Shown one piece after another: positions 1 through 64,000 of a DNA stretch of 64,000 nucleotides. Position 1 is the stretch's first letter; each line of letters starts with the position of its first letter. The notes under the pieces are model-generated. The model worked only from the letters and a program-made list of their open reading frames with translations, searched no databases and was not told where the DNA came from. Position numbers and translations under genes: made by a program. The stretch is from Pseudomonadota bacterium (GTDB taxonomy: Bacteria > Pseudomonadota > Alphaproteobacteria > Reyranellales > Reyranellaceae): NCBI GenBank assembly GCA_018240695.1, contig JAFEFH010000002.1, positions 1 through 64,000 on the forward strand, given 5' to 3'.

Positions 1-1
1 G

Positions 2-850
2 GCGATCTCCTTCGTTCTCCTGGCCTTCGGCTCGGCGCTCGGATTGTCGGCGGTGTCGCCCTATCCCTATCGCGGCCTGTCGGCCTCGACGTTCATGATC
101 GTGGCTGCGCTGTACCTCGCAATGGTGCAGGTCTGCAGCTACGCCGCGGGCGGCTATCTCGCCGGCCGCATGCGCGCGCCCTGGCTGGAAGGCGTCGAGG
201 CCGAGCGTCATTTCCGCGACGGCGCGCACGGCTTTGCCGTGTGGGCGATCAGCTTGCTGTTCAGCGCCTGCCTGTTGGCGTCCGGAGCGGGTGGTGTGCT
301 GAAGGCCGCCACCGATGCCACGACGGCCGTTGCCGCCGGCGCCAGCGCGGGTGCTGCGAACGGCGCGGCGAACCGCCTGTCGCTCGATCCCGCCGACTAT
401 GCGACAGACTTCCTGCTGCGGCCGGCCCCCGGAGCCGACAATGCCGGTGCGCCCACCACTGCTGCGCCGGGCGCGACGGCAGCGGCTCCTGCCGCACCCG
501 CCGATCGTGCACCGATCACGCGCGTGTTCACGGCCAGCCTGAAGAACGGCTCGCTGGCCGGTCCCGACCGGACCTACCTGGCGCAAGTCGTGTCGCAGCA
601 GACCGGCTTGCCTCAGGCCGAGGCCGAGAAGCGCGTCGACGCCGCCTATGCCGACGCGAAGAACGCCGAGCAGAAGGCGCGCGATCTCGCCAACGAGGCG
701 CGCAAGAAGGCGGCCCTCGCGGGCTTCCTGACGGCCGCGACCTTCGCCGTGGCGTGCGCCGCGGCGTGCATAGCCGCCGGCCTCGGCGGACGCGACCGCG
801 ACGAGGAGACGGCGCGCACCTATTGGATGGGCGCGTCGCGCTTCTGGTAG
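2..850 (+). CDS. Ala-rich multi-pass membrane protein, 5' end outside window
   Basis: The frame is open from base 2, so the true start lies upstream; the TTG at 44 is only the first in-window start-like codon. Visible parts are one or two hydrophobic segments near the start (LLAFGSALGLS and STFMIVAALYLAMVQV), a GGYLAGRMRAP turn, a further membrane segment (FAVWAISLLFSACLLASG), a long Ala/Pro/Thr-rich linker of roughly 100 residues, a charged and probably helical stretch (AEKRVDAAYADAKNAEQKARD), and a final hydrophobic helix (ATFAVACAAACIAAGLGG). The layout (membrane pair, HG-x-W loop, Ala-rich spacer, C-terminal helix) recalls the small 'PhnA-like' membrane proteins of alphaproteobacteria. 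That is a resemblance only, and no function is assigned. It converges on the lysozyme-like gene, with a hairpin between them. Confidence 0.75.
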   Translation, partial: AISFVLLAFGSALGLSAVSPYPYRGLSASTFMIVAALYLAMVQVCSYAAGGYLAGRMRAPWLEGVEAERHFRDGAHGFAVWAISLLFSACLLASGAGGVLKAATDATTAVAAGASAGAANGAANRLSLDPADYATDFLLRPAPGADNAGAPTTAAPGATAAAPAAPADRAPITRVFTASLKNGSLAGPDRTYLAQVVSQQTGLPQAEAEKRVDAAYADAKNAEQKARDLANEARKKAALAGFLTAATFAVACAAACIAAGLGGRDRDEETARTYWMGASRFW

Positions 851-870
851 GGGTTCAATCGAACAGTCGT

Positions 871-897
871 CATGGCGAGCCTTCCGGGCTCGCCATG
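871..897. terminator. Perfect 11-bp inverted repeat between convergent genes
   Basis: CATGGCGAGCC (871-881) and GGCTCGCCATG (887-897) are exact reverse complements separated by a 5-base loop. The hairpin sits in the 54-base gap between two genes that run towards each other. It is GC-rich and stable but has only a weak T stretch after it (ATTCGTTTC), so it may be a bidirectional terminator or an end-of-transcript stabiliser. Confidence 0.45.
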
Positions 898-904
898 ATT
901 CGTT

Positions 905-1723
905 TCAGGTCGAGGCGCGGCCCGTCCAGTACCGGTACAGGTCCGCTGTATCGCCGTTGAACAGGTTGCGGTCACAGTGGGTGACGCCGGCGACGACGCC
1001 CTTGGAGCCGTAGGCCGGCTTGCTGTCGCTTTCGTCGGCCGCATATTGCCAGAACTTCCAGCCGCGGCCGGCCCAGGCGAGCGGGATCTCGGGCGAGTCG
1101 TGATAGTCGGCCACCCAGAGATCGCAGCGCGCCAGGATCGACGATCGCGTGATCGGCGCATCGAGGCGGGTATTCGAGTTCGGCAACGGATCGCCATTGG
1201 CCCAGGTCGGATGGACGTAGACCACCGGCAGCCGGCCGGTCGCCGCCTGGATCGTGCGAACGAACGCCTCGGCCTGCTCGAGCGTCATGCTGTTGCGCGG
1301 GTTGGGACTGACCTCGAGATCGAGCGCCATCAGCGTCCGCGAATTGGGGTTGGCCTGGTTGAGGAAGAACTGCGCCTGCTTCACGCCAGAGGACTGGCGC
1401 GTGCCGAAGTGATAGGCGCCCCACAGCAGGCCCGCCGCTTCGGCCTGAGGTCGTCGCGTGGCGTACGAGCGGTCGGGATAGTCGCCGCCTTCGGTGGCCT
1501 TGTGGATGACGGCGTGGATGCGACTGCGCCGTACCTGTTGGAAGTCGGTGACGGTCACCATGTGGCTGATGTCGATGACCGCATCGAGGCCCATCGTCGA
1601 GCGATCGGGCGGCGGCGGCGCGATGGGATAGTTGCGGGAGGCGAGGGCGGTCTGGCGTCGGGAGCCGCATCCGGCGGTGGTCGCAGCAGCCAGGCTCGTG
1701 AGAACGGATCTGCGTGTGAACAT
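905..1723 (-). CDS. GH25 (lysozyme/muramidase-like) lipoprotein
   Basis: This 272-residue protein is a probable peptidoglycan hydrolase of glycoside hydrolase family 25. The N-terminus carries a twin-Arg-like stretch (TRRSVLTSL) and an Ala-rich hydrophobic segment ending in TAGC, so C19 could be the lipidated cysteine of a lipoprotein. The GH25 barrel follows, with the family's DISH start (D51), IHKATEG near 73-79, GAYHFG near 102, and LDLE around 134-137, where D135 and E137 correspond to the catalytic DxE pair. WKFWQYA near 220 matches the typical C-terminal strand. It is a single-domain enzyme without a cell-wall-binding repeat. It would act in the periplasm on the cell's own murein, or be exported. 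The ATG start is chosen because it gives the full signal sequence. Confidence 0.85.
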   Translation of the reverse strand: MFTRRSVLTSLAAATTAGCGSRRQTALASRNYPIAPPPPDRSTMGLDAVIDISHMVTVTDFQQVRRSRIHAVIHKATEGGDYPDRSYATRRPQAEAAGLLWGAYHFGTRQSSGVKQAQFFLNQANPNSRTLMALDLEVSPNPRNSMTLEQAEAFVRTIQAATGRLPVVYVHPTWANGDPLPNSNTRLDAPITRSSILARCDLWVADYHDSPEIPLAWAGRGWKFWQYAADESDSKPAYGSKGVVAGVTHCDRNLFNGDTADLYRYWTGRAST

Positions 1724-1783
1724 GGGCCGGACAGTAGTTGTCCGGCCCGCGTTGCGCGAGAAAACTTTAATTGAAGAAGCGAG

Positions 1784-3832
1784 TCACTCTGCCGCAACCT
1801 TGGCGGCGGACCACGGACCGACCTCGAGGTAGGTCGACTGATAGGTCGCGCCTTCGCCCATGTCGGTGTAGCGGTCCGAGCACAGCATGTTCACCGTGCC
1901 CGAGACGGCCTCGCTGCTCGGCCGCTGGCCGGGCACGAGGACGACACCCGGCTGGACCTCGTCGCTGACCTTGAGGAGCAGGCCGACCGTGCCGCGATCG
2001 TTGAACAGCCGGACTTCAGCGCCGTCGGCCAGGCCGCGCTTCTTGGCGTCCTCGGGATGGAGGATGCAGAACGGCTTGCCCTCGCGCCGGCGCAGGAAGT
2101 CGACGCCGGAGAAGGCGGTGTGCGCCTGGAAATAGCCGGGCGCGGTCAGCAGGCGCAGCGGCCACTTCGCGGCATCCGCGACCTCGATGGGATCGGGCTC
2201 CCAATCGGGCACCGGCGAGACGCCGTCGCGCGCCAGGTGCTCCGAGTAGAACTCCAGCTTGCCCGAGGGCGTCTTGAACGGCTGGCCATCCCAGCCATGG
2301 GCGATGTTGATCGGCGTGCCGGCGAAGAGCGTGTGGTGATCGGCCGCGCCCGCCGGGCCGGTCGCGCCCTTGAGCAATTCCTTGGCCGCGTCCTGCGGCG
2401 ACAGCGTGAAGATGCGATCGCCGAGGCCCATGCGCTTGGCCAGCGCCTGCGCCACGTCGAAGTTCGAGCGCGCCTCGCCGCGCGGCGGTGCGGCCTGCTG
2501 GCCCCACTGCATCCAGTAGGCGCCATAGGCGCGATAGAGATCGTCTGTCTCGAGATAGCTGGCGGCCGGCAGCACGATGTCGGCGTACTTCGCGGTGTCG
2601 GTCATGAACGGGTCGTGCACGACGGTGAACAGGTCCTCGCGCGACAGGCCCTTCTGCACCTTGTGCACCTCGGGGCAGGTCACGGCCGGATTGTTCGCCG
2701 ACACGTAGAGCGCGCGGATCGGCGGATCCTTCATATTCAGAAGTTCTTCGCCGAGCCGCAGATGGTTGACCATGCGCGCGGTCGCCGGGCCCGACGGCTT
2801 GCGGACGGCGGCGTAGTTGAGATCGCACGACGCGGCGGTCAGCAGGATCGCACCGCCACCCTTCACGTCGTAGTGGCCGGTGACGCCCGGCAGCAGTGCG
2901 ACGGCACGCAGCGCCTGGCCGCCGGCCGCGAGGCGCGTCATGCCTTCGCCGAGGCGGATGAGGGCGGCCTTCGACTTGCCGTACATCGCCGCGAGCGTCT
3001 CGATGTCCTTGACCGCGAGGCCAGTGATCTCGGCGACGCGCTGGGGCGGGAACTTCGGCAGGATATCGCGCTCGACCTTGTCGAAGCCCAGCGTCTTGGC
3101 GGCGATGTAGGCGCGATTGGAGAGGCCGTCGCGTAACAGGATGTGCATGATGCCCAGCGCCAGTGCGGCGTCGGTGCCGATGCGGATCGGCAGATAGAGG
3201 TCGGCCGCCTTGGCGCTGCGGGTGCGGCGCGGATCGATGACGACGATCTTCAGGCCGCGCTGTTTCTTGCCTTCCTCGCACAGCGCCCAGAAGTGCACGT
3301 TGGTCGCCGCGAGATCGGCGCCCCAGGAAATCATGAGATCGGAATGCACGACATCTTGCGGATCGGCGCCGCCGACCGGACCGACCGTCACGTCCCAGGC
3401 GGTCTCGCAGCAGGTGTCGCACACCGTGCCGGCTTGGAGGCGCGAGCTGCCCAGCGCATGGAAGAGGCCGTTCACGAGGCCGCGGTTCATCAGGCCCTGG
3501 TGGGCGGAGTAGGCGTAGCCGAGCAGGGCGAGCGGCCCGCTTTCCTTGATGATCGCCTTCCACTTTGTGGCGATCTCGTCGAGCGCCTCGTCCCACGTGA
3601 TGGGCGCGAACTTGCCGGATCCTTTGGGGCCGCTACGGCGCAACGGCGTGGTCAGGCGCTCGGGCGAATTGACGTTGTCGGTGTCGCGGTTGACCTTGCC
3701 GCAGGCGAAACCCGCCGTATACGGCTGATCGGGGTCGCCTTGCAGGCGCACGACTTTGCCGTCCTCCACCTGTGCCACCAGCGAGCACATGTCGGGACAA
3801 TCGTGTGCGCAGACAACTCGAACTTGCTTCAC
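1784..3832 (-). CDS. Molybdopterin-dependent oxidoreductase, DMSO reductase family
   Basis: This 682-residue protein belongs to the molybdopterin (bis-MGD) oxidoreductase family. A [4Fe-4S] motif is visible at the N-terminus: C8-x3-C12-x3-C16-x27-C44. The body has SPERLTTPLRR, the cofactor-domain stretch WDEALDEIA, the GTVCDTCC region where the metal ligand would be expected, and the C-terminal MopB-like barrel. There is no Tat signal, so it is probably cytoplasmic. The substrate is unknown; relatives are usually annotated as formate dehydrogenase-like or anaerobic dehydrogenases. The start is GTG at 3832, preceded on this strand by a good GGGGAG ribosome-binding site 8 bases upstream. A second, divergent enzyme of this family lies at 8342-10453. 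No electron-transfer subunit is adjacent. Confidence 0.88.
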   Translation of the reverse strand: MKQVRVVCAHDCPDMCSLVAQVEDGKVVRLQGDPDQPYTAGFACGKVNRDTDNVNSPERLTTPLRRSGPKGSGKFAPITWDEALDEIATKWKAIIKESGPLALLGYAYSAHQGLMNRGLVNGLFHALGSSRLQAGTVCDTCCETAWDVTVGPVGGADPQDVVHSDLMISWGADLAATNVHFWALCEEGKKQRGLKIVVIDPRRTRSAKAADLYLPIRIGTDAALALGIMHILLRDGLSNRAYIAAKTLGFDKVERDILPKFPPQRVAEITGLAVKDIETLAAMYGKSKAALIRLGEGMTRLAAGGQALRAVALLPGVTGHYDVKGGGAILLTAASCDLNYAAVRKPSGPATARMVNHLRLGEELLNMKDPPIRALYVSANNPAVTCPEVHKVQKGLSREDLFTVVHDPFMTDTAKYADIVLPAASYLETDDLYRAYGAYWMQWGQQAAPPRGEARSNFDVAQALAKRMGLGDRIFTLSPQDAAKELLKGATGPAGAADHHTLFAGTPINIAHGWDGQPFKTPSGKLEFYSEHLARDGVSPVPDWEPDPIEVADAAKWPLRLLTAPGYFQAHTAFSGVDFLRRREGKPFCILHPEDAKKRGLADGAEVRLFNDRGTVGLLLKVSDEVQPGVVLVPGQRPSSEAVSGTVNMLCSDRYTDMGEGATYQSTYLEVGPWSAAKVAAE

Positions 3833-3867
3833 GGTACCGTCTCCCCAAATCCGGAAGACGGTACTGT
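3831..3867. promoter_or_regulatory. Two near-identical 10-base palindromes at the start of the molybdoenzyme gene
   Basis: ACGGTACCGT (3831-3840) is a perfect palindrome, and ACGGTACTGT (3858-3867) matches it at 9 of 10 positions, with centres 27 bases apart. The outer halves also pair as GTACCGTCT (3834-3842) with AGACGGTAC (3856-3864), giving a 9-bp stem. The first copy overlaps the GTG start and the bases between it and the GGGGAG ribosome-binding site. This could be a repressor operator or a translational control hairpin. The regulator is unknown. Confidence 0.4.
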
Positions 3868-3893
3868 ATCAGAGGAAGGCGGCCGGAGAGGCC

Positions 3894-4181
3894 TTACTTC
3901 TTCTTGGCGGCAGCCTTATCCGCCTCGGGCTTCGCGCCGGTCGACTTCGAGCCGGCGGCCATGCCGGCGCCGGTCATGCCGAAGCGATCCTTGAAGCGCT
4001 GCACGCGACCGCCGCGGTCGATGCTCTGGCGCACGCCCGTCCAGGCCGGGTGGGTCTTGGGGTCGATATCGAGACGCATCGACGCGCCTTCCTTGCCCCA
4101 GGTCGACCGCGTCTCGAAGGACGAGCCGTCCGTCATCACCACGGTGATCTTGTGATAGTCCGGGTGGATCTTCTCTTTCAT
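3894..4181 (-). CDS. rpmE: 50S ribosomal protein L31
   Basis: This 95-residue protein is ribosomal protein L31 of the large subunit. The N-terminus [19 protein letters not shown] and the later THPAWTG segment are characteristic. It lacks the zinc-binding CxxC of the C+ form, so it is the zinc-independent type. The last 25 or so residues form an Ala/Lys-rich tail ([11 protein letters not shown], then KAAAKKK), an extension seen in alphaproteobacterial L31. The ATG at 4181 is chosen over an upstream in-frame start at 4265 because AGGAG lies 7 bases before it and the family start matches. It is transcribed divergently from cyaY. Confidence 0.95.
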
Positions 4182-4310
4182 CGTCGACTCCTGCGCCATG
4201 TGGGGCCGATTCCGACCGGCCCGCGCGATAAGGCGGCGGGTATACAGGCACGAAGGTGTGTCCACAAGCCGGTTGTCCGTCCCCCGAAGGGCCTGATAGA
4301 CCGGCCCGGC

Positions 4311-4616
4311 ATGAGCGATTCGTCCTTTGAGAGCCTGGCGGACAGCCTCCTCGAGGCCCTCGAGGAGGGGCTGGGGGAGGTGGCCGACGCCGAATTACAG
4401 GGCAGCGTCCTCACGGTCGAGGGCGATGACGGCACCTGGATCATCAATAAACATGCACCCACCCGGCAAATCTGGCTGAGTTCGCCCAAATCCGGGGCCC
4501 GGCACTACACTTTCGAGGAAGGCACCGGCCTGTGGCGCGACACCCGCGGCAAGGGCGACCTGATGACGACTCTGGCCGGCGAACTGGGCGCCACCCTGGC
4601 GTGGCAGCCGGAATGA
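4311..4616 (+). CDS. cyaY: Frataxin-like iron donor protein CyaY
   Basis: This 101-residue frataxin homologue is an iron-binding regulator or donor for iron-sulfur cluster assembly. The N-terminal helix is acidic (residues about 10-30: [17 protein letters not shown]), as expected for the frataxin iron-binding surface. It is followed by the conserved beta sheet with [27 protein letters not shown] and [10 protein letters not shown]. The length is typical of the bacterial family. It begins at ATG 4311 and its stop overlaps the ATG of the downstream ABC transporter (ATGA), so the two are probably co-transcribed. Its upstream region of about 130 bases is shared with the divergent rpmE. Confidence 0.93.
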
Positions 4617-6370
4617 ACCGTTTTGCCGGTCTCGGCCTGCTCGGGCCCTATCTCAGGCCGTATCGCGGCCGGGTCGTGCTGGCCCTGCTGTCGCTCCTGG
4701 TGGCGGCGGGCACGGTGCTGGCCTTCGGCGCCTGCCTGAGGGCCCTGATCGATCGGGGATTCGCGCAGGGTCGGCCCGATGTCCTCAACTACGCGCTGGC
4801 CTCGCTGCTGGTCGTGGCGCTGGTGCTGGCGGTCGCCTCGGGCGCGCGCTTCTATCTCGTGTCGTGGCTCGGCGAGCGGGTGGTCGGCAACCTGCGCAAG
4901 GATCTCTTCGCCCATGTGCTGCGGCTGGGCCCGGCCTGGTTCGAGATCAAGCGCTCGGGCGACGTCATGAGCCGCATCACCGCCGACGCCCAGCTGATCG
5001 AGCAGGTGATCGGCTCGTCCGCCTCGGTGGCGCTGCGCAACACGCTGATGTGCGTGGGCGGCATCGCCATGCTGGTGATCACCAACCCCAAGCTGGCGCT
5101 GCTGGTGCTCGCCGTCGTGCCGGTCGTCGTGGCGCCGATCATCATCTTCGGCCGCAAGGTGAGGGCGCTGTCGCGCGAGGCGCAGGCCCGCATCGCCGAT
5201 CTCGTGGCCGAGGGTGGCGAGACGCTGGACGCGGTGCGCACCGTGCAGGCCTTCGCGCAGGAAGAGCGCGCGACCGAGAATTTCGGCCGCACGACCGAGC
5301 TTGCCTTTGCCGCCTCGGTTCGCCGCAACAGCCGCCGCGCGGCGATGACGATCCTGGTGATCTTCATCGTCTTCTCCGCGGTCGGTTTCCTGCTGTGGAT
5401 GGGCGGCCAGGACGTGATCGCGGGCGAGATCACCGCCGGCGACCTGTCGGCCTTCGTGTTCTACGCCGTGCTGGTGGCGAGTTCCGGCGGCGCGATCAGC
5501 GAGACCATCGGCGATCTCCAGCGCGCCTCGGGGGCGGCCGAGCGACTGGCCGAACTGCGCGCCGAGCAACCGGTGATCGTCGAGCCGGCGACGCCGCTTT
5601 CGCTGCCCAAGCCCGCCCAGGGCGCCATCGCCTTCGACGAAGTCTCCTTCCGCTATCCGACGCGGACCGACAGCCTGGCGCTCGATCGCTTCGACCTGCG
5701 GGTGGCGCCGGGCGAGACGGTGGCCATCGTCGGTCCCTCGGGCGCCGGCAAGACGACCGTGTTCAACCTGCTGCTGCGCTTCTACGACCCGGAGGCCGGG
5801 CGCATCCGGGTCGACGGCGTGGACGTGGCGAGCCTGCGGCTGGCCGACTTGCGGCGCGCGATCGCCATCGTCCCGCAGGAGCCGATGCTATTCACCGCCT
5901 CGGTGGCCGACAACATCCGCTATGGCCGTCCCGACGCCCCGGAAGCGGACGTCCGGGCCGCCGCCGAGGCCGCCTCGGCGCTGTCCTTCATCGAGGCACT
6001 GCCGCAGGGCTTCGAGACCGATCTCGGAACCCGAGGCGTGCGCCTGTCCGGCGGCCAGCGCCAGCGGCTGGCGGTCGCCCGGGCGCTGCTCTGTGACCCC
6101 GCCATCCTGCTGCTGGACGAGGCCACCAGCGCCTTGGACGCCGAAAGCGAGCTGGCAGTCCAGCAGGCGCTCGACCGGCTGATGCATCAGCGGACCACGC
6201 TGGTGATCGCCCACCGTCTTGCCACCGTCCAGAAGGCCGATCGGATCGTCGTGGTGGACCAGGGCAGGGTGGTCGATGCCGGCCGCCATGCCGATCTGGT
6301 GCGCCGGGGCGGGCTTTATGCCCGTCTGGCCGAGCTACAGTTCAATCAAAGAGCCGCGGCGGCCGAATAG
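4613..6370 (+). CDS. ABC exporter half-transporter (MsbA-like), fused membrane and ATPase domains
   Basis: This 585-residue half-transporter has an N-terminal six-helix exporter membrane domain (about 1-310) and a C-terminal ATPase domain. The ATPase shows Walker A G374-PSGAGK380-TT, a Q-loop (IVPQEPMLF), the signature LSGGQ at 478-482, Walker B ILLLD with catalytic E503, and the switch histidine (VIAHR). It should work as a homodimer exporting a lipid or drug across the inner membrane; the substrate cannot be read from the sequence. The start is the ATG overlapping the cyaY stop. A longer in-frame start upstream only reads through cyaY in another frame. Confidence 0.92.
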   Translation: MNRFAGLGLLGPYLRPYRGRVVLALLSLLVAAGTVLAFGACLRALIDRGFAQGRPDVLNYALASLLVVALVLAVASGARFYLVSWLGERVVGNLRKDLFAHVLRLGPAWFEIKRSGDVMSRITADAQLIEQVIGSSASVALRNTLMCVGGIAMLVITNPKLALLVLAVVPVVVAPIIIFGRKVRALSREAQARIADLVAEGGETLDAVRTVQAFAQEERATENFGRTTELAFAASVRRNSRRAAMTILVIFIVFSAVGFLLWMGGQDVIAGEITAGDLSAFVFYAVLVASSGGAISETIGDLQRASGAAERLAELRAEQPVIVEPATPLSLPKPAQGAIAFDEVSFRYPTRTDSLALDRFDLRVAPGETVAIVGPSGAGKTTVFNLLLRFYDPEAGRIRVDGVDVASLRLADLRRAIAIVPQEPMLFTASVADNIRYGRPDAPEADVRAAAEAASALSFIEALPQGFETDLGTRGVRLSGGQRQRLAVARALLCDPAILLLDEATSALDAESELAVQQALDRLMHQRTTLVIAHRLATVQKADRIVVVDQGRVVDAGRHADLVRRGGLYARLAELQFNQRAAAAE

Positions 6371-6410
6371 GCAGCCAAGCCGTTCAATTAACTTTTTGGA
6401 TTAAGTGATA

Positions 6411-6432
6411 CTGATTTTCTGTTGAAAATCAG
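6411..6432. other. AT-rich 9-bp hairpin downstream of the ABC transporter gene
   Basis: CTGATTTTC (6411-6419) and GAAAATCAG (6424-6432) are exact reverse complements with a TGTT loop, in an unusually AT-rich stretch for this genome. It may end the cyaY-ABC transcript or be an operator for the small downstream gene. The surrounding bases (6372-6470) also contain four copies of AGCCA. Confidence 0.35.
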
Positions 6433-6496
6433 CCAAGTGGCTCGTATTGTTCAGCCATATTTTAGCCATTTAGACACCGCCAAGAAGAGAATTGCC

Positions 6497-6646
6497 ATGC
6501 TCGCACGGTTTCCTTTGCAGGCTTCCGCCCAGACCAGCCGCCTCAATCGCCTCTGCGAATGGTGGCCCGCGGCCCTGATCGGCCTCTTGGCGCTGATGAC
6601 GGGCACGCCGGACAGCAACGCTCAGACCCTGCTCGGCCTGTTCTAA
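6497..6646 (+). CDS. Small membrane-associated peptide, 49 residues
   Basis: This is a short open frame of unknown function. ATG 6497 follows a purine-rich AAGAAGAGA stretch that could serve as a ribosome-binding site. The product has a polar N-terminus with several Arg, then one hydrophobic helix (WWPAALIGLLALMTG), and ends DSNAQTLLGLF. ALIGLLALMTG...SNAQ could also be read as a late, signal-peptide-like segment. The frame extends upstream to a TTG at 6422, but that would begin inside the 6411-6432 hairpin. Its stop overlaps that of the convergent acyl-CoA synthetase. The gene is plausible but not proven, because there is no recognisable family. Confidence 0.4.
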   Translation: MLARFPLQASAQTSRLNRLCEWWPAALIGLLALMTGTPDSNAQTLLGLF

Positions 6647-8286
6647 GGCCCCTCGCCGGCGGCCTTCCGCTCGGCGTCCATGCGGCGCAGCTCGCGCCGC
6701 ATGATCTTGCCCGTCGTGGTGAGGGGCAGCTCGGTCACGAACTCGACCTCGCGCGGATACTCGTGGGCCGCCAGCCGGGTCTTCACGTATCCCGCCAGAT
6801 CGGCCTTCAGCGCGTCCGAGGCGTCGGTCCCGGGGCGGAGCTGGACGAAGGCCTTCACGATCTCGGTGCGCACCTTGTCCGGCACGCCCACCACCCCGAC
6901 CATCGCCACGGCCGGGTGCTTCATCAGGCATTCCTCGATCTCGCCCGGGCCGATGCGGTAGCCGCCCGAGGTGATGACGTCGTCGTCGCGGCTCTTGAAG
7001 AACAGGTAGCCGTCCTCGTCCATCTTCCCGAGGTCGCCGGTCAGCAGCCAGTCTCCGGCGTACTTCTTGGCGGTGGCCGCCGGGTTTCGCCAGTATTCCA
7101 GCATGACGATCGGATCGTGGCGCCAGCCGGCGACCTGGCCTTCCTCGCCCGGCGGCAGGGCGTTGCCGTCGGCGTCGACGATCGCGACCTTGCGGCCGGG
7201 GCAGGCCCGTCCGCAGGAGCCGGCGCGGACCTCGAACCACTCCGGCGAATTCAGGGTCATCAGGTTCATCTCGGTCTGGCCGTAACCCTCCGAGATCGTG
7301 GTGCCGAACGTGTCGCGGCCCCAGGCCAGCAGTTCTTCGCCCATCGCCTCGCCGCCGGTGAAGACGGAGCGCAGGCTGTAGTCCCAGCGGCTCTTCGGCT
7401 TCTCGACCTGGCGCATCATCTTGAGCGCGGTCGGCGGGATGAACGTCACGCCGACGCGGTGCTTGGCCATCATGGCGAAGGCGCGCTCGGGGTCGAACTT
7501 GGCGAAGCGATGCGCGAGCATCGGCGTGCCGTAGTACCAGGCGGGGAAAAGCGCGTCGTAGAGGCCCGCGATCCATGCCCATTCCGCCGGCGTCCACATG
7601 ATCTCGTTGCCGCGCGGCCAATGGCCGAGCATCTGCTCCACGGCCGGGATCGTGCCCAGCACCATGCGGTGCGCATGCAGCGCGCCCTTCGGCTGGCCGG
7701 TCGTGCCGGAGGTGTAGATCAGCAGCGCCGGATCTTCCGCATCGGTCTTGAGCGTGGCGAAGTCGTCGGAGGCGGCGGCCAGCAGCTTGTCCCAGTCGAG
7801 GAACTGCGCGCCGTGCGCGCCGGCGCCGATCACGATCACCGTTTCGAGCGCCGGCAACCGGTCGCGCACCGCGAGGATCTTCGGGACGTTGGCCATATCG
7901 GTGATGACGGCCTTCGCGCCGGCGTTGGACAGGCGATATTCGACCGCCTCCTCACCGAACAGAGTGAACAGCGGCAGCACCACGGCGCCCATGCGGTAGC
8001 CGGCGATATGGCACAGCGCGAGCTCCGCGCCCTGGCTCAGGAAGACGCCGATCCGGTCGCCCTTGGCGACACCCTTGGCCTTGAGCGCGTTGGCCAGCCG
8101 CGAGCTTCCGGCAAGCAGCTCGCCGAATGTCCAGTTGCGCACGCCGCCGTCGGCATTCTCGACGATCAGGGCGAGGCTGGCGGGATGGTGCCGCTCACAG
8201 ACCTCCCGGCCGATGTTGAGCGTCTTCGGCTTGGGCCAGCGGAACTGGCGCATCGCTTCTTCGTAGGGGAGGCCGCGCGGGATCAT
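6643..8286 (-). CDS. Acyl-CoA synthetase (AMP-forming), acetate/medium-chain type
   Basis: This 547-residue member of the AMP-binding (ANL) family activates a carboxylic acid to its acyl-CoA through an acyl-adenylate. It has the phosphate-binding loop YTSGTTGQPKG (191-201), the adenine-binding GYGQTE motif, TGDLG, the hinge region KSRDDDVITSGGYRIGPGEIE, and the C-terminal catalytic lysine in TTTGKIMRRELR (K527). The family resemblance is to acetyl-CoA or medium-chain synthetases; the chain length is not determined. The ATG at 8286 is chosen, since upstream in-frame codons run through the divergent molybdoenzyme gene. The 55-base gap to that gene must hold both promoters. Confidence 0.9.
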   Translation of the reverse strand: MIPRGLPYEEAMRQFRWPKPKTLNIGREVCERHHPASLALIVENADGGVRNWTFGELLAGSSRLANALKAKGVAKGDRIGVFLSQGAELALCHIAGYRMGAVVLPLFTLFGEEAVEYRLSNAGAKAVITDMANVPKILAVRDRLPALETVIVIGAGAHGAQFLDWDKLLAAASDDFATLKTDAEDPALLIYTSGTTGQPKGALHAHRMVLGTIPAVEQMLGHWPRGNEIMWTPAEWAWIAGLYDALFPAWYYGTPMLAHRFAKFDPERAFAMMAKHRVGVTFIPPTALKMMRQVEKPKSRWDYSLRSVFTGGEAMGEELLAWGRDTFGTTISEGYGQTEMNLMTLNSPEWFEVRAGSCGRACPGRKVAIVDADGNALPPGEEGQVAGWRHDPIVMLEYWRNPAATAKKYAGDWLLTGDLGKMDEDGYLFFKSRDDDVITSGGYRIGPGEIEECLMKHPAVAMVGVVGVPDKVRTEIVKAFVQLRPGTDASDALKADLAGYVKTRLAAHEYPREVEFVTELPLTTTGKIMRRELRRMDAERKAAGEGP

Positions 8287-8341
8287 GCGACGGGCACTAT
8301 GCCATGTGGACCGTCCTCCGCCAGCGGAGGTATTCTGCAGC

Positions 8342-10453
8342 ATGAGCCCAGACGACCATTCATACGCCCCCGTGCGCACCGGCCGCAGTGCCGAAGAAGG
8401 CATCACGACCGTCCCCTCGGTCTGCCCGCATGACTGCACCAGCACCTGCGCCCTCGAGGTCGAGCGTCTAGCGCCTGACCGGATCGGCCGCGTCCGCGGC
8501 TCGACGCGCAACGAATACACCGCGGGCGTGATCTGCGAGAAGGTCGCGCGCTACGCCGAGCGCATCCACCATCCCGACCGGTTGATGAAGCCGCTGCGCC
8601 GCACCGGCCCGAAGGGCTCCAGGCAGTTCGCCGAAATCTCGTGGAACGACGCGCTCGACATCGTTGCCGAGCAGTTCATTGTCAAGGCGCGCCAGCACGG
8701 CACGGAGACGATCTGGCCGTACTACTACGCCGGCACCATGGGGCTGGTGCAGCGCGACGGCATCAACCGCCTGCGCCACGCGATGAAGTATTCCCGCTGG
8801 TTCTCGACGATCTGCGTGGCGCTGTCCGACACCGGCTGGATCGCCGGTGCCGGCGTCAAGCGCGGCGCGGATATGCGAGAGGTCGACGCGCATTCGGACC
8901 TGGTCGTGATCTGGGGCGGCAATCCCGTCAACACGCAGGTCAACGTCATGACCCACGCGATGAAGGCGCGGAAGCGCGGCGCCAAGATCGTCGTGGTCGA
9001 TCCCTATCGCACCGGCACGGCCGAACAGGCCGACATCCATCTCGCCGTGAAGCCCGGCACCGACGGGGCGCTGGCGGTCGGCGTGATGCATGTCCTGTTC
9101 AAGGAAGGCTACGCCGACTGGGAGTATCTGCGGAAATACACCGACGCGCCCGACGAGCTGGCTGCGCACGTCGCCACGCGTACGCCGGAATGGGCGTCGA
9201 AGATCACCGGCCTGCCGGTCGAGGAGATCGTGTCCTTCGCGCGACTCTATGGGCAGGCCAAGGCCGCCTTCATCCGCTGCCACCATGGCTTCAGCCGTAG
9301 CCGCAATGGTGCGGCCAACATGCATGCCGTCAGCTGCCTGCCGGCGGTGACCGGCGCGTGGAAGGTCAAGGGTGGCGGCGCGCTCTACGGCCACACCGGG
9401 ATGTATCCGATCGACAAGACGGTGATCGAGGGCCTCGACATGGTCGACACCTCGATCCGCGACCTCGACCAGTCGCGGCTGGGGCCGATCCTGACCGGCG
9501 ACGCCGCGGCGCTGAAGAACGGCCCGCCGGTCACGGGCATGCTGATCCAGAACACCAACCCGGCGCTGGTCTGTCCGGAGCTCGATCTGGTGCACAAGGG
9601 CTTCGCGCGCGAGGACCTGTTCACCTGTGTGCACGAGCAGTTCATGACCGAGACCGCGGCGCGCGCGGACATCGTGCTGCCGGCGACGATGTTCCTCGAA
9701 CACGACGACTTCTACACCGCATCGGGTCACACCTATTTCCAGGTGACCAAGGCGGTGGTCGAGGCGCCGGGCGAGTGCCGCGAGAATCACTTCGTGCATG
9801 TCGAGCTGGCCAGGCGGCTGGGCGCCAAGCACCGCGGCTTCGACATGACTCCCTGGGAGATCATGGACGAGGCGCTGAAGAAGTCGGGCATGTGGGACGC
9901 CGAGACCAACTGGTCGAAGGGCGGCCAGGACTTCCACCTCGGCTTCGAGACCTCGCACTTCCTCGACGGTTTCGGCTGGCCGGACAAGAAGTTCCGCTTC
10001 AAGCCCGACTGGAAGGCCTACGGCCCGCGCGGCAAGGACATGCCGGTCCTGCCCGACCATTTCGACGTGATCGACAATGCCACCGACGACAAGCCGTTCC
10101 GGCTGGTCGCGGCGCCGGCGCGCACGTTCCTCAACTCGACCTTCACCGAGACCGCTTCCAGCCAGAAGCGCGAGGGGCGTCCAACGGCAATGATGAACCC
10201 CGAGGACTGCAAGGCGATGGGCATCGCCGACGGCGACGAGGTCGAGGTCGGCAACCAGCGCGGCAAGACCGTGGTGCATGCCAAGGCGAAGGACGGTCAG
10301 CAGCGCGGCGTGGTGATCGTCGAAGGCATCTGGCCGAACAAGCACTTCCAGACCGGCATCGGCATCAATGCCGTCACGTCGGCCGATCCGGGCTGGCCGC
10401 ACGGCGGCGCGGTGTTCCACGACACCGCCGTCTGGATCCGCAAGCTCGCTTGA
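8342..10453 (+). CDS. Molybdopterin-dependent oxidoreductase, second copy, DMSO reductase family
   Basis: This 703-residue bis-MGD enzyme has an N-terminal [4Fe-4S] site (C28-x3-C32-x3-C36-x28-C65) and the sequence [31 protein letters not shown] and [11 protein letters not shown] lie in the cofactor domain, and a C-terminal barrel contains [16 protein letters not shown]. It resembles cytoplasmic anaerobic dehydrogenases such as thiosulfate, DMSO or formate-like enzymes; the substrate is not assignable. It is related to, but clearly diverged from, the product of 1784-3832. ATG 8342 is chosen; 19 additional upstream codons would overlap the divergent acyl-CoA synthetase start. Its stop overlaps the proposed TTG start of mipZ. 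Confidence 0.88.
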
Positions 10454-11373
10454 ACGACTTCCGTCCGGCGGCAAATCCCAGCATCGCGCAAGCCCAGGCG
10501 GCGCGAACGCCCGGCCGCGCGCATGTGCTGGTGATCGGCAACGAGAAGGGCGGGTCGGGCAAGTCGACGACCGCCATGCACATCGCCGTGTCGCTGCTGG
10601 GTGACGGCGCGAAGGTCGCCACCATCGATCTCGATGCGCGCCAGGGCACCTTCACGCGCTACGTCGAGAACCGCGCCGCCTATGCCGCCCGCAAGGAGCT
10701 CGCGCTGCCCATGCCGGTCCATGCCGCGGTCCAGGCCTCGGGCGACAGCGCCGACGAGAAGGCACGCTTCGAGGCCGCGCTGGAGCCCGCGGTGACGACC
10801 GCCGACTTCGTGATCGTCGACACGCCGGGCAGCGACACACACTTGTCGCGGCTGGCGCACACCTGGGCCGACACCTTGCTGACGCCGCTGAACGACAGCT
10901 TCATCGATCTCGACCTGCTGGCGCGCATCGACCCCGAGACGCTGAAGATCGTGCGGCCGTCGGTCTATGCCGAGGCCGTCTGGAAGCAGCGCCAGATCCG
11001 TTCCATGCAGGGCGCGCGTCCAGTCGACTGGATCGTGATGCGCAATCGGCTGTCATCGCTGGCGGCGCGCAACAAGCGCGACATGGGCACGGTGATCGAC
11101 GCGCTGGCCAAGCGGATCGGCTTCCGCACCGCCCGGGGCTTGAGCGAACGCGTGATCTACCGCGAGCTGTTCCTGAGCGGTCTCACTTTGCTCGACCTGA
11201 AGCGGGGCGGCGCGGGCGGCAACACGGGGCCCTCGATGACCATGAGCCACGTCGCGGCGCGTCAGGAAGTGCGCGACCTTGTCAGCGCGTTGAACCTTCC
11301 GCCGCCAGCGCCCGGTACATCGGCCGCCCCGGCGACATCACCAGCCATGCCAGTGCCGCAAGCTGGAGGATGA
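10450..11373 (+). CDS. mipZ: Division-plane positioning ATPase MipZ
   Basis: This ParA/MinD-type ATPase inhibits FtsZ near the poles in alphaproteobacteria by forming a gradient from ParB-parS. The deviant Walker A NEKGGSGKST (31-40) has the signature first lysine K33 and the P-loop K38. It is followed by ATIDLDARQ and by FVIVDTPGSD (Walker B). The start is uncertain: TTG 10450 overlaps the previous stop, while an in-frame GTG near 10525 would begin just before VLVIGNEKG as in some homologues. The last 25 or so residues are Pro/Ala-rich, and their DNA overlaps the 3' end of the convergent MFS gene by 92 bases, so this tail may be poorly conserved. Confidence 0.85.
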   Translation: MNDFRPAANPSIAQAQAARTPGRAHVLVIGNEKGGSGKSTTAMHIAVSLLGDGAKVATIDLDARQGTFTRYVENRAAYAARKELALPMPVHAAVQASGDSADEKARFEAALEPAVTTADFVIVDTPGSDTHLSRLAHTWADTLLTPLNDSFIDLDLLARIDPETLKIVRPSVYAEAVWKQRQIRSMQGARPVDWIVMRNRLSSLAARNKRDMGTVIDALAKRIGFRTARGLSERVIYRELFLSGLTLLDLKRGGAGGNTGPSMTMSHVAARQEVRDLVSALNLPPPAPGTSAAPATSPAMPVPQAGG

Positions 11374-12538
11374 AGAGCGCGCCGAAGGCCCAGCTGTAGC
11401 CGTCCGCTGCATAGCCCGACGCCGTTGCGGGCCACAGGCCCACGACCTTCCCCATCGCCCACTGGCCCGCGAACACCGTGGTGAAGACCAGCAGGTTGAC
11501 GCCCGTGCTGACCCGGCCTGAGTAGTGCTGCGGGAAGGCCGCGATCACGAGCGGGAAGTACTGGATGGGATAGGCGCCGAGGAAGCCGAACAGGATCCAG
11601 GCGAACGTCGGCGCGGTGTGCGGCAGGAACGCCAACCACCCGGTGACGAGGATGAACATCAGGGTCACGAGATTGGCCGACAGCAGGTCGGGTACGCCGC
11701 GTTTGCGCAGCGCGTCGGCGATCAGGCCGCTGGCGGCAAATCCCACGGTCGAGGCGGCGGTCGCGTAGAGCTGGATGTTGGCGCGCTCGCCGATGTCGCT
11801 GACGCCGCCCGCGTCGCGCAGCCACGGGCCGATCCACAGGGTGATGCAGCCGATGAAGGCGAGTTGCTGGATGCAGAGCAGCGGCTGGATGCGCCAATAG
11901 TAGGAATCGACCAGGATGATGCCGGTGATCCGGAACTGTCCGCGCAACGTGCCCGGCGGCGTCGCGGGCGGGCGCTCAGGCACGGCGACGAACAGCCAGG
12001 CCGCGGCGAAGACGGCGCATCCGGCGATCCAGAAGAACAGGCCCTGCCACGACAGGACCGAAAGCGACCATTCGACCGGCACGGTCGCGGCCATCGAGCC
12101 CGCGCCGCCGGCCATCATGTGGAAGCCGGTGATGAGGCCCCAGCGCTCGCGCGGATACCACAGGGTGATCGCCTTCATCGCGGCCATCAGGCCGCCGGCA
12201 AAGCCCAGGCCGATCAGGCCGCGCGCGAGGATCAGCTCGGGCAGGGATGTCGAGAGCGCGAACAGGATCGCGCCGGCAGCGGCCGCCGCCATCAGCGCAG
12301 TCTGGAGGCGACGGGGCCCGTAGCGGTCCAGCGCCACGCCAAGCAGGGGCTGGCAGGCGGCGAAGAAGAGAAAGAAGGCCGAGGTGAGCAGGCCGAGATC
12401 GGCGGCGGTCAGGCCGATGTCCCGCTCGAGGAACGGGAAGATCACGGCATTCACGCCGCGCACGATGTAGGACAGGAAGTAGACGAAAGCGAAGGGCAGG
12501 AAGACCCGCAGGAACAGGGTCATGGGGCTCTTGGTCAT
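11282..12538 (-). CDS. MFS transporter
   Basis: This 418-residue major facilitator protein has about 12 hydrophobic segments. The family loop motif appears as GVALDRYGPRRLQT after the second helix, and a second loop follows helix 8. It is the last gene of a tight minus-strand run behind three SGNH hydrolases; its ATG overlaps the stop of the preceding gene (ATGA), which argues for co-transcription and translational coupling. The context suggests export or uptake linked to whatever the SGNH enzymes modify. No substrate-specific feature is visible. Confidence 0.87.
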   Translation of the reverse strand: MTKSPMTLFLRVFLPFAFVYFLSYIVRGVNAVIFPFLERDIGLTAADLGLLTSAFFLFFAACQPLLGVALDRYGPRRLQTALMAAAAAGAILFALSTSLPELILARGLIGLGFAGGLMAAMKAITLWYPRERWGLITGFHMMAGGAGSMAATVPVEWSLSVLSWQGLFFWIAGCAVFAAAWLFVAVPERPPATPPGTLRGQFRITGIILVDSYYWRIQPLLCIQQLAFIGCITLWIGPWLRDAGGVSDIGERANIQLYATAASTVGFAASGLIADALRKRGVPDLLSANLVTLMFILVTGWLAFLPHTAPTFAWILFGFLGAYPIQYFPLVIAAFPQHYSGRVSTGVNLLVFTTVFAGQWAMGKVVGLWPATASGYAADGYSWAFGALFILQLAALAWLVMSPGRPMYRALAAEGSTR

Positions 12539-13797
12539 CGCGCGAGTGCCATGACTTCCGTGGCGAGGCGCTTGGCGACCACCTCGTGGCCTTCCTCTGT
12601 CCAGTGCAGGTCGGTCTTGCGGTAGGTCCCCCGCACGCCGTCGAGATCCTGGGCGAGGTCGACGAAGCGGATCCCCGAGGTCGACAGCGCCGCCACCATT
12701 GCCCGATGTGCCGCCGCGCGTTGGAGCGTGTAGCTGTAGTAACGGGGCCAGGGCTTCCAGAACTCGGCAAAGGCTGGATCCATCGTGCCGACGGGAATGA
12801 CCGCGATCAGCAGCTTCACGCCGCGCGCCTTCAGGAGGCCGTCGGTTGCGGTGAGCCAGGACATGGTGGCGGCGATCTCGTCGGCGGAGATCTTTGCGTC
12901 GGCTTCGGCCGGCGTCATCGGCAGTGGGATGGTGCTGGTCTCCATCGAGATCACGCCGTCGAGAATCCAGCCCTGGAGGTACTCGCGGTCGAAGCGGCGC
13001 GGCTTGAACTCCTCCCAGAAGCGCTCGCCGCCGCGATCGAGGATCTCGTGGATGGTGCTCTCGGGCAGCGACGGGAAGTAGTACTGATGCATCATCTTCA
13101 CCAGGATCGGCAGCCCTTGCGCGCGCGGCAATGCGAGCGCCTTGGTGATGACTTCGTGTTCGTTCGGCGCATATTTGCCGCCCTTCGCGGCCCCCGAAAG
13201 CCGAAGCGCATTCACGGCCTGCCATGTCGTGTGCGGCGCGATCGAACCCAGGATCGACGGCCGGGGAAGCTCTGCAATGAAGGGGCGGGACGGGTGCTCG
13301 CCGGGGAAAGCCTGCGTGACGGTGTCGTTGCCCGAGTAGAAGGCGAGCACCACGGCATCGGGCGACAGGTCGAGCCCGAGCTCCTTGATGCGATAGTAGT
13401 ACTCGATGGGGCTGGTGCCGGCGACGCCGAGGTTGATCGCCTCGATGTCCTCGCGGCCGGCACCGACCAGCCGGCCCTCGACGCGGGCGGGCAGGGCGGC
13501 ACGGGTGAAGCCGCCCTCGAGGAAGCTGTCGCCGACGAACAGCGAGCGGAAGGAAATGTTGGCCGGTTTGGCAGTCGTGCGCTCGCGATCACGCATCTGC
13601 CACCGGTTGGTGGCGAAGACGACGTCGGGCATGCCGCCGCTCCACTGCGCCACGGCATCGACACCGACCGGCGCCGGCCGCAGGAGATAACCCGGCCAGG
13701 CCGGCGTCACCAGCCAGGCGAGCCCTTCGATGCCGGCGAGCAAAGTGACGATCAGCAGGGCGCCATAGGCGAGCCAGAAGGTGGCCCGCCGCTTCAT
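12535..13797 (-). CDS. Membrane-anchored SGNH/GDSL hydrolase-like protein (first of three)
   Basis: This 420-residue protein has an N-terminal membrane anchor (FWLAYGALLIVTLLAGIEGL) and a periplasmic SGNH fold. The blocks seen are VGDSFLEG (nucleophile Ser), INLGVAGTSP, FYSGNDT and a C-terminal DLHWTEEGH (Asp/His pair). A long insert of about 120 residues follows the GND block. Such proteins often transfer or remove acetyl groups on extracellular glycans (compare AlgJ/AlgX/PatB types). It overlaps the upstream SGNH gene by 4 bases and the downstream MFS gene by 4. Confidence 0.82.
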   Translation of the reverse strand: MKRRATFWLAYGALLIVTLLAGIEGLAWLVTPAWPGYLLRPAPVGVDAVAQWSGGMPDVVFATNRWQMRDRERTTAKPANISFRSLFVGDSFLEGGFTRAALPARVEGRLVGAGREDIEAINLGVAGTSPIEYYYRIKELGLDLSPDAVVLAFYSGNDTVTQAFPGEHPSRPFIAELPRPSILGSIAPHTTWQAVNALRLSGAAKGGKYAPNEHEVITKALALPRAQGLPILVKMMHQYYFPSLPESTIHEILDRGGERFWEEFKPRRFDREYLQGWILDGVISMETSTIPLPMTPAEADAKISADEIAATMSWLTATDGLLKARGVKLLIAVIPVGTMDPAFAEFWKPWPRYYSYTLQRAAAHRAMVAALSTSGIRFVDLAQDLDGVRGTYRKTDLHWTEEGHEVVAKRLATEVMALAR

Positions 13798-15332
13798 TGC
13801 GCCGGCGCCGCGCAGCTGAACTTGATCTCGCGCGGCGTGAATGTCGGCAGCGGCTGCTCGGGGCCCGGCGGGCGGGGCCACGAGCCGTCCGCCAGGTGCT
13901 TCTCGATCACCGGGATCAGCGCTTGCAGGTTGATCCAGCCGCGCAGGCGCGTGCCGGCATAGCTCGTGTGCACGGCATCGATGAACAGGTCGGGATCGGC
14001 CGGCAGCTGCCCCGCCACGTCGATGAACGGCAGGCCGTGGACACGTGCGTACTTGGCGAAGACGCGGTTCTCGAACTTCACGAGCCGTTCGAGATCGCGA
14101 TAGCGATAGGGCCAATTGCCGACGTTGAGCTGCTCGATGATGTACTTGTGCCGGATCGGATCGACCACCAGACCGTCGCGCACCACCCAGGCGAAGGAGC
14201 TGAGCGCGAAGTCGCTGCCGACCGTGGCAAGGTCGGCGCGGATGCGGTCGAGGTCACGCTCGATGACGTTCAGGCTGACCGGCAGGTTCGGGTAGGCGAG
14301 GTCGGGGTCCTGCTCGTCGAGGCCCTGCGGCCAGACGATCTTGTAGTCCGGCTTGGGCCACTCGCGGCCGTCGCCGTCGGATGCGGCGAGGCCGATCGCG
14401 GCCTGGATGCGGCCAGCGAGCGCCGAATAGCGCGCCGCGGTGCGCAGCCATTCCGGTGACACGGGCGCGCCGCTCCCCGCCGGACGCACCGGCTTGCCCT
14501 CGGGCACCTTGTCGACCACCGACTCCGGCCGGAACTGGTTGCCGCCTTCGTAGTAGACGACGAGGTCGGGGCGCAGCGGCAGGACCTCGGTTCGGATGGT
14601 GGCGGCGATGTCCGTCGAATCGTTGCTTTCGCGCGCGGAGTTCAACACCTCGAAGCGCACATCGAGATGCCGCGCCTCGGCCCACATGTTCAGCCAGTGG
14701 CCGACGAACTCGGGATAGGAGAAGGGCACGAAGTGGCCCTCGACCACGGTCGAGGAGCCGGCAAAGACGATACGGATCGTCTTCGGGCCGCGCGGGTTCT
14801 CGATCGGCTTGCCGCGCCAGCCGATCTGGTTGGTGACCAGCCGGTCGGGCAGGGTGACGTTGGGATAGAAGCGGTAGCGCGGCGTCGGTTGACCGTCGGG
14901 TGGATCGTAGAGGTATAGCCGCCCGGGCGCGTATTTCAGCAGTCGATGCTTGCAGGGATCGCCCGCGAAGGCGCTGTTCCAGACCTTGAACGCGTCGTTG
15001 GGCAGGAAGTCGTTGTTGATTGTATCGGCCGTCCGCAGCCGGTCGAACAATGCTTGCCAGCCAGGCGGCGGCGCGCTGCGATTGGGCAGGGGCGGCGGAT
15101 CGCTGGCGAACCAGGCAGGGTCGACACCCTTGGCCAGCGGGATCTTGTCCAGGTCGTTTGTCTTGACGGACGCTGATCCCACCGGATCAGGCAGCGGAAA
15201 GGCGAAGAGTGGCTGGCCGTTCAGGAAGCGCACGACGCCTTCAGCGAAGGCGACGCACACCAGGATCGACACGAGCACCAGCAGCGTGTCGGCCCACGAA
15301 GATGATTTCTTCTTGCCGCCGGCGGGTGGCAT
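13794..15332 (-). CDS. Membrane-anchored SGNH/GDSL hydrolase-like protein (second of three)
   Basis: This 512-residue protein has a Lys-rich N-terminus, one membrane helix (TLLVLVSILVCVAFAEGVV), a Pro-rich region of about 120 residues, and then an SGNH domain. The blocks are FAGSSTVVEG (GSS in place of GDS), VLNSARESND, VYYEGGNQF (GGN in place of GND) and DAVHTSYAG. The deviations in two blocks set it apart from its neighbours and could mean altered catalysis. No MBOAT acyltransferase, the usual partner of such enzymes, is found nearby. Confidence 0.78.
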   Translation of the reverse strand: MPPAGGKKKSSSWADTLLVLVSILVCVAFAEGVVRFLNGQPLFAFPLPDPVGSASVKTNDLDKIPLAKGVDPAWFASDPPPLPNRSAPPPGWQALFDRLRTADTINNDFLPNDAFKVWNSAFAGDPCKHRLLKYAPGRLYLYDPPDGQPTPRYRFYPNVTLPDRLVTNQIGWRGKPIENPRGPKTIRIVFAGSSTVVEGHFVPFSYPEFVGHWLNMWAEARHLDVRFEVLNSARESNDSTDIAATIRTEVLPLRPDLVVYYEGGNQFRPESVVDKVPEGKPVRPAGSGAPVSPEWLRTAARYSALAGRIQAAIGLAASDGDGREWPKPDYKIVWPQGLDEQDPDLAYPNLPVSLNVIERDLDRIRADLATVGSDFALSSFAWVVRDGLVVDPIRHKYIIEQLNVGNWPYRYRDLERLVKFENRVFAKYARVHGLPFIDVAGQLPADPDLFIDAVHTSYAGTRLRGWINLQALIPVIEKHLADGSWPRPPGPEQPLPTFTPREIKFSCAAPAQ

Positions 15333-15346
15333 TCCGTCGGCGGGCC

Positions 15347-16342
15347 TCAGCAGCCCTTGTTCTGCGCGCTGCAGAGCTTGTCGAGCATCGGCAGGAGCGG
15401 CTTCACGATGCCCTTGGCCATGATGATGTCGGCTTTGCCGTTGGGATGCGGATCGGGAACGGTGACCCAGAGGGTCGACGGATCCTCGTTCTCGATCGTC
15501 GGCAGCAGGTCGATGAACTGCACACCCTGCGCCTCGACGACGGACTTCACCTTGGCGGTGACGTCGGCGAACGGATAGGGCTTCAGCTCGTGCAACTCGG
15601 GCACGTGCACCACGATCAACTGGATGCCCGCATCCTTGGCGACCTTGGCGAAGCCCGCGATCGCTTCCTGGGTCTTGATCCAGCCCGGCGCGTTGTCCTT
15701 GTAGAGGTCGCGATAGTACTTCTTCCAGTCGGGAACTTCGCCCGACGAGCGCATCAGGGCGTCGAAGCGATAATTCATCACGACCCAGGCCATCGAGTGT
15801 TCCTCGAGCCAGTCATGGTCGTTGTAGGTCGGCATCGGCTCGCCATCGTTGATGAAATAAACCAGCACGATGATGTCCGGCTTCATCGGGGCGCCGATGT
15901 CCTTGTAGGAGGCGAGTTCCTGCCAGGTGTTGTAGTTGCCGACGCCGAGGTTGAAGCCGTCGACCTTGCGGCCCTGCGCCTTCAGGCCGGCGAGGACCTG
16001 CATCGGCAACGTCTCCTTCTCGGCGACGCCCCAGCCCATGGTGACCGAGTCGCCGGCAAAGGCAATGCGCGCCACGCCGGGGGGAGCCTGGGCGGGAATC
16101 TCCGGGCTGCGGAAGCCATGCGAGTCGGTCTGCACGTCCTGCGCCATCAGGGTAGCGTGGGCGTTGGGACGATGGCGGTGGCCGATGTCGGGCCGGTGGT
16201 CGCGCTCCTTGACCCGCGTGGCGTACTTCCACATCTCCAGTTCATAGACCGAGCCGGTATCGACGAAGAGGCGCGTCAGCGGCTCGAGGGCGAGAAGGCA
16301 GACGAACGTGACGCCGAGGACCAACAGGATGTTCTTGAACAC
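15347..16342 (-). CDS. Membrane-anchored SGNH/GDSL hydrolase-like protein (third of three)
   Basis: This 331-residue protein is the first gene of the minus-strand run. An N-terminal hydrophobic anchor (ILLVLGVTFVCLLALEPL) leads to an SGNH domain with all four blocks close to canonical: FAGDSVTMG, NLGVGNYNTW, VYFINDGEP and DPHPNGKAD. It is therefore the most likely to be catalytically competent of the three. It would act in the periplasm as an esterase or O-acyltransferase. A divergent upstream region of about 136 bases is shared with the VWA gene. Confidence 0.82.
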   Translation of the reverse strand: MFKNILLVLGVTFVCLLALEPLTRLFVDTGSVYELEMWKYATRVKERDHRPDIGHRHRPNAHATLMAQDVQTDSHGFRSPEIPAQAPPGVARIAFAGDSVTMGWGVAEKETLPMQVLAGLKAQGRKVDGFNLGVGNYNTWQELASYKDIGAPMKPDIIVLVYFINDGEPMPTYNDHDWLEEHSMAWVVMNYRFDALMRSSGEVPDWKKYYRDLYKDNAPGWIKTQEAIAGFAKVAKDAGIQLIVVHVPELHELKPYPFADVTAKVKSVVEAQGVQFIDLLPTIENEDPSTLWVTVPDPHPNGKADIIMAKGIVKPLLPMLDKLCSAQNKGC

Positions 16343-16478
16343 GGACAGGATCTCTGTGCTGGGAGGGGTAAAAAGCCGGATGTTTGTATCTCATCCGCCC
16401 CCGGGGAATCATCCCCAACTATTGCTGTATTGAGGCCGGGAATTTGGCCAATCTGCCGGCGGTCCGGAGGCAGTGCAT

Positions 16479-17195
16479 ATGACGAAAAGCGGCGATCCGC
16501 GGGCGCTTGAGGCGTCGCGCAGCGGCGGTTCCGCCGTCGACGCCTTCGTGCGCGACGTCGGCAGCCTGCCTGCGCGGCGTGCGGCCGGAAGCCGCGGACG
16601 CCTGCTTTTCGCGATGGATGCAACGGCCAGCCGTGAGCCGACATGGGATCACGCCTGTGCCATTCAGGGTGAAATGTTCGTCGCCGCCGACAGCCTGGGC
16701 GGTCTCGACGTACGCCTGGCGTTCTATCGCGGCTTCGAGGAATTCAAGGTGAGCCGTTGGACGTCGGAGGGACGGGAGCTGGCGCGGCTGATGAGTTCCG
16801 TGCGCTGTCTCGCCGGCCGTACGCAGATCGGCCGTCTTCTGCGCTACGCGGCCGACCAGCGGCGCGAGAGCCGGATCGATGCCGTCGTCTTCGTCGGCGA
16901 TTGTTGCGAGGAGGACGTCGATCAGGTCGGCCATGAGGCCGGCCAACTCGGGCTCCTCGGTCTGCCGGTGTTCGTCTTCCAGGAAGGCAACGACCGCGCG
17001 GCCGCGCGTCTGTTTCCGCAGATCGCCAGGCTGACGAAGGGCGCCTACTGCCGATTCGATCGCTCGAGTCCGGACGAACTGAAACGTCTGTTGGGCGCGG
17101 TGGCGGCCTACGCCGCAGGTGGCCGTGACGCGTTGCTGAAGTACGGCAAGGCGCAGGGTGGCGCCGCGGCACTTCTCACGGGCCAGATCAAATGA
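16479..17195 (+). CDS. VWA-domain protein
   Basis: This 238-residue protein has a von Willebrand factor A-like fold. The metal-site motif appears as D47-A-T-A-S51 (DxTxS, a permitted variant of DxSxS), and a second acidic strand (AVVFVGDCCEEDVD) lies near residue 130. It has no signal peptide. It would bind a partner protein through a Mg-dependent surface; the partner is unknown. ATG 16479 is preferred over GTG 16473 because GGAGG lies 8 bases upstream of it. Its stop overlaps the ATG of the acyl-CoA dehydrogenase gene. Confidence 0.75.
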   Translation: MTKSGDPRALEASRSGGSAVDAFVRDVGSLPARRAAGSRGRLLFAMDATASREPTWDHACAIQGEMFVAADSLGGLDVRLAFYRGFEEFKVSRWTSEGRELARLMSSVRCLAGRTQIGRLLRYAADQRRESRIDAVVFVGDCCEEDVDQVGHEAGQLGLLGLPVFVFQEGNDRAAARLFPQIARLTKGAYCRFDRSSPDELKRLLGAVAAYAAGGRDALLKYGKAQGGAAALLTGQIK

Positions 17196-18394
17196 CCGTT
17201 GCCGGCCGCGAAGCCGCCGTTCGCTCCTTTTTCGACGGCGAAATCCTGCCGCGCCATCGCGATTGGGTGGAGCATGTCGTGCGTCGCCGCGAGCCTGCGC
17301 CATTCCTGCCGGCGCTTCAGGCCAAGGCGCGCGAGGCCGGGCTTTGGAACCTCGCGTTGCCGGACCGGCTCGACAATCGCTCGTTTGCGCCGCTCGCCGA
17401 GATCATGGGTCGGCTGCCGTGGGCATCGGAGGTATTCAACTGCCAGGCGCCCGACGTGCCCAACATGATCATGCTTCAGCACGCGGCGACGCCCGATCAG
17501 AAGAAGCGATGGCTCGATCCGCTGCTCGAGGGGCGCGTGCGCTCCGCCTTCGGCATGACCGAGCCGGACGTGGCATCCTCCGATGCGACCAACATTGCCA
17601 CGACGCTGCGTCGCGAGGGCGGCGAGTGGGTGGTCGATGGTCGCAAATGGTACATCACCGGCGCCGCGCACCCGGCCTGTGCCTTCGTGATCGTGGTCGG
17701 CGTGTCGCGACCCGAGGCGCCGCGTACGGGTCGTCATTCCTGCGTGATCGTGCCGATGCCGAGCCCCGGCCTGCGCGTGGTGCGTGAACTGCGCTTCATG
17801 GGATGGGAAGACCATGTGGCGCCGATCGCCGAGCTCGCGTTCGACAATGTGCGCGTGCCCGCCGAAAACCTGTTGGGCGAGGAGGGCGGCGGATTCGCCG
17901 CCGCCCAGGTGCGTCTCGGGCCGGCACGGCTGCATCATTGCATGCGGGCGATCGGCGCCTCGGAGGTCTTGGTCGAACTCATGATGGCGCGCGCCTCGGA
18001 GCGCACGGCGTTCGGCCGCCCGGTGATCGACTACGACGCCACGCAGCAGGCGATCGCCCGCTCCCGCATCGAGATCGAGCAGGCGCGCCTCCTCGTGATG
18101 CGCACCGCCGAGCGGCTCGACCGCGACGGTCATCAGGCGGCCTGGCGCGACGTGTCGATGGCCAAGGTGGCGGTGCCCCAGATGGCCCAGCGCGTCGCCG
18201 ACCGTGCCTTGCAGATCTTTGGCGCCATGGGGGGCAGCGACGACGCGCCGATCCACCATGCCTTCGCCATGGCCCGGCTGCTGCGCATCGCCGATGGCCC
18301 AGACGAGGTTCATCTTCGGCAGATATTCAGACAGGAGCCGCCCGCGCGCTGGCGCGTGTCCGAATCACCGTATATTTCACCGCATAAGGCCTGA
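17192..18394 (+). CDS. Acyl-CoA dehydrogenase
   Basis: This 400-residue flavoprotein is of the acyl-CoA dehydrogenase family, expected to oxidise an acyl-CoA to the 2-enoyl-CoA with FAD. Conserved stretches are the FAD/substrate strand FGMTEPDVASSDATN, WYITGA, RTAFGRPVIDYDATQQ and the C-terminal QIFGAMGGSDDAPIHHAFAM. The size matches the family. It looks like the ACAD10/11-type long-branch group rather than the classical short-chain enzyme, though this is a judgement by eye. It is translationally coupled to the VWA gene and followed after 5 bases by an FkbM gene. Confidence 0.88.
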   Translation: MTVAGREAAVRSFFDGEILPRHRDWVEHVVRRREPAPFLPALQAKAREAGLWNLALPDRLDNRSFAPLAEIMGRLPWASEVFNCQAPDVPNMIMLQHAATPDQKKRWLDPLLEGRVRSAFGMTEPDVASSDATNIATTLRREGGEWVVDGRKWYITGAAHPACAFVIVVGVSRPEAPRTGRHSCVIVPMPSPGLRVVRELRFMGWEDHVAPIAELAFDNVRVPAENLLGEEGGGFAAAQVRLGPARLHHCMRAIGASEVLVELMMARASERTAFGRPVIDYDATQQAIARSRIEIEQARLLVMRTAERLDRDGHQAAWRDVSMAKVAVPQMAQRVADRALQIFGAMGGSDDAPIHHAFAMARLLRIADGPDEVHLRQIFRQEPPARWRVSESPYISPHKA

Positions 18395-18399
18395 AAAAC

Positions 18400-19473
18400 A
18401 TGCCGATGCTTACCGTTAACCTCACCCCGCTGATGACGACCTTCCTGGTCGGTCAGGGAGCGTTCCGAGATGATCCCGTAGTGCTCATGGATGTCGGTGC
18501 GCGCGGTGGCATTGGACGCGAATGGGAAGTGTTTGGCGATCAGGTGCGGGCCTATTGCTTCGAACCGGACGAGGCGGAATGCCGCCGACTCTCGGCCTCC
18601 GCGCCTTCCCATCTCATCTATATCCCACGCGCGCTCGGCCGGACGCAGGGGCGGCAGGTCCTGTATCACACGGCGTTGCCCGACAGTGCCGGCCTGTACA
18701 AGACGCGGATGGAGTACTTCAATCGGTTGCTCAATCGGGATAACGCCGTCACGGTCCGGGAGACGGAGCTGGATGTCATATCGCTCGACGAGGCGATCCT
18801 GGAATTTCACGTGCCTGCGGTCGACTTCATCAAGCTCGACATCGAGGGCGCCGAGCTCGACGTACTCGAAAGTGGCTCCAAGCTGTTCGAACGACGGTCG
18901 CCGCTCGGCCTGCTGAGCGAGGTCCGTCTCCACGAGGAGATCAATGGTTCGCCGTCGTTCGCGCGGTTCGACGCCTTCCTGCAAGAGCGTGGGCTGCGGG
19001 TCTACGATCTGCAATTCTACTATCAGAGTCGGATTGCGATGCCGTATCCGGGATTGGAGCACTATCGCCGGCCGAACGGCGACAAATTCTTTGCCTATAC
19101 TTCGCGAGGCCAGCTCCAGGACGGCGACGCGCTCTACTTCCGCGATCTGTTGTTGCCGGTTGGGAAGCCGGCGGTCGACGATCTTTCGCCGACGCGTATC
19201 CTCAAGATGTGCGCCTTCCTCGAAATCTTCTCCATGAACGACTGCGCTGCCGAACTGATGCTGGCGGCGAAAGACCGGCTCGCCGCTACAATCGATGTCG
19301 ACCGGCTCCTCGATTTGCTGGCCTCCGGCGTGATCGGGGAGCCGACCACGTTCAAGGCCTACACCGAACGATATTTCCAGGATCCGACGCCCATCGTGGG
19401 AGCGATGCCGTCGATGAGCGACAAGCCCGTGCCGGCGGCGCGTGGCTGGCTGAGTCGGGTCTTCGCGCGCTAA
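18400..19473 (+). CDS. FkbM-family SAM methyltransferase (first of three in window)
   Basis: This 357-residue protein has the FkbM fold in its first 230 residues: LMDVGARGGIG (SAM loop), AYCFEPDEAE, and DFIKLDIEGAELDVL, the family's acidic motif. About 120 extra C-terminal residues have no recognised domain. FkbM enzymes O-methylate sugars or polyketides. It starts 5 bases after the acyl-CoA dehydrogenase stop and ends by overlapping the stop of the convergent SDR gene. Two other FkbM genes lie in the glycan island (26260 and 61237). Confidence 0.83.
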   Translation: MPMLTVNLTPLMTTFLVGQGAFRDDPVVLMDVGARGGIGREWEVFGDQVRAYCFEPDEAECRRLSASAPSHLIYIPRALGRTQGRQVLYHTALPDSAGLYKTRMEYFNRLLNRDNAVTVRETELDVISLDEAILEFHVPAVDFIKLDIEGAELDVLESGSKLFERRSPLGLLSEVRLHEEINGSPSFARFDAFLQERGLRVYDLQFYYQSRIAMPYPGLEHYRRPNGDKFFAYTSRGQLQDGDALYFRDLLLPVGKPAVDDLSPTRILKMCAFLEIFSMNDCAAELMLAAKDRLAATIDVDRLLDLLASGVIGEPTTFKAYTERYFQDPTPIVGAMPSMSDKPVPAARGWLSRVFAR

Positions 19474-20219
19474 GCGCCGAGAAGCTTCGCGGTCCAGCCG
19501 CCGGGCAGCACGGTTCCGAACCAGACGGCAGCCTTGGTGGGGAGCGGAAAGGCGATGCGGGCCTTGTTGCGCGCCAGGCCAGTGCGGATGATGTGGGAGG
19601 CGCGCTCGGCCGTCATCATGAACGGCATCTTGAAGGGCGAATTTGCGGTGATCCGGCTGGTCACGAAACCGGGGCAGATCACGCTGACGCCGATGCCGTT
19701 GCGCCTCAGGACATAGCGGATGCTCTCCCCCCAGACGCGGACCGCAGCCTTGCTTGCGCTGTATGCCGCCGAATAGGGAAGGCCGATATAGCCCGCGAGC
19801 GACGAGACGACCGCGATCTGCCCGCGCTTGCGCGCGATCATGCGGGAGATCAGGGGCTCGACGGTATTGAATACACCGTCGACGTTCACGTCGAACGTCT
19901 TGCGCGCGACGGAGAAGTCGTTGAGCGAGGAATTGTCCTTGTCGATCGAGATTCCGGCATTGGCGATGATGAGATCCACCGGATGCGCGGCATCGAACTT
20001 CGTCAGCCAGTCGCCGAGCGCGGTACGGTCGGTGACGTCGACGGTATCTGCATGCACCGTCGCGCCCTTGGTCCGGCAGGCAGCGGCGACGGCTTCCAGC
20101 CGTGCGGCGTCGCGCCCGGTCAAGGCGAGTGCGATGCCCGGCGCGGCATAGTCGAGGGCCAGCGCCTCGCCGATGCCGCTGGATGCGCCGGTGATGACGA
20201 TGCTCGTGAAGTTCTGCAT
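19470..20219 (-). CDS. Short-chain dehydrogenase/reductase
   Basis: This 249-residue classical SDR has the cofactor motif TGASSGIG at the N-terminus, NAG (NAGIS) at the central strand, and the catalytic Ser (VVSSLAGYIG) with Tyr-x3-Lys (YSASK). An RNxxGVSVICPGFVTS stretch follows, as in three-carbon-chain reductases. It has a hydrophobic C-terminal region, so membrane association is possible. The substrate is unknown. ATG 20219 is selected; the longer upstream frame only overlaps the divergent yicC gene. Confidence 0.87.
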   Translation of the reverse strand: MQNFTSIVITGASSGIGEALALDYAAPGIALALTGRDAARLEAVAAACRTKGATVHADTVDVTDRTALGDWLTKFDAAHPVDLIIANAGISIDKDNSSLNDFSVARKTFDVNVDGVFNTVEPLISRMIARKRGQIAVVSSLAGYIGLPYSAAYSASKAAVRVWGESIRYVLRRNGIGVSVICPGFVTSRITANSPFKMPFMMTAERASHIIRTGLARNKARIAFPLPTKAAVWFGTVLPGGWTAKLLGA

Positions 20220-20306
20220 GGGATAACCTCGCGGGGCATCGCGTTGTGTGCGTGGAGGGCGGATATTAGAGTGCCCCGCCGCATCGCGGCCAGTGGAGTG
20301 GATATT

Positions 20307-21206
20307 TTGATTGCAAGCATGACCGGGTACGCACGGGCGCAGGGATCGGATGAGACGAGACGCTGGGTGTGGGAGGCGCGCAGCGTCAACGGCCGCAACC
20401 TCGAGGTCCGCTGCCGGGTGCCGCAGGGCTTCGACCGGCTGGAGAATCCGGCCCGGACGGCCGTCGGCGGCCATGTGAAGCGGGGCAATGTCACGATCGG
20501 ATTGACCGTCACGACCGAGCGCCAGGCCAAGCCCTTGCGCATCAATCGCGCGCTGCTCGCCGAGCTGGGTGCGCTGGTCGAGGAGGTCCGCAAGAGCACG
20601 GGAGCCGCAGCGCCATCGGCCGACGGCCTGCTGCGGGTGCGCGGGGTGATCGAGGAAGAAGACGATACCGCCGGCGAGAGCGAGGAACAGCTCGCCGCGC
20701 TCGACAAGGCATTGACCGCGAGCCTTTCGGAGGCGCTCAAGGCATTGGCCGCTTCGCGCGCGGCCGAAGGCAAGGCGCTGGACAAGGTGATCGGCGGACA
20801 TGTCTCCGAGATCGAGGCGCTGTGCACGCGTGCGGCCGAGCGGGCGCAGGCGCAGATCGGCGTGGTGCGGGCGAAGTTCGAAGCCCAGCTCACCGAGCTG
20901 CTCGATCGCGCGCCGCAGCTGTCGGAGGAGCGGTTCGCCCAGGAAGCGGCACTGCTCGTCGGCAAGGCGGACGTCCGCGAGGAACTCGACCGGCTCGCCG
21001 CCCACATCTCTCAGGCGCGTTCGCTGCTTGCCGACGCGCGGCCCGACAATCCGGTGGGCCGCAAGTTCGACTTCCTGTGCCAGGAGTTCAACCGTGAGGC
21101 CAACACGCTGTGCTCGAAGTCGGCCGACATCGAGCTGACGCGCATCGGCATCGATCTCAAGGGCGCCATCGAACGCATGCGGGAGCAGGTCCAGAATGTC
21201 GAATGA
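20307..21206 (+). CDS. yicC: YicC-family protein (putative endoribonuclease or RNase adaptor)
   Basis: This 299-residue protein has the two conserved YicC parts: an N-terminal domain starting IASMTGYARAQG with WEARSVNGRNLEV, and a C-terminal DUF1732 domain ending DNPVGRKFDFLCQEFNREANTLCSKSADIE. The family includes an enzyme reported to cleave RNA or to assist degradation of small RNAs. TTG 20307 is preferred because it gives the family's usual start M-I-x-S-M-T-G and has GGAG upstream; ATG 20319 is the alternative. It overlaps gmk by 11 bases, the common yicC-gmk arrangement. Confidence 0.9.
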   Translation: MIASMTGYARAQGSDETRRWVWEARSVNGRNLEVRCRVPQGFDRLENPARTAVGGHVKRGNVTIGLTVTTERQAKPLRINRALLAELGALVEEVRKSTGAAAPSADGLLRVRGVIEEEDDTAGESEEQLAALDKALTASLSEALKALAASRAAEGKALDKVIGGHVSEIEALCTRAAERAQAQIGVVRAKFEAQLTELLDRAPQLSEERFAQEAALLVGKADVREELDRLAAHISQARSLLADARPDNPVGRKFDFLCQEFNREANTLCSKSADIELTRIGIDLKGAIERMREQVQNVE

Positions 21207-21846
21207 AGCCGACGCGCCGTCGATCCAGCGGCGCGGACTGATGCTCGTCCTGTCCTCACCGTCGGGCGCGGGCAAGACGACCCTGTCGCGCCAGCTGCTG
21301 GACATCGACAAGCAAATATCCCTCAGCATCTCCTGCACGACCCGCGACAAGCGGCCGGGCGAGCGGGATGGTGTCGACTACCGCTTCATCGACACGTCGA
21401 CCTTCCGCGGCATGATCGACCGCGGCGAGTTCCTCGAGCATGCGCGGGTGTTCGATCATTACTACGGGACGCCGAGCCCGCCGGTCGAAGACGCGCTGAG
21501 CGCCGGCCGCGACATGCTGTTCGACATCGACTGGCAGGGTACGCAACAGCTCAAGGAAAAAGGCCGCGACGATCTCGTCACTGTCTTCATCCTGCCGCCG
21601 TCGACACGCGACCTCGAGCGCCGCCTGATTTCGCGCGCCCAGGATTCGCACGAGGTCGTGGCACGGCGCATGTCCAAGGCCGCGGACGAGATGAGCCACT
21701 GGGCCGAGTACGACTACACCATCATCAACAAGGATATCGCGGCCAGCCTCAACCAGCTGAAGTCGATCCTCACGGCCGAGCGCCTGAAGCGCGAGCGCCA
21801 GCTCGGCCTGTCCGACTTCGTGAAGGCCCTGCGCGAAGGACGTTGA
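21196..21846 (+). CDS. gmk: Guanylate kinase
   Basis: This 216-residue enzyme phosphorylates GMP to GDP using ATP. The P-loop SSPSGAGKTTL lies at 20-30, followed by the GMP-binding region SCTTRDKRPGERDGVDYRF, FLEHARVFDHYYGTP and DIDWQGTQQL. The length is normal. It overlaps yicC upstream and its TGA overlaps the ATG of the downstream methyltransferase (TGATG). Besides its essential role it supplies GDP/GTP for the GDP-sugars of the nearby island, although that link is only general. Confidence 0.96.
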   Translation: MSNEADAPSIQRRGLMLVLSSPSGAGKTTLSRQLLDIDKQISLSISCTTRDKRPGERDGVDYRFIDTSTFRGMIDRGEFLEHARVFDHYYGTPSPPVEDALSAGRDMLFDIDWQGTQQLKEKGRDDLVTVFILPPSTRDLERRLISRAQDSHEVVARRMSKAADEMSHWAEYDYTIINKDIAASLNQLKSILTAERLKRERQLGLSDFVKALREGR

Positions 21847-23024
21847 TGGCAACGCCCACGCTCGCGGCTTACCGGGAGAAGTGGCGCGAGGCGCCACGTG
21901 GCAGCGATGCCGACGGGCGGGTCTTTTCGACCGACCTGCTGGCCATGGCCGACGACGCGTTCCTGGCCGCGTGGCAGCAGATGGCCGCTCGCCGCTACGC
22001 CGGAGAGGTCGGCTGGTTGGGGCCGCTCTACTTCGACACGTTCCGGGGCAAGAACGTTGCCGAGCTCGGCCCGGGTCTGGGCTATGACGGCGTGCGCTTC
22101 GCCGAGCACGGCGCGCATTGGACGTTCTGCGACATCGTCCCGGACAACCTCGCTGTCATCCGCCGTATCACGACGCTCAAAGGGCTGAGCGACCGTGTGC
22201 ACTTCCATCTTATCGGTGATGACTTGTCGTTCGATGCCTTGCCGCGCGACTTCGACGCGATCTGGGTCTTCGGGTCGATCCATCACGTGCCGTTCGAGAT
22301 CGCCCGCAAGGAAGCGCTCGATCTGCTCGGCCACCTCAAGCCCGGCGGACGATGGATGGAGCTCGTGTATCCGCGCGAGCGCTGGCTGCGGGAGGGTGCG
22401 CCGCCGTTCGAGCAATGGGGCAAGCTCACCGACGGCGAGCGCACGCCCTGGGCCGAGTGGCACGATATCGAGAAGGTGCGGCGGCGTCTTTTTCCCGCCC
22501 CGCTGCGGACGCTGCTCGATTTCGAGTTCTGCTCGCACAACTACCGCTGGTTCGACATGGTCTACGCGGCCGAGCGGCCGTTCCGCGCCGAGGATCATGA
22601 CGTCGCCTTGCTGTCGCGGCGTGCAAATCTCTTGCAGGCGCCGGTGACCTTGAACCGGGGCGCGCGGCGGCAATGGCTGGGACCGGGCGTGGTCTGCGCC
22701 CCGGGCCTGTTCGCGCCGAGCGCCGGGATCGACCTTGGCCCGTCGATGCGGGCGGTAACGGGAGCCGCCAAGGGACTGCCGGGTTTCGCCGTCGACATCG
22801 AATGCCGGGTCGGCCGCGGGGCGGTCGGCATCGGTCTGGTCGACGCAAACGGTGCTTACCTGCCGGATGCCGAGGCCTCGGTCGAGGAAGGGCCGGACAG
22901 TCGCCTCGTGACACTGCGAGCGGTGGGAACAGGCGTGCCGGCCAAGCTGGTGGTGCGGAACCTGCGTGCCAGCGGAAGAAGCATCTTCCATCTCGTCTCG
23001 GCGACGTTGCGGCCAGCGAACTAG
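21846..23024 (+). CDS. Class I SAM-dependent methyltransferase with C-terminal extension
   Basis: This 392-residue protein has a Rossmann methyltransferase core at about 60-190: VAELGPGLGYDGVRF (SAM loop), FCDIVPDNL, AIWVFGSIHHVP and LKPGGRWMELV. The remaining 170 or so residues form a beta-rich domain with no known match, perhaps a carbohydrate-binding-like sandwich (VDIECRVGRGAVGIGLVDANGAYLPD). The substrate may be a sugar or a glycolipid. It is coupled to gmk by the overlapping TGATG and converges on rsmA with a 4-base overlap of the stops. Confidence 0.75.
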   Translation: MATPTLAAYREKWREAPRGSDADGRVFSTDLLAMADDAFLAAWQQMAARRYAGEVGWLGPLYFDTFRGKNVAELGPGLGYDGVRFAEHGAHWTFCDIVPDNLAVIRRITTLKGLSDRVHFHLIGDDLSFDALPRDFDAIWVFGSIHHVPFEIARKEALDLLGHLKPGGRWMELVYPRERWLREGAPPFEQWGKLTDGERTPWAEWHDIEKVRRRLFPAPLRTLLDFEFCSHNYRWFDMVYAAERPFRAEDHDVALLSRRANLLQAPVTLNRGARRQWLGPGVVCAPGLFAPSAGIDLGPSMRAVTGAAKGLPGFAVDIECRVGRGAVGIGLVDANGAYLPDAEASVEEGPDSRLVTLRAVGTGVPAKLVVRNLRASGRSIFHLVSATLRPAN

Positions 23025-23863
23025 GGCTCGAGTGCAGCCGCCAGCCGGACGAAATCGGCCACGGCGAGTTCTTCGGCGCGCGCGGTCGGCGCCAATCCCA
23101 GTTTCTCGAGCGTGGCGATCGGGTCGGAGAAGATCCCCGAGAGGGAGCCGCGCAGCATCTTGCGGCGCTGGCCGAAGGCCGCCGCCGTCACCCGTTCGAG
23201 CGGGGCGAGATCGGCCAGCCGTTGCGATGCCGGGCGCGGGATGAGTTCGGCCACCGAAGAGACCACCTTGGGCGGAGGTACGAAGGCCGACGGCGCCACG
23301 TCGAACAGCTTCCGCACCTCGCAGACGTGCTGGGCGAGCACAGAAAGCCTGCCGTAGTCCTTGGTACGCGGCGCGGCGATCAGCCGGTCGACGACCTCCT
23401 TCTGGAACATCAGGACCATGCCGGCGAGATCGTCGGCGGCATGCAGCCAGCGCACCAGCAGCGCGGTCGAGACGTTGTAGGGCAGGTTGGCCACGATCCG
23501 GCGCGGCGCCGGGCCGAGCGTCGCGGGCTCGATGCGCAGCGCATCGCCCTCGATCACCTCGAGGCGCTCCTCCGAGGCGGCGCGCAACTCGTCGAGGACG
23601 CCGATGGCGCGCGGATCGACCTCGATGGCGACGACCTTGGCGGCGCCCTCCAGAAGAAGAGCGCGCGTCAGGCCGCCGGGACCGGGCCCGATCTCGACAA
23701 CCGTGCCATCGGCCAACGAGCCGGCAGCGCGCGCGATGCGGCGCGTGAGGTTGAGATCGAGCAGGAAGTGCTGGCCGAAACGCTTGCGCGCATCGAGCCC
23801 ATGGGCGGCGATGGTCTCGCGCAGCGGCGGCAGGGCCGCGACAGGCCCTTCGGACTCGCTCAC
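23021..23863 (-). CDS. rsmA: 16S rRNA dimethyladenosine transferase
   Basis: This 280-residue KsgA/RsmA enzyme dimethylates two adjacent adenosines of the 3' hairpin of 16S rRNA. The signature stretches are KRFGQHFLLD (28-36), VEIGPGPGGLT (56-66), and the catalytic N126-L-P-Y129 motif for adenine N6. The start is GTG 23863. It is the third gene of the surA-pdxA-rsmA run, 3 bases after pdxA. Confidence 0.96.
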   Translation of the reverse strand: MSESEGPVAALPPLRETIAAHGLDARKRFGQHFLLDLNLTRRIARAAGSLADGTVVEIGPGPGGLTRALLLEGAAKVVAIEVDPRAIGVLDELRAASEERLEVIEGDALRIEPATLGPAPRRIVANLPYNVSTALLVRWLHAADDLAGMVLMFQKEVVDRLIAAPRTKDYGRLSVLAQHVCEVRKLFDVAPSAFVPPPKVVSSVAELIPRPASQRLADLAPLERVTAAAFGQRRKMLRGSLSGIFSDPIATLEKLGLAPTARAEELAVADFVRLAAALEP

Positions 23864-23866
23864 CGG

Positions 23867-24865
23867 CTAGGCCTTGCGGCGGCGCGCCATGTCGTCGGCC
23901 ATCGCCAGTGCCGCGATCAGGCTCGCCGGATCGGCGCGGCCGCTGCCGGCGATGTCGAGCGCGGTGCCATGGTCGGGCGAGGTCCGCACGAAAGGCAGGC
24001 CGACCGTGACGTTGACGCCGCCGGAGAAGTCGATGGTCTTGATCGGGATCAGCGCCTGATCGTGGTACATGCAGAGCGCCGCGTCGTAGGTCGCGCGCGC
24101 CGCGGGATGGAAGAGCGTGTCGGCCGGCGCGGGGCCGCGCACGTCGATGCCCTCGGCCTTCAGGCGGGCGATGGCGGGCGCGATGACGCGGCTCTCCTCA
24201 TCGCCCATGGCGCCCTGTTCGCCGGCATGCGGGTTGAGACCAGCCACTGCGAGCCGCGGTCGCTCGATTCCGAAAAGCGCCTTCAGGCCATTCGCCGCGA
24301 TGCGGCCCACGCGCACGATGCCGTCGGCGTCGAGCGCATGTACGGCGTCGGCCAGCGATAGATGGATGGTCACCGGCACGACCCGCAACTCGGGACAGGC
24401 GAGCATCATCGCCACGTCGATGCGGCCGGCGAGCTCAGCCAGGAACTCGGTGTGGCCGGGATGGCGAAACCCCGCATCCTGCAAGGTCTTCTTTTGGATG
24501 GGATTGGTGACAACGCCGGCGATCTCGCCGCCCTGGGCGAGCGCCACGCCACGCTCGATGGCTTCGATCGTCGCCGGCGCATTGGCCACGTCGGGATGGC
24601 CCGGACGCACTGGCGCCCGCAGGCGGACCGGCAAGACGGGAAGCGCCGATGCGAAATGCGCGGCGGCCTCTGCGGGGCGGGCGATCTCCCGCACGGGCAC
24701 AGCAAGGCCGAGGTCACGGGCAAGCGCCGACAGGCGAGCGGGATCGTCGAGTGCGAAAAAGGGCCGTGCCGTGGCCGTGCGCGCCAGCCACGCCTTGAGG
24801 CTCAACTCGCCGCCGACGCCGGCCGGCTCGCCCATGGTGACGGCGAGCGGCGCGGCCGCGGTCAT
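23867..24865 (-). CDS. pdxA: 4-hydroxythreonine-4-phosphate dehydrogenase
   Basis: This 332-residue enzyme oxidises 4-phosphohydroxy-L-threonine in pyridoxal phosphate synthesis. The three metal-ligand histidines of the family can be seen: H168 (TIHLS), H213 (NPHAGE) and H268 (MYHDQ). The N-terminal MGEPAGVG and HPGHTEFLA are typical. The PLP it helps make is the cofactor of the ColD-like enzyme in the island, although PLP is needed generally. The ATG at 24865 overlaps the surA stop. Confidence 0.96.
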   Translation of the reverse strand: MTAAAPLAVTMGEPAGVGGELSLKAWLARTATARPFFALDDPARLSALARDLGLAVPVREIARPAEAAAHFASALPVLPVRLRAPVRPGHPDVANAPATIEAIERGVALAQGGEIAGVVTNPIQKKTLQDAGFRHPGHTEFLAELAGRIDVAMMLACPELRVVPVTIHLSLADAVHALDADGIVRVGRIAANGLKALFGIERPRLAVAGLNPHAGEQGAMGDEESRVIAPAIARLKAEGIDVRGPAPADTLFHPAARATYDAALCMYHDQALIPIKTIDFSGGVNVTVGLPFVRTSPDHGTALDIAGSGRADPASLIAALAMADDMARRRKA

Positions 24866-26124
24866 GGCTTGATGTCGATCGTCGCCGCGCGGCGCAGATC
24901 GCGCATGTATCGGCGGCCGACGGCATCGAGCTTCTGCAGCAGGAGCTGCTGCGAGATGCTGTCGCGCGTCGGCAGACCGTCGGCGCCCTGCTTGCTGCAC
25001 AGGGACACGACCTGGAGGCCCTCGGCCACGCGGAACGGACCTGCCACGCCGCCCGGCGCCAGCTTGGGAATCTCCTCGAACATCTGGCGGTTGCTCGCGA
25101 GATCGCCTGCCCGGACGTTCTTGAGATCGCCCGACGTCGCGCCCTTGGTTTGGCGTGACTGGACATGGAGATCGGCGCACTGATGGACATTGCCCATCAC
25201 CTTGCGCGCCTCGGCGGTCGCCTGGTCGACTTCCGACGGCGAGGCGTTGACCGGCAAGGCAAGGGTCATCTGCACGAGATTGAGGCGTGCGTCTTCCGGG
25301 CGCGACGAGGCAAACGGCCGGCGCTCGGCGACATAGAGGATGTGCCAGCCCGAGGTCGTGCGGATCGGCTCCGAAGCCTGGCGGAGGGGAAGCTTGTCGA
25401 TCGCAGAATCGAGCGCGGGATCGAGCGAGCCCGGCAGCACCCAGCCGAGATCGCCGCCATTCTGCGCCGTTGCGCCTTGCGAGAACTGTTGGGCGAGGGC
25501 GGGGAAGGGCGTGCCGCGGCGCGCCTGCTCGACGATGCGTTCGGCGCTCCGGCGGCCTTCATCGGCCTGATCGGCACGGTCGATGGGAATGAAGATTTCG
25601 CCGACATGCGATTCGGTCTTGCCGACGTTGGCGCGCATGCGCGCCATGGCATCGTCGACCTCTGACTCGGAGATGTCGACTTGGGGGCGAATCCGGCGGC
25701 GCACCAGCTTCAGCCACGCGATCGTGGACTCGATCTGCGCGGCCGCGATCTCGTAGGGCACGCCGATACCCTTGAGATAGAGCTTGAACTGTCCCGGCGC
25801 GAGGCCGGCAGTGCGCTCGATATCGGCGATGCGGCCGTTCACCTCGGCCTCGGTCGGCTTCATGCCGAACCGCTTGGCGTCCTGGATCTGCAGGCGCTCG
25901 TCGATCATCTGGCGAAGGATCTGCGGCGCCAGGCGCTTGCGCAGGTCCGGACTGTCTGTCTGGTTGGTGCTCCGGATCGCCAGGATGACGCGCTGGCCCA
26001 GCTCGAAATCGGTGATGGCTTCGTCGTTCACGCGGGCCACGACGCGCAGGCCCTGCGCCGAGGCAAGGACCGGGCAGAGGCCAAGGGTAATCGCCAGGAG
26101 GGCGCGAATGATCAGCGCGGACAT
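24862..26124 (-). CDS. surA: Periplasmic peptidyl-prolyl isomerase/chaperone SurA
   Basis: This 420-residue protein begins with a signal peptide (about 1-24, LLAITLGLCPVLASA) and continues with an N-terminal chaperone domain (RVNDEAITDFELGQRV, QILRQMIDERLQIQDAK). At least one parvulin PPIase domain follows, with HVGEIFIPID, FSQGATAQNGGDLGW and TTSGWHILYV. SurA escorts outer-membrane proteins including LptD. In many proteobacteria the gene immediately upstream is lptD; here it is a divergent FkbM gene instead, which places the glycan island boundary at this promoter. Confidence 0.93.
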   Translation of the reverse strand: MSALIIRALLAITLGLCPVLASAQGLRVVARVNDEAITDFELGQRVILAIRSTNQTDSPDLRKRLAPQILRQMIDERLQIQDAKRFGMKPTEAEVNGRIADIERTAGLAPGQFKLYLKGIGVPYEIAAAQIESTIAWLKLVRRRIRPQVDISESEVDDAMARMRANVGKTESHVGEIFIPIDRADQADEGRRSAERIVEQARRGTPFPALAQQFSQGATAQNGGDLGWVLPGSLDPALDSAIDKLPLRQASEPIRTTSGWHILYVAERRPFASSRPEDARLNLVQMTLALPVNASPSEVDQATAEARKVMGNVHQCADLHVQSRQTKGATSGDLKNVRAGDLASNRQMFEEIPKLAPGGVAGPFRVAEGLQVVSLCSKQGADGLPTRDSISQQLLLQKLDAVGRRYMRDLRRAATIDIKP

Positions 26125-26259
26125 TGAACCATGATAATTGAGAGAGGGGTGTGCACTATATATTCGGCGGCATTGGCGCTGCAATGGACCGCGGCCCCCC
26201 GAGTTTGCGGTTCGGGAAGCTTGACGGTGTTCGGCGGGTGGTTTAGCCGGAACTTGCAC

Positions 26260-27327
26260 ATGACGGCCAACAATTCGCCAACGGTTGCTACCCGGCGATC
26301 CTTCGCCCAATCCGGAGCCTGGGGCCTGATTTCCTCCGGCGTGGGCTATCACCTCGACAATCTCGCACGCTGGCTGACCGCTCACAGCCCCCGAATTGCC
26401 TCGGCCTATGCCGCCCTGCTGGCGCCGTCCGTGCCGAAGATCCGGCCGCGGCCGGGCTGGCGCTTTGCCGAGGAATACTACGACCGCCGCCTCTGGCTTG
26501 CCTGTCGCCGCGGGGCGCTGTGGGAGGCGGCCAAGCAACAGGGGGCGCCTTTCTCGCTTCACCTTCCGTGGTACGACAACACCACGGTCGATGTGACGCT
26601 CGGAAACGACAACAGCCTCTGCCTCTATGTTTGCGGGACGTTCGAGCCGAACGAATTTGCGTTTCTTGAGGGCTTTCTGAAGCCGGGCATGGTGTTCGTC
26701 GATGTCGGCGCCAATGATGGCTATTACACTCTCTTCGCTGCACGGCGTGTCGGCTCGGGCGGCAAGGTGGTCGCGGTCGAGCCAAGCACGCGCGAGCGCA
26801 TCAATCTTCGTCGGAACTTGGCCCAAAATGGCTTGGACAATGTAAGCGTCGTTCCGGCCGCGCTCGGCGCGGCGCCTGGCGACGCGGATCTGCATCTCGC
26901 CCAAGGCGTCCACTCGGGGCACAACACGCTTGGTAAGTTTGCGCACGACGACGTGACGGCCGTTAACCTGGAGCGTGTGTCGGTAAAGACTCTCGACAAA
27001 GTCGCGGCCGAATTGAATCTGCAAAAGGTCGATTTCGTGAAGGTCGATGTCGAAGGGGCCGAGGCCAGTGTCGTTGCCGGTGCTCGCACCACGCTCGCGA
27101 CCATGCGTCCCGTTATGCTCCTCGAGATCAACGACGGCGCGCTATGCGCGCAGGGAATCGGCGCGGAAGCGCTGCTGGAGTATCTGCGTCGAGAGTTCGG
27201 CTATGAGACTCTAGTATTCTCGCCGGACACCGGACGACTCGAGCCGTACGCGGAGGCTTCGACCCTCTCGCCCAACGTCGTCGCGATCCCGAAGGAACGC
27301 CTCTCTGAATTTCTGGATGTGGCGTGA
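26260..27327 (+). CDS. FkbM-family SAM methyltransferase (second of three)
   Basis: This 355-residue protein has an FkbM core in its C-terminal 230 residues: VFVDVGANDGYYTLF (SAM loop), KVVAVEPSTRERIN, and DFVKVDVEGAEASVV with the family's acidic residues. The N-terminal 100 or so residues are Arg- and aromatic-rich with no named domain. It would O-methylate a sugar of the glycan. ATG 26260 is chosen; an in-frame ATG at 26131 would add 43 residues without family character, in the surA promoter region. Its stop overlaps the GTG of the AGE gene. Confidence 0.83.
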   Translation: MTANNSPTVATRRSFAQSGAWGLISSGVGYHLDNLARWLTAHSPRIASAYAALLAPSVPKIRPRPGWRFAEEYYDRRLWLACRRGALWEAAKQQGAPFSLHLPWYDNTTVDVTLGNDNSLCLYVCGTFEPNEFAFLEGFLKPGMVFVDVGANDGYYTLFAARRVGSGGKVVAVEPSTRERINLRRNLAQNGLDNVSVVPAALGAAPGDADLHLAQGVHSGHNTLGKFAHDDVTAVNLERVSVKTLDKVAAELNLQKVDFVKVDVEGAEASVVAGARTTLATMRPVMLLEINDGALCAQGIGAEALLEYLRREFGYETLVFSPDTGRLEPYAEASTLSPNVVAIPKERLSEFLDVA

Positions 27328-28469
27328 GCAACGATCGGGCGAAGGCGGCGGCGGCGCGTCTGCGCGCCTGGGCCGTGCGTGCGTCGTTGCCGCTGTGGGC
27401 AACTGTCGGCTTCAATGGCGCGCAGGGCCGCTTCGAGGAACGCCTGACTCTGGCGGGCGTCCCGATCCTCGACGTGCCACAGCGTCTCATCGTGCAGGCG
27501 CGGCAGATCTATTCCTACGGACTCGCGGCGCGTCGCGGTTGGTACGCCGGCTGTGCTCTGATCGAGCAAGCCTATGTATCGATGATCCGCGACTTCCACC
27601 GCCCCGATGGGCGCGACGGCTGGGTGTTTTCCATAGCTAGCGATGGCACTGTGATCGATGCCACGCGCGATCTCTATTCGCACGCCTTCGTGCTGCTGGG
27701 CGTTGCCTCATATGTCCAAGCGATGGGCGACACGAAGGCTCTCGCCGTCGCGGATGAGACGCTGGCTTTCATGGACCGTATGCTGGCGGCTCCGAACGGC
27801 GGATATTTCGACGCCGTGCCTCGGCCGGATGCAATGCGCCGGCAGAACCCGCATATGCACATACTTGAGGGACTTTTGTCGCTGTGGGCAGCGTCGGGCG
27901 AACGACGCTATCTGGCGCGGGCGGAAAAGATCTTCGAGCTTTTTTCGGCGCACTTCTTCCAGACCGATCACGGTGTGCTTGGCGAGTACTATGACGACCA
28001 ACTCCGCCCTGCGGGCGGAATCGCAGGCGATATCGTCGAGCCTGGGCATCACTATGAGTGGGTATGGCTTCTGCGCTGGCTCGAGCGGGAAAGTGATCAG
28101 GCGGTCGTCCGTTACGCGGACGGGCTCTACCGCCATGCCGACATGCACGGCTACAGCGCCAATGGTCTGATCATGGACGAATTGCTGCGCGATGGTCGGC
28201 CTCACAAGCGCTCGCACCGGACATGGCCGGTGACCGAGGCGATCAAGGGAAACCTCGCAGAGGCAAGAGCCGGCCGGGCGGATGCCGCCGGCAAGGCAAT
28301 CGCGCTTGCCGATCGCCTGCCCGAGCGGTTCTTTGTCGGCGTCGTGCCCGGGGGATGGATGGACCGGTTGGACGAGCATGGCCGCGCGGCAACCGACTTC
28401 ATGCCCGCCAGCACACTCTACCATGTGCTCTGCATGCTGGACGAACTCGATCGCTTCGCCGAAGCCTGA
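27324..28469 (+). CDS. AGE-family sugar epimerase/isomerase
   Basis: This 381-residue protein is of the N-acylglucosamine 2-epimerase family, an (alpha/alpha)6 barrel with members acting on GlcNAc/ManNAc, mannose/fructose or cellobiose. The family histidines appear in NPHMHILEGLLSLW and PGHHYEWVWLLRW, with SHRTWPVTEAIKGN near the end. The start is GTG 27324, overlapping the previous stop (GTGA). In this island it may convert a hexose phosphate (for example fructose-6-P/mannose-6-P) or a 2-amino sugar. Its first 60 residues do not resemble the family closely. Confidence 0.8.
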   Translation: MSNDRAKAAAARLRAWAVRASLPLWATVGFNGAQGRFEERLTLAGVPILDVPQRLIVQARQIYSYGLAARRGWYAGCALIEQAYVSMIRDFHRPDGRDGWVFSIASDGTVIDATRDLYSHAFVLLGVASYVQAMGDTKALAVADETLAFMDRMLAAPNGGYFDAVPRPDAMRRQNPHMHILEGLLSLWAASGERRYLARAEKIFELFSAHFFQTDHGVLGEYYDDQLRPAGGIAGDIVEPGHHYEWVWLLRWLERESDQAVVRYADGLYRHADMHGYSANGLIMDELLRDGRPHKRSHRTWPVTEAIKGNLAEARAGRADAAGKAIALADRLPERFFVGVVPGGWMDRLDEHGRAATDFMPASTLYHVLCMLDELDRFAEA

Positions 28470-28482
28470 GGCGCCGCGGCGC

Positions 28483-29448
28483 ATGAAGGAACAGGGTCGC
28501 ATCGCAGTGTTGGGCGCCACCGGATTGGTCGGGCGCCATCTCGTCAAGGCGTTGTTCGAACAGGGCGCGACGGATGTCTTTGCAACTTATCGCGCACGCG
28601 AGCCGTATGAACTCCCCGGGCTCGAATGGCGGCACGCCGACCTGACCAATCTCGATGAGGCGCGGACGGCGCTTGCGGGAGCGAAGGTTGTCCTGCATTG
28701 CGCAGGCAAGCTATCCACCACAGCCGAACTGCGGCGCGACCCGATGTCGTCGGTCACGGACACGCTCAGGATCGGCGCGAACGTGCTCGAGGCCGCAGCG
28801 CGGGAAAAAGTCGGCCGGCTGGTCATGTTGAGTTCGTGCACCGGTTATCCCGAGGGGGCGACGAGCAGGCAAGAAGGCGGCATGTTCACCGGCGATCCGC
28901 CGCCGGCGTGGTTCGGCGTCGGCTGGATGCATCGCTATCTCGAGAAGCAACTCGAATGGTACTGCCGTCATCTGCAACTGATCGGCGCCGCGACGGCGCT
29001 GAGACCGACGCTGATCTACGGCCCTCATGACGATTTCAAGCCCGAGTCCGCGCATTTCGTACCTTCGTTCATCCATCGCGTGGTCGCGCGCGAGACGCCG
29101 ATCGAGGTATGGGGTGACGGCGAGCAGACCCGTAATCTCGTTCATGCCGGCGATGTCGCGTCCGCGATGATTGCGGCGCTCGGCCAGGGTAAAGGCTACC
29201 AAGCCTACAACGTCGCCACACCGGCAAGCGTCAGCGTCAACGACGTGCTGAATTTGCTGATCGAACTTGATGGGTTCGCCGACGCCAAGATCGTGTACCG
29301 GCCGGAGAAGGCAGGTGGCGCTTCCGCCCTCACCGTGTCGGGGGATGCATTCGCTGCCCGCTTCGGCTGGAGGCCTGCAATGTCGTTGCGGGCCGGCCTC
29401 GCCGATACACTCGACTGGTACCGCAAGACGGCGAAACTAGCGCGTTAG
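28483..29448 (+). CDS. Atypical extended SDR, fucose-synthase-like, lacking YxxxK
   Basis: This 321-residue protein has the extended-SDR NAD(P) motif GATGLVG (11-17), CAG-K at the third strand, and the LSSC serine segment at 116-119, as in GDP-fucose synthase. Where the catalytic Tyr-x3-Lys should be, it has W143-F144-G-V-G-W148. The C-terminal half (RPTLIYGPHDDF, WGDGEQTRNLVHAGDVA) keeps the sugar-nucleotide layout. A paralogue with F-G-I-G-W at the same position lies at 35914. It may be a reductase or epimerase with another proton donor, or a non-redox partner. Its 3' end overlaps the convergent GMD-like gene by 12 bases. Confidence 0.8.
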   Translation: MKEQGRIAVLGATGLVGRHLVKALFEQGATDVFATYRAREPYELPGLEWRHADLTNLDEARTALAGAKVVLHCAGKLSTTAELRRDPMSSVTDTLRIGANVLEAAAREKVGRLVMLSSCTGYPEGATSRQEGGMFTGDPPPAWFGVGWMHRYLEKQLEWYCRHLQLIGAATALRPTLIYGPHDDFKPESAHFVPSFIHRVVARETPIEVWGDGEQTRNLVHAGDVASAMIAALGQGKGYQAYNVATPASVSVNDVLNLLIELDGFADAKIVYRPEKAGGASALTVSGDAFAARFGWRPAMSLRAGLADTLDWYRKTAKLAR

Positions 29449-30456
29449 GAAGCGGTCACCCTCGGTGGCGATGCGCTCCCGCCAGTAGTCGAGTAGGTCG
29501 CGCAGCGTCTTGTCGTAGGAGATGGTCGGCTTCCAGCCGGTATGCGCTTCGAACTTTGCAGTATTCGGCACCTGGAGGTCGGCATCGATTGGACGCAGCC
29601 GGTCGGGATCGATCTCCACCGAAATCTCAGCCTTGCGTGGGGAGTAGGAGATCAAGGTCTTGAGGATGTCCTCGACGGTCATCGAGTGCGTGCCGCCGAT
29701 ATTGTAGTAGGCGCCGGCGATCGGCTTCAAGGTGACCAGCATGTAGTAGGCGCGCACGGCATCCCGTACGTCCGCGATCGTCCGCAGCGACTGCAGGTTG
29801 CCGACCTTGACCACCGGCGGGATCAGCCTTTTCTCGATCATCGCGATCTGCTTGGCGAAGGTCGATTCGGCGAAGACGTCGCCACGGCGCGGCCCGGTGT
29901 GGGTAAACATGCGCGTGGTCATGATCGTCATGCCGTACGCCTCGGCATAGAAGCGGCCCACCAGGTCGGTGCCGACCTTTGAGATGGCGTAGGGCGAAGC
30001 CGGGTGGAACGAGCATTCCTCGTCGATCGGCAGCTTTTCCTTCGGCACGCGGCCGAACACCTCCGAGGAAGCGCAAACATGGATCACCGCCTTGGGTGCG
30101 TGCTCGCGCAGGGCGTCGAGCACGCGCACGGTTCCTTGGATATTGGTGTCCATAGTGTCGAGTGGCGCGTCGAAGCTGGTGCGGGGGAAGCTCTGGGCGG
30201 CGAGGTGGAAGACGTAATCGGGTTTGGACTTTAGCACGACGTCGCGGATCGACATGGTGTCGCGCAGGTCGCCATACAGCAGGAAGACGCGGTCCTTGGC
30301 ATTGATGCGGCCGGCGACATGGCCGAGATTGTCCATCGGGCTGCGCCAGCGGCACATGCCGTAGATGTCCCAATTCGTCTCCGCGAGCAGGAAATCGGCG
30401 AGGTGGGATCCCACCATGCCAGTGATACCGGTAATCAAAACGCGCGGACGTGCCAT
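29437..30456 (-). CDS. GDP-mannose 4,6-dehydratase-like SDR
   Basis: This 339-residue extended SDR has the cofactor motif GITGMVG (10-16), LYGDLRD, FHLAAQSFP, the dehydratase stretch A129-S-S-E132-V-F-G (Glu as expected for the elimination step), Y156-x3-K160 and HTGPRRGD, the last typical of GDP-mannose dehydratases. It should convert GDP-mannose (or GDP-manno-heptose) to the 4-keto-6-deoxy sugar, the entry step for fucose, colitose, perosamine, rhamnose or 6-deoxyheptose. It is divergent from the GDP-fucose-synthase-like gene across a 161-base promoter region. An RMD/reductase-type role is the main alternative. Confidence 0.82.
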   Translation of the reverse strand: MARPRVLITGITGMVGSHLADFLLAETNWDIYGMCRWRSPMDNLGHVAGRINAKDRVFLLYGDLRDTMSIRDVVLKSKPDYVFHLAAQSFPRTSFDAPLDTMDTNIQGTVRVLDALREHAPKAVIHVCASSEVFGRVPKEKLPIDEECSFHPASPYAISKVGTDLVGRFYAEAYGMTIMTTRMFTHTGPRRGDVFAESTFAKQIAMIEKRLIPPVVKVGNLQSLRTIADVRDAVRAYYMLVTLKPIAGAYYNIGGTHSMTVEDILKTLISYSPRKAEISVEIDPDRLRPIDADLQVPNTAKFEAHTGWKPTISYDKTLRDLLDYWRERIATEGDRFLTR

Positions 30457-30617
30457 TTCCCGTTCCTGTTGCCCCGAACGGCGTGGAACCTAGTGCAGGT
30501 GCGCGGCCTCCGCTACCCTTCAAAAGCGGCCCGAATTGGCTGTTTTGTGTGAATTCTCAGGTGCTTGACCGGCCAATTCCGAACCGTCATGTTCCCGCCG
30601 CCTTAACCGGGTGCTAC

Positions 30618-31574
30618 GTGGAATCCAGGATTTTCGACATTTCGGGCAAGCGAGTCTGGGTAGCCGGCCATCGCGGCATGGTCGGAGGCGCAGTCGTGCG
30701 CCGTTTGGCGCGTGAAAAGTGCGAAATCCTCACAGTTGAGCACCGCGAAGTTGACCTGACCCGCCAATCGGCTGTCGAGCAGTGGCTCGACAAGAACCGC
30801 ACCGACGCGATCGTCATGGCCGCCGCACGGGTGGGTGGCATCCACGCCAATTCGACCCTGCCGGCGGAGTTCCTGTCGATCAATCTGATGATCGGGACGA
30901 ACGTCGTAAGCGCGGCACACAAGGTGGGCGTGAAGCGGCTGATCAATCTCGGCAGCAGCTGCATGTATCCGGTGGGTGCGCCGCAGCCGATCGCTGAGGC
31001 GAGTCTCGGTGCCGGCCCGCCCGAGCCGACCAATGCCGCCTACGCCATGGCCAAGCTCGCGACTGCCGGCATGGCCTCGACTTATCGCGCGCAGTACGGC
31101 GTCGACTACATCACCGTCATCCCGACCAACCTGTACGGCCCGGGCGATAATTTCGATCCGCTGATGAGTCATGTGGCGCCTGCCCTGATGCGGCGCATGA
31201 TCGAGGCGCGGGACAAGAACGTGCCCGAGGTCGCGATCTGGGGATCCGGCAAGCCGCGCCGTGAGCTGATGTTCGTCGACGATGCGGCTGACGCGATCGC
31301 CTTCGTCCTCCAACGCTATTCGGCGCCCGAGCCGATCAATATCGGCATCGGCATCGACACCTCGATTCGCGAACTCGCCGAGCTGACGGCGAAAGTTGTG
31401 GGCTACCGCGGCCAGCTTACGTTCGACGCGAGCAAGCCCGATGGAGCGCCGCGCCGCCTGCTCGACAGCACGCGTCTGGCAGCCCTTGGCTGGCGCGCCT
31501 CGACCGAGCTTGCGGACGGTTTGGGCCAGATGTATCGCTGGTATTGCAATCACAAGGTGAACGCGGCGGCGTAA
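30618..31574 (+). CDS. fcl: GDP-L-fucose/GDP-colitose synthase-like epimerase-reductase
   Basis: This 318-residue extended SDR has the full catalytic set: VAGHRGMVG (15-23), AAARVGGI, GSSCMYP with S114/C115, and Y142-x3-K146. NLYGPGDNFDP and ELMFVDDAADA are typical of GDP-fucose synthase. It performs 3,5-epimerisation plus 4-reduction on a GDP-4-keto-6-deoxy sugar. With the ColD-like gene in the same operon it could equally be the ColC-type enzyme that makes GDP-colitose. GTG 30618 gives a normal family length; upstream in-frame starts would extend it into the promoter. Its TAA overlaps the ATG of the E1 alpha gene. Confidence 0.85.
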   Translation: MESRIFDISGKRVWVAGHRGMVGGAVVRRLAREKCEILTVEHREVDLTRQSAVEQWLDKNRTDAIVMAAARVGGIHANSTLPAEFLSINLMIGTNVVSAAHKVGVKRLINLGSSCMYPVGAPQPIAEASLGAGPPEPTNAAYAMAKLATAGMASTYRAQYGVDYITVIPTNLYGPGDNFDPLMSHVAPALMRRMIEARDKNVPEVAIWGSGKPRRELMFVDDAADAIAFVLQRYSAPEPINIGIGIDTSIRELAELTAKVVGYRGQLTFDASKPDGAPRRLLDSTRLAALGWRASTELADGLGQMYRWYCNHKVNAAA

Positions 31575-32530
31575 TGGAAGAGCGTACAAACAATCCCGCG
31601 GCCCGCCTCTATCGGTCGATGTACCTGATTCGCCGAGTCGAGGAGGAGATCATCCGCCTCTACCCGACGGACAAGATCAAGAGCCCGGTTCATCTCAGTA
31701 TCGGACAGGAAGCGGTCTCGGCCGCTGTCTGCGACCATCTGGAGCCGACCGACATCCTGTTCGGCACCTATCGCGGTCATGCGCTCTATCTCGCCAAGGG
31801 CGGGAATGTGCCGCGCATGATGGCGGAGCTCTACGGCAAGGTCGATGGCTGTGCCCGCGGCAAGGCGGGCTCCATGCACCTGGTCGACCCGAGCGTGGGC
31901 ATGATGGGGACCTCGGCAGTGGTCGCCACCGGCATCTCTAACGCGGTGGGTGCGGCACTCGCCCTCAAGATGCAGAAGTCGAAGGCCATCGTGGTCTGCT
32001 TCTTCGGCGAAGGCTCGACGGACGAGGGCGCCTGGCACGAGAGCATGAATTTCGCGTCGCTCAAGAAGCTGCCGATCCTGTTCGTCTGCGAGAACAACTT
32101 CTTCGCGATCTACAGTCACGTGAAGGACCGGCTCGCCGGCCCAGGTTTGCAGGCGCGCAGCGAGGCCTACGGCATTCCGGCGGAGCATGTCGAGGACCAC
32201 GAGCCGATGAAGCTCCACGAGCGCGCCGGTGCGGCCCTCGCCGCCGTCCGCCGCGGCGAGGGCCCGCGCTTCATCGAGTGCATGACCTACCGTTGGCGCG
32301 ACCATGTTGGTCCGACGGAAGACCGTATCCACAAGTACCGGCCCGACGCAGAGCTCGACGCCAAGATCGAGAACGACAACCTCAAGATCGTGGGGAGCCT
32401 GCTGCCGGACGAACTAAGGAAGTTGATCGAGGCCGAGGAGGAGAAGCGGATCGCCGATGCGATCGCCTTTGCCGAGGCCAGCACTTTCCCCGAAGACAGG
32501 GAGATCTACGATCATGTCTTCGCCAACTGA
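31574..32530 (+). CDS. Two-subunit ThDP enzyme, E1 alpha-type subunit (first pair)
   Basis: This 318-residue protein resembles the alpha subunit of 2-oxo acid dehydrogenase E1 (AcoA/PdhA type). SPVHLSIGQE (37-46) and GKAGSMHLVD (97-105) are family hallmarks, and the ThDP/Mg motif is G145-E-G147 running to E173-N-N175. No E2 (lipoyl acyltransferase) or E3 gene lies in the window, so a complete dehydrogenase complex is unlikely here. Similar E1-like pairs (AviB1/AviB2, KstD-type) attach a two-carbon unit to keto-sugars in antibiotic octose pathways. By analogy it may do this on a GDP-4-keto sugar. It overlaps its beta partner by 17 bases. Confidence 0.87.
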   Translation: MEERTNNPAARLYRSMYLIRRVEEEIIRLYPTDKIKSPVHLSIGQEAVSAAVCDHLEPTDILFGTYRGHALYLAKGGNVPRMMAELYGKVDGCARGKAGSMHLVDPSVGMMGTSAVVATGISNAVGAALALKMQKSKAIVVCFFGEGSTDEGAWHESMNFASLKKLPILFVCENNFFAIYSHVKDRLAGPGLQARSEAYGIPAEHVEDHEPMKLHERAGAALAAVRRGEGPRFIECMTYRWRDHVGPTEDRIHKYRPDAELDAKIENDNLKIVGSLLPDELRKLIEAEEEKRIADAIAFAEASTFPEDREIYDHVFAN

Positions 32531-33578
32531 AGGCCGTACCCTCACCTACGGCGAGGCCGTGTTCGAGGCCACGCAGGCCGAAATGCGCCGCGACCCGAAG
32601 GTCTTCGTGATGGGACAGGGCGTCGACGACGCGCGCGGCATGTTCGGCACGACCTTGGGCCTGCAAAAGGAATTCGGGCCCGAGCGCAATTTCGACGTGC
32701 CGCTGGCCGAGGACGCGATGACCGGCATCGGCATCGGCGCCGCGCTCATGGGTATGCGGCCGATCCAGGTCCATCAGCGCATGGACTTCGTGCTGCTGTG
32801 CATGAACCAGATCGTCAACATGGCCGCCAAGATGAGCTACATGTTCTCGGGCGCTCATCATGTTCCGATGGTGATCCGCGCGATCATCGGCCGGAGCTGG
32901 GGGCAGGGCGCGCAGCACAGCCAGGCCTTCCATTCGTATTTCATGCACATCCCGGGGCTCCGCGTCGTGGCGCCCACCACGCCGCACGACGCCAAGGGCT
33001 GCCTGATCACGGCGATCCGGGACAACAACCCGGTGATCATGATCGAGCATCGCATGCTGCATAACGTCAAAGGCGTGGTGCCGACGGAGAGCTACGAGAT
33101 TCCTTACGGGAAAGCGCGCGTGCTGAGTCCTGGCAAGGATATTACCATCGTCGGCATCAGCCACATGGCGCTGGAGTGCGTGCGCGCCAAGCACCTGCTC
33201 GAGGCGGCCAACATCGACGCCGAGGTGATCGATCCGGTATCCCTGTCTCCACTCGACGCCGAGACGATCGCCAAGTCGGTGGAGCGCACAGGTCGGCTGC
33301 TGGTGGTCGACACCGGCTGGCTGAGTTGTGGCGCCTCGTCGGAGATCCTGTCCGAGGTGTTCGAGCGTATCGGCGCCCGCCGGCCGTTCGTCGCAAAGCG
33401 ACTGGGCTACCTGCCGACGCCGTGCCCGACGACCAAGATCCTGGAAAATCTCTACTACCCGTCTCCGCAGTCCATCGCCGAGGCGGCCTACCAGCTGACG
33501 CGCGGCGCCGATGCGCCCGTGTGGAAGGCGGGCAAGGTCGACAGCAACGAAGTCGCCGAGTTCCGCGGTCCGTTCTGA
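32514..33578 (+). CDS. Two-subunit ThDP enzyme, E1 beta-type subunit (first pair)
   Basis: This 354-residue beta subunit of the E1-type enzyme has LAEDAMTGIGIG, where E66 is the glutamate that activates ThDP, GAQHSQAFHSYFMHIPGLRVV, PTTPHDAKG, and a C-terminal transketolase-like domain (LLVVDTGWLSCGASSEI). It forms an alpha2beta2 enzyme with the product of 31574. ATG 32514 lies inside the end of the alpha gene. The next gene starts 30 bases later and encodes the ColD-like 3-dehydratase, which supports a sugar-modifying rather than central-metabolic role. A second beta subunit is encoded at 60172. Confidence 0.87.
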   Translation: MSSPTEGRTLTYGEAVFEATQAEMRRDPKVFVMGQGVDDARGMFGTTLGLQKEFGPERNFDVPLAEDAMTGIGIGAALMGMRPIQVHQRMDFVLLCMNQIVNMAAKMSYMFSGAHHVPMVIRAIIGRSWGQGAQHSQAFHSYFMHIPGLRVVAPTTPHDAKGCLITAIRDNNPVIMIEHRMLHNVKGVVPTESYEIPYGKARVLSPGKDITIVGISHMALECVRAKHLLEAANIDAEVIDPVSLSPLDAETIAKSVERTGRLLVVDTGWLSCGASSEILSEVFERIGARRPFVAKRLGYLPTPCPTTKILENLYYPSPQSIAEAAYQLTRGADAPVWKAGKVDSNEVAEFRGPF

Positions 33579-33608
33579 GCATATCAAACACGAGCACCCG
33601 AGGGGTTG

Positions 33609-34895
33609 ATGGCCAACAAAGACGCGCTCCGCGCCGCCGTATTCAAGGCAGTCGAGGATTTCTGCGCCGCCGACTACGGTTACTCGTTCGACGCCAAGAA
33701 CCCGATCGTCCGGCTCCATGAGCCGACCTTCGCTGCCGACGAGATCAACGCGGCGCTCGAATGCCTGCTGTCGACCTATGTGACCATGGGTCCGAAGGTG
33801 AAGAAGTTCGAGGAGTTGTTCTGCTCGACCTTCGACTGGACCGACGGCGTGATGAACAACTCGGGCTCGTCCGCCAACCTGCTGGCCGTCGCTGCGCTCG
33901 CCAATCCGGCGACCGAGGATGGGCTCAAGCCGGGCGACGAGGTGATCGTGCCCGCGCTGTCGTGGTCGACCACAGTGTGGCCGGTGATCCAGTGCGGCCT
34001 GAAGCCGGTGATCGTCGATTGCGATCCGCAGACCTTCAACATCGACCCCAACGAAATCGAGAAGGCGATCGGACCCAAGACGCGCGCGGTCATGATCGTG
34101 CCGGTCTACGGCAATCCCTGCGCGATGGACGCCATTGTCGAGATATGCAAGCGCAAGAACCTGATCCTGATCGAGGACTGCTGCGAGGCCCTTGGCGCCT
34201 ATTACGACGGCAAGGCGGTCGGCAAGTTCGGCCGGGTCGGCACGTTCAGCTTCTACTTCTCGCATCATCTCACGACGCTCGAGGGCGGCATCACCGTCAC
34301 CGACGATTTCGAGCTCGCCGAGCTGATGCGCATTCTGCGCGCCCACGGCTGGGTGCGCGAGGTCAAGGACCGCGACCGCTGGCTAAAGAAGTATCCCGAG
34401 TTCGATCCGCGCTTCCTGTTCGTGAACGTGGGCTACAACCTGCGTCCGATGGAACTGTCGGGCGCAATGGGTCTGGTCCAGCTGCCTAAACTCGCCAAGT
34501 TCGTCGATACGCGCCGTGAGAACTCGGCCTGGTTCCGCCGCGAGTTCGCCCAGTACGGCGACTTCTTCGATTTCCAGGAAGAGCAGCCCAAGGGGCGCCA
34601 CTCGTGGTTCGGATTCCCGATGCGGGTCAAGGCCAATGCCGGCTTCAAGGTGACCGAACTCACCAAGGCTCTGAACGCGGCCCATGTCGAAACCCGGCCG
34701 ATCATCGCCGGCAATATCGCCCGCCAGCCCGCGCTCAAGCTCTACGAGCATCGCGTGGTCGGCGACATGAAGAATTCGAACGCCATCATGGAAGGCGCCT
34801 TCTCGTTCGGTAATCACCAGGATGTGGATTCCGGCGCGCGCAACTACGTGGCGGAGCAGGTCCGGGCATTCCTGCGTGCGCGTTCGCTGATCTGA
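33609..34895 (+). CDS. ColD-like PLP-dependent sugar 3-dehydratase (His in place of PLP lysine)
   Basis: This 428-residue protein is of the DegT/DnrJ/EryC1/StrS fold. SGSSANLL (85-92) and PALSWSTTVWP lead to D190 (IEDCCEA), which contacts the PLP ring. The cofactor-lysine position reads F-S-H219-H220-L-T-T-L-E-G-G, so Lys is replaced by His, as in ColD (GDP-4-keto-6-deoxymannose 3-dehydratase) and RfbH. The RfbH iron-sulfur cysteines are absent and the rest (VTDDFELAELMRILRAHGW, NVGYNLRPMELSGAMG, FGNHQ) resembles ColD from memory. It should remove the 3-hydroxyl of a GDP-4-keto-6-deoxy sugar using PMP and glutamate. ATG 33609 is preferred to TTG 33606. It lies 3 bases before the GHMP kinase gene. 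Confidence 0.85.
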   Translation: MANKDALRAAVFKAVEDFCAADYGYSFDAKNPIVRLHEPTFAADEINAALECLLSTYVTMGPKVKKFEELFCSTFDWTDGVMNNSGSSANLLAVAALANPATEDGLKPGDEVIVPALSWSTTVWPVIQCGLKPVIVDCDPQTFNIDPNEIEKAIGPKTRAVMIVPVYGNPCAMDAIVEICKRKNLILIEDCCEALGAYYDGKAVGKFGRVGTFSFYFSHHLTTLEGGITVTDDFELAELMRILRAHGWVREVKDRDRWLKKYPEFDPRFLFVNVGYNLRPMELSGAMGLVQLPKLAKFVDTRRENSAWFRREFAQYGDFFDFQEEQPKGRHSWFGFPMRVKANAGFKVTELTKALNAAHVETRPIIAGNIARQPALKLYEHRVVGDMKNSNAIMEGAFSFGNHQDVDSGARNYVAEQVRAFLRARSLI

Positions 34896-34898
34896 AGC

Positions 34899-35912
34899 AT
34901 GATCATTACGCGCACGCCGCTGCGTGTCTCCTTCTTCGGAGGCGGGACCGACTATCCGACATGGTTCCGCGAGCATGGCGGCGCGGTACTGTCGACCACG
35001 ATCGACAAGTATCTGTACCTTCATGTCCGCTACTTGCCGCCATTTTTCGATTTCAAGAGTCGTATCGTCTGGTCGCAGATCGAGCAGGTGCAGACGCCTG
35101 CCGACATCAAGCATCCCGCGATCCGCGGCGTGCTGGAATGGATGAAGATCGGCGACGGCGTGGAGATCCATCATCACGGCGACCTGCCGGCGCGGACCGG
35201 TCTCGGTTCGAGTTCCTCCTTCACCGTTGGCCTGCTGCATGCGCTGCACGCCATGCGGGGCGAACTGGTGTCGAAGCGAGCACTTGCCGAGGAGGCGATC
35301 TACGTCGAGCAAACGGTGTTGCGCGAGAATGTCGGCATACAGGATCAGATTGCGTCCGCCTACGGCGGCCTGAACCGGGTCGACATCCGGCAGGATGGCT
35401 CATTCGAAGTCGTTCCGCTGGTCGTCCAGGCGGAGCGGCTGGCGAGCCTCCAGAAGAATCTGCTGATGATATACACCGGCCTGTCGCGACATGCTTCCGA
35501 GATCGCAGCCGAGCAGGTCTCGACCATGGGCGACAAGACCGCCGAGATGAAGGCGATGCGCGCCATGGTCGACGAGGGCGAGAAGATTCTGGCGGGTACG
35601 GGCTCGCTGCGCGATTTCGGCCGACTGCTGGACGATGCCTGGCGGCGCAAGCGCTCGCTCTCCAGCAAGATCGCTCCGACGATGGTCAATGAAATGTACG
35701 ACGCTGCGCGCAAGGCTGGCGCCGACGGCGGCAAGCTGCTGGGCGCGGGCGGCGGCGGTTTCATGCTGTTGTTCGTCGAGCCCGAGAAGCGCGCTGCGGT
35801 GTTGCGGTCGCTCGACAAGCTTCTGCCGGTGCCGTTCAAGTTCGAACGTGGTGGCACACAACTCGTGCTCTACGAAGCCGAGCAGCGGGACGGGCTGCGG
35901 CCGGAGCACTGA
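34899..35912 (+). CDS. GHMP kinase, D-glycero-D-manno-heptose 7-phosphate kinase (HddA)-like
   Basis: This 337-residue sugar kinase of the GHMP family has the family start RTPLRVSFFGGGTDYPTW, the ATP loop PARTGLGSSSSF (motif 2), and GAGGGGFMLLF (motif 3). The closest type is HddA, which phosphorylates D-glycero-D-manno-heptose 7-phosphate at C1 on the way to GDP-heptose; fucose or other 1-kinases are alternatives. Supporting context is GmhA (56948) and an HddC-like nucleotidyltransferase (48797). It starts 3 bases after the ColD-like gene, and the next gene starts 1 base after its stop. Confidence 0.85.
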   Translation: MIITRTPLRVSFFGGGTDYPTWFREHGGAVLSTTIDKYLYLHVRYLPPFFDFKSRIVWSQIEQVQTPADIKHPAIRGVLEWMKIGDGVEIHHHGDLPARTGLGSSSSFTVGLLHALHAMRGELVSKRALAEEAIYVEQTVLRENVGIQDQIASAYGGLNRVDIRQDGSFEVVPLVVQAERLASLQKNLLMIYTGLSRHASEIAAEQVSTMGDKTAEMKAMRAMVDEGEKILAGTGSLRDFGRLLDDAWRRKRSLSSKIAPTMVNEMYDAARKAGADGGKLLGAGGGGFMLLFVEPEKRAAVLRSLDKLLPVPFKFERGGTQLVLYEAEQRDGLRPEH

Positions 35913-35913
35913 G

Positions 35914-36870
35914 GTGGGCAAGCGGCGCGTTCTGGTCTGCGGCGCCACAGGCTTCATCGGCCGCAATCTCGTCGAGGCGTTGGCCAAACGGCCAGATCTC
36001 GAGGTCCATGCACTACGCTTCACGCGGCCAGCCTATGAACTGGCGGGAGTCACCTGGCATCAGGGCGACCTGCGTGAGGCCGCATCTGTGGCGGCATTGG
36101 TGTCGGGTATGGACGTAATCATTCAGGCGGCGGCCACCACCTCGGGATCGCGCGACATCGTTCGGACGCCGTACATCCACGTGACGGACAATGCCGTCAT
36201 GAACTCCCTTCTCCTGCGCGCCTGCTACGACCACAAGGTCCAGCATTTCGTGTTCTTCAGCTGCTCGGTCATGTACCAGCCGCGGCAGACGCCGTGGCGC
36301 GAGGACGAATGGGACGCCTCGCAGGAGATGCACCTCAACTATTTCGGTATCGGTTGGACCAAAGTCTACATCGAGAAAATGTGCGAGTTCTTCAGCCGGC
36401 TCGGCGTGACGAAGCATACCGCCATCCGGCACACCAACGTCTTCGGCCCGCACGACAAATTCGACCTCGAGCGCAGCCATGTGTTCGGAGCCACCGTCAC
36501 CAAGGCCATGACCAGCAAGACCGGCAGCGTGACAGTTTGGGGCACGGGCGAGGAGGCGCGCGACCTGATCTATGTCGACGATCTCGTGCGCTTCGTCGAA
36601 CTGTCGATCGACAAGCAGACCAAGCCGTACGAGATGCTGCATGCGAGCGCGGGGCAGGCGATCCGGATCAAGGATCTGGTGGCCCGCATCGTGGCTGCCT
36701 CCGGGCGAGACCTGCGGATCGAGCACGATCTGGCGGGACCCACCATCCGCACCTCGTTCTCGCTCGACAACCGTCGCGCCTTCGAGGTGCTGCGTTGGAA
36801 GCCAGAGGTCTCGTTCGAGGAGGGTGTGCGCCGGACCGTTCAATGGTGGAAACAGGCGTTCGGCGCATGA
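35914..36870 (+). CDS. Atypical extended SDR, second FG(I/V)GW member
   Basis: This 318-residue protein shows extended-SDR features: GATGFIG (10-16), GDLREAASV, QAAATTSG, and the active-site region FSCSVMYQP. NYF144-G-I-G-W148-TK stands where YxxxK is expected, then RHTNVFGPHDKFDL and RDLIYVDDLVRF follow as in fucose synthases. Its motif matches the paralogue at 28483 at exactly the same residue numbers. It may act on the 4-keto-3,6-dideoxy or C-branched product of the preceding enzymes. The start is GTG 35914. Its stop overlaps the ATG of the aldo/keto reductase gene. Confidence 0.82.
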   Translation: MGKRRVLVCGATGFIGRNLVEALAKRPDLEVHALRFTRPAYELAGVTWHQGDLREAASVAALVSGMDVIIQAAATTSGSRDIVRTPYIHVTDNAVMNSLLLRACYDHKVQHFVFFSCSVMYQPRQTPWREDEWDASQEMHLNYFGIGWTKVYIEKMCEFFSRLGVTKHTAIRHTNVFGPHDKFDLERSHVFGATVTKAMTSKTGSVTVWGTGEEARDLIYVDDLVRFVELSIDKQTKPYEMLHASAGQAIRIKDLVARIVAASGRDLRIEHDLAGPTIRTSFSLDNRRAFEVLRWKPEVSFEEGVRRTVQWWKQAFGA

Positions 36871-37832
36871 AGTACCGCCCTCTCGGCCGCACCGGCCTCG
36901 ACGTCTTCGAGATGGGCTTCGGTGCCTGGGGCATCGGCGGCCGGACGGTGGGTACGACCTACTATGGCGACACTGACGATCGGACCTCGCTGGCGGTCCT
37001 CGACCGGGCGCTGGATTGCGGTATCAACTTCTTCGACACGTCCAGCGCCTACGGCAACGGCCATAGCGAGGAATTGATCGGCCAGGCCTTCGAACGCAAG
37101 CGGGAGCGGGCGATCGTGGCGACCAAGGCTGGCTACGATGCCTGGGACAGGCCGCCGGACTTCTCGCCGACGGCGGAGGTGGCTTCGGCCGAGGCGAGCC
37201 TGCGCCGGCTACGGACCGACTATATCGATCTGTTCCAACTCCCTAATCCACCGCAGGAGGCCCTCGGTGTGCCCGAACTACGCGACACGCTGGGCCGCTT
37301 GCAGAAGGACGGGAAAATCCGGGCCTGGGGCGTGTCGGCCAAGAGCCCGGTCGAGGCGATCGCGGCGCTGGCGGAATTCGACGTTGCGGTCGTACAGGCC
37401 AACTTCAACATGATGGACGTCCGCGCGCTCGAGGCACTTCTGCCCGAGATCGAACGGCGGCGAGCAGGCTTCATCGGCCGCACACCGCTCTGCTTCGGCT
37501 TCCTATCGGGTGCGATTTCGAAGGACACGGTCTTCCCAGCCGGCGACCATCGGCTGGGCTGATCCCGTGCCCAACTCAACAACTGGATTGACGGCGCGGC
37601 CAACCTGCTGGCGGCGGTGAAGGCGAAGCCGGGGCAGGAGGGCGCGCGCAGCCTGCGCTTCTGCCTGGCATTTCCGGCTATCTTGAGCGTGATTCCGGGC
37701 ATCCTGAAGCCACAGGAAGCCGACGTGAATGCAGAGGCTAGCGCTTTCGGTTCGTTATCGAACGAAGCGGTCGAGGCTGTGCTTGAGATCAACCGGCAGC
37801 GGCAGTTCTTCGTGGCAATACCGCGGGCTTAG
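36867..37832 (+). pseudogene. Aldo/keto reductase, interrupted by in-frame TGA and lacking catalytic His
   Basis: Reading in one frame, codons 1-231 and 233-321 together form a full-length aldo/keto reductase (321 residues), but codon 232 at 37560-37562 is TGA. The sequence around it reads GDHRLG-stop-SRAQLNNW; a Trp codon (TGG) at this place would be restored by one base. The tetrad residues D57, Y62 and K87 are present, but the usual His in the L-H-N-P motif is Pro126 (QLPNPP), again one base away from CAT. The C-terminal part (CLAFPAILSVIPG) is intact. The simplest reading is a decaying gene. A sequencing error at one base is possible, though it would not explain Pro126. It overlaps the convergent gene's stop. 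Confidence 0.8.
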
Positions 37833-38905
37833 GCTGCGTCGGAGACGACGTCCCAATGGGCGCGGCACAGCGTGCGCGATTCGAGAACGACGTCGCCCAA
37901 TCCCCAATTTTCAGGCTGCGTCGGGATCGGCTTCTCACCCTTGGCCCAGCGGCTGGCGGGGGCGACGAAGTTCTTCTCGATCGACGGGCCAAGCGCGGTG
38001 TTGATGCCGCGCACCTTACGGCGCGGGTAGTCGAAGCGCGTGCGCGCCCAGTGCGCGGCTTCCTCGCTCACTTTCTCGGACAAGAACTTGTCGAGCCTGC
38101 GCTGCCACGGGCGCCAGACCTGTTGCACTCGTTCGCTGTGGACCTTGTCGTGCGTCGACTTGTAGACGCGGCAGGAGTCGGGCCACCGGCACTCGCGAAC
38201 GCCGAGCGCAGCGGCAGCGTGCAACGCCAGCGAATCGATGTCGAGTGACAATACGGTCCTGTCGCGCACATGACCGCGGATATAGTGCCAATACGCGGCG
38301 GACATCAGAGTGAAGTCGCCACAGGCGTTTGTGTGTAGCTCGCGCAGTCGCCAGTGGCGCGATTGCTCGATCCATCCATGAGGGTGCGACGGCAGGGACT
38401 GTAACATAGCAAGTAACTCATTGTCGCCGAGATCCCAAATTTGGTCGTTGGTGATCGTCACGTCGTGCCGGTCGATGCGATACATCGTGTCGGCATCTAA
38501 GTCGCGCCGGGCGATCATCTTGAAGACGTCGCTCGTGTAAATGCTGTCACTTGCCTTAGGCGTGATGAAGCGACCTCGAGCACGGCGAATGCCAGCGTTG
38601 GCGGCCTCGCCCGCGTGGAAGCCCGATTCAGTCGAGCCGATGAAAGGCTTGTGATGCTCGGGCGGTACGATGTAACCGCGCACTGTCACGTATTGCATCG
38701 CATTTGGAAACGATAACAGGTCGAGAATCATCGGCCGACCCGCCGGTGGGTTCCACTCCACGAATATGATTTCCGAAGCGATGCCCGCGTGCTCGAGCTG
38801 ACTCGCGAGGTATGCCGCACATCGGGTCACGCGTCGGGCATAGCTCGGCGTGTAGCCGTCATTCCGGCCATAGGTAACGAAACTAACATAAGGACCAGCG
38901 TTCAT
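37829..38905 (-). CDS. Putative glycosyltransferase-like protein of unknown family
   Basis: This 358-residue protein is not clearly recognised. Its first 150 residues look like a GT-A-like fold: YVSFVTYGRND (nucleotide-binding start), a strand IASEIIFVEWNPP, then ANAGIRRARGRFITPKASDSIY, which resembles the 'new-born in the family, known to be where' segment of GT2 enzymes. A DxD-like TYRIDRHD follows. A Trp- and Arg-rich C-terminal part (about 200 residues) is of unknown fold. ATG 38905 is chosen; a TTG at 38956 would overlap the upstream GT2 gene. A glycosyltransferase in the glycan module is the best guess. Confidence 0.6.
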   Translation of the reverse strand: MNAGPYVSFVTYGRNDGYTPSYARRVTRCAAYLASQLEHAGIASEIIFVEWNPPAGRPMILDLLSFPNAMQYVTVRGYIVPPEHHKPFIGSTESGFHAGEAANAGIRRARGRFITPKASDSIYTSDVFKMIARRDLDADTMYRIDRHDVTITNDQIWDLGDNELLAMLQSLPSHPHGWIEQSRHWRLRELHTNACGDFTLMSAAYWHYIRGHVRDRTVLSLDIDSLALHAAAALGVRECRWPDSCRVYKSTHDKVHSERVQQVWRPWQRRLDKFLSEKVSEEAAHWARTRFDYPRRKVRGINTALGPSIEKNFVAPASRWAKGEKPIPTQPENWGLGDVVLESRTLCRAHWDVVSDAA

Positions 38906-38939
38906 GTTCCACGCGTGTAGGGCATGCACGTGGAACAAG

Positions 38940-39701
38940 TCACCAGCGTACGCCAAGAAATTTCCGCAGATACAGGCGCACTACCATCAACAGACACAGT
39001 GAGCCATTATAGACAATCGATCGCTTCGTCACCCCGCCGATCCGCATTGGCTCGTCGCCGGGAATCTCAGTGACGCTCAATCCGCGTACAGCGCACATGC
39101 CGGTGACTAGCGGCTCTAGGCACGGGCCTTTCAGGTACCGACCGAAATCTGGATCGAGCAAAATTTCACGCCGATAGCCGCGGTAGATGTTCAGTGCATC
39201 TGTAATCTGAAAGTCGGCGAGCGGCCTCATGAGGCGCGTGAACAACCAGTTGCCGAACGCTGAAACGGCGTGGTCGTCTTCTGAGATCGCGTGATGCAGA
39301 TAACGGGAAACCACTACCTGGTCGTAACCCTCTTGAAGCTTGGCGATCAATTCGGGTAGCTGCTCAACCTTGCAATTCCCATCCGGGCTGAACTCCACGA
39401 CATAATCCGTATCCAGGGCATGGACGATGTCGTAGATCGCGAAGTGGAGGCCCGGGCGTATCTGACTGACGACGGTCAGCCCCATGTCCATGGCATATTC
39501 CACCGTACCGTCGCGCGAGCCGCCATCAATGACAATGATCTGATCGAAGAGTGACTGATCGATGCCGGGAAGGGTGGCCTGCAAACCCTGAAGCTCGTTG
39601 AGAGTGGGCAGAAGCAGTGCGATCGTTGTTTGGTTTACGGCCCCGGCGTCCTGACGGCCTGCAACATTGGCGTCCAGCATCTCAGTCGAATCCTGATTCA
39701 T
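38940..39701 (-). CDS. Family 2 glycosyltransferase
   Basis: This 253-residue GT2 enzyme has the nucleotide-binding start LLLPTLNELQGL, IIVIDGGSRDGT, FSPDGNCK in place of the DxD site, and a C-terminal hydrophobic end (SLCLLMVVRLYLRKFLG) that could anchor it at the membrane. It resembles the polyprenyl-phosphate type (DPM1-like) more than a soluble transferase. ATG 39701 is chosen, since about 48 upstream in-frame residues have no GT features. It is divergent from the small protein gene at 39836 and co-oriented with 37829. Confidence 0.83.
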   Translation of the reverse strand: MNQDSTEMLDANVAGRQDAGAVNQTTIALLLPTLNELQGLQATLPGIDQSLFDQIIVIDGGSRDGTVEYAMDMGLTVVSQIRPGLHFAIYDIVHALDTDYVVEFSPDGNCKVEQLPELIAKLQEGYDQVVVSRYLHHAISEDDHAVSAFGNWLFTRLMRPLADFQITDALNIYRGYRREILLDPDFGRYLKGPCLEPLVTGMCAVRGLSVTEIPGDEPMRIGGVTKRSIVYNGSLCLLMVVRLYLRKFLGVRW

Positions 39702-39835
39702 GACGATGGTCTTAAGACGTAGTGATATGTACTGCAACTTATGAGACGCGACGTTATAGCGGCCCCAGCGGGATATTTGCAGTTGACCCGCCAAGAAACT
39801 TGAGGCGATATCCGCAACAATCAGGGGACGCAATT

Positions 39836-40393
39836 TTGCAGACAAGCGCGCGTGATCTTTCGTCGCAAATCGTCTTGCTCGAGCGAGACGGCCATTACTT
39901 TTTTTACCAGCCCGCTTTTGGCCTCATCGCGTCGGGAGATGACGTGGCGAGCGCTTATCAGAAGTTTGGAGAGGCACAGCGCCTTTATCTGAATGACGTG
40001 CAGCGTGCAGGCCTCGAGCTTCCGACAGCGCAGGGGATCCGGCAGGCGGCGGGGGTAGCAGTCCATCGTAGCGCTGCCGCCGAGATCTGGTTGTTCGCGG
40101 CAAAATTCGGTTTGGCGGTGGTGCTGCTGGGTGTGGCGGGTTCTGTCGCAGTAAGTGCGCTCTCGGGCGCTCTTGCCAGTGCAGCGCAAGGAGTGTCGAA
40201 AGCGTTCGCGGGCTTGAGTTCCATTACCTTGTCGGATGTCGTCACGAAGTCAGACGACATCGTGCGCGATATCAAGACACTTCCGGAGAGCCGGAAAGAG
40301 GACTTGCGTCGCAACGTGGGCGAGATATCGCGGCAACTGACGCCGATCGTCGAAGCCTGGCGCAATCCACCTGCATCAGCCGATCCAAGGTAA
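39836..40393 (+). CDS. Small protein with a repeated N-terminal module and one membrane helix
   Basis: This 185-residue product is of unknown family. The first 60 residues form a motif (V-L-x5-G-H-Y-F-F-Y, then GLIASGDDVASAYQKFGEAQRLYL) that recurs in the 85-residue protein at 42306. One strong hydrophobic segment follows (WLFAAKFGLAVVLLGVAGSVAV), then a mixed helix and a charged C-terminus. TTG 39836 is proposed because GGGGA lies about 8 bases upstream; longer in-frame starts reach into the divergent promoter. It sits 9 bases before the GT-C-like gene, so the two may be one operon. It could be a subunit or regulator of that enzyme. Confidence 0.65.
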   Translation: MQTSARDLSSQIVLLERDGHYFFYQPAFGLIASGDDVASAYQKFGEAQRLYLNDVQRAGLELPTAQGIRQAAGVAVHRSAAAEIWLFAAKFGLAVVLLGVAGSVAVSALSGALASAAQGVSKAFAGLSSITLSDVVTKSDDIVRDIKTLPESRKEDLRRNVGEISRQLTPIVEAWRNPPASADPR

Positions 40394-40402
40394 CAGTTTG
40401 CG

Positions 40403-42277
40403 ATGATTGTTCGTGCGCGTCGCGACGTGCAATTCGGCAACGCGCTAGCGACGAGGTGGCTCGACAAGGTCCCGGGCTGGACCATCGTCGCCTTCTGCAT
40501 CGTCTACTTGGCGGCATTCTTGCCGTGCGTCGTGTTCGTGGTCGGCATCCACAACGACTACGAGATGATCTGGTACAAGACGTGGGGGCTTTTTCACACG
40601 GAGGCCGCCGCGCTGGTCGCAATCGGCCGCCCGATCGCGGCGCTTCTGACGAATCTCACCGTGCTCCCCGCCATGGAGATCGCAGACTTCCGATGGATCC
40701 GGATGTTCTCGATCGCGACGGTTTGGGTGATGGGCATCCAATTAATGATCATCTGCATTTGCCACTTGGCCATTAGGCCAGCGATGGCGATGGCTCTTGC
40801 GCTAGCCATTTTTCTGGTGCCGTCATTTCTGTATTCGGTGCTCGGGTCGGCAGCATGGGCGCCCCATCTGACCAGCATTTTCCTTGCTCTTTGGGCTTAC
40901 GGGATGCTCAGCCGTTCGAACGTGCAGGCGACCACTTTCATTGGATTGGTGCAGCGGCGGGAGTATCGCTCGTTCTTGCAGAGCGTGATGGCTTACGCCG
41001 GATTGCGGCCAGTGATCCTGGCTATCGTGATCCTTCAATTGTCGCTTTACGATTATCCGCCGCAGGCCATGATTCTTGCCTGCCTCCCGATTGCAACTCT
41101 CCTGTTCTCGCGCCATGCGCCGATTTACAGGGTGCTTCTTGCGTTGCGGGACATTGCGTTTCTTGGTGTCAACCTCGTCGTCTACGCGATCAGCGCCAAG
41201 CTTGTGTACATCCCGATCGTGCGCATGATTGTCTATAGATTCAGCAAAGCCTGGTATGAAGGCCAGCGCACGTCATTCGATTTGCGGATCGCCGAGAACT
41301 ATCGCTATTCGTTCAATGCCGATCCCCTAGAGGCGCTCAAGAGACTGCATGAGGTCGCCAAAGTCTCGGCTGATCTCTGGTTCTTGCCTCAGCTGAACGT
41401 TCACACCTATGTGGTGATCGTTCTCATCTCGGTCGCGCTAAGTGTCGTGGTCTGGAATTTGTGGCGTGATAGTTCTGCCCGTCTGGCCGCTTTCGAAGAA
41501 GGCAATCGACTTCGGTTTTACAGTTGGCATGACAGCGGCGCTGTCGCCCTGCTGACCATCGGCGTGTGCTTCCTGTTTGCCGGTTCGGCGGTGTTGGGAT
41601 CGGGTGGAGGTTTTGTCACTTATCGGACGATCGCGATGCCGATTGCTGTCGTCGCCGTGGTGGCACTTTTTGCCGTTCGATATCTCGGCGAGTTCCTTGC
41701 GACGGTGGCGGGTGTTTCCTCACCGTGGAAAGGCAGAGCTGGCGACTGCGCTGCTGCAGCCCTGGTCATCGCGGCCACGGGAGCGATCCTTTACGACAAC
41801 TACCTGACGATGAGACTCGCGCGAAACGAGCACGCCTACATCGCCGGCATGATACGCGAGGCGACGGCGAAGGGGGCCTCCGCGATCGTTTTGATCGACC
41901 CGCGTCCGTTTACTCTCCCCGAAGACCATCCGGTCATCTTCGACCAGAAGGGGCGGGCCATGGTCCCGTATGAAATAGGATGTTTCTCGGGCTATTGCGT
42001 CCAGACCGACGCAATTTTTCGGGTGATTGCAGCAGAGCAGGGCTTGGACCCTACCCGAATGGTCATCGTTCCTGTGCGAAACGACGAGCCCGGACCGGGT
42101 ATCACTTGTGAACTCTTCCAGAAGCCATTTGGTTCGTTTCCTGACAAGATGCCTGAAGCGACCCGGCAGCTCGTCGATTTTGTTAGGAGGAGTGGTCCGG
42201 TGGCCTGCTTTAACTACGATTTGAAATGGCACGACGTCAGCCTCGACCTGTCGGCCAAACCCGCGGCGGGAGAGTAG
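40403..42277 (+). CDS. Multi-pass membrane glycosyltransferase-like protein (GT-C / GtrII-like)
   Basis: This 624-residue protein has about 10-11 hydrophobic helices spread over residues 25-480 and a soluble C-terminal domain of about 150 residues. The first periplasmic loop has HNDYEMIWYKTWGLF and GRPIAALL, similar in style to the D/E-rich loop and GR motif of GtrII/GT-C polyprenol-phosphate-dependent transferases. The C-terminal domain (SAIVLIDPRPFTLPEDHP, TRMVIVPVRNDEPG) is not recognised. It would use an undecaprenyl-phosphate sugar in the periplasm. It is flanked by two small related proteins (39836 and 42306). Confidence 0.7.
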   Translation: MIVRARRDVQFGNALATRWLDKVPGWTIVAFCIVYLAAFLPCVVFVVGIHNDYEMIWYKTWGLFHTEAAALVAIGRPIAALLTNLTVLPAMEIADFRWIRMFSIATVWVMGIQLMIICICHLAIRPAMAMALALAIFLVPSFLYSVLGSAAWAPHLTSIFLALWAYGMLSRSNVQATTFIGLVQRREYRSFLQSVMAYAGLRPVILAIVILQLSLYDYPPQAMILACLPIATLLFSRHAPIYRVLLALRDIAFLGVNLVVYAISAKLVYIPIVRMIVYRFSKAWYEGQRTSFDLRIAENYRYSFNADPLEALKRLHEVAKVSADLWFLPQLNVHTYVVIVLISVALSVVVWNLWRDSSARLAAFEEGNRLRFYSWHDSGAVALLTIGVCFLFAGSAVLGSGGGFVTYRTIAMPIAVVAVVALFAVRYLGEFLATVAGVSSPWKGRAGDCAAAALVIAATGAILYDNYLTMRLARNEHAYIAGMIREATAKGASAIVLIDPRPFTLPEDHPVIFDQKGRAMVPYEIGCFSGYCVQTDAIFRVIAAEQGLDPTRMVIVPVRNDEPGPGITCELFQKPFGSFPDKMPEATRQLVDFVRRSGPVACFNYDLKWHDVSLDLSAKPAAGE

Positions 42278-42305
42278 TGGCAATCATCATGGAAGGAACC
42301 ACCTG

Positions 42306-42563
42306 ATGACCGGAGTGACGGAGGATCTTGGAGCGAGCTATCCGGTACTTGTTACCATTCGCAACGGCGAGTTCTGCCTTCGCATCAAAGAGCTCGCCCT
42401 CGTCGTGCGCAGTCGGGACATCCAGGCGGGCTATGATCAGTTGCGGGCGCGCCGGCTTGAACTCGTGAAATGGGCAAAGATCGCCGACGCGATCGACGAA
42501 TTGCCAATGCCTAGACCTATTCCGATCGCGCCCTACCCGCTGGGTGACGCGAGGCCTCGGTAG
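42306..42563 (+). CDS. Small protein related to the N-terminal module of 39836
   Basis: This is an 85-residue soluble-looking protein. A predicted beta hairpin (PVLVTIRNGEFCLRIKELALVVRS) is followed by RDIQAGYDQLRARRLELVKWAKI, which lines up with SGDDVASAYQKFGEAQRLYLNDV of the larger upstream protein. There is no membrane segment, and the end is Pro-rich. ATG 42306 is supported by GGAAGG about 10 bases upstream. It lies in the 29-base wake of the GT-C-like gene and converges on the methyltransferase gene. The function is unknown. Confidence 0.6.
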   Translation: MTGVTEDLGASYPVLVTIRNGEFCLRIKELALVVRSRDIQAGYDQLRARRLELVKWAKIADAIDELPMPRPIPIAPYPLGDARPR

Positions 42564-42586
42564 AGTTGTCTTTGACGATGCCCTCG

Positions 42587-43495
42587 CTATTGCGGGCGGA
42601 TGGCGACCACGGCGCGTGAGACCCCGAACGGATAGCGCCATCCTTTTTTGGACAGCGCCAACTCTGCGGTCTGGAACTTCGCCAGCGCACTGGACACCCA
42701 AGTCTGCTGGGCATGCTCCGCCTCATGGGAATGCTTGCCGGACAGCATCGACTTGGCACGCGACAATGCAAATAGCGGGAAAAGACCGCAAATGAAGGAA
42801 GTGCTGAAGATTACCTTGAAGCCGGCTTCCTCAAGCTTAGACTGCAATTCCGTCCGCCCGTAACGCCGAAAGTGCCGGGAATCCCGGTCTGCCGGACTGT
42901 AGAAGGCAGGGTGCTGAGGCACGAAGTGGAGCACACCGCCGCCTGGCTTCAGGGCGCGTAATGTCTCGGCCAACACGGCACGGTCGTCATCGATATGCTC
43001 AAGGACGTCGAATGTCGTGATCAGGTCAAACGTTTCCCTGAACGGCAAATTCTTTGCGTCCAGATGGATCAGGAACGCCTTGTCCTTGAGCGCCCGCTCG
43101 GCCATCTGCAGCCCCTGGCTGGACGTGTCCGTCGCGTAGAAACAGGCGTCGGGAAGTTCCTCGATGCAGCGCTCGGTGACATACCCGGTGCCGCATCCGA
43201 TATCCAAGACGCGCTTGGTGCCCCGGAAATAGCGCTGTAACAGCCAGCCGATCATGTCGTTGCGGGCAGGCCAATAGAATCCGTTGGCCTGGTCCCGCTT
43301 CATCGACGCGATTTCCGCCTCGGAATATCCGGTATGGCCTGTGTCCAAGAGATGGGGCGCAAAGCTCGGGAAGTCCCCCACAAGAGAAGGCTGGCGGGCG
43401 GCACCGGAAAACAGGGCAACCGCGTCGTCAAATCGATGAGTCGATGTCGAGGGGGCTATCTGACGCCGGACGAATTCTTCAATTGCGGATGCCAA
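42587..43495 (-). CDS. Class I SAM methyltransferase (type 11-like)
   Basis: This 302-residue protein has a methyltransferase core: RVLDIGCGTGYVTE (SAM loop near 96), FYATDTSSQGL, FDLITTFDVLEHIDD, LKPGGGVLHFVPQHP. The N-terminal 90 residues hold FYWPARNDMIGWLL, which is often seen in ubiquinone/sugar methyltransferases. The only good start is TTG 43495. Regions of about 175 bases on its far side and the divergent PhyH-like gene share the promoter. Substrate unknown; probably a sugar or lipid-linked glycan. Confidence 0.82.
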   Translation of the reverse strand: MASAIEEFVRRQIAPSTSTHRFDDAVALFSGAARQPSLVGDFPSFAPHLLDTGHTGYSEAEIASMKRDQANGFYWPARNDMIGWLLQRYFRGTKRVLDIGCGTGYVTERCIEELPDACFYATDTSSQGLQMAERALKDKAFLIHLDAKNLPFRETFDLITTFDVLEHIDDDRAVLAETLRALKPGGGVLHFVPQHPAFYSPADRDSRHFRRYGRTELQSKLEEAGFKVIFSTSFICGLFPLFALSRAKSMLSGKHSHEAEHAQQTWVSSALAKFQTAELALSKKGWRYPFGVSRAVVAIRPQ

Positions 43496-43670
43496 TTGGT
43501 CCTACACATCTGAGGAATGCTGGTTGTAGGGCGTTGCTAGCATAGGCGGTCCGACGGTCGCAATTGGCCGAACAGTCCTCGAATGGCCTTTGAGGACGAT
43601 ATGAGATACTAGGAGGTTACCCAAATCGTGCCAGAGCCGAATCTTGCATAAGTTACGAATTTTGCTGCGC

Positions 43671-44654
43671 ATGCTGAGAAATCGCCTGCTTTCGTCGAAT
43701 CCGATGTTGCGAAGTTCGCACACGAGCATGCTCGAGCGGGTTGTCTTCGTGCTGAACTTTTTTCCCCCCTACAACCTGGCCTGCTGGCTCTGGATTAGGC
43801 TGTGCACCCGGCTGGCGCCAAGCGCGGCGTTCCCTGGCCGGGCCTCATGGTGGTTGATGCAGCGGGCTTTCCTGTTCGGCGGGTTGCGCCACCTAAGCCC
43901 CGAGGACAGGACCGCTTTCGCCAAGGCGATCGTTGTTCCGGCCCTGGCTCGCACGTCGCCGGCCATCGAAAGCGACCCCGCAACGCGCGCTTCGGTCGCC
44001 GAGTTGTCGGCGCGTGGCTTTGTTGCCCTTGGTCCGCTCCTTTCATCCGCCGATGCGAAAGCGGCCGTAGACTATTTCTGCAGTCAGGACGGGTACGCGT
44101 CGCAAACTCCCCTGCAAAGCGACGGCGTTCCGCGCAAGTGCGACCCGCAGAAACTTCTTGGGGAAGGGCAGGAGCGGTATTTTTGCTTCTCGTCCCAGAC
44201 TTCGCTGGCTTGCCCTCAGGTTGCCGATCTTCTGAGCGATGGGCGCTTGCGGAAGATCGCAGCTGGCTATCTCGGCTTTACGCCAGTCATGTACAGCGTG
44301 AATACCATCGTAACGAACGAAGGCAACGATGCGCACTATGTGATGCGCATGCATCGCGACCAGGATGCTTTTGCCTGCGTTACGTTCTTCGTCTGCTGGA
44401 CGGCTGTGGCCGCCAGGAATGGCGCCACGATCTATGTTCCGCGCTCGCACGTCTCGAGCGACGTCGATGTCTCCCGGCCTACGTATCTCGAAGGAAATGC
44501 GGGCGACGTGTTCTGCGTCGACACTTTCGGGCTACACTCCGGCAACCGGGAGGTAACTGGCCCGCGATTTGCGACGTGGATTCGATTCGGCTCGGCGCCG
44601 AATCTCGGCACGGTTCAGGACCCCGATCTCGTGCCAGACCATCAGTTTGCCTAG
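43671..44654 (+). CDS. Phytanoyl-CoA dioxygenase (PhyH)-like Fe(II)/2-oxoglutarate oxygenase
   Basis: This 327-residue protein has the PhyH facial triad H228-x-D230 (MRMHRDQDAF) and H289 (LHSGN), with R299 (GPRF) as the 2-oxoglutarate anchor. The N-terminal 70 residues are hydrophobic and Arg-rich (FPPYNLACWLWIRL), and may be a membrane-associated helix. The substrate could be a lipid or a sugar. TTG 43644 is an alternative start giving 9 more residues. The Rieske gene follows 14 bases later, so the two iron enzymes are probably co-expressed. Confidence 0.8.
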   Translation: MLRNRLLSSNPMLRSSHTSMLERVVFVLNFFPPYNLACWLWIRLCTRLAPSAAFPGRASWWLMQRAFLFGGLRHLSPEDRTAFAKAIVVPALARTSPAIESDPATRASVAELSARGFVALGPLLSSADAKAAVDYFCSQDGYASQTPLQSDGVPRKCDPQKLLGEGQERYFCFSSQTSLACPQVADLLSDGRLRKIAAGYLGFTPVMYSVNTIVTNEGNDAHYVMRMHRDQDAFACVTFFVCWTAVAARNGATIYVPRSHVSSDVDVSRPTYLEGNAGDVFCVDTFGLHSGNREVTGPRFATWIRFGSAPNLGTVQDPDLVPDHQFA

Positions 44655-44668
44655 AAGCCGCTCTGCCT

Positions 44669-45598
44669 ATGTCTTCAAATCAGTCCTTCTTCGATCCTCG
44701 CCTCGTCGGCATTGACGGGGCTGCCTTCCTGGACCCGGCAAAGCTGGAAGAAGCACTTTTGCGCCTGATACCGCGGGCCCACATCTCGAAAGGCCACTTC
44801 ACCTACCCCAGCCGAGCCGAACTCCGCGACCTCGTCTGGAACCATATGGACCAAAACCACAGGCCATTTATCCATCGAACCTACGGGGAAGCCGCGCGCC
44901 TGTTCATAGATCCTCATGCCAGCTTTTCGTTGACCCGTTACGGCCGGTGGCCAATCGCGATTCCCGTGTTCGACGGATATTTTCGCGAGAACGGCTTCTA
45001 TCAGGTGATGGTGCTGTTCGGCCTGCTGGTTGTCGTCAACATAATCGAATGCAACAAGGGGGACGACGGCACGAGAATGGACGTCAGTTGGGTGGTGGCA
45101 TCGCATCGCTGGATGCGCTTTCTCCATCCCATGCTCAGCCGGAAATTTCAGCGGCTTAACGATGTTCAGAATCGCGAGGATGACCCGATACGGGATCGAC
45201 GGGTGGCGCTGCGTGCCGCCAACTATCGATTTGCCACCGACGCGCCGGATTTCCTCAATTCGAATGCCATCGGCAACAATGTCGAGTTTCCTGCATTCGC
45301 CGGGAAGCATTCGATTTCAATCAAGGACCTCCCCGAAGCGGTGCTTCATCGGACAGAGGTCGGTGATCGTGCCTATATTCTGCGACGTTCGGGACAGCAA
45401 CTCGAAGTGTGGCCCGGTACCTGCCCGCACGAGGGAGCTATGCTCGGGGCCGGCGACGTCGTGGGCAAGCTTGTGCGATGCCCCTGGCACGGTCTGGAGT
45501 TCGGGCCGCGACGTTTCGGTCCGGGTGCCGGCAAAGCCACGCTGTGCGGCGCTCTTTTGGAATTCAGTGGAGACGCCCTGACCATCGGGCCGGTATAG
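44669..45598 (+). CDS. Rieske iron-sulfur protein with N-terminal oxygenase-like domain
   Basis: This 309-residue protein has a C-terminal Rieske [2Fe-2S] domain: C252-P-H254 and C271-P-W-H274 with the usual spacing. The N-terminal part (1-210) has N58-x2-D61-x2-H64-x4-H69, the mononuclear-iron motif of Rieske oxygenases, and WVVASHRWMRFLHP, which resembles an SRPBCC-type barrel. The domain order is the reverse of normal ring-hydroxylating oxygenases. Together with the PhyH-like neighbour it suggests two oxidation steps on one glycan or lipid product. ATG 44669 is clear. Confidence 0.78.
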   Translation: MSSNQSFFDPRLVGIDGAAFLDPAKLEEALLRLIPRAHISKGHFTYPSRAELRDLVWNHMDQNHRPFIHRTYGEAARLFIDPHASFSLTRYGRWPIAIPVFDGYFRENGFYQVMVLFGLLVVVNIIECNKGDDGTRMDVSWVVASHRWMRFLHPMLSRKFQRLNDVQNREDDPIRDRRVALRAANYRFATDAPDFLNSNAIGNNVEFPAFAGKHSISIKDLPEAVLHRTEVGDRAYILRRSGQQLEVWPGTCPHEGAMLGAGDVVGKLVRCPWHGLEFGPRRFGPGAGKATLCGALLEFSGDALTIGPV

Positions 45599-45625
45599 GA
45601 CAGCGAAGCCGGAAATCAATCACGG

Positions 45626-46192
45626 ATGCATGACCTTCTGCTCTATTTTTGCGTGGTCGCGATCAGCAGTGCCGTCTTCCTGCCGCTGCACATCGTTCTC
45701 AGCCGCGCACGGCGCGGCGGGCCGCTCGTGACGGCGCTGGGCGTGAGCATCGCACTATCGGCGGTGGCGGGAGGTGCTTTCGGCGCGTTCGTCATCGGGG
45801 GGAGTTTTTCTTCATCCCCGGTCCTGTTGGTGGCCAGTGTAGGAGGGGCTCTCACTTTTGCGGGCTTCGCAGGAGTTTATGCCCTGATCCTGCCGATCAG
45901 CGTCGATCGTTCGTTGTCCGCTCACATCGTCAGCTTGCTTTATGCCTCGCCCGGCGGGCGGATCAGGGAAGCAGAGCTGTTTCGCCTTTACACGCACAGT
46001 GCGATTCTGGGCAAAAGGCTGCGCGAGTGCGAGCAGTCGCGCATTCTCGAGAAGCAGGGCGATGAGTTGGTTGTCACGGCCAAGGGGCGCCGTATCGCAT
46101 CGATCTATTTCACGCTCGACCGCTTAATGCATACCGGCGCGATGATCGCACCCGCCGGCGAGCGGTCTCCATCCCCCTCCAACAAAGCGTAG
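45626..46192 (+). CDS. Small membrane protein with C-terminal winged-helix-like domain (first of three)
   Basis: This 188-residue protein has three or four hydrophobic helices (1-100) and then a cytosolic domain of about 80 residues: LYASPGGRIREAELFRLYTHSAILGKRLRECEQSRILEKQGDEL (split by eye into helix-helix-wing), ending KGRRIASIY. Two further proteins with this layout are encoded at 53848 and 54345. All three lie next to a UPF0104-like transporter gene (46211 or 54842). The winged-helix-like domain might sense lipid-linked sugar or bind nucleic acid. No annotated family is recognised. Confidence 0.65.
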   Translation: MHDLLLYFCVVAISSAVFLPLHIVLSRARRGGPLVTALGVSIALSAVAGGAFGAFVIGGSFSSSPVLLVASVGGALTFAGFAGVYALILPISVDRSLSAHIVSLLYASPGGRIREAELFRLYTHSAILGKRLRECEQSRILEKQGDELVVTAKGRRIASIYFTLDRLMHTGAMIAPAGERSPSPSNKA

Positions 46193-46210
46193 CCGGGAAG
46201 AGGGCGGGCA

Positions 46211-47188
46211 GTGTCATCGACTATCTTGCGATTGGCGGCCGGCCTGCTGTTGCTTGGCGGGCTATTCTATTTCGGATTAATCGATCTTGGCGTGTTACGG
46301 ACTGCGCTGCACTATCCAGCGACCCTGGCGTTCGCCACGTTTGTTTCGCTCCTGGCAATTCCGACGGCCGCATTTCGCTGGCAGCTGCTGCTACGTTCGC
46401 AGGCACTGAATCTTCGCCTCGTCGATACCGTTCGGATTGCCGCCATCTCCACATTCTTCGGCACGTTTCTGCCGGGGGCAGTGGGAGGAGACATCATCAG
46501 GATCGTCTACATTCATCGAGCGTCGTTCGGGCGCCGGACCGGTGCCTATATGTCGATCCTGGTCGACCGGTTGATAGGCTTCGCCGCGTTGATGATCTAC
46601 GGCATCGTGGTCACGCTGTGCCGGCCATCCGGCGGTTACCACTCGCTCGAGTACGCCTTGCTGCTGTTCGCCTCCGGATTTGTGACGAGCATCGCGATCG
46701 TACTGGTGCTTGGCGACCGGGCTTTACGAATTATCAACGCGCTGTTTACGGGGCGCTGGCACAAGATCGCCGAAATGATCGAGCGGGTGGCCCTGGCGCT
46801 CCGCCAATATCGGCTCGCCTGGCCCGCGCTGGCTTATTCCCTCGGTGTCTCCATTCTGGTGTCGGGAATGCAGATCGGGGCGATCGTGATCATCGCCGTC
46901 TTCATGAATTTCGGTGGCCTGAGCACTGCGGACTACACCATCGCCGCAGCCTATGGTCTAATGGTGAATAACGTCCCGCTCACGCCCGGCGGATTGGGGG
47001 TGGGCGAAAGCGCTTTTGCATCGCTCTGCGTCGCATTGGGTGGGGTAGCCAGCGTCCCGTACGGCACGATATTCCTGCTCTTCCGGTGCGTGCTGATGAT
47101 ATCGGTGCTTCCCGGTCTGCTGGTCTATCTCATCTATCCTGATCGAGCTCGCCTTCTGGAGAAGGTCGATACGGTCGGCAGGGATTGA
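46211..47188 (+). CDS. Lysylphosphatidylglycerol synthase TM-like (UPF0104/AglD-type) membrane protein
   Basis: This 325-residue protein has about 8 hydrophobic helices and the family motifs AFRWQLLLR, FFGTFLPGAVGGDIIR, DRLIGFAAL and NNVPLTPGGLGVGE. Such proteins are proposed flippases or acceptors for lipid-linked sugars in glycan assembly. GTG 46211 is the start. It follows the small winged-helix membrane protein by 18 bases. A second copy at 54842 has the same motif set, so the island encodes two such transporters. Confidence 0.82.
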   Translation: MSSTILRLAAGLLLLGGLFYFGLIDLGVLRTALHYPATLAFATFVSLLAIPTAAFRWQLLLRSQALNLRLVDTVRIAAISTFFGTFLPGAVGGDIIRIVYIHRASFGRRTGAYMSILVDRLIGFAALMIYGIVVTLCRPSGGYHSLEYALLLFASGFVTSIAIVLVLGDRALRIINALFTGRWHKIAEMIERVALALRQYRLAWPALAYSLGVSILVSGMQIGAIVIIAVFMNFGGLSTADYTIAAAYGLMVNNVPLTPGGLGVGESAFASLCVALGGVASVPYGTIFLLFRCVLMISVLPGLLVYLIYPDRARLLEKVDTVGRD

Positions 47189-47307
47189 AGGCGTCCCTTT
47201 TCCCGAAATAGTGGTAAATTGATTGCGGTCGGCAGTGTCCCATTCTCGGCCGGGTTCGGGAGGCGGTCATTCTTCGACAAGGCGAGGCGATCCAGCGCAA
47301 GGACGAA

Positions 47308-48780
47308 ATGCAGAATATTGCCGACCAGATCCGCGAGCGTCTCGGCTCCGACCAGCCGCTGGTTTTTGTCTCTGGAAACTTCAACATTCTTCATCCAGGT
47401 CACTTGCGCCTGCTGCGCTTTGCCGCCGAAGCGGGAGGCGCGCTCGTGGTTGGCGTCAACTCCGACGACACGATCGGCGTGACGATGCCCCAAGTAGACC
47501 GGCTGCAGGGTGTGCAGGCGATCAGCGCCGTGGTCGAGGCGGTGGCGCTCACCGAACCACCCGAGCGGTTCGTGGCGCGCCTGAAGCCGGAAATCGTGAT
47601 CAAGGGCAAGGAATACGCCGATCGCTTCAATGCCGAGCAAGGCATCGTCGACAGTTATGGCGGCCGGCTGATGTTCAGTTCGGGTGAGGTTCGCTTTGCC
47701 TCCAAATTGCTGCTCGAGCGGGAATATTCGGAGACGCAGTTCTCCGTCATTCGCAAACCAACGGACTATCCGACCCGCAATGGCTTTCGCATCGCCGACC
47801 TCGAGCGCATTCCGCCGCAGTTCGCAAACCTGAATGTCGTGGTCGTCGGCGACTTGATCGTCGACGAATATATCAGCTGCGATCCAATCGGCATGTCACA
47901 AGAAGATCCGACGATTGTCGTGACGCCGATCGAAAGCAGGCTATTCGTCGGAGGGGCAGGGATCGTGGCTGCCCATGCTCGAGGTCTTGGGGCCAAGGCG
48001 CGCTACATCGCCGTCTCGGGCGAAGACGCTAGCGCGAAATTCGCGCGTGACGAGCTGGAGGCCAACGGCGTGGACATCTCTCTCTTCGTCGATCCGGCGC
48101 GACCGACGACCTTGAAGCAGCGGTATCGGGCGAGCGGCAAGACGCTCCTCAGGGTTAATCACCTGCGTCAGCACGCCATCGAGGCCGATCAACAAAGCCG
48201 AATCTATGATGCGGTGGACGCCGCCCTGGGCGATGCGGATATCCTTCTGTTTGCCGATTACAACTACGGTTGTCTGCCCCAGCCGCTGGTCGATGCGCTC
48301 GCGAAGCGGGCAAAGTCGCGGGGCGTCATGATGGCGGCCGACAGTCAGGCATCGTCGCAAATTTCCGACATCTCCCGCTTCAAGGACATGGCGCTGATCA
48401 CGCCGACAGAACGCGAAGCGCGGCTGGCATTGCGGGATCATGAGGCCGGTCTCGTCGTGCTGGCTGATCGGTTGCAGCGTGCGGCGGAGGCGACAAACGT
48501 CGTCGTCACTCTTGGTGCCGAAGGTCTGCTGATCCACGCGCCTGACCAGGGGGCTTACCGGACAGAACGGCTTCCCGCCTTCAACACTGTTCCCAAGGAT
48601 GTGGCAGGCGCGGGCGACAGCTTCTTCATTTGCACGGCTATGGCGCTGAGGCTGGGTGTCGATATCTGGACAGCGGCCTATCTGGGATCGCTCGCGGCGG
48701 CGTGCCAGGTCTCACGTGTCGGCAACATGCCGCTCAGTGCGGCCGAGCTGATGACCGAGATCGGCTATCCCGCACCCTGA
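47308..48780 (+). CDS. HldE-like fusion with inverted order: nucleotidyltransferase then PfkB kinase
   Basis: This 490-residue protein has two domains. Residues 1-160 are a cytidylyltransferase-like domain with GNFNILH29-PGH32 (HxGH). Residues about 170-490 are a PfkB/ribokinase domain with VVVGDLIVDEYISCDPIG, GGAGIVAAHA and the catalytic VAGAGDSFF (G434-A-G-D437). Bacterial HldE has the same two activities (heptose-7-P kinase and heptose-1-P adenylyltransferase) in the opposite order. ATG 47308 has AAGGA upstream. It should act on a heptose or related sugar phosphate. The next gene encodes a second nucleotidyltransferase. Confidence 0.82.
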   Translation: MQNIADQIRERLGSDQPLVFVSGNFNILHPGHLRLLRFAAEAGGALVVGVNSDDTIGVTMPQVDRLQGVQAISAVVEAVALTEPPERFVARLKPEIVIKGKEYADRFNAEQGIVDSYGGRLMFSSGEVRFASKLLLEREYSETQFSVIRKPTDYPTRNGFRIADLERIPPQFANLNVVVVGDLIVDEYISCDPIGMSQEDPTIVVTPIESRLFVGGAGIVAAHARGLGAKARYIAVSGEDASAKFARDELEANGVDISLFVDPARPTTLKQRYRASGKTLLRVNHLRQHAIEADQQSRIYDAVDAALGDADILLFADYNYGCLPQPLVDALAKRAKSRGVMMAADSQASSQISDISRFKDMALITPTEREARLALRDHEAGLVVLADRLQRAAEATNVVVTLGAEGLLIHAPDQGAYRTERLPAFNTVPKDVAGAGDSFFICTAMALRLGVDIWTAAYLGSLAAACQVSRVGNMPLSAAELMTEIGYPAP

Positions 48781-48796
48781 TCGTTGGCGGCATCGC

Positions 48797-49507
48797 ATGC
48801 GGGCACTTCTTTTGGCGGCTGGACTGGGAACGCGGCTTCGTCCACTTACGGACCGGGTTCCCAAATGTCTGGTGCCGATCCACGACAGGCCTTTGCTGTC
48901 GTACTGGCTGGACGCGCTGCTGAGGGACGCACGCATCGATCGCGTTCTGATCAATACGCACTATTTGCACGAGCAAGTTGAGGCCTTCGTGGTGCAGTCG
49001 CGCTGGCGCGATCGTGTCGACCTCGTGCACGAGACTGAACTACTGGGCACCGGCGGGACGATCTTGGCGAACCGAAGCTACTTTGGCGAAGGTCCCTTGT
49101 TCGTGGCTCATGCCGACAACCTGACCGACGCGTCGCTCGGGACGCTGTTCGATGCGCATTTTGCGGCTCCCGCCGATGTCCTGGCGACGCTGCTTGCCTT
49201 TCGCACGAAAAGCCCCACCACATGCGGTATTCTCGAGCTCGATGATGCGCGCCGCATTGTGGGTTTCCACGAGAAGGTGGCGAACCCACCCGGGAATCTG
49301 GCCAGTGGCGCCGTCTACGTGTTCGCGCCAGAAGTGCTAAAGCTGATCGAGGCGAGAGGCCATCGCTTCGTCGATCTGTCGACGGAGATCATGCCGGGCC
49401 TGCTGGGCCGGATGATCGCGATCGAACATGCCGGCTTCTTCATGGACATTGGAACGCCCGAGGCTCTTGAGCAAGCGCGGCGTGCGTTCCGCGCCCCATC
49501 TGGATAA
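48797..49507 (+). CDS. NTP_transferase-family nucleotidyltransferase (HddC-like)
   Basis: This 236-residue nucleotide-sugar pyrophosphorylase has LAAGLGTRLRPLTD with the KCLVPI loop, then TELLGTGGTIL, VAHADNLTD and GFHEKVANPP. The length fits the HddC/mannose-1-phosphate guanylyltransferase-like group with no extra LbH domain. The likely product is GDP- or CDP-linked sugar. In combination with GmhA and the HddA-like kinase it suggests GDP-D-glycero-D-manno-heptose. It follows the HldE-like gene by 16 bases. Confidence 0.83.
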   Translation: MRALLLAAGLGTRLRPLTDRVPKCLVPIHDRPLLSYWLDALLRDARIDRVLINTHYLHEQVEAFVVQSRWRDRVDLVHETELLGTGGTILANRSYFGEGPLFVAHADNLTDASLGTLFDAHFAAPADVLATLLAFRTKSPTTCGILELDDARRIVGFHEKVANPPGNLASGAVYVFAPEVLKLIEARGHRFVDLSTEIMPGLLGRMIAIEHAGFFMDIGTPEALEQARRAFRAPSG

Positions 49508-49539
49508 GCCCTCTCGATCAGCCTATAATTCGACGTAAC

Positions 49540-51561
49540 ATGGAGCGAAAGAAGAGAATCTATCTGGCAGACCTGACCCACAAGGGATTGGTGCTGTCGT
49601 CGAACGTCTTCCCGCTCTCCATCGGGCTGATCGGGGGGTACTTGCTCGAGCAACGGCCCGGCCAGGCCGATGTCCAGCTGTTTAAGTATCCTGAGGATTT
49701 CAGTGCTGCACTCGAAAAGCAGGTGCCCGATATCGTTGGGTTCGCCAACTATTCGTGGAATTTCCATCTCGAGTATCAGTACGCCAAGCTAATCAAGAAG
49801 CTATGGCCCAAGACTGTCGTCGTGTTCGGCGGGCCGAATTACGGCTTGGAAGCCGAAGAGGTCGCGGAATTCTGGAAGCACTATCCCGAGATCGATTTCA
49901 ACATCGTGCGCGAAGGCGAGAGGGCGTTTGTCGACCTTTTCGACTCGCTGACCGAAGCTGGCTTCGATGCAGAGGCACTCCGGCGTAGCCTGCGGCCATT
50001 GCCCAACTGCCACTATCAGGTCGATGGTGAACTGGTGTGCGGCCCCGATCTGCCGCGGCTAGACTTGGAGACGCTGCCTTCACCCTATCTCATGGGATTG
50101 ATGGACAAGTTCTTCGACGAGAACCTGATCCCGATGATCCACACGACGCGCGGTTGCCCGTTCAAGTGTGCGTTCTGCACCGAGGGCGCCGCTTACTACA
50201 ATATCGTCGAACAGCGGATGAACTCCTTCGAGGAGGAATTGCACTACATCGCGAGCCGGGTGCGCGGTCCGCGTGATCTGTTCATCAGCGATGCCAACTT
50301 CGGCATGTTCAAGCCGGATATCGAGAAGGCACGGATCCTGGCGGACTGCCAGAAGCGCTACAATTTCCCGAAATACATCCACGTGTCGACCGGTAAGAAC
50401 CAGAAGGAGAGGGTGATCGAGATCGCGCAGATGCTCGACGGCGCGCTCAATATGGCCGCGTCTCTGCAGTCGACCGATCCAACCGTGCTGGCGAACGTGG
50501 AGCGCTCGAATATCTCACTGGAGAAGTTGAGCGACGTCGGCCTGAAGGCCAACAAGGTGGACACCGGAACGTACAGCGAGTTGATCCTCGGTCTGCCCGG
50601 GGACAGCCTTGCCGCTCATCGCCAGTCCTTGCGGGATACAGTAGAGGCGAATTTCGACAATATTCGCATGTATCAGCTGATCATGTTGCCGCAGACAAAG
50701 TTGAATACACCGGACATGAGGCGCAGGTTCGCGATGGCCTCCAAGCACCGCATCATGCCGCGGTCCTTCGGCCGATATTCGTTGGCGGGGCACGATTTCA
50801 TCGCCATCGAGTCCGAGGAAATTCTGATCGAGCATTCGACTTTGTCGTTCGCCGATTATACCGCCTGCCGCGAGATGGATTTGACGGTCGAGATCCTGCA
50901 CAACGGCAAGGTCTATGCCGAGGTCCAGGGGCTGTGCCGCTCTCTCGCGCTGTCGTGGTTCGACTTCATCATGCGCTTCTATGATAAGCGCCGGCTGTAC
51001 ACGCCGGGCATCACGGCGATGTACGACGAATTCTCCAAAGGTATGTCGGCGCGCCTCTGGGATGACCGGCAGTCCCTCGAACGCGCGGTGGTCGAGAATT
51101 TCGACGAGGTGCAGAACAACGAGCGCGGCACGAACGAGATGTCGATGGGCAAGGCAACCGCCTTCTTCGACCTATTCCGCGAGATCAACGACATCCTCTT
51201 TGCCGAGATGAAATCCTGGCTGGCGAAGCTTGGCCGGCTCGATGCCATGACGGAACAATATATCGACGAACTCTGCCGCTTCAGCTGCATGCGCAAAGCC
51301 GACCTGACGAACTATGAAGCCGTACTAAGGGATGCGTTCCACTTCGATATGAAGGCGCAGGAGCGCGCCGACTTCTCCGCATCGGCCGGCGAGACGAGGC
51401 TTGGCTCGGAGCAGACCTTCGTCGTGGCCCACACGCCTAGTCAGCGAGAGACGCTGTCTGCCTATACCAAGGAGTTCGGGAGCAGCCACGACGGCTTGGG
51501 CAAGATGCTGATGCGTTACCCGCACGTCCATCGCATGTTCCGCCGGGCCGAGGCGGCCTGA
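49540..51561 (+). CDS. B12-binding-domain-type radical SAM protein
   Basis: This 673-residue protein has a Rossmann-like N-terminal domain (about 1-140) of the B12-binding type, but the canonical DxHxxG histidine is not obvious. A radical SAM domain follows with C206-x3-C210-x2-C213 (TTRGCPFKCAFC) and later GTYSELILGLPGDS. The C-terminal 250 residues are mostly helical and unnamed. Such enzymes perform C-methylation or other radical rearrangements of inert carbons, including on sugars and lipids. The neighbours are sugar-nucleotide genes, so a sugar substrate is likely but not shown. Confidence 0.82.
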   Translation: MERKKRIYLADLTHKGLVLSSNVFPLSIGLIGGYLLEQRPGQADVQLFKYPEDFSAALEKQVPDIVGFANYSWNFHLEYQYAKLIKKLWPKTVVVFGGPNYGLEAEEVAEFWKHYPEIDFNIVREGERAFVDLFDSLTEAGFDAEALRRSLRPLPNCHYQVDGELVCGPDLPRLDLETLPSPYLMGLMDKFFDENLIPMIHTTRGCPFKCAFCTEGAAYYNIVEQRMNSFEEELHYIASRVRGPRDLFISDANFGMFKPDIEKARILADCQKRYNFPKYIHVSTGKNQKERVIEIAQMLDGALNMAASLQSTDPTVLANVERSNISLEKLSDVGLKANKVDTGTYSELILGLPGDSLAAHRQSLRDTVEANFDNIRMYQLIMLPQTKLNTPDMRRRFAMASKHRIMPRSFGRYSLAGHDFIAIESEEILIEHSTLSFADYTACREMDLTVEILHNGKVYAEVQGLCRSLALSWFDFIMRFYDKRRLYTPGITAMYDEFSKGMSARLWDDRQSLERAVVENFDEVQNNERGTNEMSMGKATAFFDLFREINDILFAEMKSWLAKLGRLDAMTEQYIDELCRFSCMRKADLTNYEAVLRDAFHFDMKAQERADFSASAGETRLGSEQTFVVAHTPSQRETLSAYTKEFGSSHDGLGKMLMRYPHVHRMFRRAEAA

Positions 51562-51566
51562 CGTTT

Positions 51567-52280
51567 GTGACGGCGCGCCGGATCGTCATCACCGGGGGCA
51601 CCGCGGGTATCGGACTTGCGACGGCACACCGCCTGCGCGCGGCCGGACACGGCGTCTTCATTTGCGGGCGCGATCCGTCTCGGCTTGAAAAGGCGATCGA
51701 GGAACTTGGACGGCAGGCGGGCACGGCGCCGGTGGGAGGCGCGCTTTGCGACGTGCGCGAACTCTCCCAAGTGCGGGAGATGATTGGAGTGGCCTCGCGC
51801 CAAATGGGTGGTTTGGACGGGCTTGTCAACAATGCCGGCTCGGCCTTCATCACGGAGTTTGGCGATATCACGCCGTCGATGTGGAGCGACATTATCGCGA
51901 CCAACCTGACCGGCGTCTTCAACTGCTGCCATGCGGCGCTGGACGCCTTGAAGAAATCGGGAAAGCAAGGCGCCGCAGACATTGTGAACGTCGGCAGCCG
52001 GTCTGGGCGCTACGCCTTCCGTGGAGGCGTCGGATATAATACCACGAAGTTCGGGCTTCAGGGGCTGACGGAAGCGATGTTCCTTGATCTCAGTCGCTTC
52101 AATATCCGCGTGGGCCTAGTTGCGCCCGGAACGGTGTCGACCGGTCTCGGCGGAACGGCTCCCGCGGATTGGCACCTGCGGCCGGAAGATGTGGCCGAAG
52201 CGGTTGCCGCCATGATCGGTGCGCGAGACGGCGCGGCCCTGAATTGGGTTGAATTGCGCCCGGCGCGGCCGCCGTTATGA
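51567..52280 (+). CDS. Short-chain dehydrogenase/reductase
   Basis: This 237-residue classical SDR has TGGTAGIG (cofactor), NNAGSAF, and the catalytic S-R-S... with Y-N-T-T-K (YNTTK). The start is GTG 51567, 5 bases after the radical SAM stop. Its substrate may be the product of the radical SAM enzyme. It overlaps the next SDR gene by 4 bases. Confidence 0.87.
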   Translation: MTARRIVITGGTAGIGLATAHRLRAAGHGVFICGRDPSRLEKAIEELGRQAGTAPVGGALCDVRELSQVREMIGVASRQMGGLDGLVNNAGSAFITEFGDITPSMWSDIIATNLTGVFNCCHAALDALKKSGKQGAADIVNVGSRSGRYAFRGGVGYNTTKFGLQGLTEAMFLDLSRFNIRVGLVAPGTVSTGLGGTAPADWHLRPEDVAEAVAAMIGARDGAALNWVELRPARPPL

Positions 52281-53086
52281 TGTCGAGATTCGACCTCCAC
52301 GGCCGCAAGGCCGTGGTCACCGGCGGCGCCCAGGGTATCGGCGCGGGCATCGTACGCGGGTTGGCGGAAGCGGGCGCAACGGTGACGATCGTCGACCGGC
52401 AATCCGACAAGGCGCGGGCGCTTGCGGAAGCATCCGGCCCGGGGCTGGTCGTGGTGACGGCCGACATCGGATCGGCGGAAGGATGCCGGCAAGCGATCAG
52501 CCAGGCGCGCGATGCGATGGGCGGGCTCGACATTCTCGTGAACAACGCGGCCCCTGCTCGGAACAGGGAGATGATCGGTCGGATTGCCGATGTCGACTGG
52601 GCCGATCACGAATCGATCGTACTCCACGCTGCGGCAGCCATAGCTGAGTCGGCGTTGGATGATCTGGTCGCTTCGGGGCACGGTGCGATCGTGAACGTTT
52701 CATCGATTCTTGCCACGTCGATTGGCGCCGACCAGAGTTCGCTCGCGTACCATGTATCTAAGGCCGGCCTCAACCAATTCACCCGTTGGCTCGCCGTGCG
52801 CTGTGGCGCGTCAGGCGTGCGCGTGAACGCGGTTGCGCCAGGTCTTGTCGATCGCGACGTCGGTCACAAGCTTACAGCTAATCCGGTAAACAAGAAGATC
52901 GTCGATTCTGTCGTCCCTCTGCGGCGAGCCGGGACTGCCCGCGACATTGCCGATGCCGTGATCTTTTTGGCATCGGACGCCGCGGCCTATGTCACAGGCC
53001 AGGTTCTGACCATCGATGGCGGTCTTGGCATCAACGAGGTGTTTGGCGCTTCGTTACGTGCGTACACGGCCGCCGGCGAGCGGTAG
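52277..53086 (+). CDS. Short-chain dehydrogenase/reductase
   Basis: This 269-residue SDR (or 268 if it starts at the second ATG, 52280) has TGGAQGIG, NNAAPARN, the catalytic Ser in VSSILA, and Y-H-V-S-K (YHVSK). The C-terminus VTGQVLTIDGGLG is typical of the 3-oxoacyl reductase-like group. It is coupled to the previous SDR through overlapping ATGA. Two reductases in tandem suggest two reduction or oxidation steps on one intermediate. It converges on the GT2 gene at 53093. Confidence 0.88.
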   Translation: MMSRFDLHGRKAVVTGGAQGIGAGIVRGLAEAGATVTIVDRQSDKARALAEASGPGLVVVTADIGSAEGCRQAISQARDAMGGLDILVNNAAPARNREMIGRIADVDWADHESIVLHAAAAIAESALDDLVASGHGAIVNVSSILATSIGADQSSLAYHVSKAGLNQFTRWLAVRCGASGVRVNAVAPGLVDRDVGHKLTANPVNKKIVDSVVPLRRAGTARDIADAVIFLASDAAAYVTGQVLTIDGGLGINEVFGASLRAYTAAGER

Positions 53087-53087
53087 C

Positions 53088-53114
53088 CTTCGTCAGGACA
53101 GGCGGCTGACGAAG
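53088..53114. other. 9-bp inverted repeat between convergent SDR and GT2 genes
   Basis: CTTCGTCAG (53088-53096) and CTGACGAAG (53106-53114) are exact reverse complements with a 9-base loop. The hairpin begins 2 bases past the SDR stop and covers the last codons of the minus-strand GT2 gene. It has no T tract. A terminator role is possible but weak. Confidence 0.35.
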
Positions 53115-53842
53115 TCGATCTGTTTTCTCTTCGGCAAGGATCCGAAACGCTGGCGGTCTGTGATGTAGACGGCAACCAACAAGCGGATGAAGGAGCCCAC
53201 AACTTCCGTTAGCGCGCGCAGGGTAACTGTGCCACGCGCTTTCGGGCCGCCCTGCAGATAGCCCGGTATCTCGGCAAACGTGCAGCCCATTCGCAGCAGC
53301 TTGACGTTCAACTCCGAGATGATGCTGAAGCGCCGTGCGCGCAGCGCGGCTTCGCGCGCCCGTTCGGTAGGCCAGATTCCGGGCGCGTTGATATAGACCA
53401 CATAGATCCCAAAGAAGATCATGTAAGCCGCTTGGTATATGGTCGACAGGATGTTCCGGAACAGGTTGCGCTGTTCCTTGTTCAGAGGCGACATCAGGAT
53501 GATGTCGGCTTCGTTTCGGAAGATCAGCATCATCAGGATGGTGCTCTTAGAGACGTCGTTGTCTCCCGGGACCACCATGAAAGACGGCGCGGTGGCGGCG
53601 GCGATGCCGGCGCGGATCGAAGCCCCAAGGCCAAAGTTTTCCGGATTGTGAACGGGACGGATCGTGCGATCCGCCGCGGCGAGGCCGTCAATGGTTGCGC
53701 CGGTAGAGTCTGTGCTGCCGTCATTCACGATGACGATCTCGAACGTGTCGAGCTTTGCGTCGACTGCTGCGGCGCGGATCGTGGCGACGGTGGGCGCGAC
53801 ATTGTCCTGCTCGTTGAACGCCGGCACGATGAACGTGACCAT
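53093..53842 (-). CDS. Family 2 glycosyltransferase, polyprenol-phosphate type
   Basis: This 249-residue GT2 enzyme has FIVPAFNEQDNV, IVIVNDGSTDSTG, VHNPENFGLGASIRAGI, and GDNDVSK at the DxD position. Two membrane helices lie near 115-135 and after 210. It probably transfers a sugar from a nucleotide to undecaprenyl phosphate. The start is ATG 53842, with GTG 53848 as an alternative; the latter overlaps the upstream TAG (TAGTG), so coupling is possible. It is the last gene of a four-gene minus-strand run with two winged-helix membrane proteins and a UPF0104-like protein. Confidence 0.85.
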   Translation of the reverse strand: MVTFIVPAFNEQDNVAPTVATIRAAAVDAKLDTFEIVIVNDGSTDSTGATIDGLAAADRTIRPVHNPENFGLGASIRAGIAAATAPSFMVVPGDNDVSKSTILMMLIFRNEADIILMSPLNKEQRNLFRNILSTIYQAAYMIFFGIYVVYINAPGIWPTERAREAALRARRFSIISELNVKLLRMGCTFAEIPGYLQGGPKARGTVTLRALTEVVGSFIRLLVAVYITDRQRFGSLPKRKQIDFVSRLS

Positions 53843-53847
53843 TGGCA

Positions 53848-54339
53848 CTAGGCTCCGAACTCCGACGTTTTGCCAATCAGCAGCATCTTTAGAAAGCGAA
53901 AGAGACCCGCGATTGTTTTAAGCCCGGGGGATACCACGTGGAGGCGGCCGCCGCGCTCGACGACAGCACCGCCATGGCGCAGCCGGTCCAAACGCAGGCC
54001 CAGCAGCTTCCGGTCGTTATAGAGCGTCGCAAGAGCCGGACGCGAAACGTGTCCGCCAGCAGCCTGGATCGCGCCGAGGATCTTCACTCTCAGGGAGGAC
54101 TCGAGCGACTGCACCAGATTGAGGAAGATGAACCACCAGGTGGCGTAGGTGAGCAGCGCGATCGCGACTGTGGGCCACTCGATACCCGGCAGCATCCACA
54201 GGAGCAACGCGGTCGCGCAAAGGCCAGCGAAGAGGCTTGCCCGGTAGGAGGCAACGCGTCCTGCGCCCAGCCGCGATGCTGCTACGTCGCCCGCCAGAGC
54301 CAGGACCATCCCGAAGCCCGCCACGAACAGACCGATCAT
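53848..54339 (-). CDS. Small membrane protein with C-terminal winged-helix-like domain (second of three)
   Basis: This 163-residue protein has three hydrophobic helices followed by SLRVKILGAIQAAGGHVSRPALATLYND and KLLGLRLDRLRHGGAVVERGGRLHV, which line up with the same regions of the proteins at 45626 and 54345. The C-terminal LKTIAGLFRFLKMLLIGK may be a further amphipathic helix. It lies between a GT2 gene and its own paralogue, so the three proteins form a lineage within this island. Confidence 0.65.
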   Translation of the reverse strand: MIGLFVAGFGMVLALAGDVAASRLGAGRVASYRASLFAGLCATALLLWMLPGIEWPTVAIALLTYATWWFIFLNLVQSLESSLRVKILGAIQAAGGHVSRPALATLYNDRKLLGLRLDRLRHGGAVVERGGRLHVVSPGLKTIAGLFRFLKMLLIGKTSEFGA

Positions 54340-54344
54340 GCGCG

Positions 54345-54845
54345 TCAGCCCGCCTCGCTGGGTTGGCCGCCCCGCAGGCGCCGGTAGGCGTCGCCGAGGG
54401 ACAGAAGCGGTCCGATCTTCCCGTTCAGGCTGAGCTCGTCGCCATCGACGGCAATTTCGCCGACGGCAATCAGGGCGCCGAGGCGGCTTTGCACGAATGG
54501 GTGACGAGCGACGAAGCGATCGAAGTCCGACACGGGCATGCCAGCCTCGCCGCAGGCTTCGATGGCATTGACCAGAGCAAGTGTCGGACTATCGTAGATC
54601 ACGCCGTTCATGACGAGCGCATAAGCAAAGCCGAAGCTAAAGGCGAGAATGAAGGCGACAAGCCCGTCGACGAAGGAATAGGGTGCTTGCGGGGCCGGGA
54701 CGACAGCGAAAACGAGGCCCATTGCCGCCAGCAGAAGCAGCGGCAGCGCCGGCAGGCGCCACGCAGGCTTCAACAGCCTCAGCACGAGGGCATGGGCGGC
54801 CATTCCGAGCAATGCCGCGGCAACTCCGACTAAAAGCGCGTTCAT
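54345..54845 (-). CDS. Small membrane protein with C-terminal winged-helix-like domain (third of three)
   Basis: This 166-residue protein has four hydrophobic helices (LLVGVAAALLGMAAHALVL, LPLLLLAAMGLVFAVV and others) and a C-terminal domain: SPTLALVNAIEACGEAGMPVSDFDRFVA, FVQSRLGALIAVGEIAVDGDELSL. The alignment with the two relatives covers both halves. ATG 54845 is selected because it overlaps the upstream UPF0104 stop by 4 bases. Function unknown. Confidence 0.65.
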   Translation of the reverse strand: MNALLVGVAAALLGMAAHALVLRLLKPAWRLPALPLLLLAAMGLVFAVVPAPQAPYSFVDGLVAFILAFSFGFAYALVMNGVIYDSPTLALVNAIEACGEAGMPVSDFDRFVARHPFVQSRLGALIAVGEIAVDGDELSLNGKIGPLLSLGDAYRRLRGGQPSEAG

Positions 54846-55849
54846 TCCGTGACCGGCAAAGACCGTGACTCGCTGGGCTTGCTCTTGATGGCGTCGATGC
54901 CGCTGCGCAAATCCGTACGATTGAGCAGCCAAGGCAGGATACCCACGATGCCGATGATGACCGTTAGCACACGCATGGCGAGGAATACCGTGCCGTAGCG
55001 GACGTCCGCCGTCGGATGCGTCAATGCCACCGCGACGCGTGCAAACGCTGCTTCACCCACACCGATGCCGCCGGGCGTAAGTGGCAGGGAGTTGGCGATC
55101 GTCGACCATGCACCGGCAATACCGTAGCCAATCCACGAAAGCTGGGTGAAGCCCATCGCATGCCCAAGCGAGAAGAGGGCCAGCAGAATGAGGATGTATT
55201 GCACCACGGAGACGACCAGTGCGGCAAAAAGTCGGCCGGGCTGGCTCCAATAGGCGCGCAGCGCGGTCAAAAGCTCTTTGGCAATCCGCGCCAGGGCGGG
55301 GCCGACGGGCTTGGGCAGGCGTCCGACAAGGTTGACCGAACAGTCTCCGGATTTGACCGCGATGATCAGACCGGCGGCACCCACGACGAAGAAGGTGGCG
55401 ACCGCCCATTCGAGCTGAGTGGCGTAGGCGGACGGGAGGCCCGGCAGCATGAGCACGCCGAGCAATAGTAGCGCGACCAGCCCCGACAAGCGGTCGACCG
55501 GCAGGCTGAACGTGAGGTGGCTAAGCGAACCGCCGACGGACCGGTAGGCCAATGCCAGCCGCACGAGATCGCCGCCATGGGCGCCCGGCAGGAAGGTGTG
55601 GAAGAACAGGCTTATGAAGGTCGCGTTGATCGACCATGCCAGCGTCAGGGTGAAGTTCAATCCACGCAGCAGGAGCCACCAGCGCCATGCCGCGATTGGC
55701 ACGGTCGCCAGGATGCAGGCAAAGGCAAGGAGAAGCAGACCCGGCCGGTCGGCTGCTTTAGCGAGGACGCCGAGATCAATCGAACCGTACTTCACCAGAA
55801 GCACGAGACCCGCGACGCCAACTGCAAGTTTTATCAAAAATCCGCGCAT
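54842..55849 (-). CDS. Lysylphosphatidylglycerol synthase TM-like (UPF0104/AglD-type) membrane protein, second copy
   Basis: This 335-residue protein has the same architecture as that at 46211: AAWRWWLLLRGL, FFHTFLPGAHGGDLVR, DRLSGLVAL and NSLPLTPGGIGVGEAAF. It has about 8 membrane helices. It is the first gene of the minus-strand run with two winged-helix membrane proteins and a GT2 gene, so the transport and transferase steps may be co-regulated. A 163-base divergent region separates it from 56013. Confidence 0.82.
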   Translation of the reverse strand: MRGFLIKLAVGVAGLVLLVKYGSIDLGVLAKAADRPGLLLLAFACILATVPIAAWRWWLLLRGLNFTLTLAWSINATFISLFFHTFLPGAHGGDLVRLALAYRSVGGSLSHLTFSLPVDRLSGLVALLLLGVLMLPGLPSAYATQLEWAVATFFVVGAAGLIIAVKSGDCSVNLVGRLPKPVGPALARIAKELLTALRAYWSQPGRLFAALVVSVVQYILILLALFSLGHAMGFTQLSWIGYGIAGAWSTIANSLPLTPGGIGVGEAAFARVAVALTHPTADVRYGTVFLAMRVLTVIIGIVGILPWLLNRTDLRSGIDAIKSKPSESRSLPVTE

Positions 55850-55937
55850 ACTCCCGCTCGCCGCGTCGCCGCGCTAACTTACCGGCAATCGCCGTAAAAC
55901 GCCAAGGCTGCATCGCCATGCGGCGCGTCCCACCTTG

Positions 55938-55980
55938 TTGAAATAGGCAATTTTCGATGCTAAACGTCGCGAAAATAGGC
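55938..55980 (+). promoter_or_regulatory. Putative promoter and direct repeat upstream of the module D operon
   Basis: TTGAAA (55938-55943) and TAAACG (55961-55966) are separated by 17 bases with a TG just upstream of the second box, a fair sigma-70-type arrangement 47 bases before ATG 56013. GAAATAGGC (55940-55948) and GAAAATAGGC (55971-55980) form an imperfect direct repeat overlapping it, which may be a regulator site. The prediction is by eye only. Confidence 0.3.
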
Positions 55981-56012
55981 GTTTACCGAATAGCTGGGCC
56001 TTCACCGAGCAC

Positions 56013-56951
56013 ATGAAAATCTTCGTTAGCGGCGCCTGCGGCTTCAAGGGCTCGGTTCTGGTTCCCAAGCTGCTGGCCCTCGGTCATCAGATTGTGGCGT
56101 TCGATATCCAGTGGTTCGGCAACCATCTCCCGCCCCATCCGAGTCTGAAGGTCGTCAAAGGCGATGTGCGTGCGATTCGCGCGGCCGACCTGCAGGGCGT
56201 CGACGCGATCATCCACCTTGCTTCGGTGGCGAACGATCCGTGCGGCGATCTCGACCCGAAGCTCACGTGGGAAATCAGCGCCCTGGCGACGATGAAGCTC
56301 GCCGAAGAGGCTATCCGACAAGGCATCAAGCGCTTCATCTACGCGTCTTCGGCCAGTGTCTATGGTGTCAAGGAAGAGGACCAGGTCACTGAAGATCTGC
56401 CGCTTGATCCGATCAGCGAATACAACAAGACCAAGATGATCGCCGAGCGTGTTCTGCTGAGCTACGCCTCCGACCTCGTCGTGCAGATGGTCCGGCCCGC
56501 GACAGTGTGCGGGACCAGTCCGCGCATGCGCCTCGACGTCTCGGTGAACATGCTGACGATGCAGGCTCTGACGAACAGCCGCATCACGGTGTTCGGCGGC
56601 GACCAGGTGCGGCCGAACATCCACATCGACGACATCACCGACCTCTACATCTATTTGCTCGATCACCCGGAGATCGTGGGCGTCTACAACGCCGGCTTCG
56701 AGAACATCTCGATTCGCGAGATTGCCGAGCGTGTTGTGCGCATCATCCCGGCGGAGATCGTGATCACGCCGTCCAACGATCCGCGTTCCTACCGGGTCAA
56801 TTCGGACAAGCTGCTGGCGACCGGCTTCCGCCCGCGCAAGACGGTTGATGACGCCATCAGCGAGATCGTTGCCGCCTTCCAGCGCGGTACCCTGAAAAAC
56901 GAGGACCAGTGGCACAATCTGCGCTGGATGCAGAAGGAAATGGCGCGATGA
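56013..56951 (+). CDS. NAD-dependent epimerase/dehydratase (extended SDR)
   Basis: This 312-residue protein has the cofactor motif GACGFKG (7-13), HLASVANDP, the Ser in ASSASVYG (111-118) and Y137-x3-K141. The RPATVCGTSPRMRLD and RPNIHIDDITD segments are seen in UDP-glucose/GDP-sugar epimerases. It would isomerise or dehydrate a nucleotide sugar. It is the first gene of the six-gene operon that ends with the second E1 pair. Its stop overlaps the gmhA-like ATG (ATGA). Confidence 0.85.
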   Translation: MKIFVSGACGFKGSVLVPKLLALGHQIVAFDIQWFGNHLPPHPSLKVVKGDVRAIRAADLQGVDAIIHLASVANDPCGDLDPKLTWEISALATMKLAEEAIRQGIKRFIYASSASVYGVKEEDQVTEDLPLDPISEYNKTKMIAERVLLSYASDLVVQMVRPATVCGTSPRMRLDVSVNMLTMQALTNSRITVFGGDQVRPNIHIDDITDLYIYLLDHPEIVGVYNAGFENISIREIAERVVRIIPAEIVITPSNDPRSYRVNSDKLLATGFRPRKTVDDAISEIVAAFQRGTLKNEDQWHNLRWMQKEMAR

Positions 56952-57532
56952 ACGCAGCGGCCGATCCGGTCGTCGCGGAGTTTGCCGATTATTCGAGCCG
57001 CCTGCGGGCAGTGCTCCAGTCGGCTGACTACGCACCCGTCGCTTCCCTCGCTCGCGCGATGCAGGATTGCTGGCGCGAGGAGCGGTGCCTCTATCTGTGC
57101 GGCAACGGCGGCAGCGCCGGCAACGCCGTGCATCTCGCCAATGATTTCGTCTATGGCATCGCCATGGGTAACGGCGTCGGCATGCGAGCGCATGCCTTGT
57201 CGGCCAATACCTCGGTGTTGACCTGCCTTGCCAACGATCTCGACTATTCGGAGATCTTTTCGGCCCAACTCAAGGTCTTTGGGCGGCGCGGAGACGTACT
57301 GGTCGCCTTGTCCGGCAGCGGCAACTCGCCGAACATCCTGAAGGCGATCGGTGCGGCCAAGGAACTCGGCATGCCGACGTACGCTGTGCTGGGTTACGGC
57401 GGAGGCAAGGCCAAGGATATGGTCGACGTGCCGATCCATTTCGCAGTGAGCGATATGCAGATCGCCGAGGATCTGCAGCTCGTGGTCGGCCACATGGTTA
57501 TGCAATGGCTGCACCGAAATCGTAAGAACTGA
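56948..57532 (+). CDS. gmhA: Phosphoheptose isomerase (sedoheptulose 7-phosphate isomerase)-like
   Basis: This 194-residue SIS-domain protein is of GmhA type. CGNGGSAGNAVHLANDF (51-67) holds the metal-ligand position H62 and, where many GmhA have Glu, D66. SGSGNSPNILKA binds the phosphate, and the C-terminal DMQIAEDLQLVVGHMV has the family His. It makes D-glycero-D-manno-heptose 7-phosphate. The partner kinase (34899) and nucleotidyltransferases (47308, 48797) lie elsewhere in the island. The Glu-to-Asp change in the metal site may alter metal use. Confidence 0.85.
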   Translation: MNAAADPVVAEFADYSSRLRAVLQSADYAPVASLARAMQDCWREERCLYLCGNGGSAGNAVHLANDFVYGIAMGNGVGMRAHALSANTSVLTCLANDLDYSEIFSAQLKVFGRRGDVLVALSGSGNSPNILKAIGAAKELGMPTYAVLGYGGGKAKDMVDVPIHFAVSDMQIAEDLQLVVGHMVMQWLHRNRKN

Positions 57533-57544
57533 CGGCACCGCTCT

Positions 57545-58543
57545 GTGGCCGACCCCGCGCTCTTCGTTGTCATTGGCAGCAATTCCTTCACAGGTGCTGG
57601 GTTTGTCCGGTATCTCCTGGAGAAGGGCCATCCTGTCATAGGCACCAGCCGGTCCGATGAACCTCACGCCGCACTCCTGCCTTACCGGTTCGACGGCGTG
57701 CCAGCTGGTTTTCAGTTCCATCGTCTCGACCTGAACAACGACCTTGAGGCGATCGTGGCGCTCCTCGAGAAGGAGCGTCCGGCTTATGTCGTCAATTTTG
57801 CTGCCCAAAGCATGGTGGCGGAGAGCTGGGCCAATCCCGACCACTGGTTCATGACCAATGTCGTGTCGACCGTCCGACTGCACGATCGCTTGCGACACAT
57901 GAAGTTCCTCGAACGTTACGTCCATGTAACGACGCCTGAAGTTTACGGCAACACGTCGGGAGACGTCCGCGAGGACGCACCGTTCAATCCCAGCACACCG
58001 TACGCGGTGTCACGTGCGGCCGCCGACATGAGCCTGCGCAGCTTTCATACGGCCTATGGCTTCCCTGTCGTCTACACGCGTGCGGCAAACGTCTATGGCG
58101 CGGGCCAGCAACTCTACCGCATCGTTTCGCGAACGATCCTGTACGCCCGGCTCGGCCGCAAGCTGCAGCTGCACGGTGGCGGCATGTCGGAGCGGTCATT
58201 CATCCACGTCAAGGACGTAGCCGACGCGACCTATCGCATTGCGCGCGACGGCAAGAACGGCGAGGCCTATCACATCTCGACCAACCGGATCATCAGCATC
58301 CACGACCTCGTCGCGATGATTTGCGCGCAGCTCGGTGTCGACATGAAGTCTGTCGTCGAGATAGTGGGTGAGCGCCTCGGCAAGGACGCCGCTTACCGGC
58401 TCGACAGCGGCAAGCTTCGACGCGAACTCGGCTGGTCGGATGCGATATCGCTCGAGAGCGGTATAGCCGAGACTGCCGCATGGGTGGATCGTCATCTCGA
58501 AGATCTTGGGCGTCTGCCCGCATCCTACGTCCACAAACCTTGA
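57545..58543 (+). CDS. Extended SDR, dTDP-glucose/GDP-mannose dehydratase-like, with YxxxR
   Basis: This 332-residue protein starts GSNSFTGAGFV (cofactor; the second glycine spacing is unusual), continues NFAAQSMVAESW, and has T130-P-E132-V-Y-G as in dehydratases. It has Y153-x3-R157, so the catalytic Lys is replaced by Arg. RAANVYGAGQQLYRI and RSFIHVKDVADA are typical of the sugar-nucleotide 4,6-dehydratases. It may dehydrate a heptose or hexose nucleotide. The start is GTG 57545. The next gene begins 7 bases after its stop. Confidence 0.82.
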   Translation: MADPALFVVIGSNSFTGAGFVRYLLEKGHPVIGTSRSDEPHAALLPYRFDGVPAGFQFHRLDLNNDLEAIVALLEKERPAYVVNFAAQSMVAESWANPDHWFMTNVVSTVRLHDRLRHMKFLERYVHVTTPEVYGNTSGDVREDAPFNPSTPYAVSRAAADMSLRSFHTAYGFPVVYTRAANVYGAGQQLYRIVSRTILYARLGRKLQLHGGGMSERSFIHVKDVADATYRIARDGKNGEAYHISTNRIISIHDLVAMICAQLGVDMKSVVEIVGERLGKDAAYRLDSGKLRRELGWSDAISLESGIAETAAWVDRHLEDLGRLPASYVHKP

Positions 58544-58550
58544 GAGTGTC

Positions 58551-59210
58551 ATGGGCCGCGAGATCGATCTGCTGGTGAACTACCCGCGCACGAAGCGCAG
58601 CGTCGACGAACGCGGGGCAAGCAAGACCGAGGCCGACCGCGCCATCGCACGCAAATTCGGCCGCGAGTTCTTCGATGGCGACCGCAGCCAAGGCTATGGC
58701 GGCTTCAACTACATGGCGCGGTTCTGGCAGCCGGTGGTGCCGACTTTCCGGGAGCATTTCGCGCTGAAGGCCGGCGACGCTGTGCTCGATGTCGGCTGCG
58801 CCAAGGGCTTCATGATGCATGACATGGCCGAACTGATTCCCGGGCTCGTCGTGAAGGGAATCGACGTGTCCGAGTACGCCATCGCCAACGCCATGCCGGA
58901 CATGAAGCCGCATGTGCAGGTTGCCGATGCGCGGAAGCTGCCGTTCCCGGACAAGTCGTTCGACATCGTGATCTCGGTCAACACTATCCACAATCTCGAG
59001 CGTGAGGAGTGTGCGCAGTCGTTGCGGGAGATCGAGCGCGTGGCGCGCCGCGGCGCTTTCATCACCGTCGACGCCTACCGCAATGCGGATGAGCAGCGCC
59101 GCATGGAAGCGTGGAACCTCACCGCCAAGACGATGATGCACGTCGATGAATGGAAGGCTTTCTTCGCTTCGGTCGGCTATACCGGCGACTACTACTGGTT
59201 CATCCCATGA
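58551..59210 (+). CDS. Class I SAM-dependent methyltransferase
   Basis: This 219-residue protein has VLDVGCAKGFMMHDM (SAM loop near 78), VKGIDVSEYAI, DARKLPFPDKSFDIVISVNTIHNLE and RRGAFITVDAY. There is no obvious substrate clue; N- or O-methylation of the nucleotide sugar is likely. ATG 58551 is chosen over an upstream in-frame start. Its stop overlaps the start of the E1 alpha gene (ATGA), so the two are translationally coupled. Confidence 0.85.
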   Translation: MGREIDLLVNYPRTKRSVDERGASKTEADRAIARKFGREFFDGDRSQGYGGFNYMARFWQPVVPTFREHFALKAGDAVLDVGCAKGFMMHDMAELIPGLVVKGIDVSEYAIANAMPDMKPHVQVADARKLPFPDKSFDIVISVNTIHNLEREECAQSLREIERVARRGAFITVDAYRNADEQRRMEAWNLTAKTMMHVDEWKAFFASVGYTGDYYWFIP

Positions 59211-60175
59211 ACGCCGATCTCTCCCGCCGCCTGTTGCGCGACATGATCCGCATCCGCGCGGTCGAGGAGGGCATCGTCACGCGATACAGCCAGCAGAAGA
59301 TGCGCTGCCCGGTCCACCTGTCGGTGGGCCAGGAAGGCCCTTCAGTCGCGGTGGGGGCCGTGCTGCGGCCGACCGACCTCGCGGTCAGCGGACATCGCGC
59401 TCATGCGCACTATCTCGCCAAGGGCGGCGACCTGCCCGCAATGATCGCCGAGATTTATGGCAAGGCGACGGGATGTTGCTCGGGCAAGGGTGGCTCGATG
59501 CACCTGGTGGACGAGCGCGTGGGCTTCATGGGTTCGACGGCGATCGTCGGAGGCACGGTGCCGGTGGGCGTTGGCCTGGCACTCGCCAAATCGCTCGGCG
59601 CAGGTGACGACATCGTGTGCATCTTCATCGGTGACGCGGTGCTCGAGACCGGCGTGTTCTACGAATCGGCGAGCTTCGCCGTGTTGCGCCAGTTGCCGGT
59701 GCTCTTCCTGTGCGAGAATAATCTCTATTCGGTTTATTCGCCGCTGTCGGTCCGCCAGCCGGAGGGCCGCTCGCTGGCCGGGGTGGCCGCGGGTATCGGG
59801 CTCGGCACGTCGAGCGGCAACGGCAACGACGTTGCGGAGGCATACGATCTGATCGCCGCAGCGGTAGCGAAAATCCGCAGCGGCGGTGGTCCGCAGTTCG
59901 TCGAACTCGCGACTTATCGCTGGCGCGAGCATTGCGGGCCGCTGTTCGACAACGATATTGGCTATCGCACGGTCGAAGAATTCGAAGACTGGAAGGCGCG
60001 CGATCCGATCGCCGCCTTCACGGCGCGCCTGTTTGCGGTGAAGACCATCGACGACAAGTGGCTAGCGGCCGAGGGCGCCGCCATCGACGGCGAAATCGAA
60101 GCTGCTTTCAGGTTCGCCGAACAGTCGCCTTTCCCTGAACCTAGTGAACGCTTTTCGGACCTGTACGCCGCATGA
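59207..60175 (+). CDS. Two-subunit ThDP enzyme, E1 alpha-type subunit (second pair)
   Basis: This 322-residue paralogue of the 31574 protein has CPVHLSVGQE, GKGGSMHLVD and the ThDP/Mg segment I141-G-D-A-V-L-E-T-G running to E170-N-N172, where the usual GDG is GDA. No E2/E3 is nearby. It is coupled to the beta subunit by a 4-base overlap. Its location between a methyltransferase and an FkbM gene again points to sugar modification. Confidence 0.86.
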   Translation: MNADLSRRLLRDMIRIRAVEEGIVTRYSQQKMRCPVHLSVGQEGPSVAVGAVLRPTDLAVSGHRAHAHYLAKGGDLPAMIAEIYGKATGCCSGKGGSMHLVDERVGFMGSTAIVGGTVPVGVGLALAKSLGAGDDIVCIFIGDAVLETGVFYESASFAVLRQLPVLFLCENNLYSVYSPLSVRQPEGRSLAGVAAGIGLGTSSGNGNDVAEAYDLIAAAVAKIRSGGGPQFVELATYRWREHCGPLFDNDIGYRTVEEFEDWKARDPIAAFTARLFAVKTIDDKWLAAEGAAIDGEIEAAFRFAEQSPFPEPSERFSDLYAA

Positions 60176-61227
60176 GCAAGATGACCTTCGCCGCGGCGAT
60201 TCGCGACGGTCTTGCCGTGGCGCTCGATCGCGATCCCAAGGTGCTAGTTTATGGACTGGGCGTGCCCGATCCGAAGGGCGTGTTCGGGACTACGATGGGC
60301 CTGCAGCAACAGTTCGGCTCTCGCCGGGTGTTCGATATGCCGACGTCGGAGAACGCGATGACCGGCATCGGCGTCGGGGCTGCGCTCGGCGGCATGCGGC
60401 CTGTGCTCACTCACCAGCGGCTCGACTTTGCCCTGCTGTCGCTCGATCAAATCGTCAACAATGCCGCCAAGTGGCGTTTCATGTTCGGCGGCAAACGTGG
60501 CGTGCCGATCACCATTCGGATGATCATCGGCCGCGGCTGGGGGCAGGGGCCGACGCATTCGCAAAGCCTGCAGGCCTGGTTCGCCCATATTCCGGGGCTC
60601 AAGGTCGTGATGCCGACGACGCCGGAGGATGCCAAGGGCCTCCTGCTGTCGAGCATCTTCGACGAGGATCCGGTGATATATCTCGAACATCGCTGGCTGC
60701 ACAATCTCGAGGGCGAAGTCCCGCCGGGCGACCACCGCATCCCGATCGGCAGTGCCCGCACACTGCGCTCCGGCGGCGATGCCACTGTCGTGGCGATGTC
60801 GTTGATGAGCATCGAAGCGCTGCACGCCGCCGACCATCTCGCGCTGCAGGGCGTCCACTGCGACCTGATCGACCTGCGGACCGTTCGGCCGATCGACTGG
60901 CCTTCGATCGAAGCGTCGGTGCGGCGGACCGGCCGTTTGCTCGTGGTCGACACCGGCTACCAGACCGGCGGTATCGCCGGTGAGATCGTCGCGCGCATCG
61001 CAGGCTCATGCTGGAAGGATCTGCGCGCCGCGCCGCAGCGTCTGGCGATGCCGGACGTTCCCGAGGCCACCAGCCAGGCCCTGACCGAGGCGTATCATGT
61101 ACGCGCGGAACATATCGCACGGGCGATCGGACAACTGGTCGAGAAGCCGGTGGAGTTCGCGTCCCTGGCCGCGGAGCGCCGGCATCCGCACGACGTTCCG
61201 GGCGACTGGTTTAAAGGGCCGTTCTAG
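60172..61227 (+). CDS. Two-subunit ThDP enzyme, E1 beta-type subunit (second pair)
   Basis: This 351-residue paralogue of the 32514 protein has P-T-S-E60-NAMTGIGVG (activating Glu), GPTHSQSLQAWFAHIPGLKVV and PTTPEDAKGLLL. Its C-terminal domain has GRLLVVDTGYQTGGIAGEI. It is the last gene of the operon starting at 56013, and its stop lies 9 bases before the end of the convergent FkbM gene. The two E1 pairs are clearly homologous to each other, so the second could be an alternative enzyme for a second branched sugar. Confidence 0.86.
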   Translation: MSKMTFAAAIRDGLAVALDRDPKVLVYGLGVPDPKGVFGTTMGLQQQFGSRRVFDMPTSENAMTGIGVGAALGGMRPVLTHQRLDFALLSLDQIVNNAAKWRFMFGGKRGVPITIRMIIGRGWGQGPTHSQSLQAWFAHIPGLKVVMPTTPEDAKGLLLSSIFDEDPVIYLEHRWLHNLEGEVPPGDHRIPIGSARTLRSGGDATVVAMSLMSIEALHAADHLALQGVHCDLIDLRTVRPIDWPSIEASVRRTGRLLVVDTGYQTGGIAGEIVARIAGSCWKDLRAAPQRLAMPDVPEATSQALTEAYHVRAEHIARAIGQLVEKPVEFASLAAERRHPHDVPGDWFKGPF

Positions 61228-61236
61228 GTAGCAACC

Positions 61237-62106
61237 CTAAGCGTCACCCCATGGCAGGCGGCCGTGCCTGGTGACGAACAGGCTGCCTTCGCGATGGCTG
61301 GTCGGTAGGTCTCCTACTGCTGTTGCCCGCGCCCAACCGATCTTTTGGGGGTAGAGACCGACGTCGAGTTTCCGGAAGTGCTCAAACAGCGCAGCGGCGT
61401 TCTCTGCCGTGCCGATCTCGACCATGACGTCGAGCTTGTTCCAAGTCGCTGCTGGAACCGAACTCAGGATCCGGACCTCGTGTCCTTCGGCATCGACCTT
61501 GGCGAAGTCGGCATCAGCGGCGATCGGCGCGAAGGCGCGGACCGGCACAGGGAAGCGCTCGAGTTCGCCATAGGGGTTTGCCTTGGCGCCGGCGAGATGG
61601 CTGCCGGTCGTATTGCCGATGACGCGCACGAATTCCAACTGACCGTCGGTATCGGATACGGCCGCTCGCTCGGGCGTTACCGAGGCCGCGCCGTTACGGG
61701 CAAGGTTGGCTGACAGCAGGTCGAAATGGACAGGATCGGGCTCGAACGCCGTCACGTTGAACCCGGCGCGCGCCATCACGATGGAATGTAGCCCGAGATT
61801 GGCACCAACGTCGAGAGTGCGCTTGTAGAGCTTCCGATTGGCCCAGTAGAAGGCAAAGATCAGCAGCTCGTCGATCCCGAACAGGTCGACCGAATCGATC
61901 GCGCCCATGCGCCGATAGGGCAGGTCGATCAACCCGAACGGACCGAAGGGAACCGCGCCGCTGTTCTCACGCGCAAACGCTGAATTGCGGAAATGCTCGA
62001 TGAGCAGCGCCTTGAGGGCGGTGTAGGACGGACGCGTGGGACGCAGACCCGTCCGCATCTCGCCGAGGGCATCGAAAATGGCGTCTGTGACGCAGGGCGC
62101 GCTCAT
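61237..62106 (-). CDS. FkbM-family SAM methyltransferase (third of three)
   Basis: This 289-residue protein has LDVGANLGLHSIVMARAGFNVTAFEPDP, split here as the SAM loop and following strand, and DFAKVDAEGHEVRIL, the family acidic motif. The N-terminal 90 residues carry ENSGAVPFGPFGLIDLPYRRMG, common in the lipopolysaccharide/capsule type. It is in a minus-strand run behind the ALS-like gene by 20 bases. It would O-methylate a sugar of the glycan. Confidence 0.84.
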   Translation of the reverse strand: MSAPCVTDAIFDALGEMRTGLRPTRPSYTALKALLIEHFRNSAFARENSGAVPFGPFGLIDLPYRRMGAIDSVDLFGIDELLIFAFYWANRKLYKRTLDVGANLGLHSIVMARAGFNVTAFEPDPVHFDLLSANLARNGAASVTPERAAVSDTDGQLEFVRVIGNTTGSHLAGAKANPYGELERFPVPVRAFAPIAADADFAKVDAEGHEVRILSSVPAATWNKLDVMVEIGTAENAAALFEHFRKLDVGLYPQKIGWARATAVGDLPTSHREGSLFVTRHGRLPWGDA

Positions 62107-62126
62107 GCTGTCTCTTTGTCGTTGGA

Positions 62127-63938
62127 TTAGACGCCGGGTGTCGCCGAAGGCAGCGGCGCCCAGCGTTCGAGGGACGAGATGATCATCTCGCGGGCGAGGA
62201 CCGCCGGATCCATCGCCGGCAACTGGTCTTCGAGGGGGGCTCCGAACTTTAGCACCGGATAGAGTTTCTGCGCCGGATCGATCTCCACGTTTGCCAGCAC
62301 GGGGCCGGGCGTGGCGTAGACTTCCCGCAAACGCTCCGCGATGTCCTTACTGTCGGCAATGTCGACGACCTTCAGTCCGATCGCGCGCGCAACCGGGCCA
62401 ATCGGCGGAAAGGAGAGGCCGGAGGGGCCGTGGACGCCGACATAACGCGCATCAAGCCATGTCTCCAGTGTCTGTTTCTGGATGCCGTGGCCATGGTTGT
62501 TGAACACCAGCACCTTGATCGGAATCTTCTGCTCGACCAGCGTCGAAAGCTCGGCCAGGCAGATCATCAGGCCGCCGTCGCCGATGATGCAGGTAATGCC
62601 AGCCTCGCGCGGGGCCTGCGCGGCGCCGATCGCGGCTGGAAGCGCATAGCCCATCGGTGTGTTGTTCCACGCCGACATGAGCCGCTGGCCGCGCTTGGTG
62701 CGCAGGCCGTTGCAGGTCCAGGTCAGGTTTCCGCCCGTGTCGACGAAGATCAGTTCGTTCGGAGGAAGCACCTCGGAGAGACGCTCGACGAAATCGTAAG
62801 CATCGACATGGCCGGTGCCGGATTTTGGTGGCTCGGGCCGGTCATGCGGCAAGATGCGCCGCCAATGTGCGATGCGTTCCTGCCAGTCGGTGAAACTCTG
62901 GGGAGGCGCATTGGCAAGCCGTCCCAGCCACTTCGGCACGAAATTGTCGAGGCGTGCTTCGATACGAAGGCCGATATCGATGCCCCGTCCGTTGAACTTG
63001 TCGAGTTCGCCGCGGGCTGCATCGACCATCACGATGTCGGCTTCCCGTGCGAATGTGGCCAACAGGCCGCCGGTGACGTTCTGCGACAGGCGGGTGCCGA
63101 GACAGACCAGGAGATCGGCATTCTGGATCGCGAAGTTGCCGAGCCGCGGCCCGTAGACGCCGAACGGACCAACGCGCAGCGGATGATCGTCTGCCATCAG
63201 GTCAAGCGCAGCCCATGTCAGAGCCACCGGCATGCCGAGACGATGGATCAGGGCGTCGAACTCGGGGCCAAGCCGCGGCGTGCTGAGGCCCCCTCCGAGA
63301 ACGAGCACCGGGCGCTTAGCGCCTTCGACGAGCTTCATCAGCCGATCGAGATCGGCGTCGAGCGGAGAGGTGGGCGCGGCAGGCACGGGCGGCACGAAGG
63401 GCTCGAGCGTTGCCGGATCGATCTCCGCGCGCTGCAGGTCATCCGGCAAATCTACAAGGACCGAGCCAGGCCGGCCTTCGAAAGCCCAGTACCATGCCTC
63501 CTCGAGGTGCCGGCGGATGTGGCGCGGGTCGCGGACCTGCGCCGCATGCTTGGTCACCGAGCTGAAGATGGAGAGCACATCGGTTTCCTGGAAGCCCATC
63601 TGCCGGATCGCATGATCGCCTTTCAGGCGGTGCGTCGCGACTTGCCCGGTGAGCATGAGGGTGGGTACGGAGTCGAAATACGAGCAGCAGGTGCCCGTAA
63701 GAAGATTAGTGGCGCCCGGACCGCTCGTGGTGATCGCCACTCCCATGCGACCGGTCACGCGAGCGTAGCCATCGGCCGACAGCGCGGCGCTCTGCTCGTG
63801 CTGCGAGCAGACATAGTCCATCTTGGGATGGCGGGCCGCCGAATCGAACAGATGCACCGCCGCGCCGCCCGACATCCCGAACACGTGAGTGACTCCCCGC
63901 TGCACGAGGAAGTCGATGACATAGTCGGAGAGCTTCAT
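62127..63938 (-). CDS. Acetolactate synthase-like ThDP-dependent enzyme (single-chain)
   Basis: This 603-residue three-domain ThDP enzyme is of the acetolactate synthase/YerE type. CSQHE48-QSAAL carries the activating Glu; the middle domain has LVLGGGLSTPRLG and DADLDRLM. The C-terminal ThDP motif is G453-D-G455 running to N480-N481. No small regulatory subunit of a biosynthetic acetolactate synthase is adjacent, which argues for a dedicated role. YerE is a related enzyme that adds a two-carbon unit from pyruvate to a CDP-4-keto-3,6-dideoxy sugar. Alternatives are other pyruvate or oxalyl-CoA enzymes. Confidence 0.86.
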   Translation of the reverse strand: MKLSDYVIDFLVQRGVTHVFGMSGGAAVHLFDSAARHPKMDYVCSQHEQSAALSADGYARVTGRMGVAITTSGPGATNLLTGTCCSYFDSVPTLMLTGQVATHRLKGDHAIRQMGFQETDVLSIFSSVTKHAAQVRDPRHIRRHLEEAWYWAFEGRPGSVLVDLPDDLQRAEIDPATLEPFVPPVPAAPTSPLDADLDRLMKLVEGAKRPVLVLGGGLSTPRLGPEFDALIHRLGMPVALTWAALDLMADDHPLRVGPFGVYGPRLGNFAIQNADLLVCLGTRLSQNVTGGLLATFAREADIVMVDAARGELDKFNGRGIDIGLRIEARLDNFVPKWLGRLANAPPQSFTDWQERIAHWRRILPHDRPEPPKSGTGHVDAYDFVERLSEVLPPNELIFVDTGGNLTWTCNGLRTKRGQRLMSAWNNTPMGYALPAAIGAAQAPREAGITCIIGDGGLMICLAELSTLVEQKIPIKVLVFNNHGHGIQKQTLETWLDARYVGVHGPSGLSFPPIGPVARAIGLKVVDIADSKDIAERLREVYATPGPVLANVEIDPAQKLYPVLKFGAPLEDQLPAMDPAVLAREMIISSLERWAPLPSATPGV

Positions 63939-63970
63939 GCAGAGGTGTTCGGGGTTTTTGAGGTATTGCC

Positions 63971-64000
63971 GTGTCGGCGCAATTTGAACTTGTCGTCGTC
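63971..64000 (+). CDS. Start of a divergent gene cut by the window end
   Basis: GTG 63971 begins a frame that reads MSAQFELVVV to the window edge, a natural protein start with a strand rich in hydrophobic residues. GAGG at 63960-63963 is a ribosome-binding site 7 bases upstream. It would be transcribed away from the ALS-like gene through a region of about 32 bases. The product cannot be named from ten residues. On the other strand the same bases could be the end of a gene overlapping the ALS-like start; that is judged less likely. Confidence 0.45.
   Translation, partial: MSAQFELVVV

Follow-up and report, generated by a model that had tools for sequence, protein, structure and literature searches.

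Two predicted flippase genes of the UPF0104 type, lying on opposite strands of a window of 64,000 nucleotides (the whole stretch of alphaproteobacterial DNA analysed here), are each accompanied by short genes without annotation, P1 beside one and the tandem pair P3-P2 beside the other (Table 1). The locus thus raises the question of whether the three small proteins belong together and, if so, what they contribute to the genes around them.

Relatedness and predicted fold of P1, P2 and P3

By pairwise BLASTP, P1 and P2 match weakly (E 0.075) and neither matches P3 significantly, while profile comparison is significant for all three pairs (P1-P2, 5.8e-6; P1-P3, 2e-6; P2-P3, 0.0022). A test HMM was built from family members alone, excluding every sequence of the window as well as the orthologues of its P1, P2 and P3. 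Searched against 1096 sequences (548 window open reading frames and 548 reversed ones), it matched all three proteins, with the E-values given in Table 1, and nothing else below E=1. A profile derived solely from the GtrA/GtrB-linked clade described below matched P1 (2.4e-5) and did not find P2 and P3, whose membership therefore depends on the broader profile. Judged by these profiles, P1, P2 and P3 are homologous and form one family, in agreement with a preliminary description of the locus that had proposed a relationship among their C-terminal domains. The motif offered there was roughly right, as the GD/GG-x-L wing is seen in P1, P2 and P3; the sole invariant residue is an arginine, found mostly within R-L-x5-G (R131 in P1, R116 in P2). 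The family is previously undescribed, as also anticipated: Pfam, NCBIfam, PHROG and PDB gave no match above cut-off for any of the three, and no account of it was found in a literature search that covered few subscription papers. Weak sub-threshold matches to SLAC1, HVO_A0261_N, HemN_C and HTH_12, some of which are winged-helix domains, were rejected. Searches of viral contigs and phages yielded no relatives, and a search of plasmids yielded one, on a Hirschia plasmid.

The five open reading frames on which the preliminary description relied all exist, but the TTG at 54932 given as the start of P3 does not hold. The start should instead be the ATG at about 54845, because this codon overlaps the stop codon of the UPF0104 gene as ATGA and because similarity to the orthologues of P3 begins near it. 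P3 is the UPF0104-proximal and P2 the GT2-proximal member of the tandem pair.

Table 1. Coordinates of the small proteins and of their neighbours in the window.
Feature	Position	Strand	Description	Evidence
Rieske-domain protein	44669..45598	+	directly upstream of P1	PF00355
P1	45626..46192	+	188 aa; three predicted membrane helices, then C-terminal winged helix	independent HMM E 9.6e-15
UPF0104 / LPG_synthase_TM, partner of P1	46211..47188	+		PF03706 E 2.1e-30, 106.7 bits
GT2, polyprenyl-phosphate-sugar synthase type	53093..53848	-	likely start ATG 53842	PF00535 E 7e-21
P2	53848..54339	-	163 aa; three predicted membrane helices, then C-terminal winged helix	independent HMM E 6.8e-8
P3	54345..54845	-	about 166 aa; architecture like P1 and P2	independent HMM E 1.3e-9; ATGA junction; orthologues
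UPF0104 / LPG_synthase_TM, partner of P3-P2 pair	54842..55849	-		PF03706 E 4.3e-26, 92.5 bits

AlphaFold models contain a winged helix in both P1 (pLDDT about 89-97 across that domain) and P2 (mean pLDDT 82.5), and a Foldseek search of the PDB with these models returned MarR/HxlR-type winged-helix regulators as top matches. The winged helix first suggested from the sequence is thereby borne out for both proteins, the models supporting a MarR-like domain at the C-terminus. While the predicted fold is shared with MarR/HxlR regulators, the family, whose members would be inner-membrane proteins with the winged helix on the cytoplasmic side, adds three predicted membrane helices, and its helix 3 is mostly not basic. 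None of 23 family members matches the MarR family profile.

Partners of the family genes

In glycosylation pathways, UPF0104 proteins have been predicted to serve as flippases (PMC5898192), although flipping by GpgF was not directly demonstrated (PMC12713373). Other predicted flippases of this group (LPG_synthase_TM, COG0392) are the C-terminus of AglD and the flippase domain of MprF. Both partner genes in the window are ordinary PF03706 members that score above the gathering cut-off of 33.4 bits and share 35% identity, whereas the small proteins are not PF03706. The two partner genes are the only PF03706 genes of the genome; each touches a family gene, the adjacency that the preliminary description had noted. 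The pairing recurs in other genomes, in support of the functional unit suggested there: PF03706 lies within 4 kb of 10 of the 11 family loci in related genomes of the same taxonomic family (0.03 expected), these and the other neighbour counts not being independent because the loci share ancestry, and two genomes found later show the same arrangement. Carriage of the protein family is patchy in the taxonomic family (8/75 genomes); all eight carriers possess PF03706, versus 28 of the 75 genomes overall. The order UPF0104-P3-P2-GT2 is contiguous in three genomes, and UPF0104 followed by two members is contiguous in a genome from another taxonomic family (G869). In one genome (G062), PF03706 is 24 kb away from P1. 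UPF0104 can nevertheless be ruled out as a universal partner, since four genomes (G257, G191, G317 and G136) carry the family without any PF03706 gene; G317, like G531, has no GT2 or UPF0104 match within about 6 kb of the family locus.

In another large clade of the family, from Pseudomonadota, 72 of 80 loci have GtrB as a neighbour and 67 have GtrA, and a GtrB with its own membrane helices accompanies one family gene. A role as GtrA replacement is ruled out for most of the family because GtrA is usually present as well; it is a separate neighbouring gene, and none of 23 family members matches PF04138. Such loci recall the three-component GtrA-GtrB-Gtr(type) systems for periplasmic glycosylation, composed of a GT2, a proposed flippase and a GT-C: a GtrB/ArnC-type GT2 and a flippase-like membrane protein share an operon, and most relatives of the family lie inside GtrB-GtrA operons. 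They differ by the extra conserved membrane winged-helix protein, undescribed in the papers found. The window differs further in that UPF0104 is present with no GtrA seen and the GT2 is devoid of C-terminal membrane helices.

This GT2, which adjoins P2, has a catalytic domain related to those of GtrB and ArnC (PDB sequence matches to GtrB sll0501, E 1.5e-7, and to ArnC, E 1.9e-5), and its alignment with GtrB stops short of the two C-terminal membrane helices. The preliminary description did not mention a GT2 near the tandem pair. One of the polyprenyl-phosphate-sugar type adjoins or is near the pair in every tandem locus examined. G160 likewise has a tandem pair, both of its open reading frames being family members. 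According to a simple hydropathy scan, C-terminal membrane helices are missing from the GT2 in all but one of 11 tandem-pair loci, whereas at 74 of 74 loci of the GtrA-linked clade with a single family gene the GT2 has 2-4 predicted helices. In G056 the GT2 is fused to a large membrane protein despite the presence of a tandem pair. P1 has no GT2 close by, the only match being weak (3.7e-4) and about 6 kb off.

Proposed role and alternatives

The family genes adjoin those for the enzymes and transporters by which membrane lipids are loaded with sugars, and therefore probably encode a missing helper subunit of this machinery. We consider it reasonably likely that they specify accessory subunits of polyprenyl-phosphate-sugar synthase/flippase modules, which they would contact physically and anchor or regulate. 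At the second locus, such a module would consist of the GT2, UPF0104 and the P2/P3 pair. The GT2 would load a sugar onto a lipid carrier at the cytoplasmic face, and UPF0104 would flip the product or help in its flipping. Because the GT2 is without the membrane helices by which GtrB-type enzymes are anchored, P2 and P3 probably supply both anchor and control, keeping the GT2 beside the flippase. A GT2 with membrane helices of its own would work with one family protein, usually together with GtrA, and P1 would have the equivalent part for the first UPF0104 protein.

More tentatively, the modules could be bacterial multi-subunit polyprenyl-phosphate-sugar synthases comparable to DPM1-DPM2-DPM3, a possibility that we would not yet favour. 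A helix-less GT2 would then be held and controlled by a P2/P3 heterodimer and hand its product to the UPF0104 flippase, while a self-anchored GT2 would keep one subunit and GtrA. The human dolichol-phosphate-mannose synthase consists of an anchorless enzyme with two small membrane subunits. The C-terminal membrane domain of yeast Dpm1 performs the task of Dpm3 (PMC7728079). The likeness lies in the way of working, an anchorless GT2 going with two small membrane proteins and an anchored one with fewer. The DPM subunits have two helices whereas the family has three and a winged helix, and none of 23 family members has a Pfam match to DPM2 or DPM3, hence no sequence relation.

GtrA and UPF0104 are proposed flippases for polyprenyl-phosphate sugars, a step in the assembly of bacterial surface glycans, and a conserved, unannotated component that in many Pseudomonadota tracks with both candidates as well as the lipid-sugar synthase offers a concrete handle for reconstituting this flipping. 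The rule of one versus two family genes is, moreover, a sharp prediction.

The fold would also suit membrane-bound transcription regulators, whose winged helix would bind DNA while the membrane helices sense lipid-linked intermediates and so tune expression of the glycan locus. The MarR/HxlR-type fold neighbours and the basic winged-helix domain of P2 (+10, with +4 in helix 3) speak for such a role, but the putative DNA-recognition helix is neutral or acidic in most other members: helix 3 averages -0.6 across 54 GtrA/GtrB-linked members, and the P3 domain carries -4. Moreover, the third membrane helix of the P1 model continues straight into the winged helix, so that binding would require the DNA to be positioned right at the membrane, and the family genes are embedded in an operon, between flippase and transferase. 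We therefore regard transcription regulation as unlikely, and as less likely than the accessory-subunit role.

That the proteins serve the flippase alone, be it UPF0104 or GtrA, as subunits or regulators, with GT2 proximity being secondary, appears more doubtful. This was the suggestion of the preliminary description, which thought that the proteins might sense or assist the transport of lipid-linked sugars, and in the window and two other genomes (G010 and G020) P1 indeed adjoins UPF0104 while no GT2 lies next to it. In four genomes, however, the pair touches the GT2 with UPF0104 8-10 kb distant (G669, G387, G695 and G501), and at four loci GtrB adjoins the family gene without a detected GtrA (L047, L087, L097 and L114). 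The direction of that suggestion is supported, but not UPF0104 as the general partner, GtrB and GtrA being the commonest elsewhere. Lastly, co-travel in mobile glycan islands with no direct functional link would fit the patchy carriage and the nature of the loci, which are glycan islands, but is improbable given the adjacency, the overlapping start and stop codons, the similar gene order across different taxonomic families and the fact that the PF03706 and GT2 partners come from different subfamilies.

Large multi-helix proteins, which may be candidates for a dedicated GT-C acceptor enzyme, are encoded near 28 of the 80 loci and at 40403-42277 in the window; the ones that were compared with Pfam gave no match. 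The Rieske-domain gene recurs near P1 in G010, G020, G035 and G049.

Relatedness and predicted fold of P1, P2 and P3

Pairwise BLASTP similarity between P1, P2 and P3, the three small membrane/winged-helix proteins of the window, is too weak. Profiles built from their orthologues within the genus nevertheless gave significant profile-profile E-values for all pairs (P1-P2, 5.8e-6; P1-P3, 2e-6; P2-P3, 0.0022), bearing out the similarity claimed in the preliminary description. An independent profile of members outside the window, without orthologues of the three, matched P1 (9.6e-15), P3 (1.3e-9) and P2 (6.8e-8) over the membrane and winged-helix parts, with no further match at E<1 among 548 window ORFs and 548 reversed controls. 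One arginine is invariant in 23 diverse family members. No curated family (Pfam, NCBIfam, PHROG) covers these proteins, as previously proposed, and no sequence relatives were found among solved structures (PDB); the family is undescribed as far as the searched libraries and literature reach.

AlphaFold models of P1 (57 aligned sequences; mean pLDDT 76, winged helix about 89-97) and P2 (33 aligned sequences; mean pLDDT 82.5) consist of long N-terminal helices followed by the winged-helix order H-E-H-H-E-E-H. PDB fold searches with both models retrieved mainly MarR/HxlR-type winged helices as top matches, with high probability, best E-values of 0.008 and 0.02 and none below 0.001; models and searches agree with the winged helix anticipated earlier. 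From positive residues in the loop behind the first helix, we infer a cytoplasmic C-terminus. If the simplest reading of the one-versus-two pattern (below) holds, the winged helix would serve as a protein-contact domain. DNA binding, with which the basic P2 domain (+10) is consistent, is made less likely by a helix 3 that is neutral in most members and, in the P1 model, by a continuous helix running from the membrane into the domain.

Association with UPF0104 genes

The family genes form two loci on opposite strands. Locus 2 is compact, with an ATGA overlap at UPF0104/P3 (the P3 start being corrected from the listed TTG at 54932) and few bases separating P3-P2 and P2-GT2.

Genes at and around the two loci
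Feature	Position	Strand	Remark
GT2-like ORF	38943-39923 (or 38940-39845)		
Multi-helix protein	40403		
PhyH-like	43644	+	locus 1
Rieske	44669	+	locus 1
P1	45626-46192	+	locus 1
UPF0104	46211-47188	+	locus 1
HldE-like	47308		sugar-nucleotide neighbour (Pfam)
Nucleotidyltransferase	48797		sugar-nucleotide neighbour (Pfam)
B12-binding radical SAM protein	49540-51561		
GT2	53848-53093	-	locus 2
P2	54339-53848	-	locus 2
P3	54845-54345	-	locus 2; start ATG
UPF0104	55849-54842	-	locus 2
Epimerase	56013		sugar-nucleotide neighbour (sequence reading)
SIS	56909		sugar-nucleotide neighbour (sequence reading)
GMD-like	57545		sugar-nucleotide neighbour (sequence reading)

The draft genome of the window holds two PF03706 (UPF0104) genes, each touching a family gene. 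A broad profile found the family in 8 of 75 genomes of the taxonomic family (G000, G010, G020, G035, G049, G056, G057, G062). PF03706 is present in all eight carriers versus 28 of 75 genomes overall (hypergeometric 1.8e-4), and 10 of 11 family loci lie <4 kb from a PF03706 gene (random expectation 0.03), P-values here being nominal because the loci have common ancestry. The exception is P1 of G062, at 24 kb. Two pairings are less exposed to shared ancestry: in G056, seen by the broad profile only, a tandem pair has a PF03706 gene 2.5 kb away that bears only a distant resemblance to the window's, and in G869, from a different taxonomic family, UPF0104 and two members are contiguous as in the window. 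The pairing with UPF0104 claimed earlier is upheld.

One or two members and the membrane helices of the glycosyltransferase

Eleven loci carry tandem pairs, all with a GT2 nearby. UPF0104 touches the pair in the window, G062, G035 and G869, lies within ~3.5 kb in G056, G057 and G160, and 8-10 kb away in G669, G387, G695 and G501. By simple hydropathy scan and in modest numbers, in 10 of 11 tandem loci the GT2 stops short of the pair of membrane helices that GtrB has at its C-terminus, whereas 74 of 74 GT2s examined in a GtrA-linked single-gene clade have 2-4 predicted helices. The exception, G056, has its GT2 fused to a large membrane protein. First members of G056 and G387/G669 cluster (96/97), as do second members (95/93), so that this pair is an old duplication; P2 clusters with the second member of G057 (89/87).

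The single-gene clade came from a search of genome contigs that used a related clade as query (109 relatives, 80 retained). Its members belong chiefly to Alpha-, Beta- and Gammaproteobacteria, with a single Sulfuricurvum record among them. GtrB lies <600 bases from the family gene in 72 of 80 and GtrA, a proposed flippase, in 67 of 80, frequencies that describe this clade rather than the whole family because two of the queries already adjoined GT2. PF04138 confirms GtrA at one locus, and no UPF0104 was detected at the 80 loci. Near the family genes of G317 and G531, neither GT2 nor UPF0104 profiles matched.

GT2s of the GtrB, ArnC and DPM1 type put sugar on polyprenyl phosphate (PMC4728340). 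UPF0104 is a predicted flippase (PMC5898192); for its member GpgF, flipping is likewise a proposal (PMC12713373). The new family is attached to this already known kind of machinery, of which UPF0104 and GT2 are ordinary elements; what surprises is that a further component is conserved and that its number follows a one-versus-two rule. Read most simply, this pattern would mean that one member serves assembly or regulation in general and that the second stands in for the anchor missing from GT2. According to PMC7728079, the C-terminal membrane domain of yeast Dpm1 itself takes over the work of Dpm3.

Surroundings of the loci

P1, which of the three fits the proposed role least readily, is immediately flanked by Rieske and UPF0104 genes. 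PhyH-like and Rieske-domain genes lie upstream (43644-45598; compare L029, L030, L031, L032), and Rieske recurs near P1 in G010, G020, G035 and G049; beside UPF0104 it would represent an unexplained oxidative step. The GT2-like ORF ~6 kb from P1, weakly matching the GT2 profile (3.7e-4), is a candidate partner for P1; like this ORF, the multi-helix protein at 40403 lies beyond the immediate neighbours.

The tandem locus is flanked (47308-49507, 56013-58543) by HldE-like kinase/cytidylyltransferase, nucleotidyltransferase, SIS isomerase, epimerase and GMD-like genes, which look like a heptose-type sugar-nucleotide pathway. This block is kept in G062 and G035, together with the radical SAM protein, whose closest NCBIfam model is a KedN5-type C-methyltransferase, scoring far under cut-off. 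In G035 (L028:8146-9500), a transposase-like gene lies between an SDR gene and GT2, leaving GT2-P2-P3-UPF0104 undisturbed. The GT2-membrane fusion (L166:8845-13411 in G056; L167:9624-14193 in G055) lies directly 3' of UPF0104; its membrane part spans about 1190 aa with 18-19 predicted helices, and of these two genomes only G056 has the winged-helix pair.
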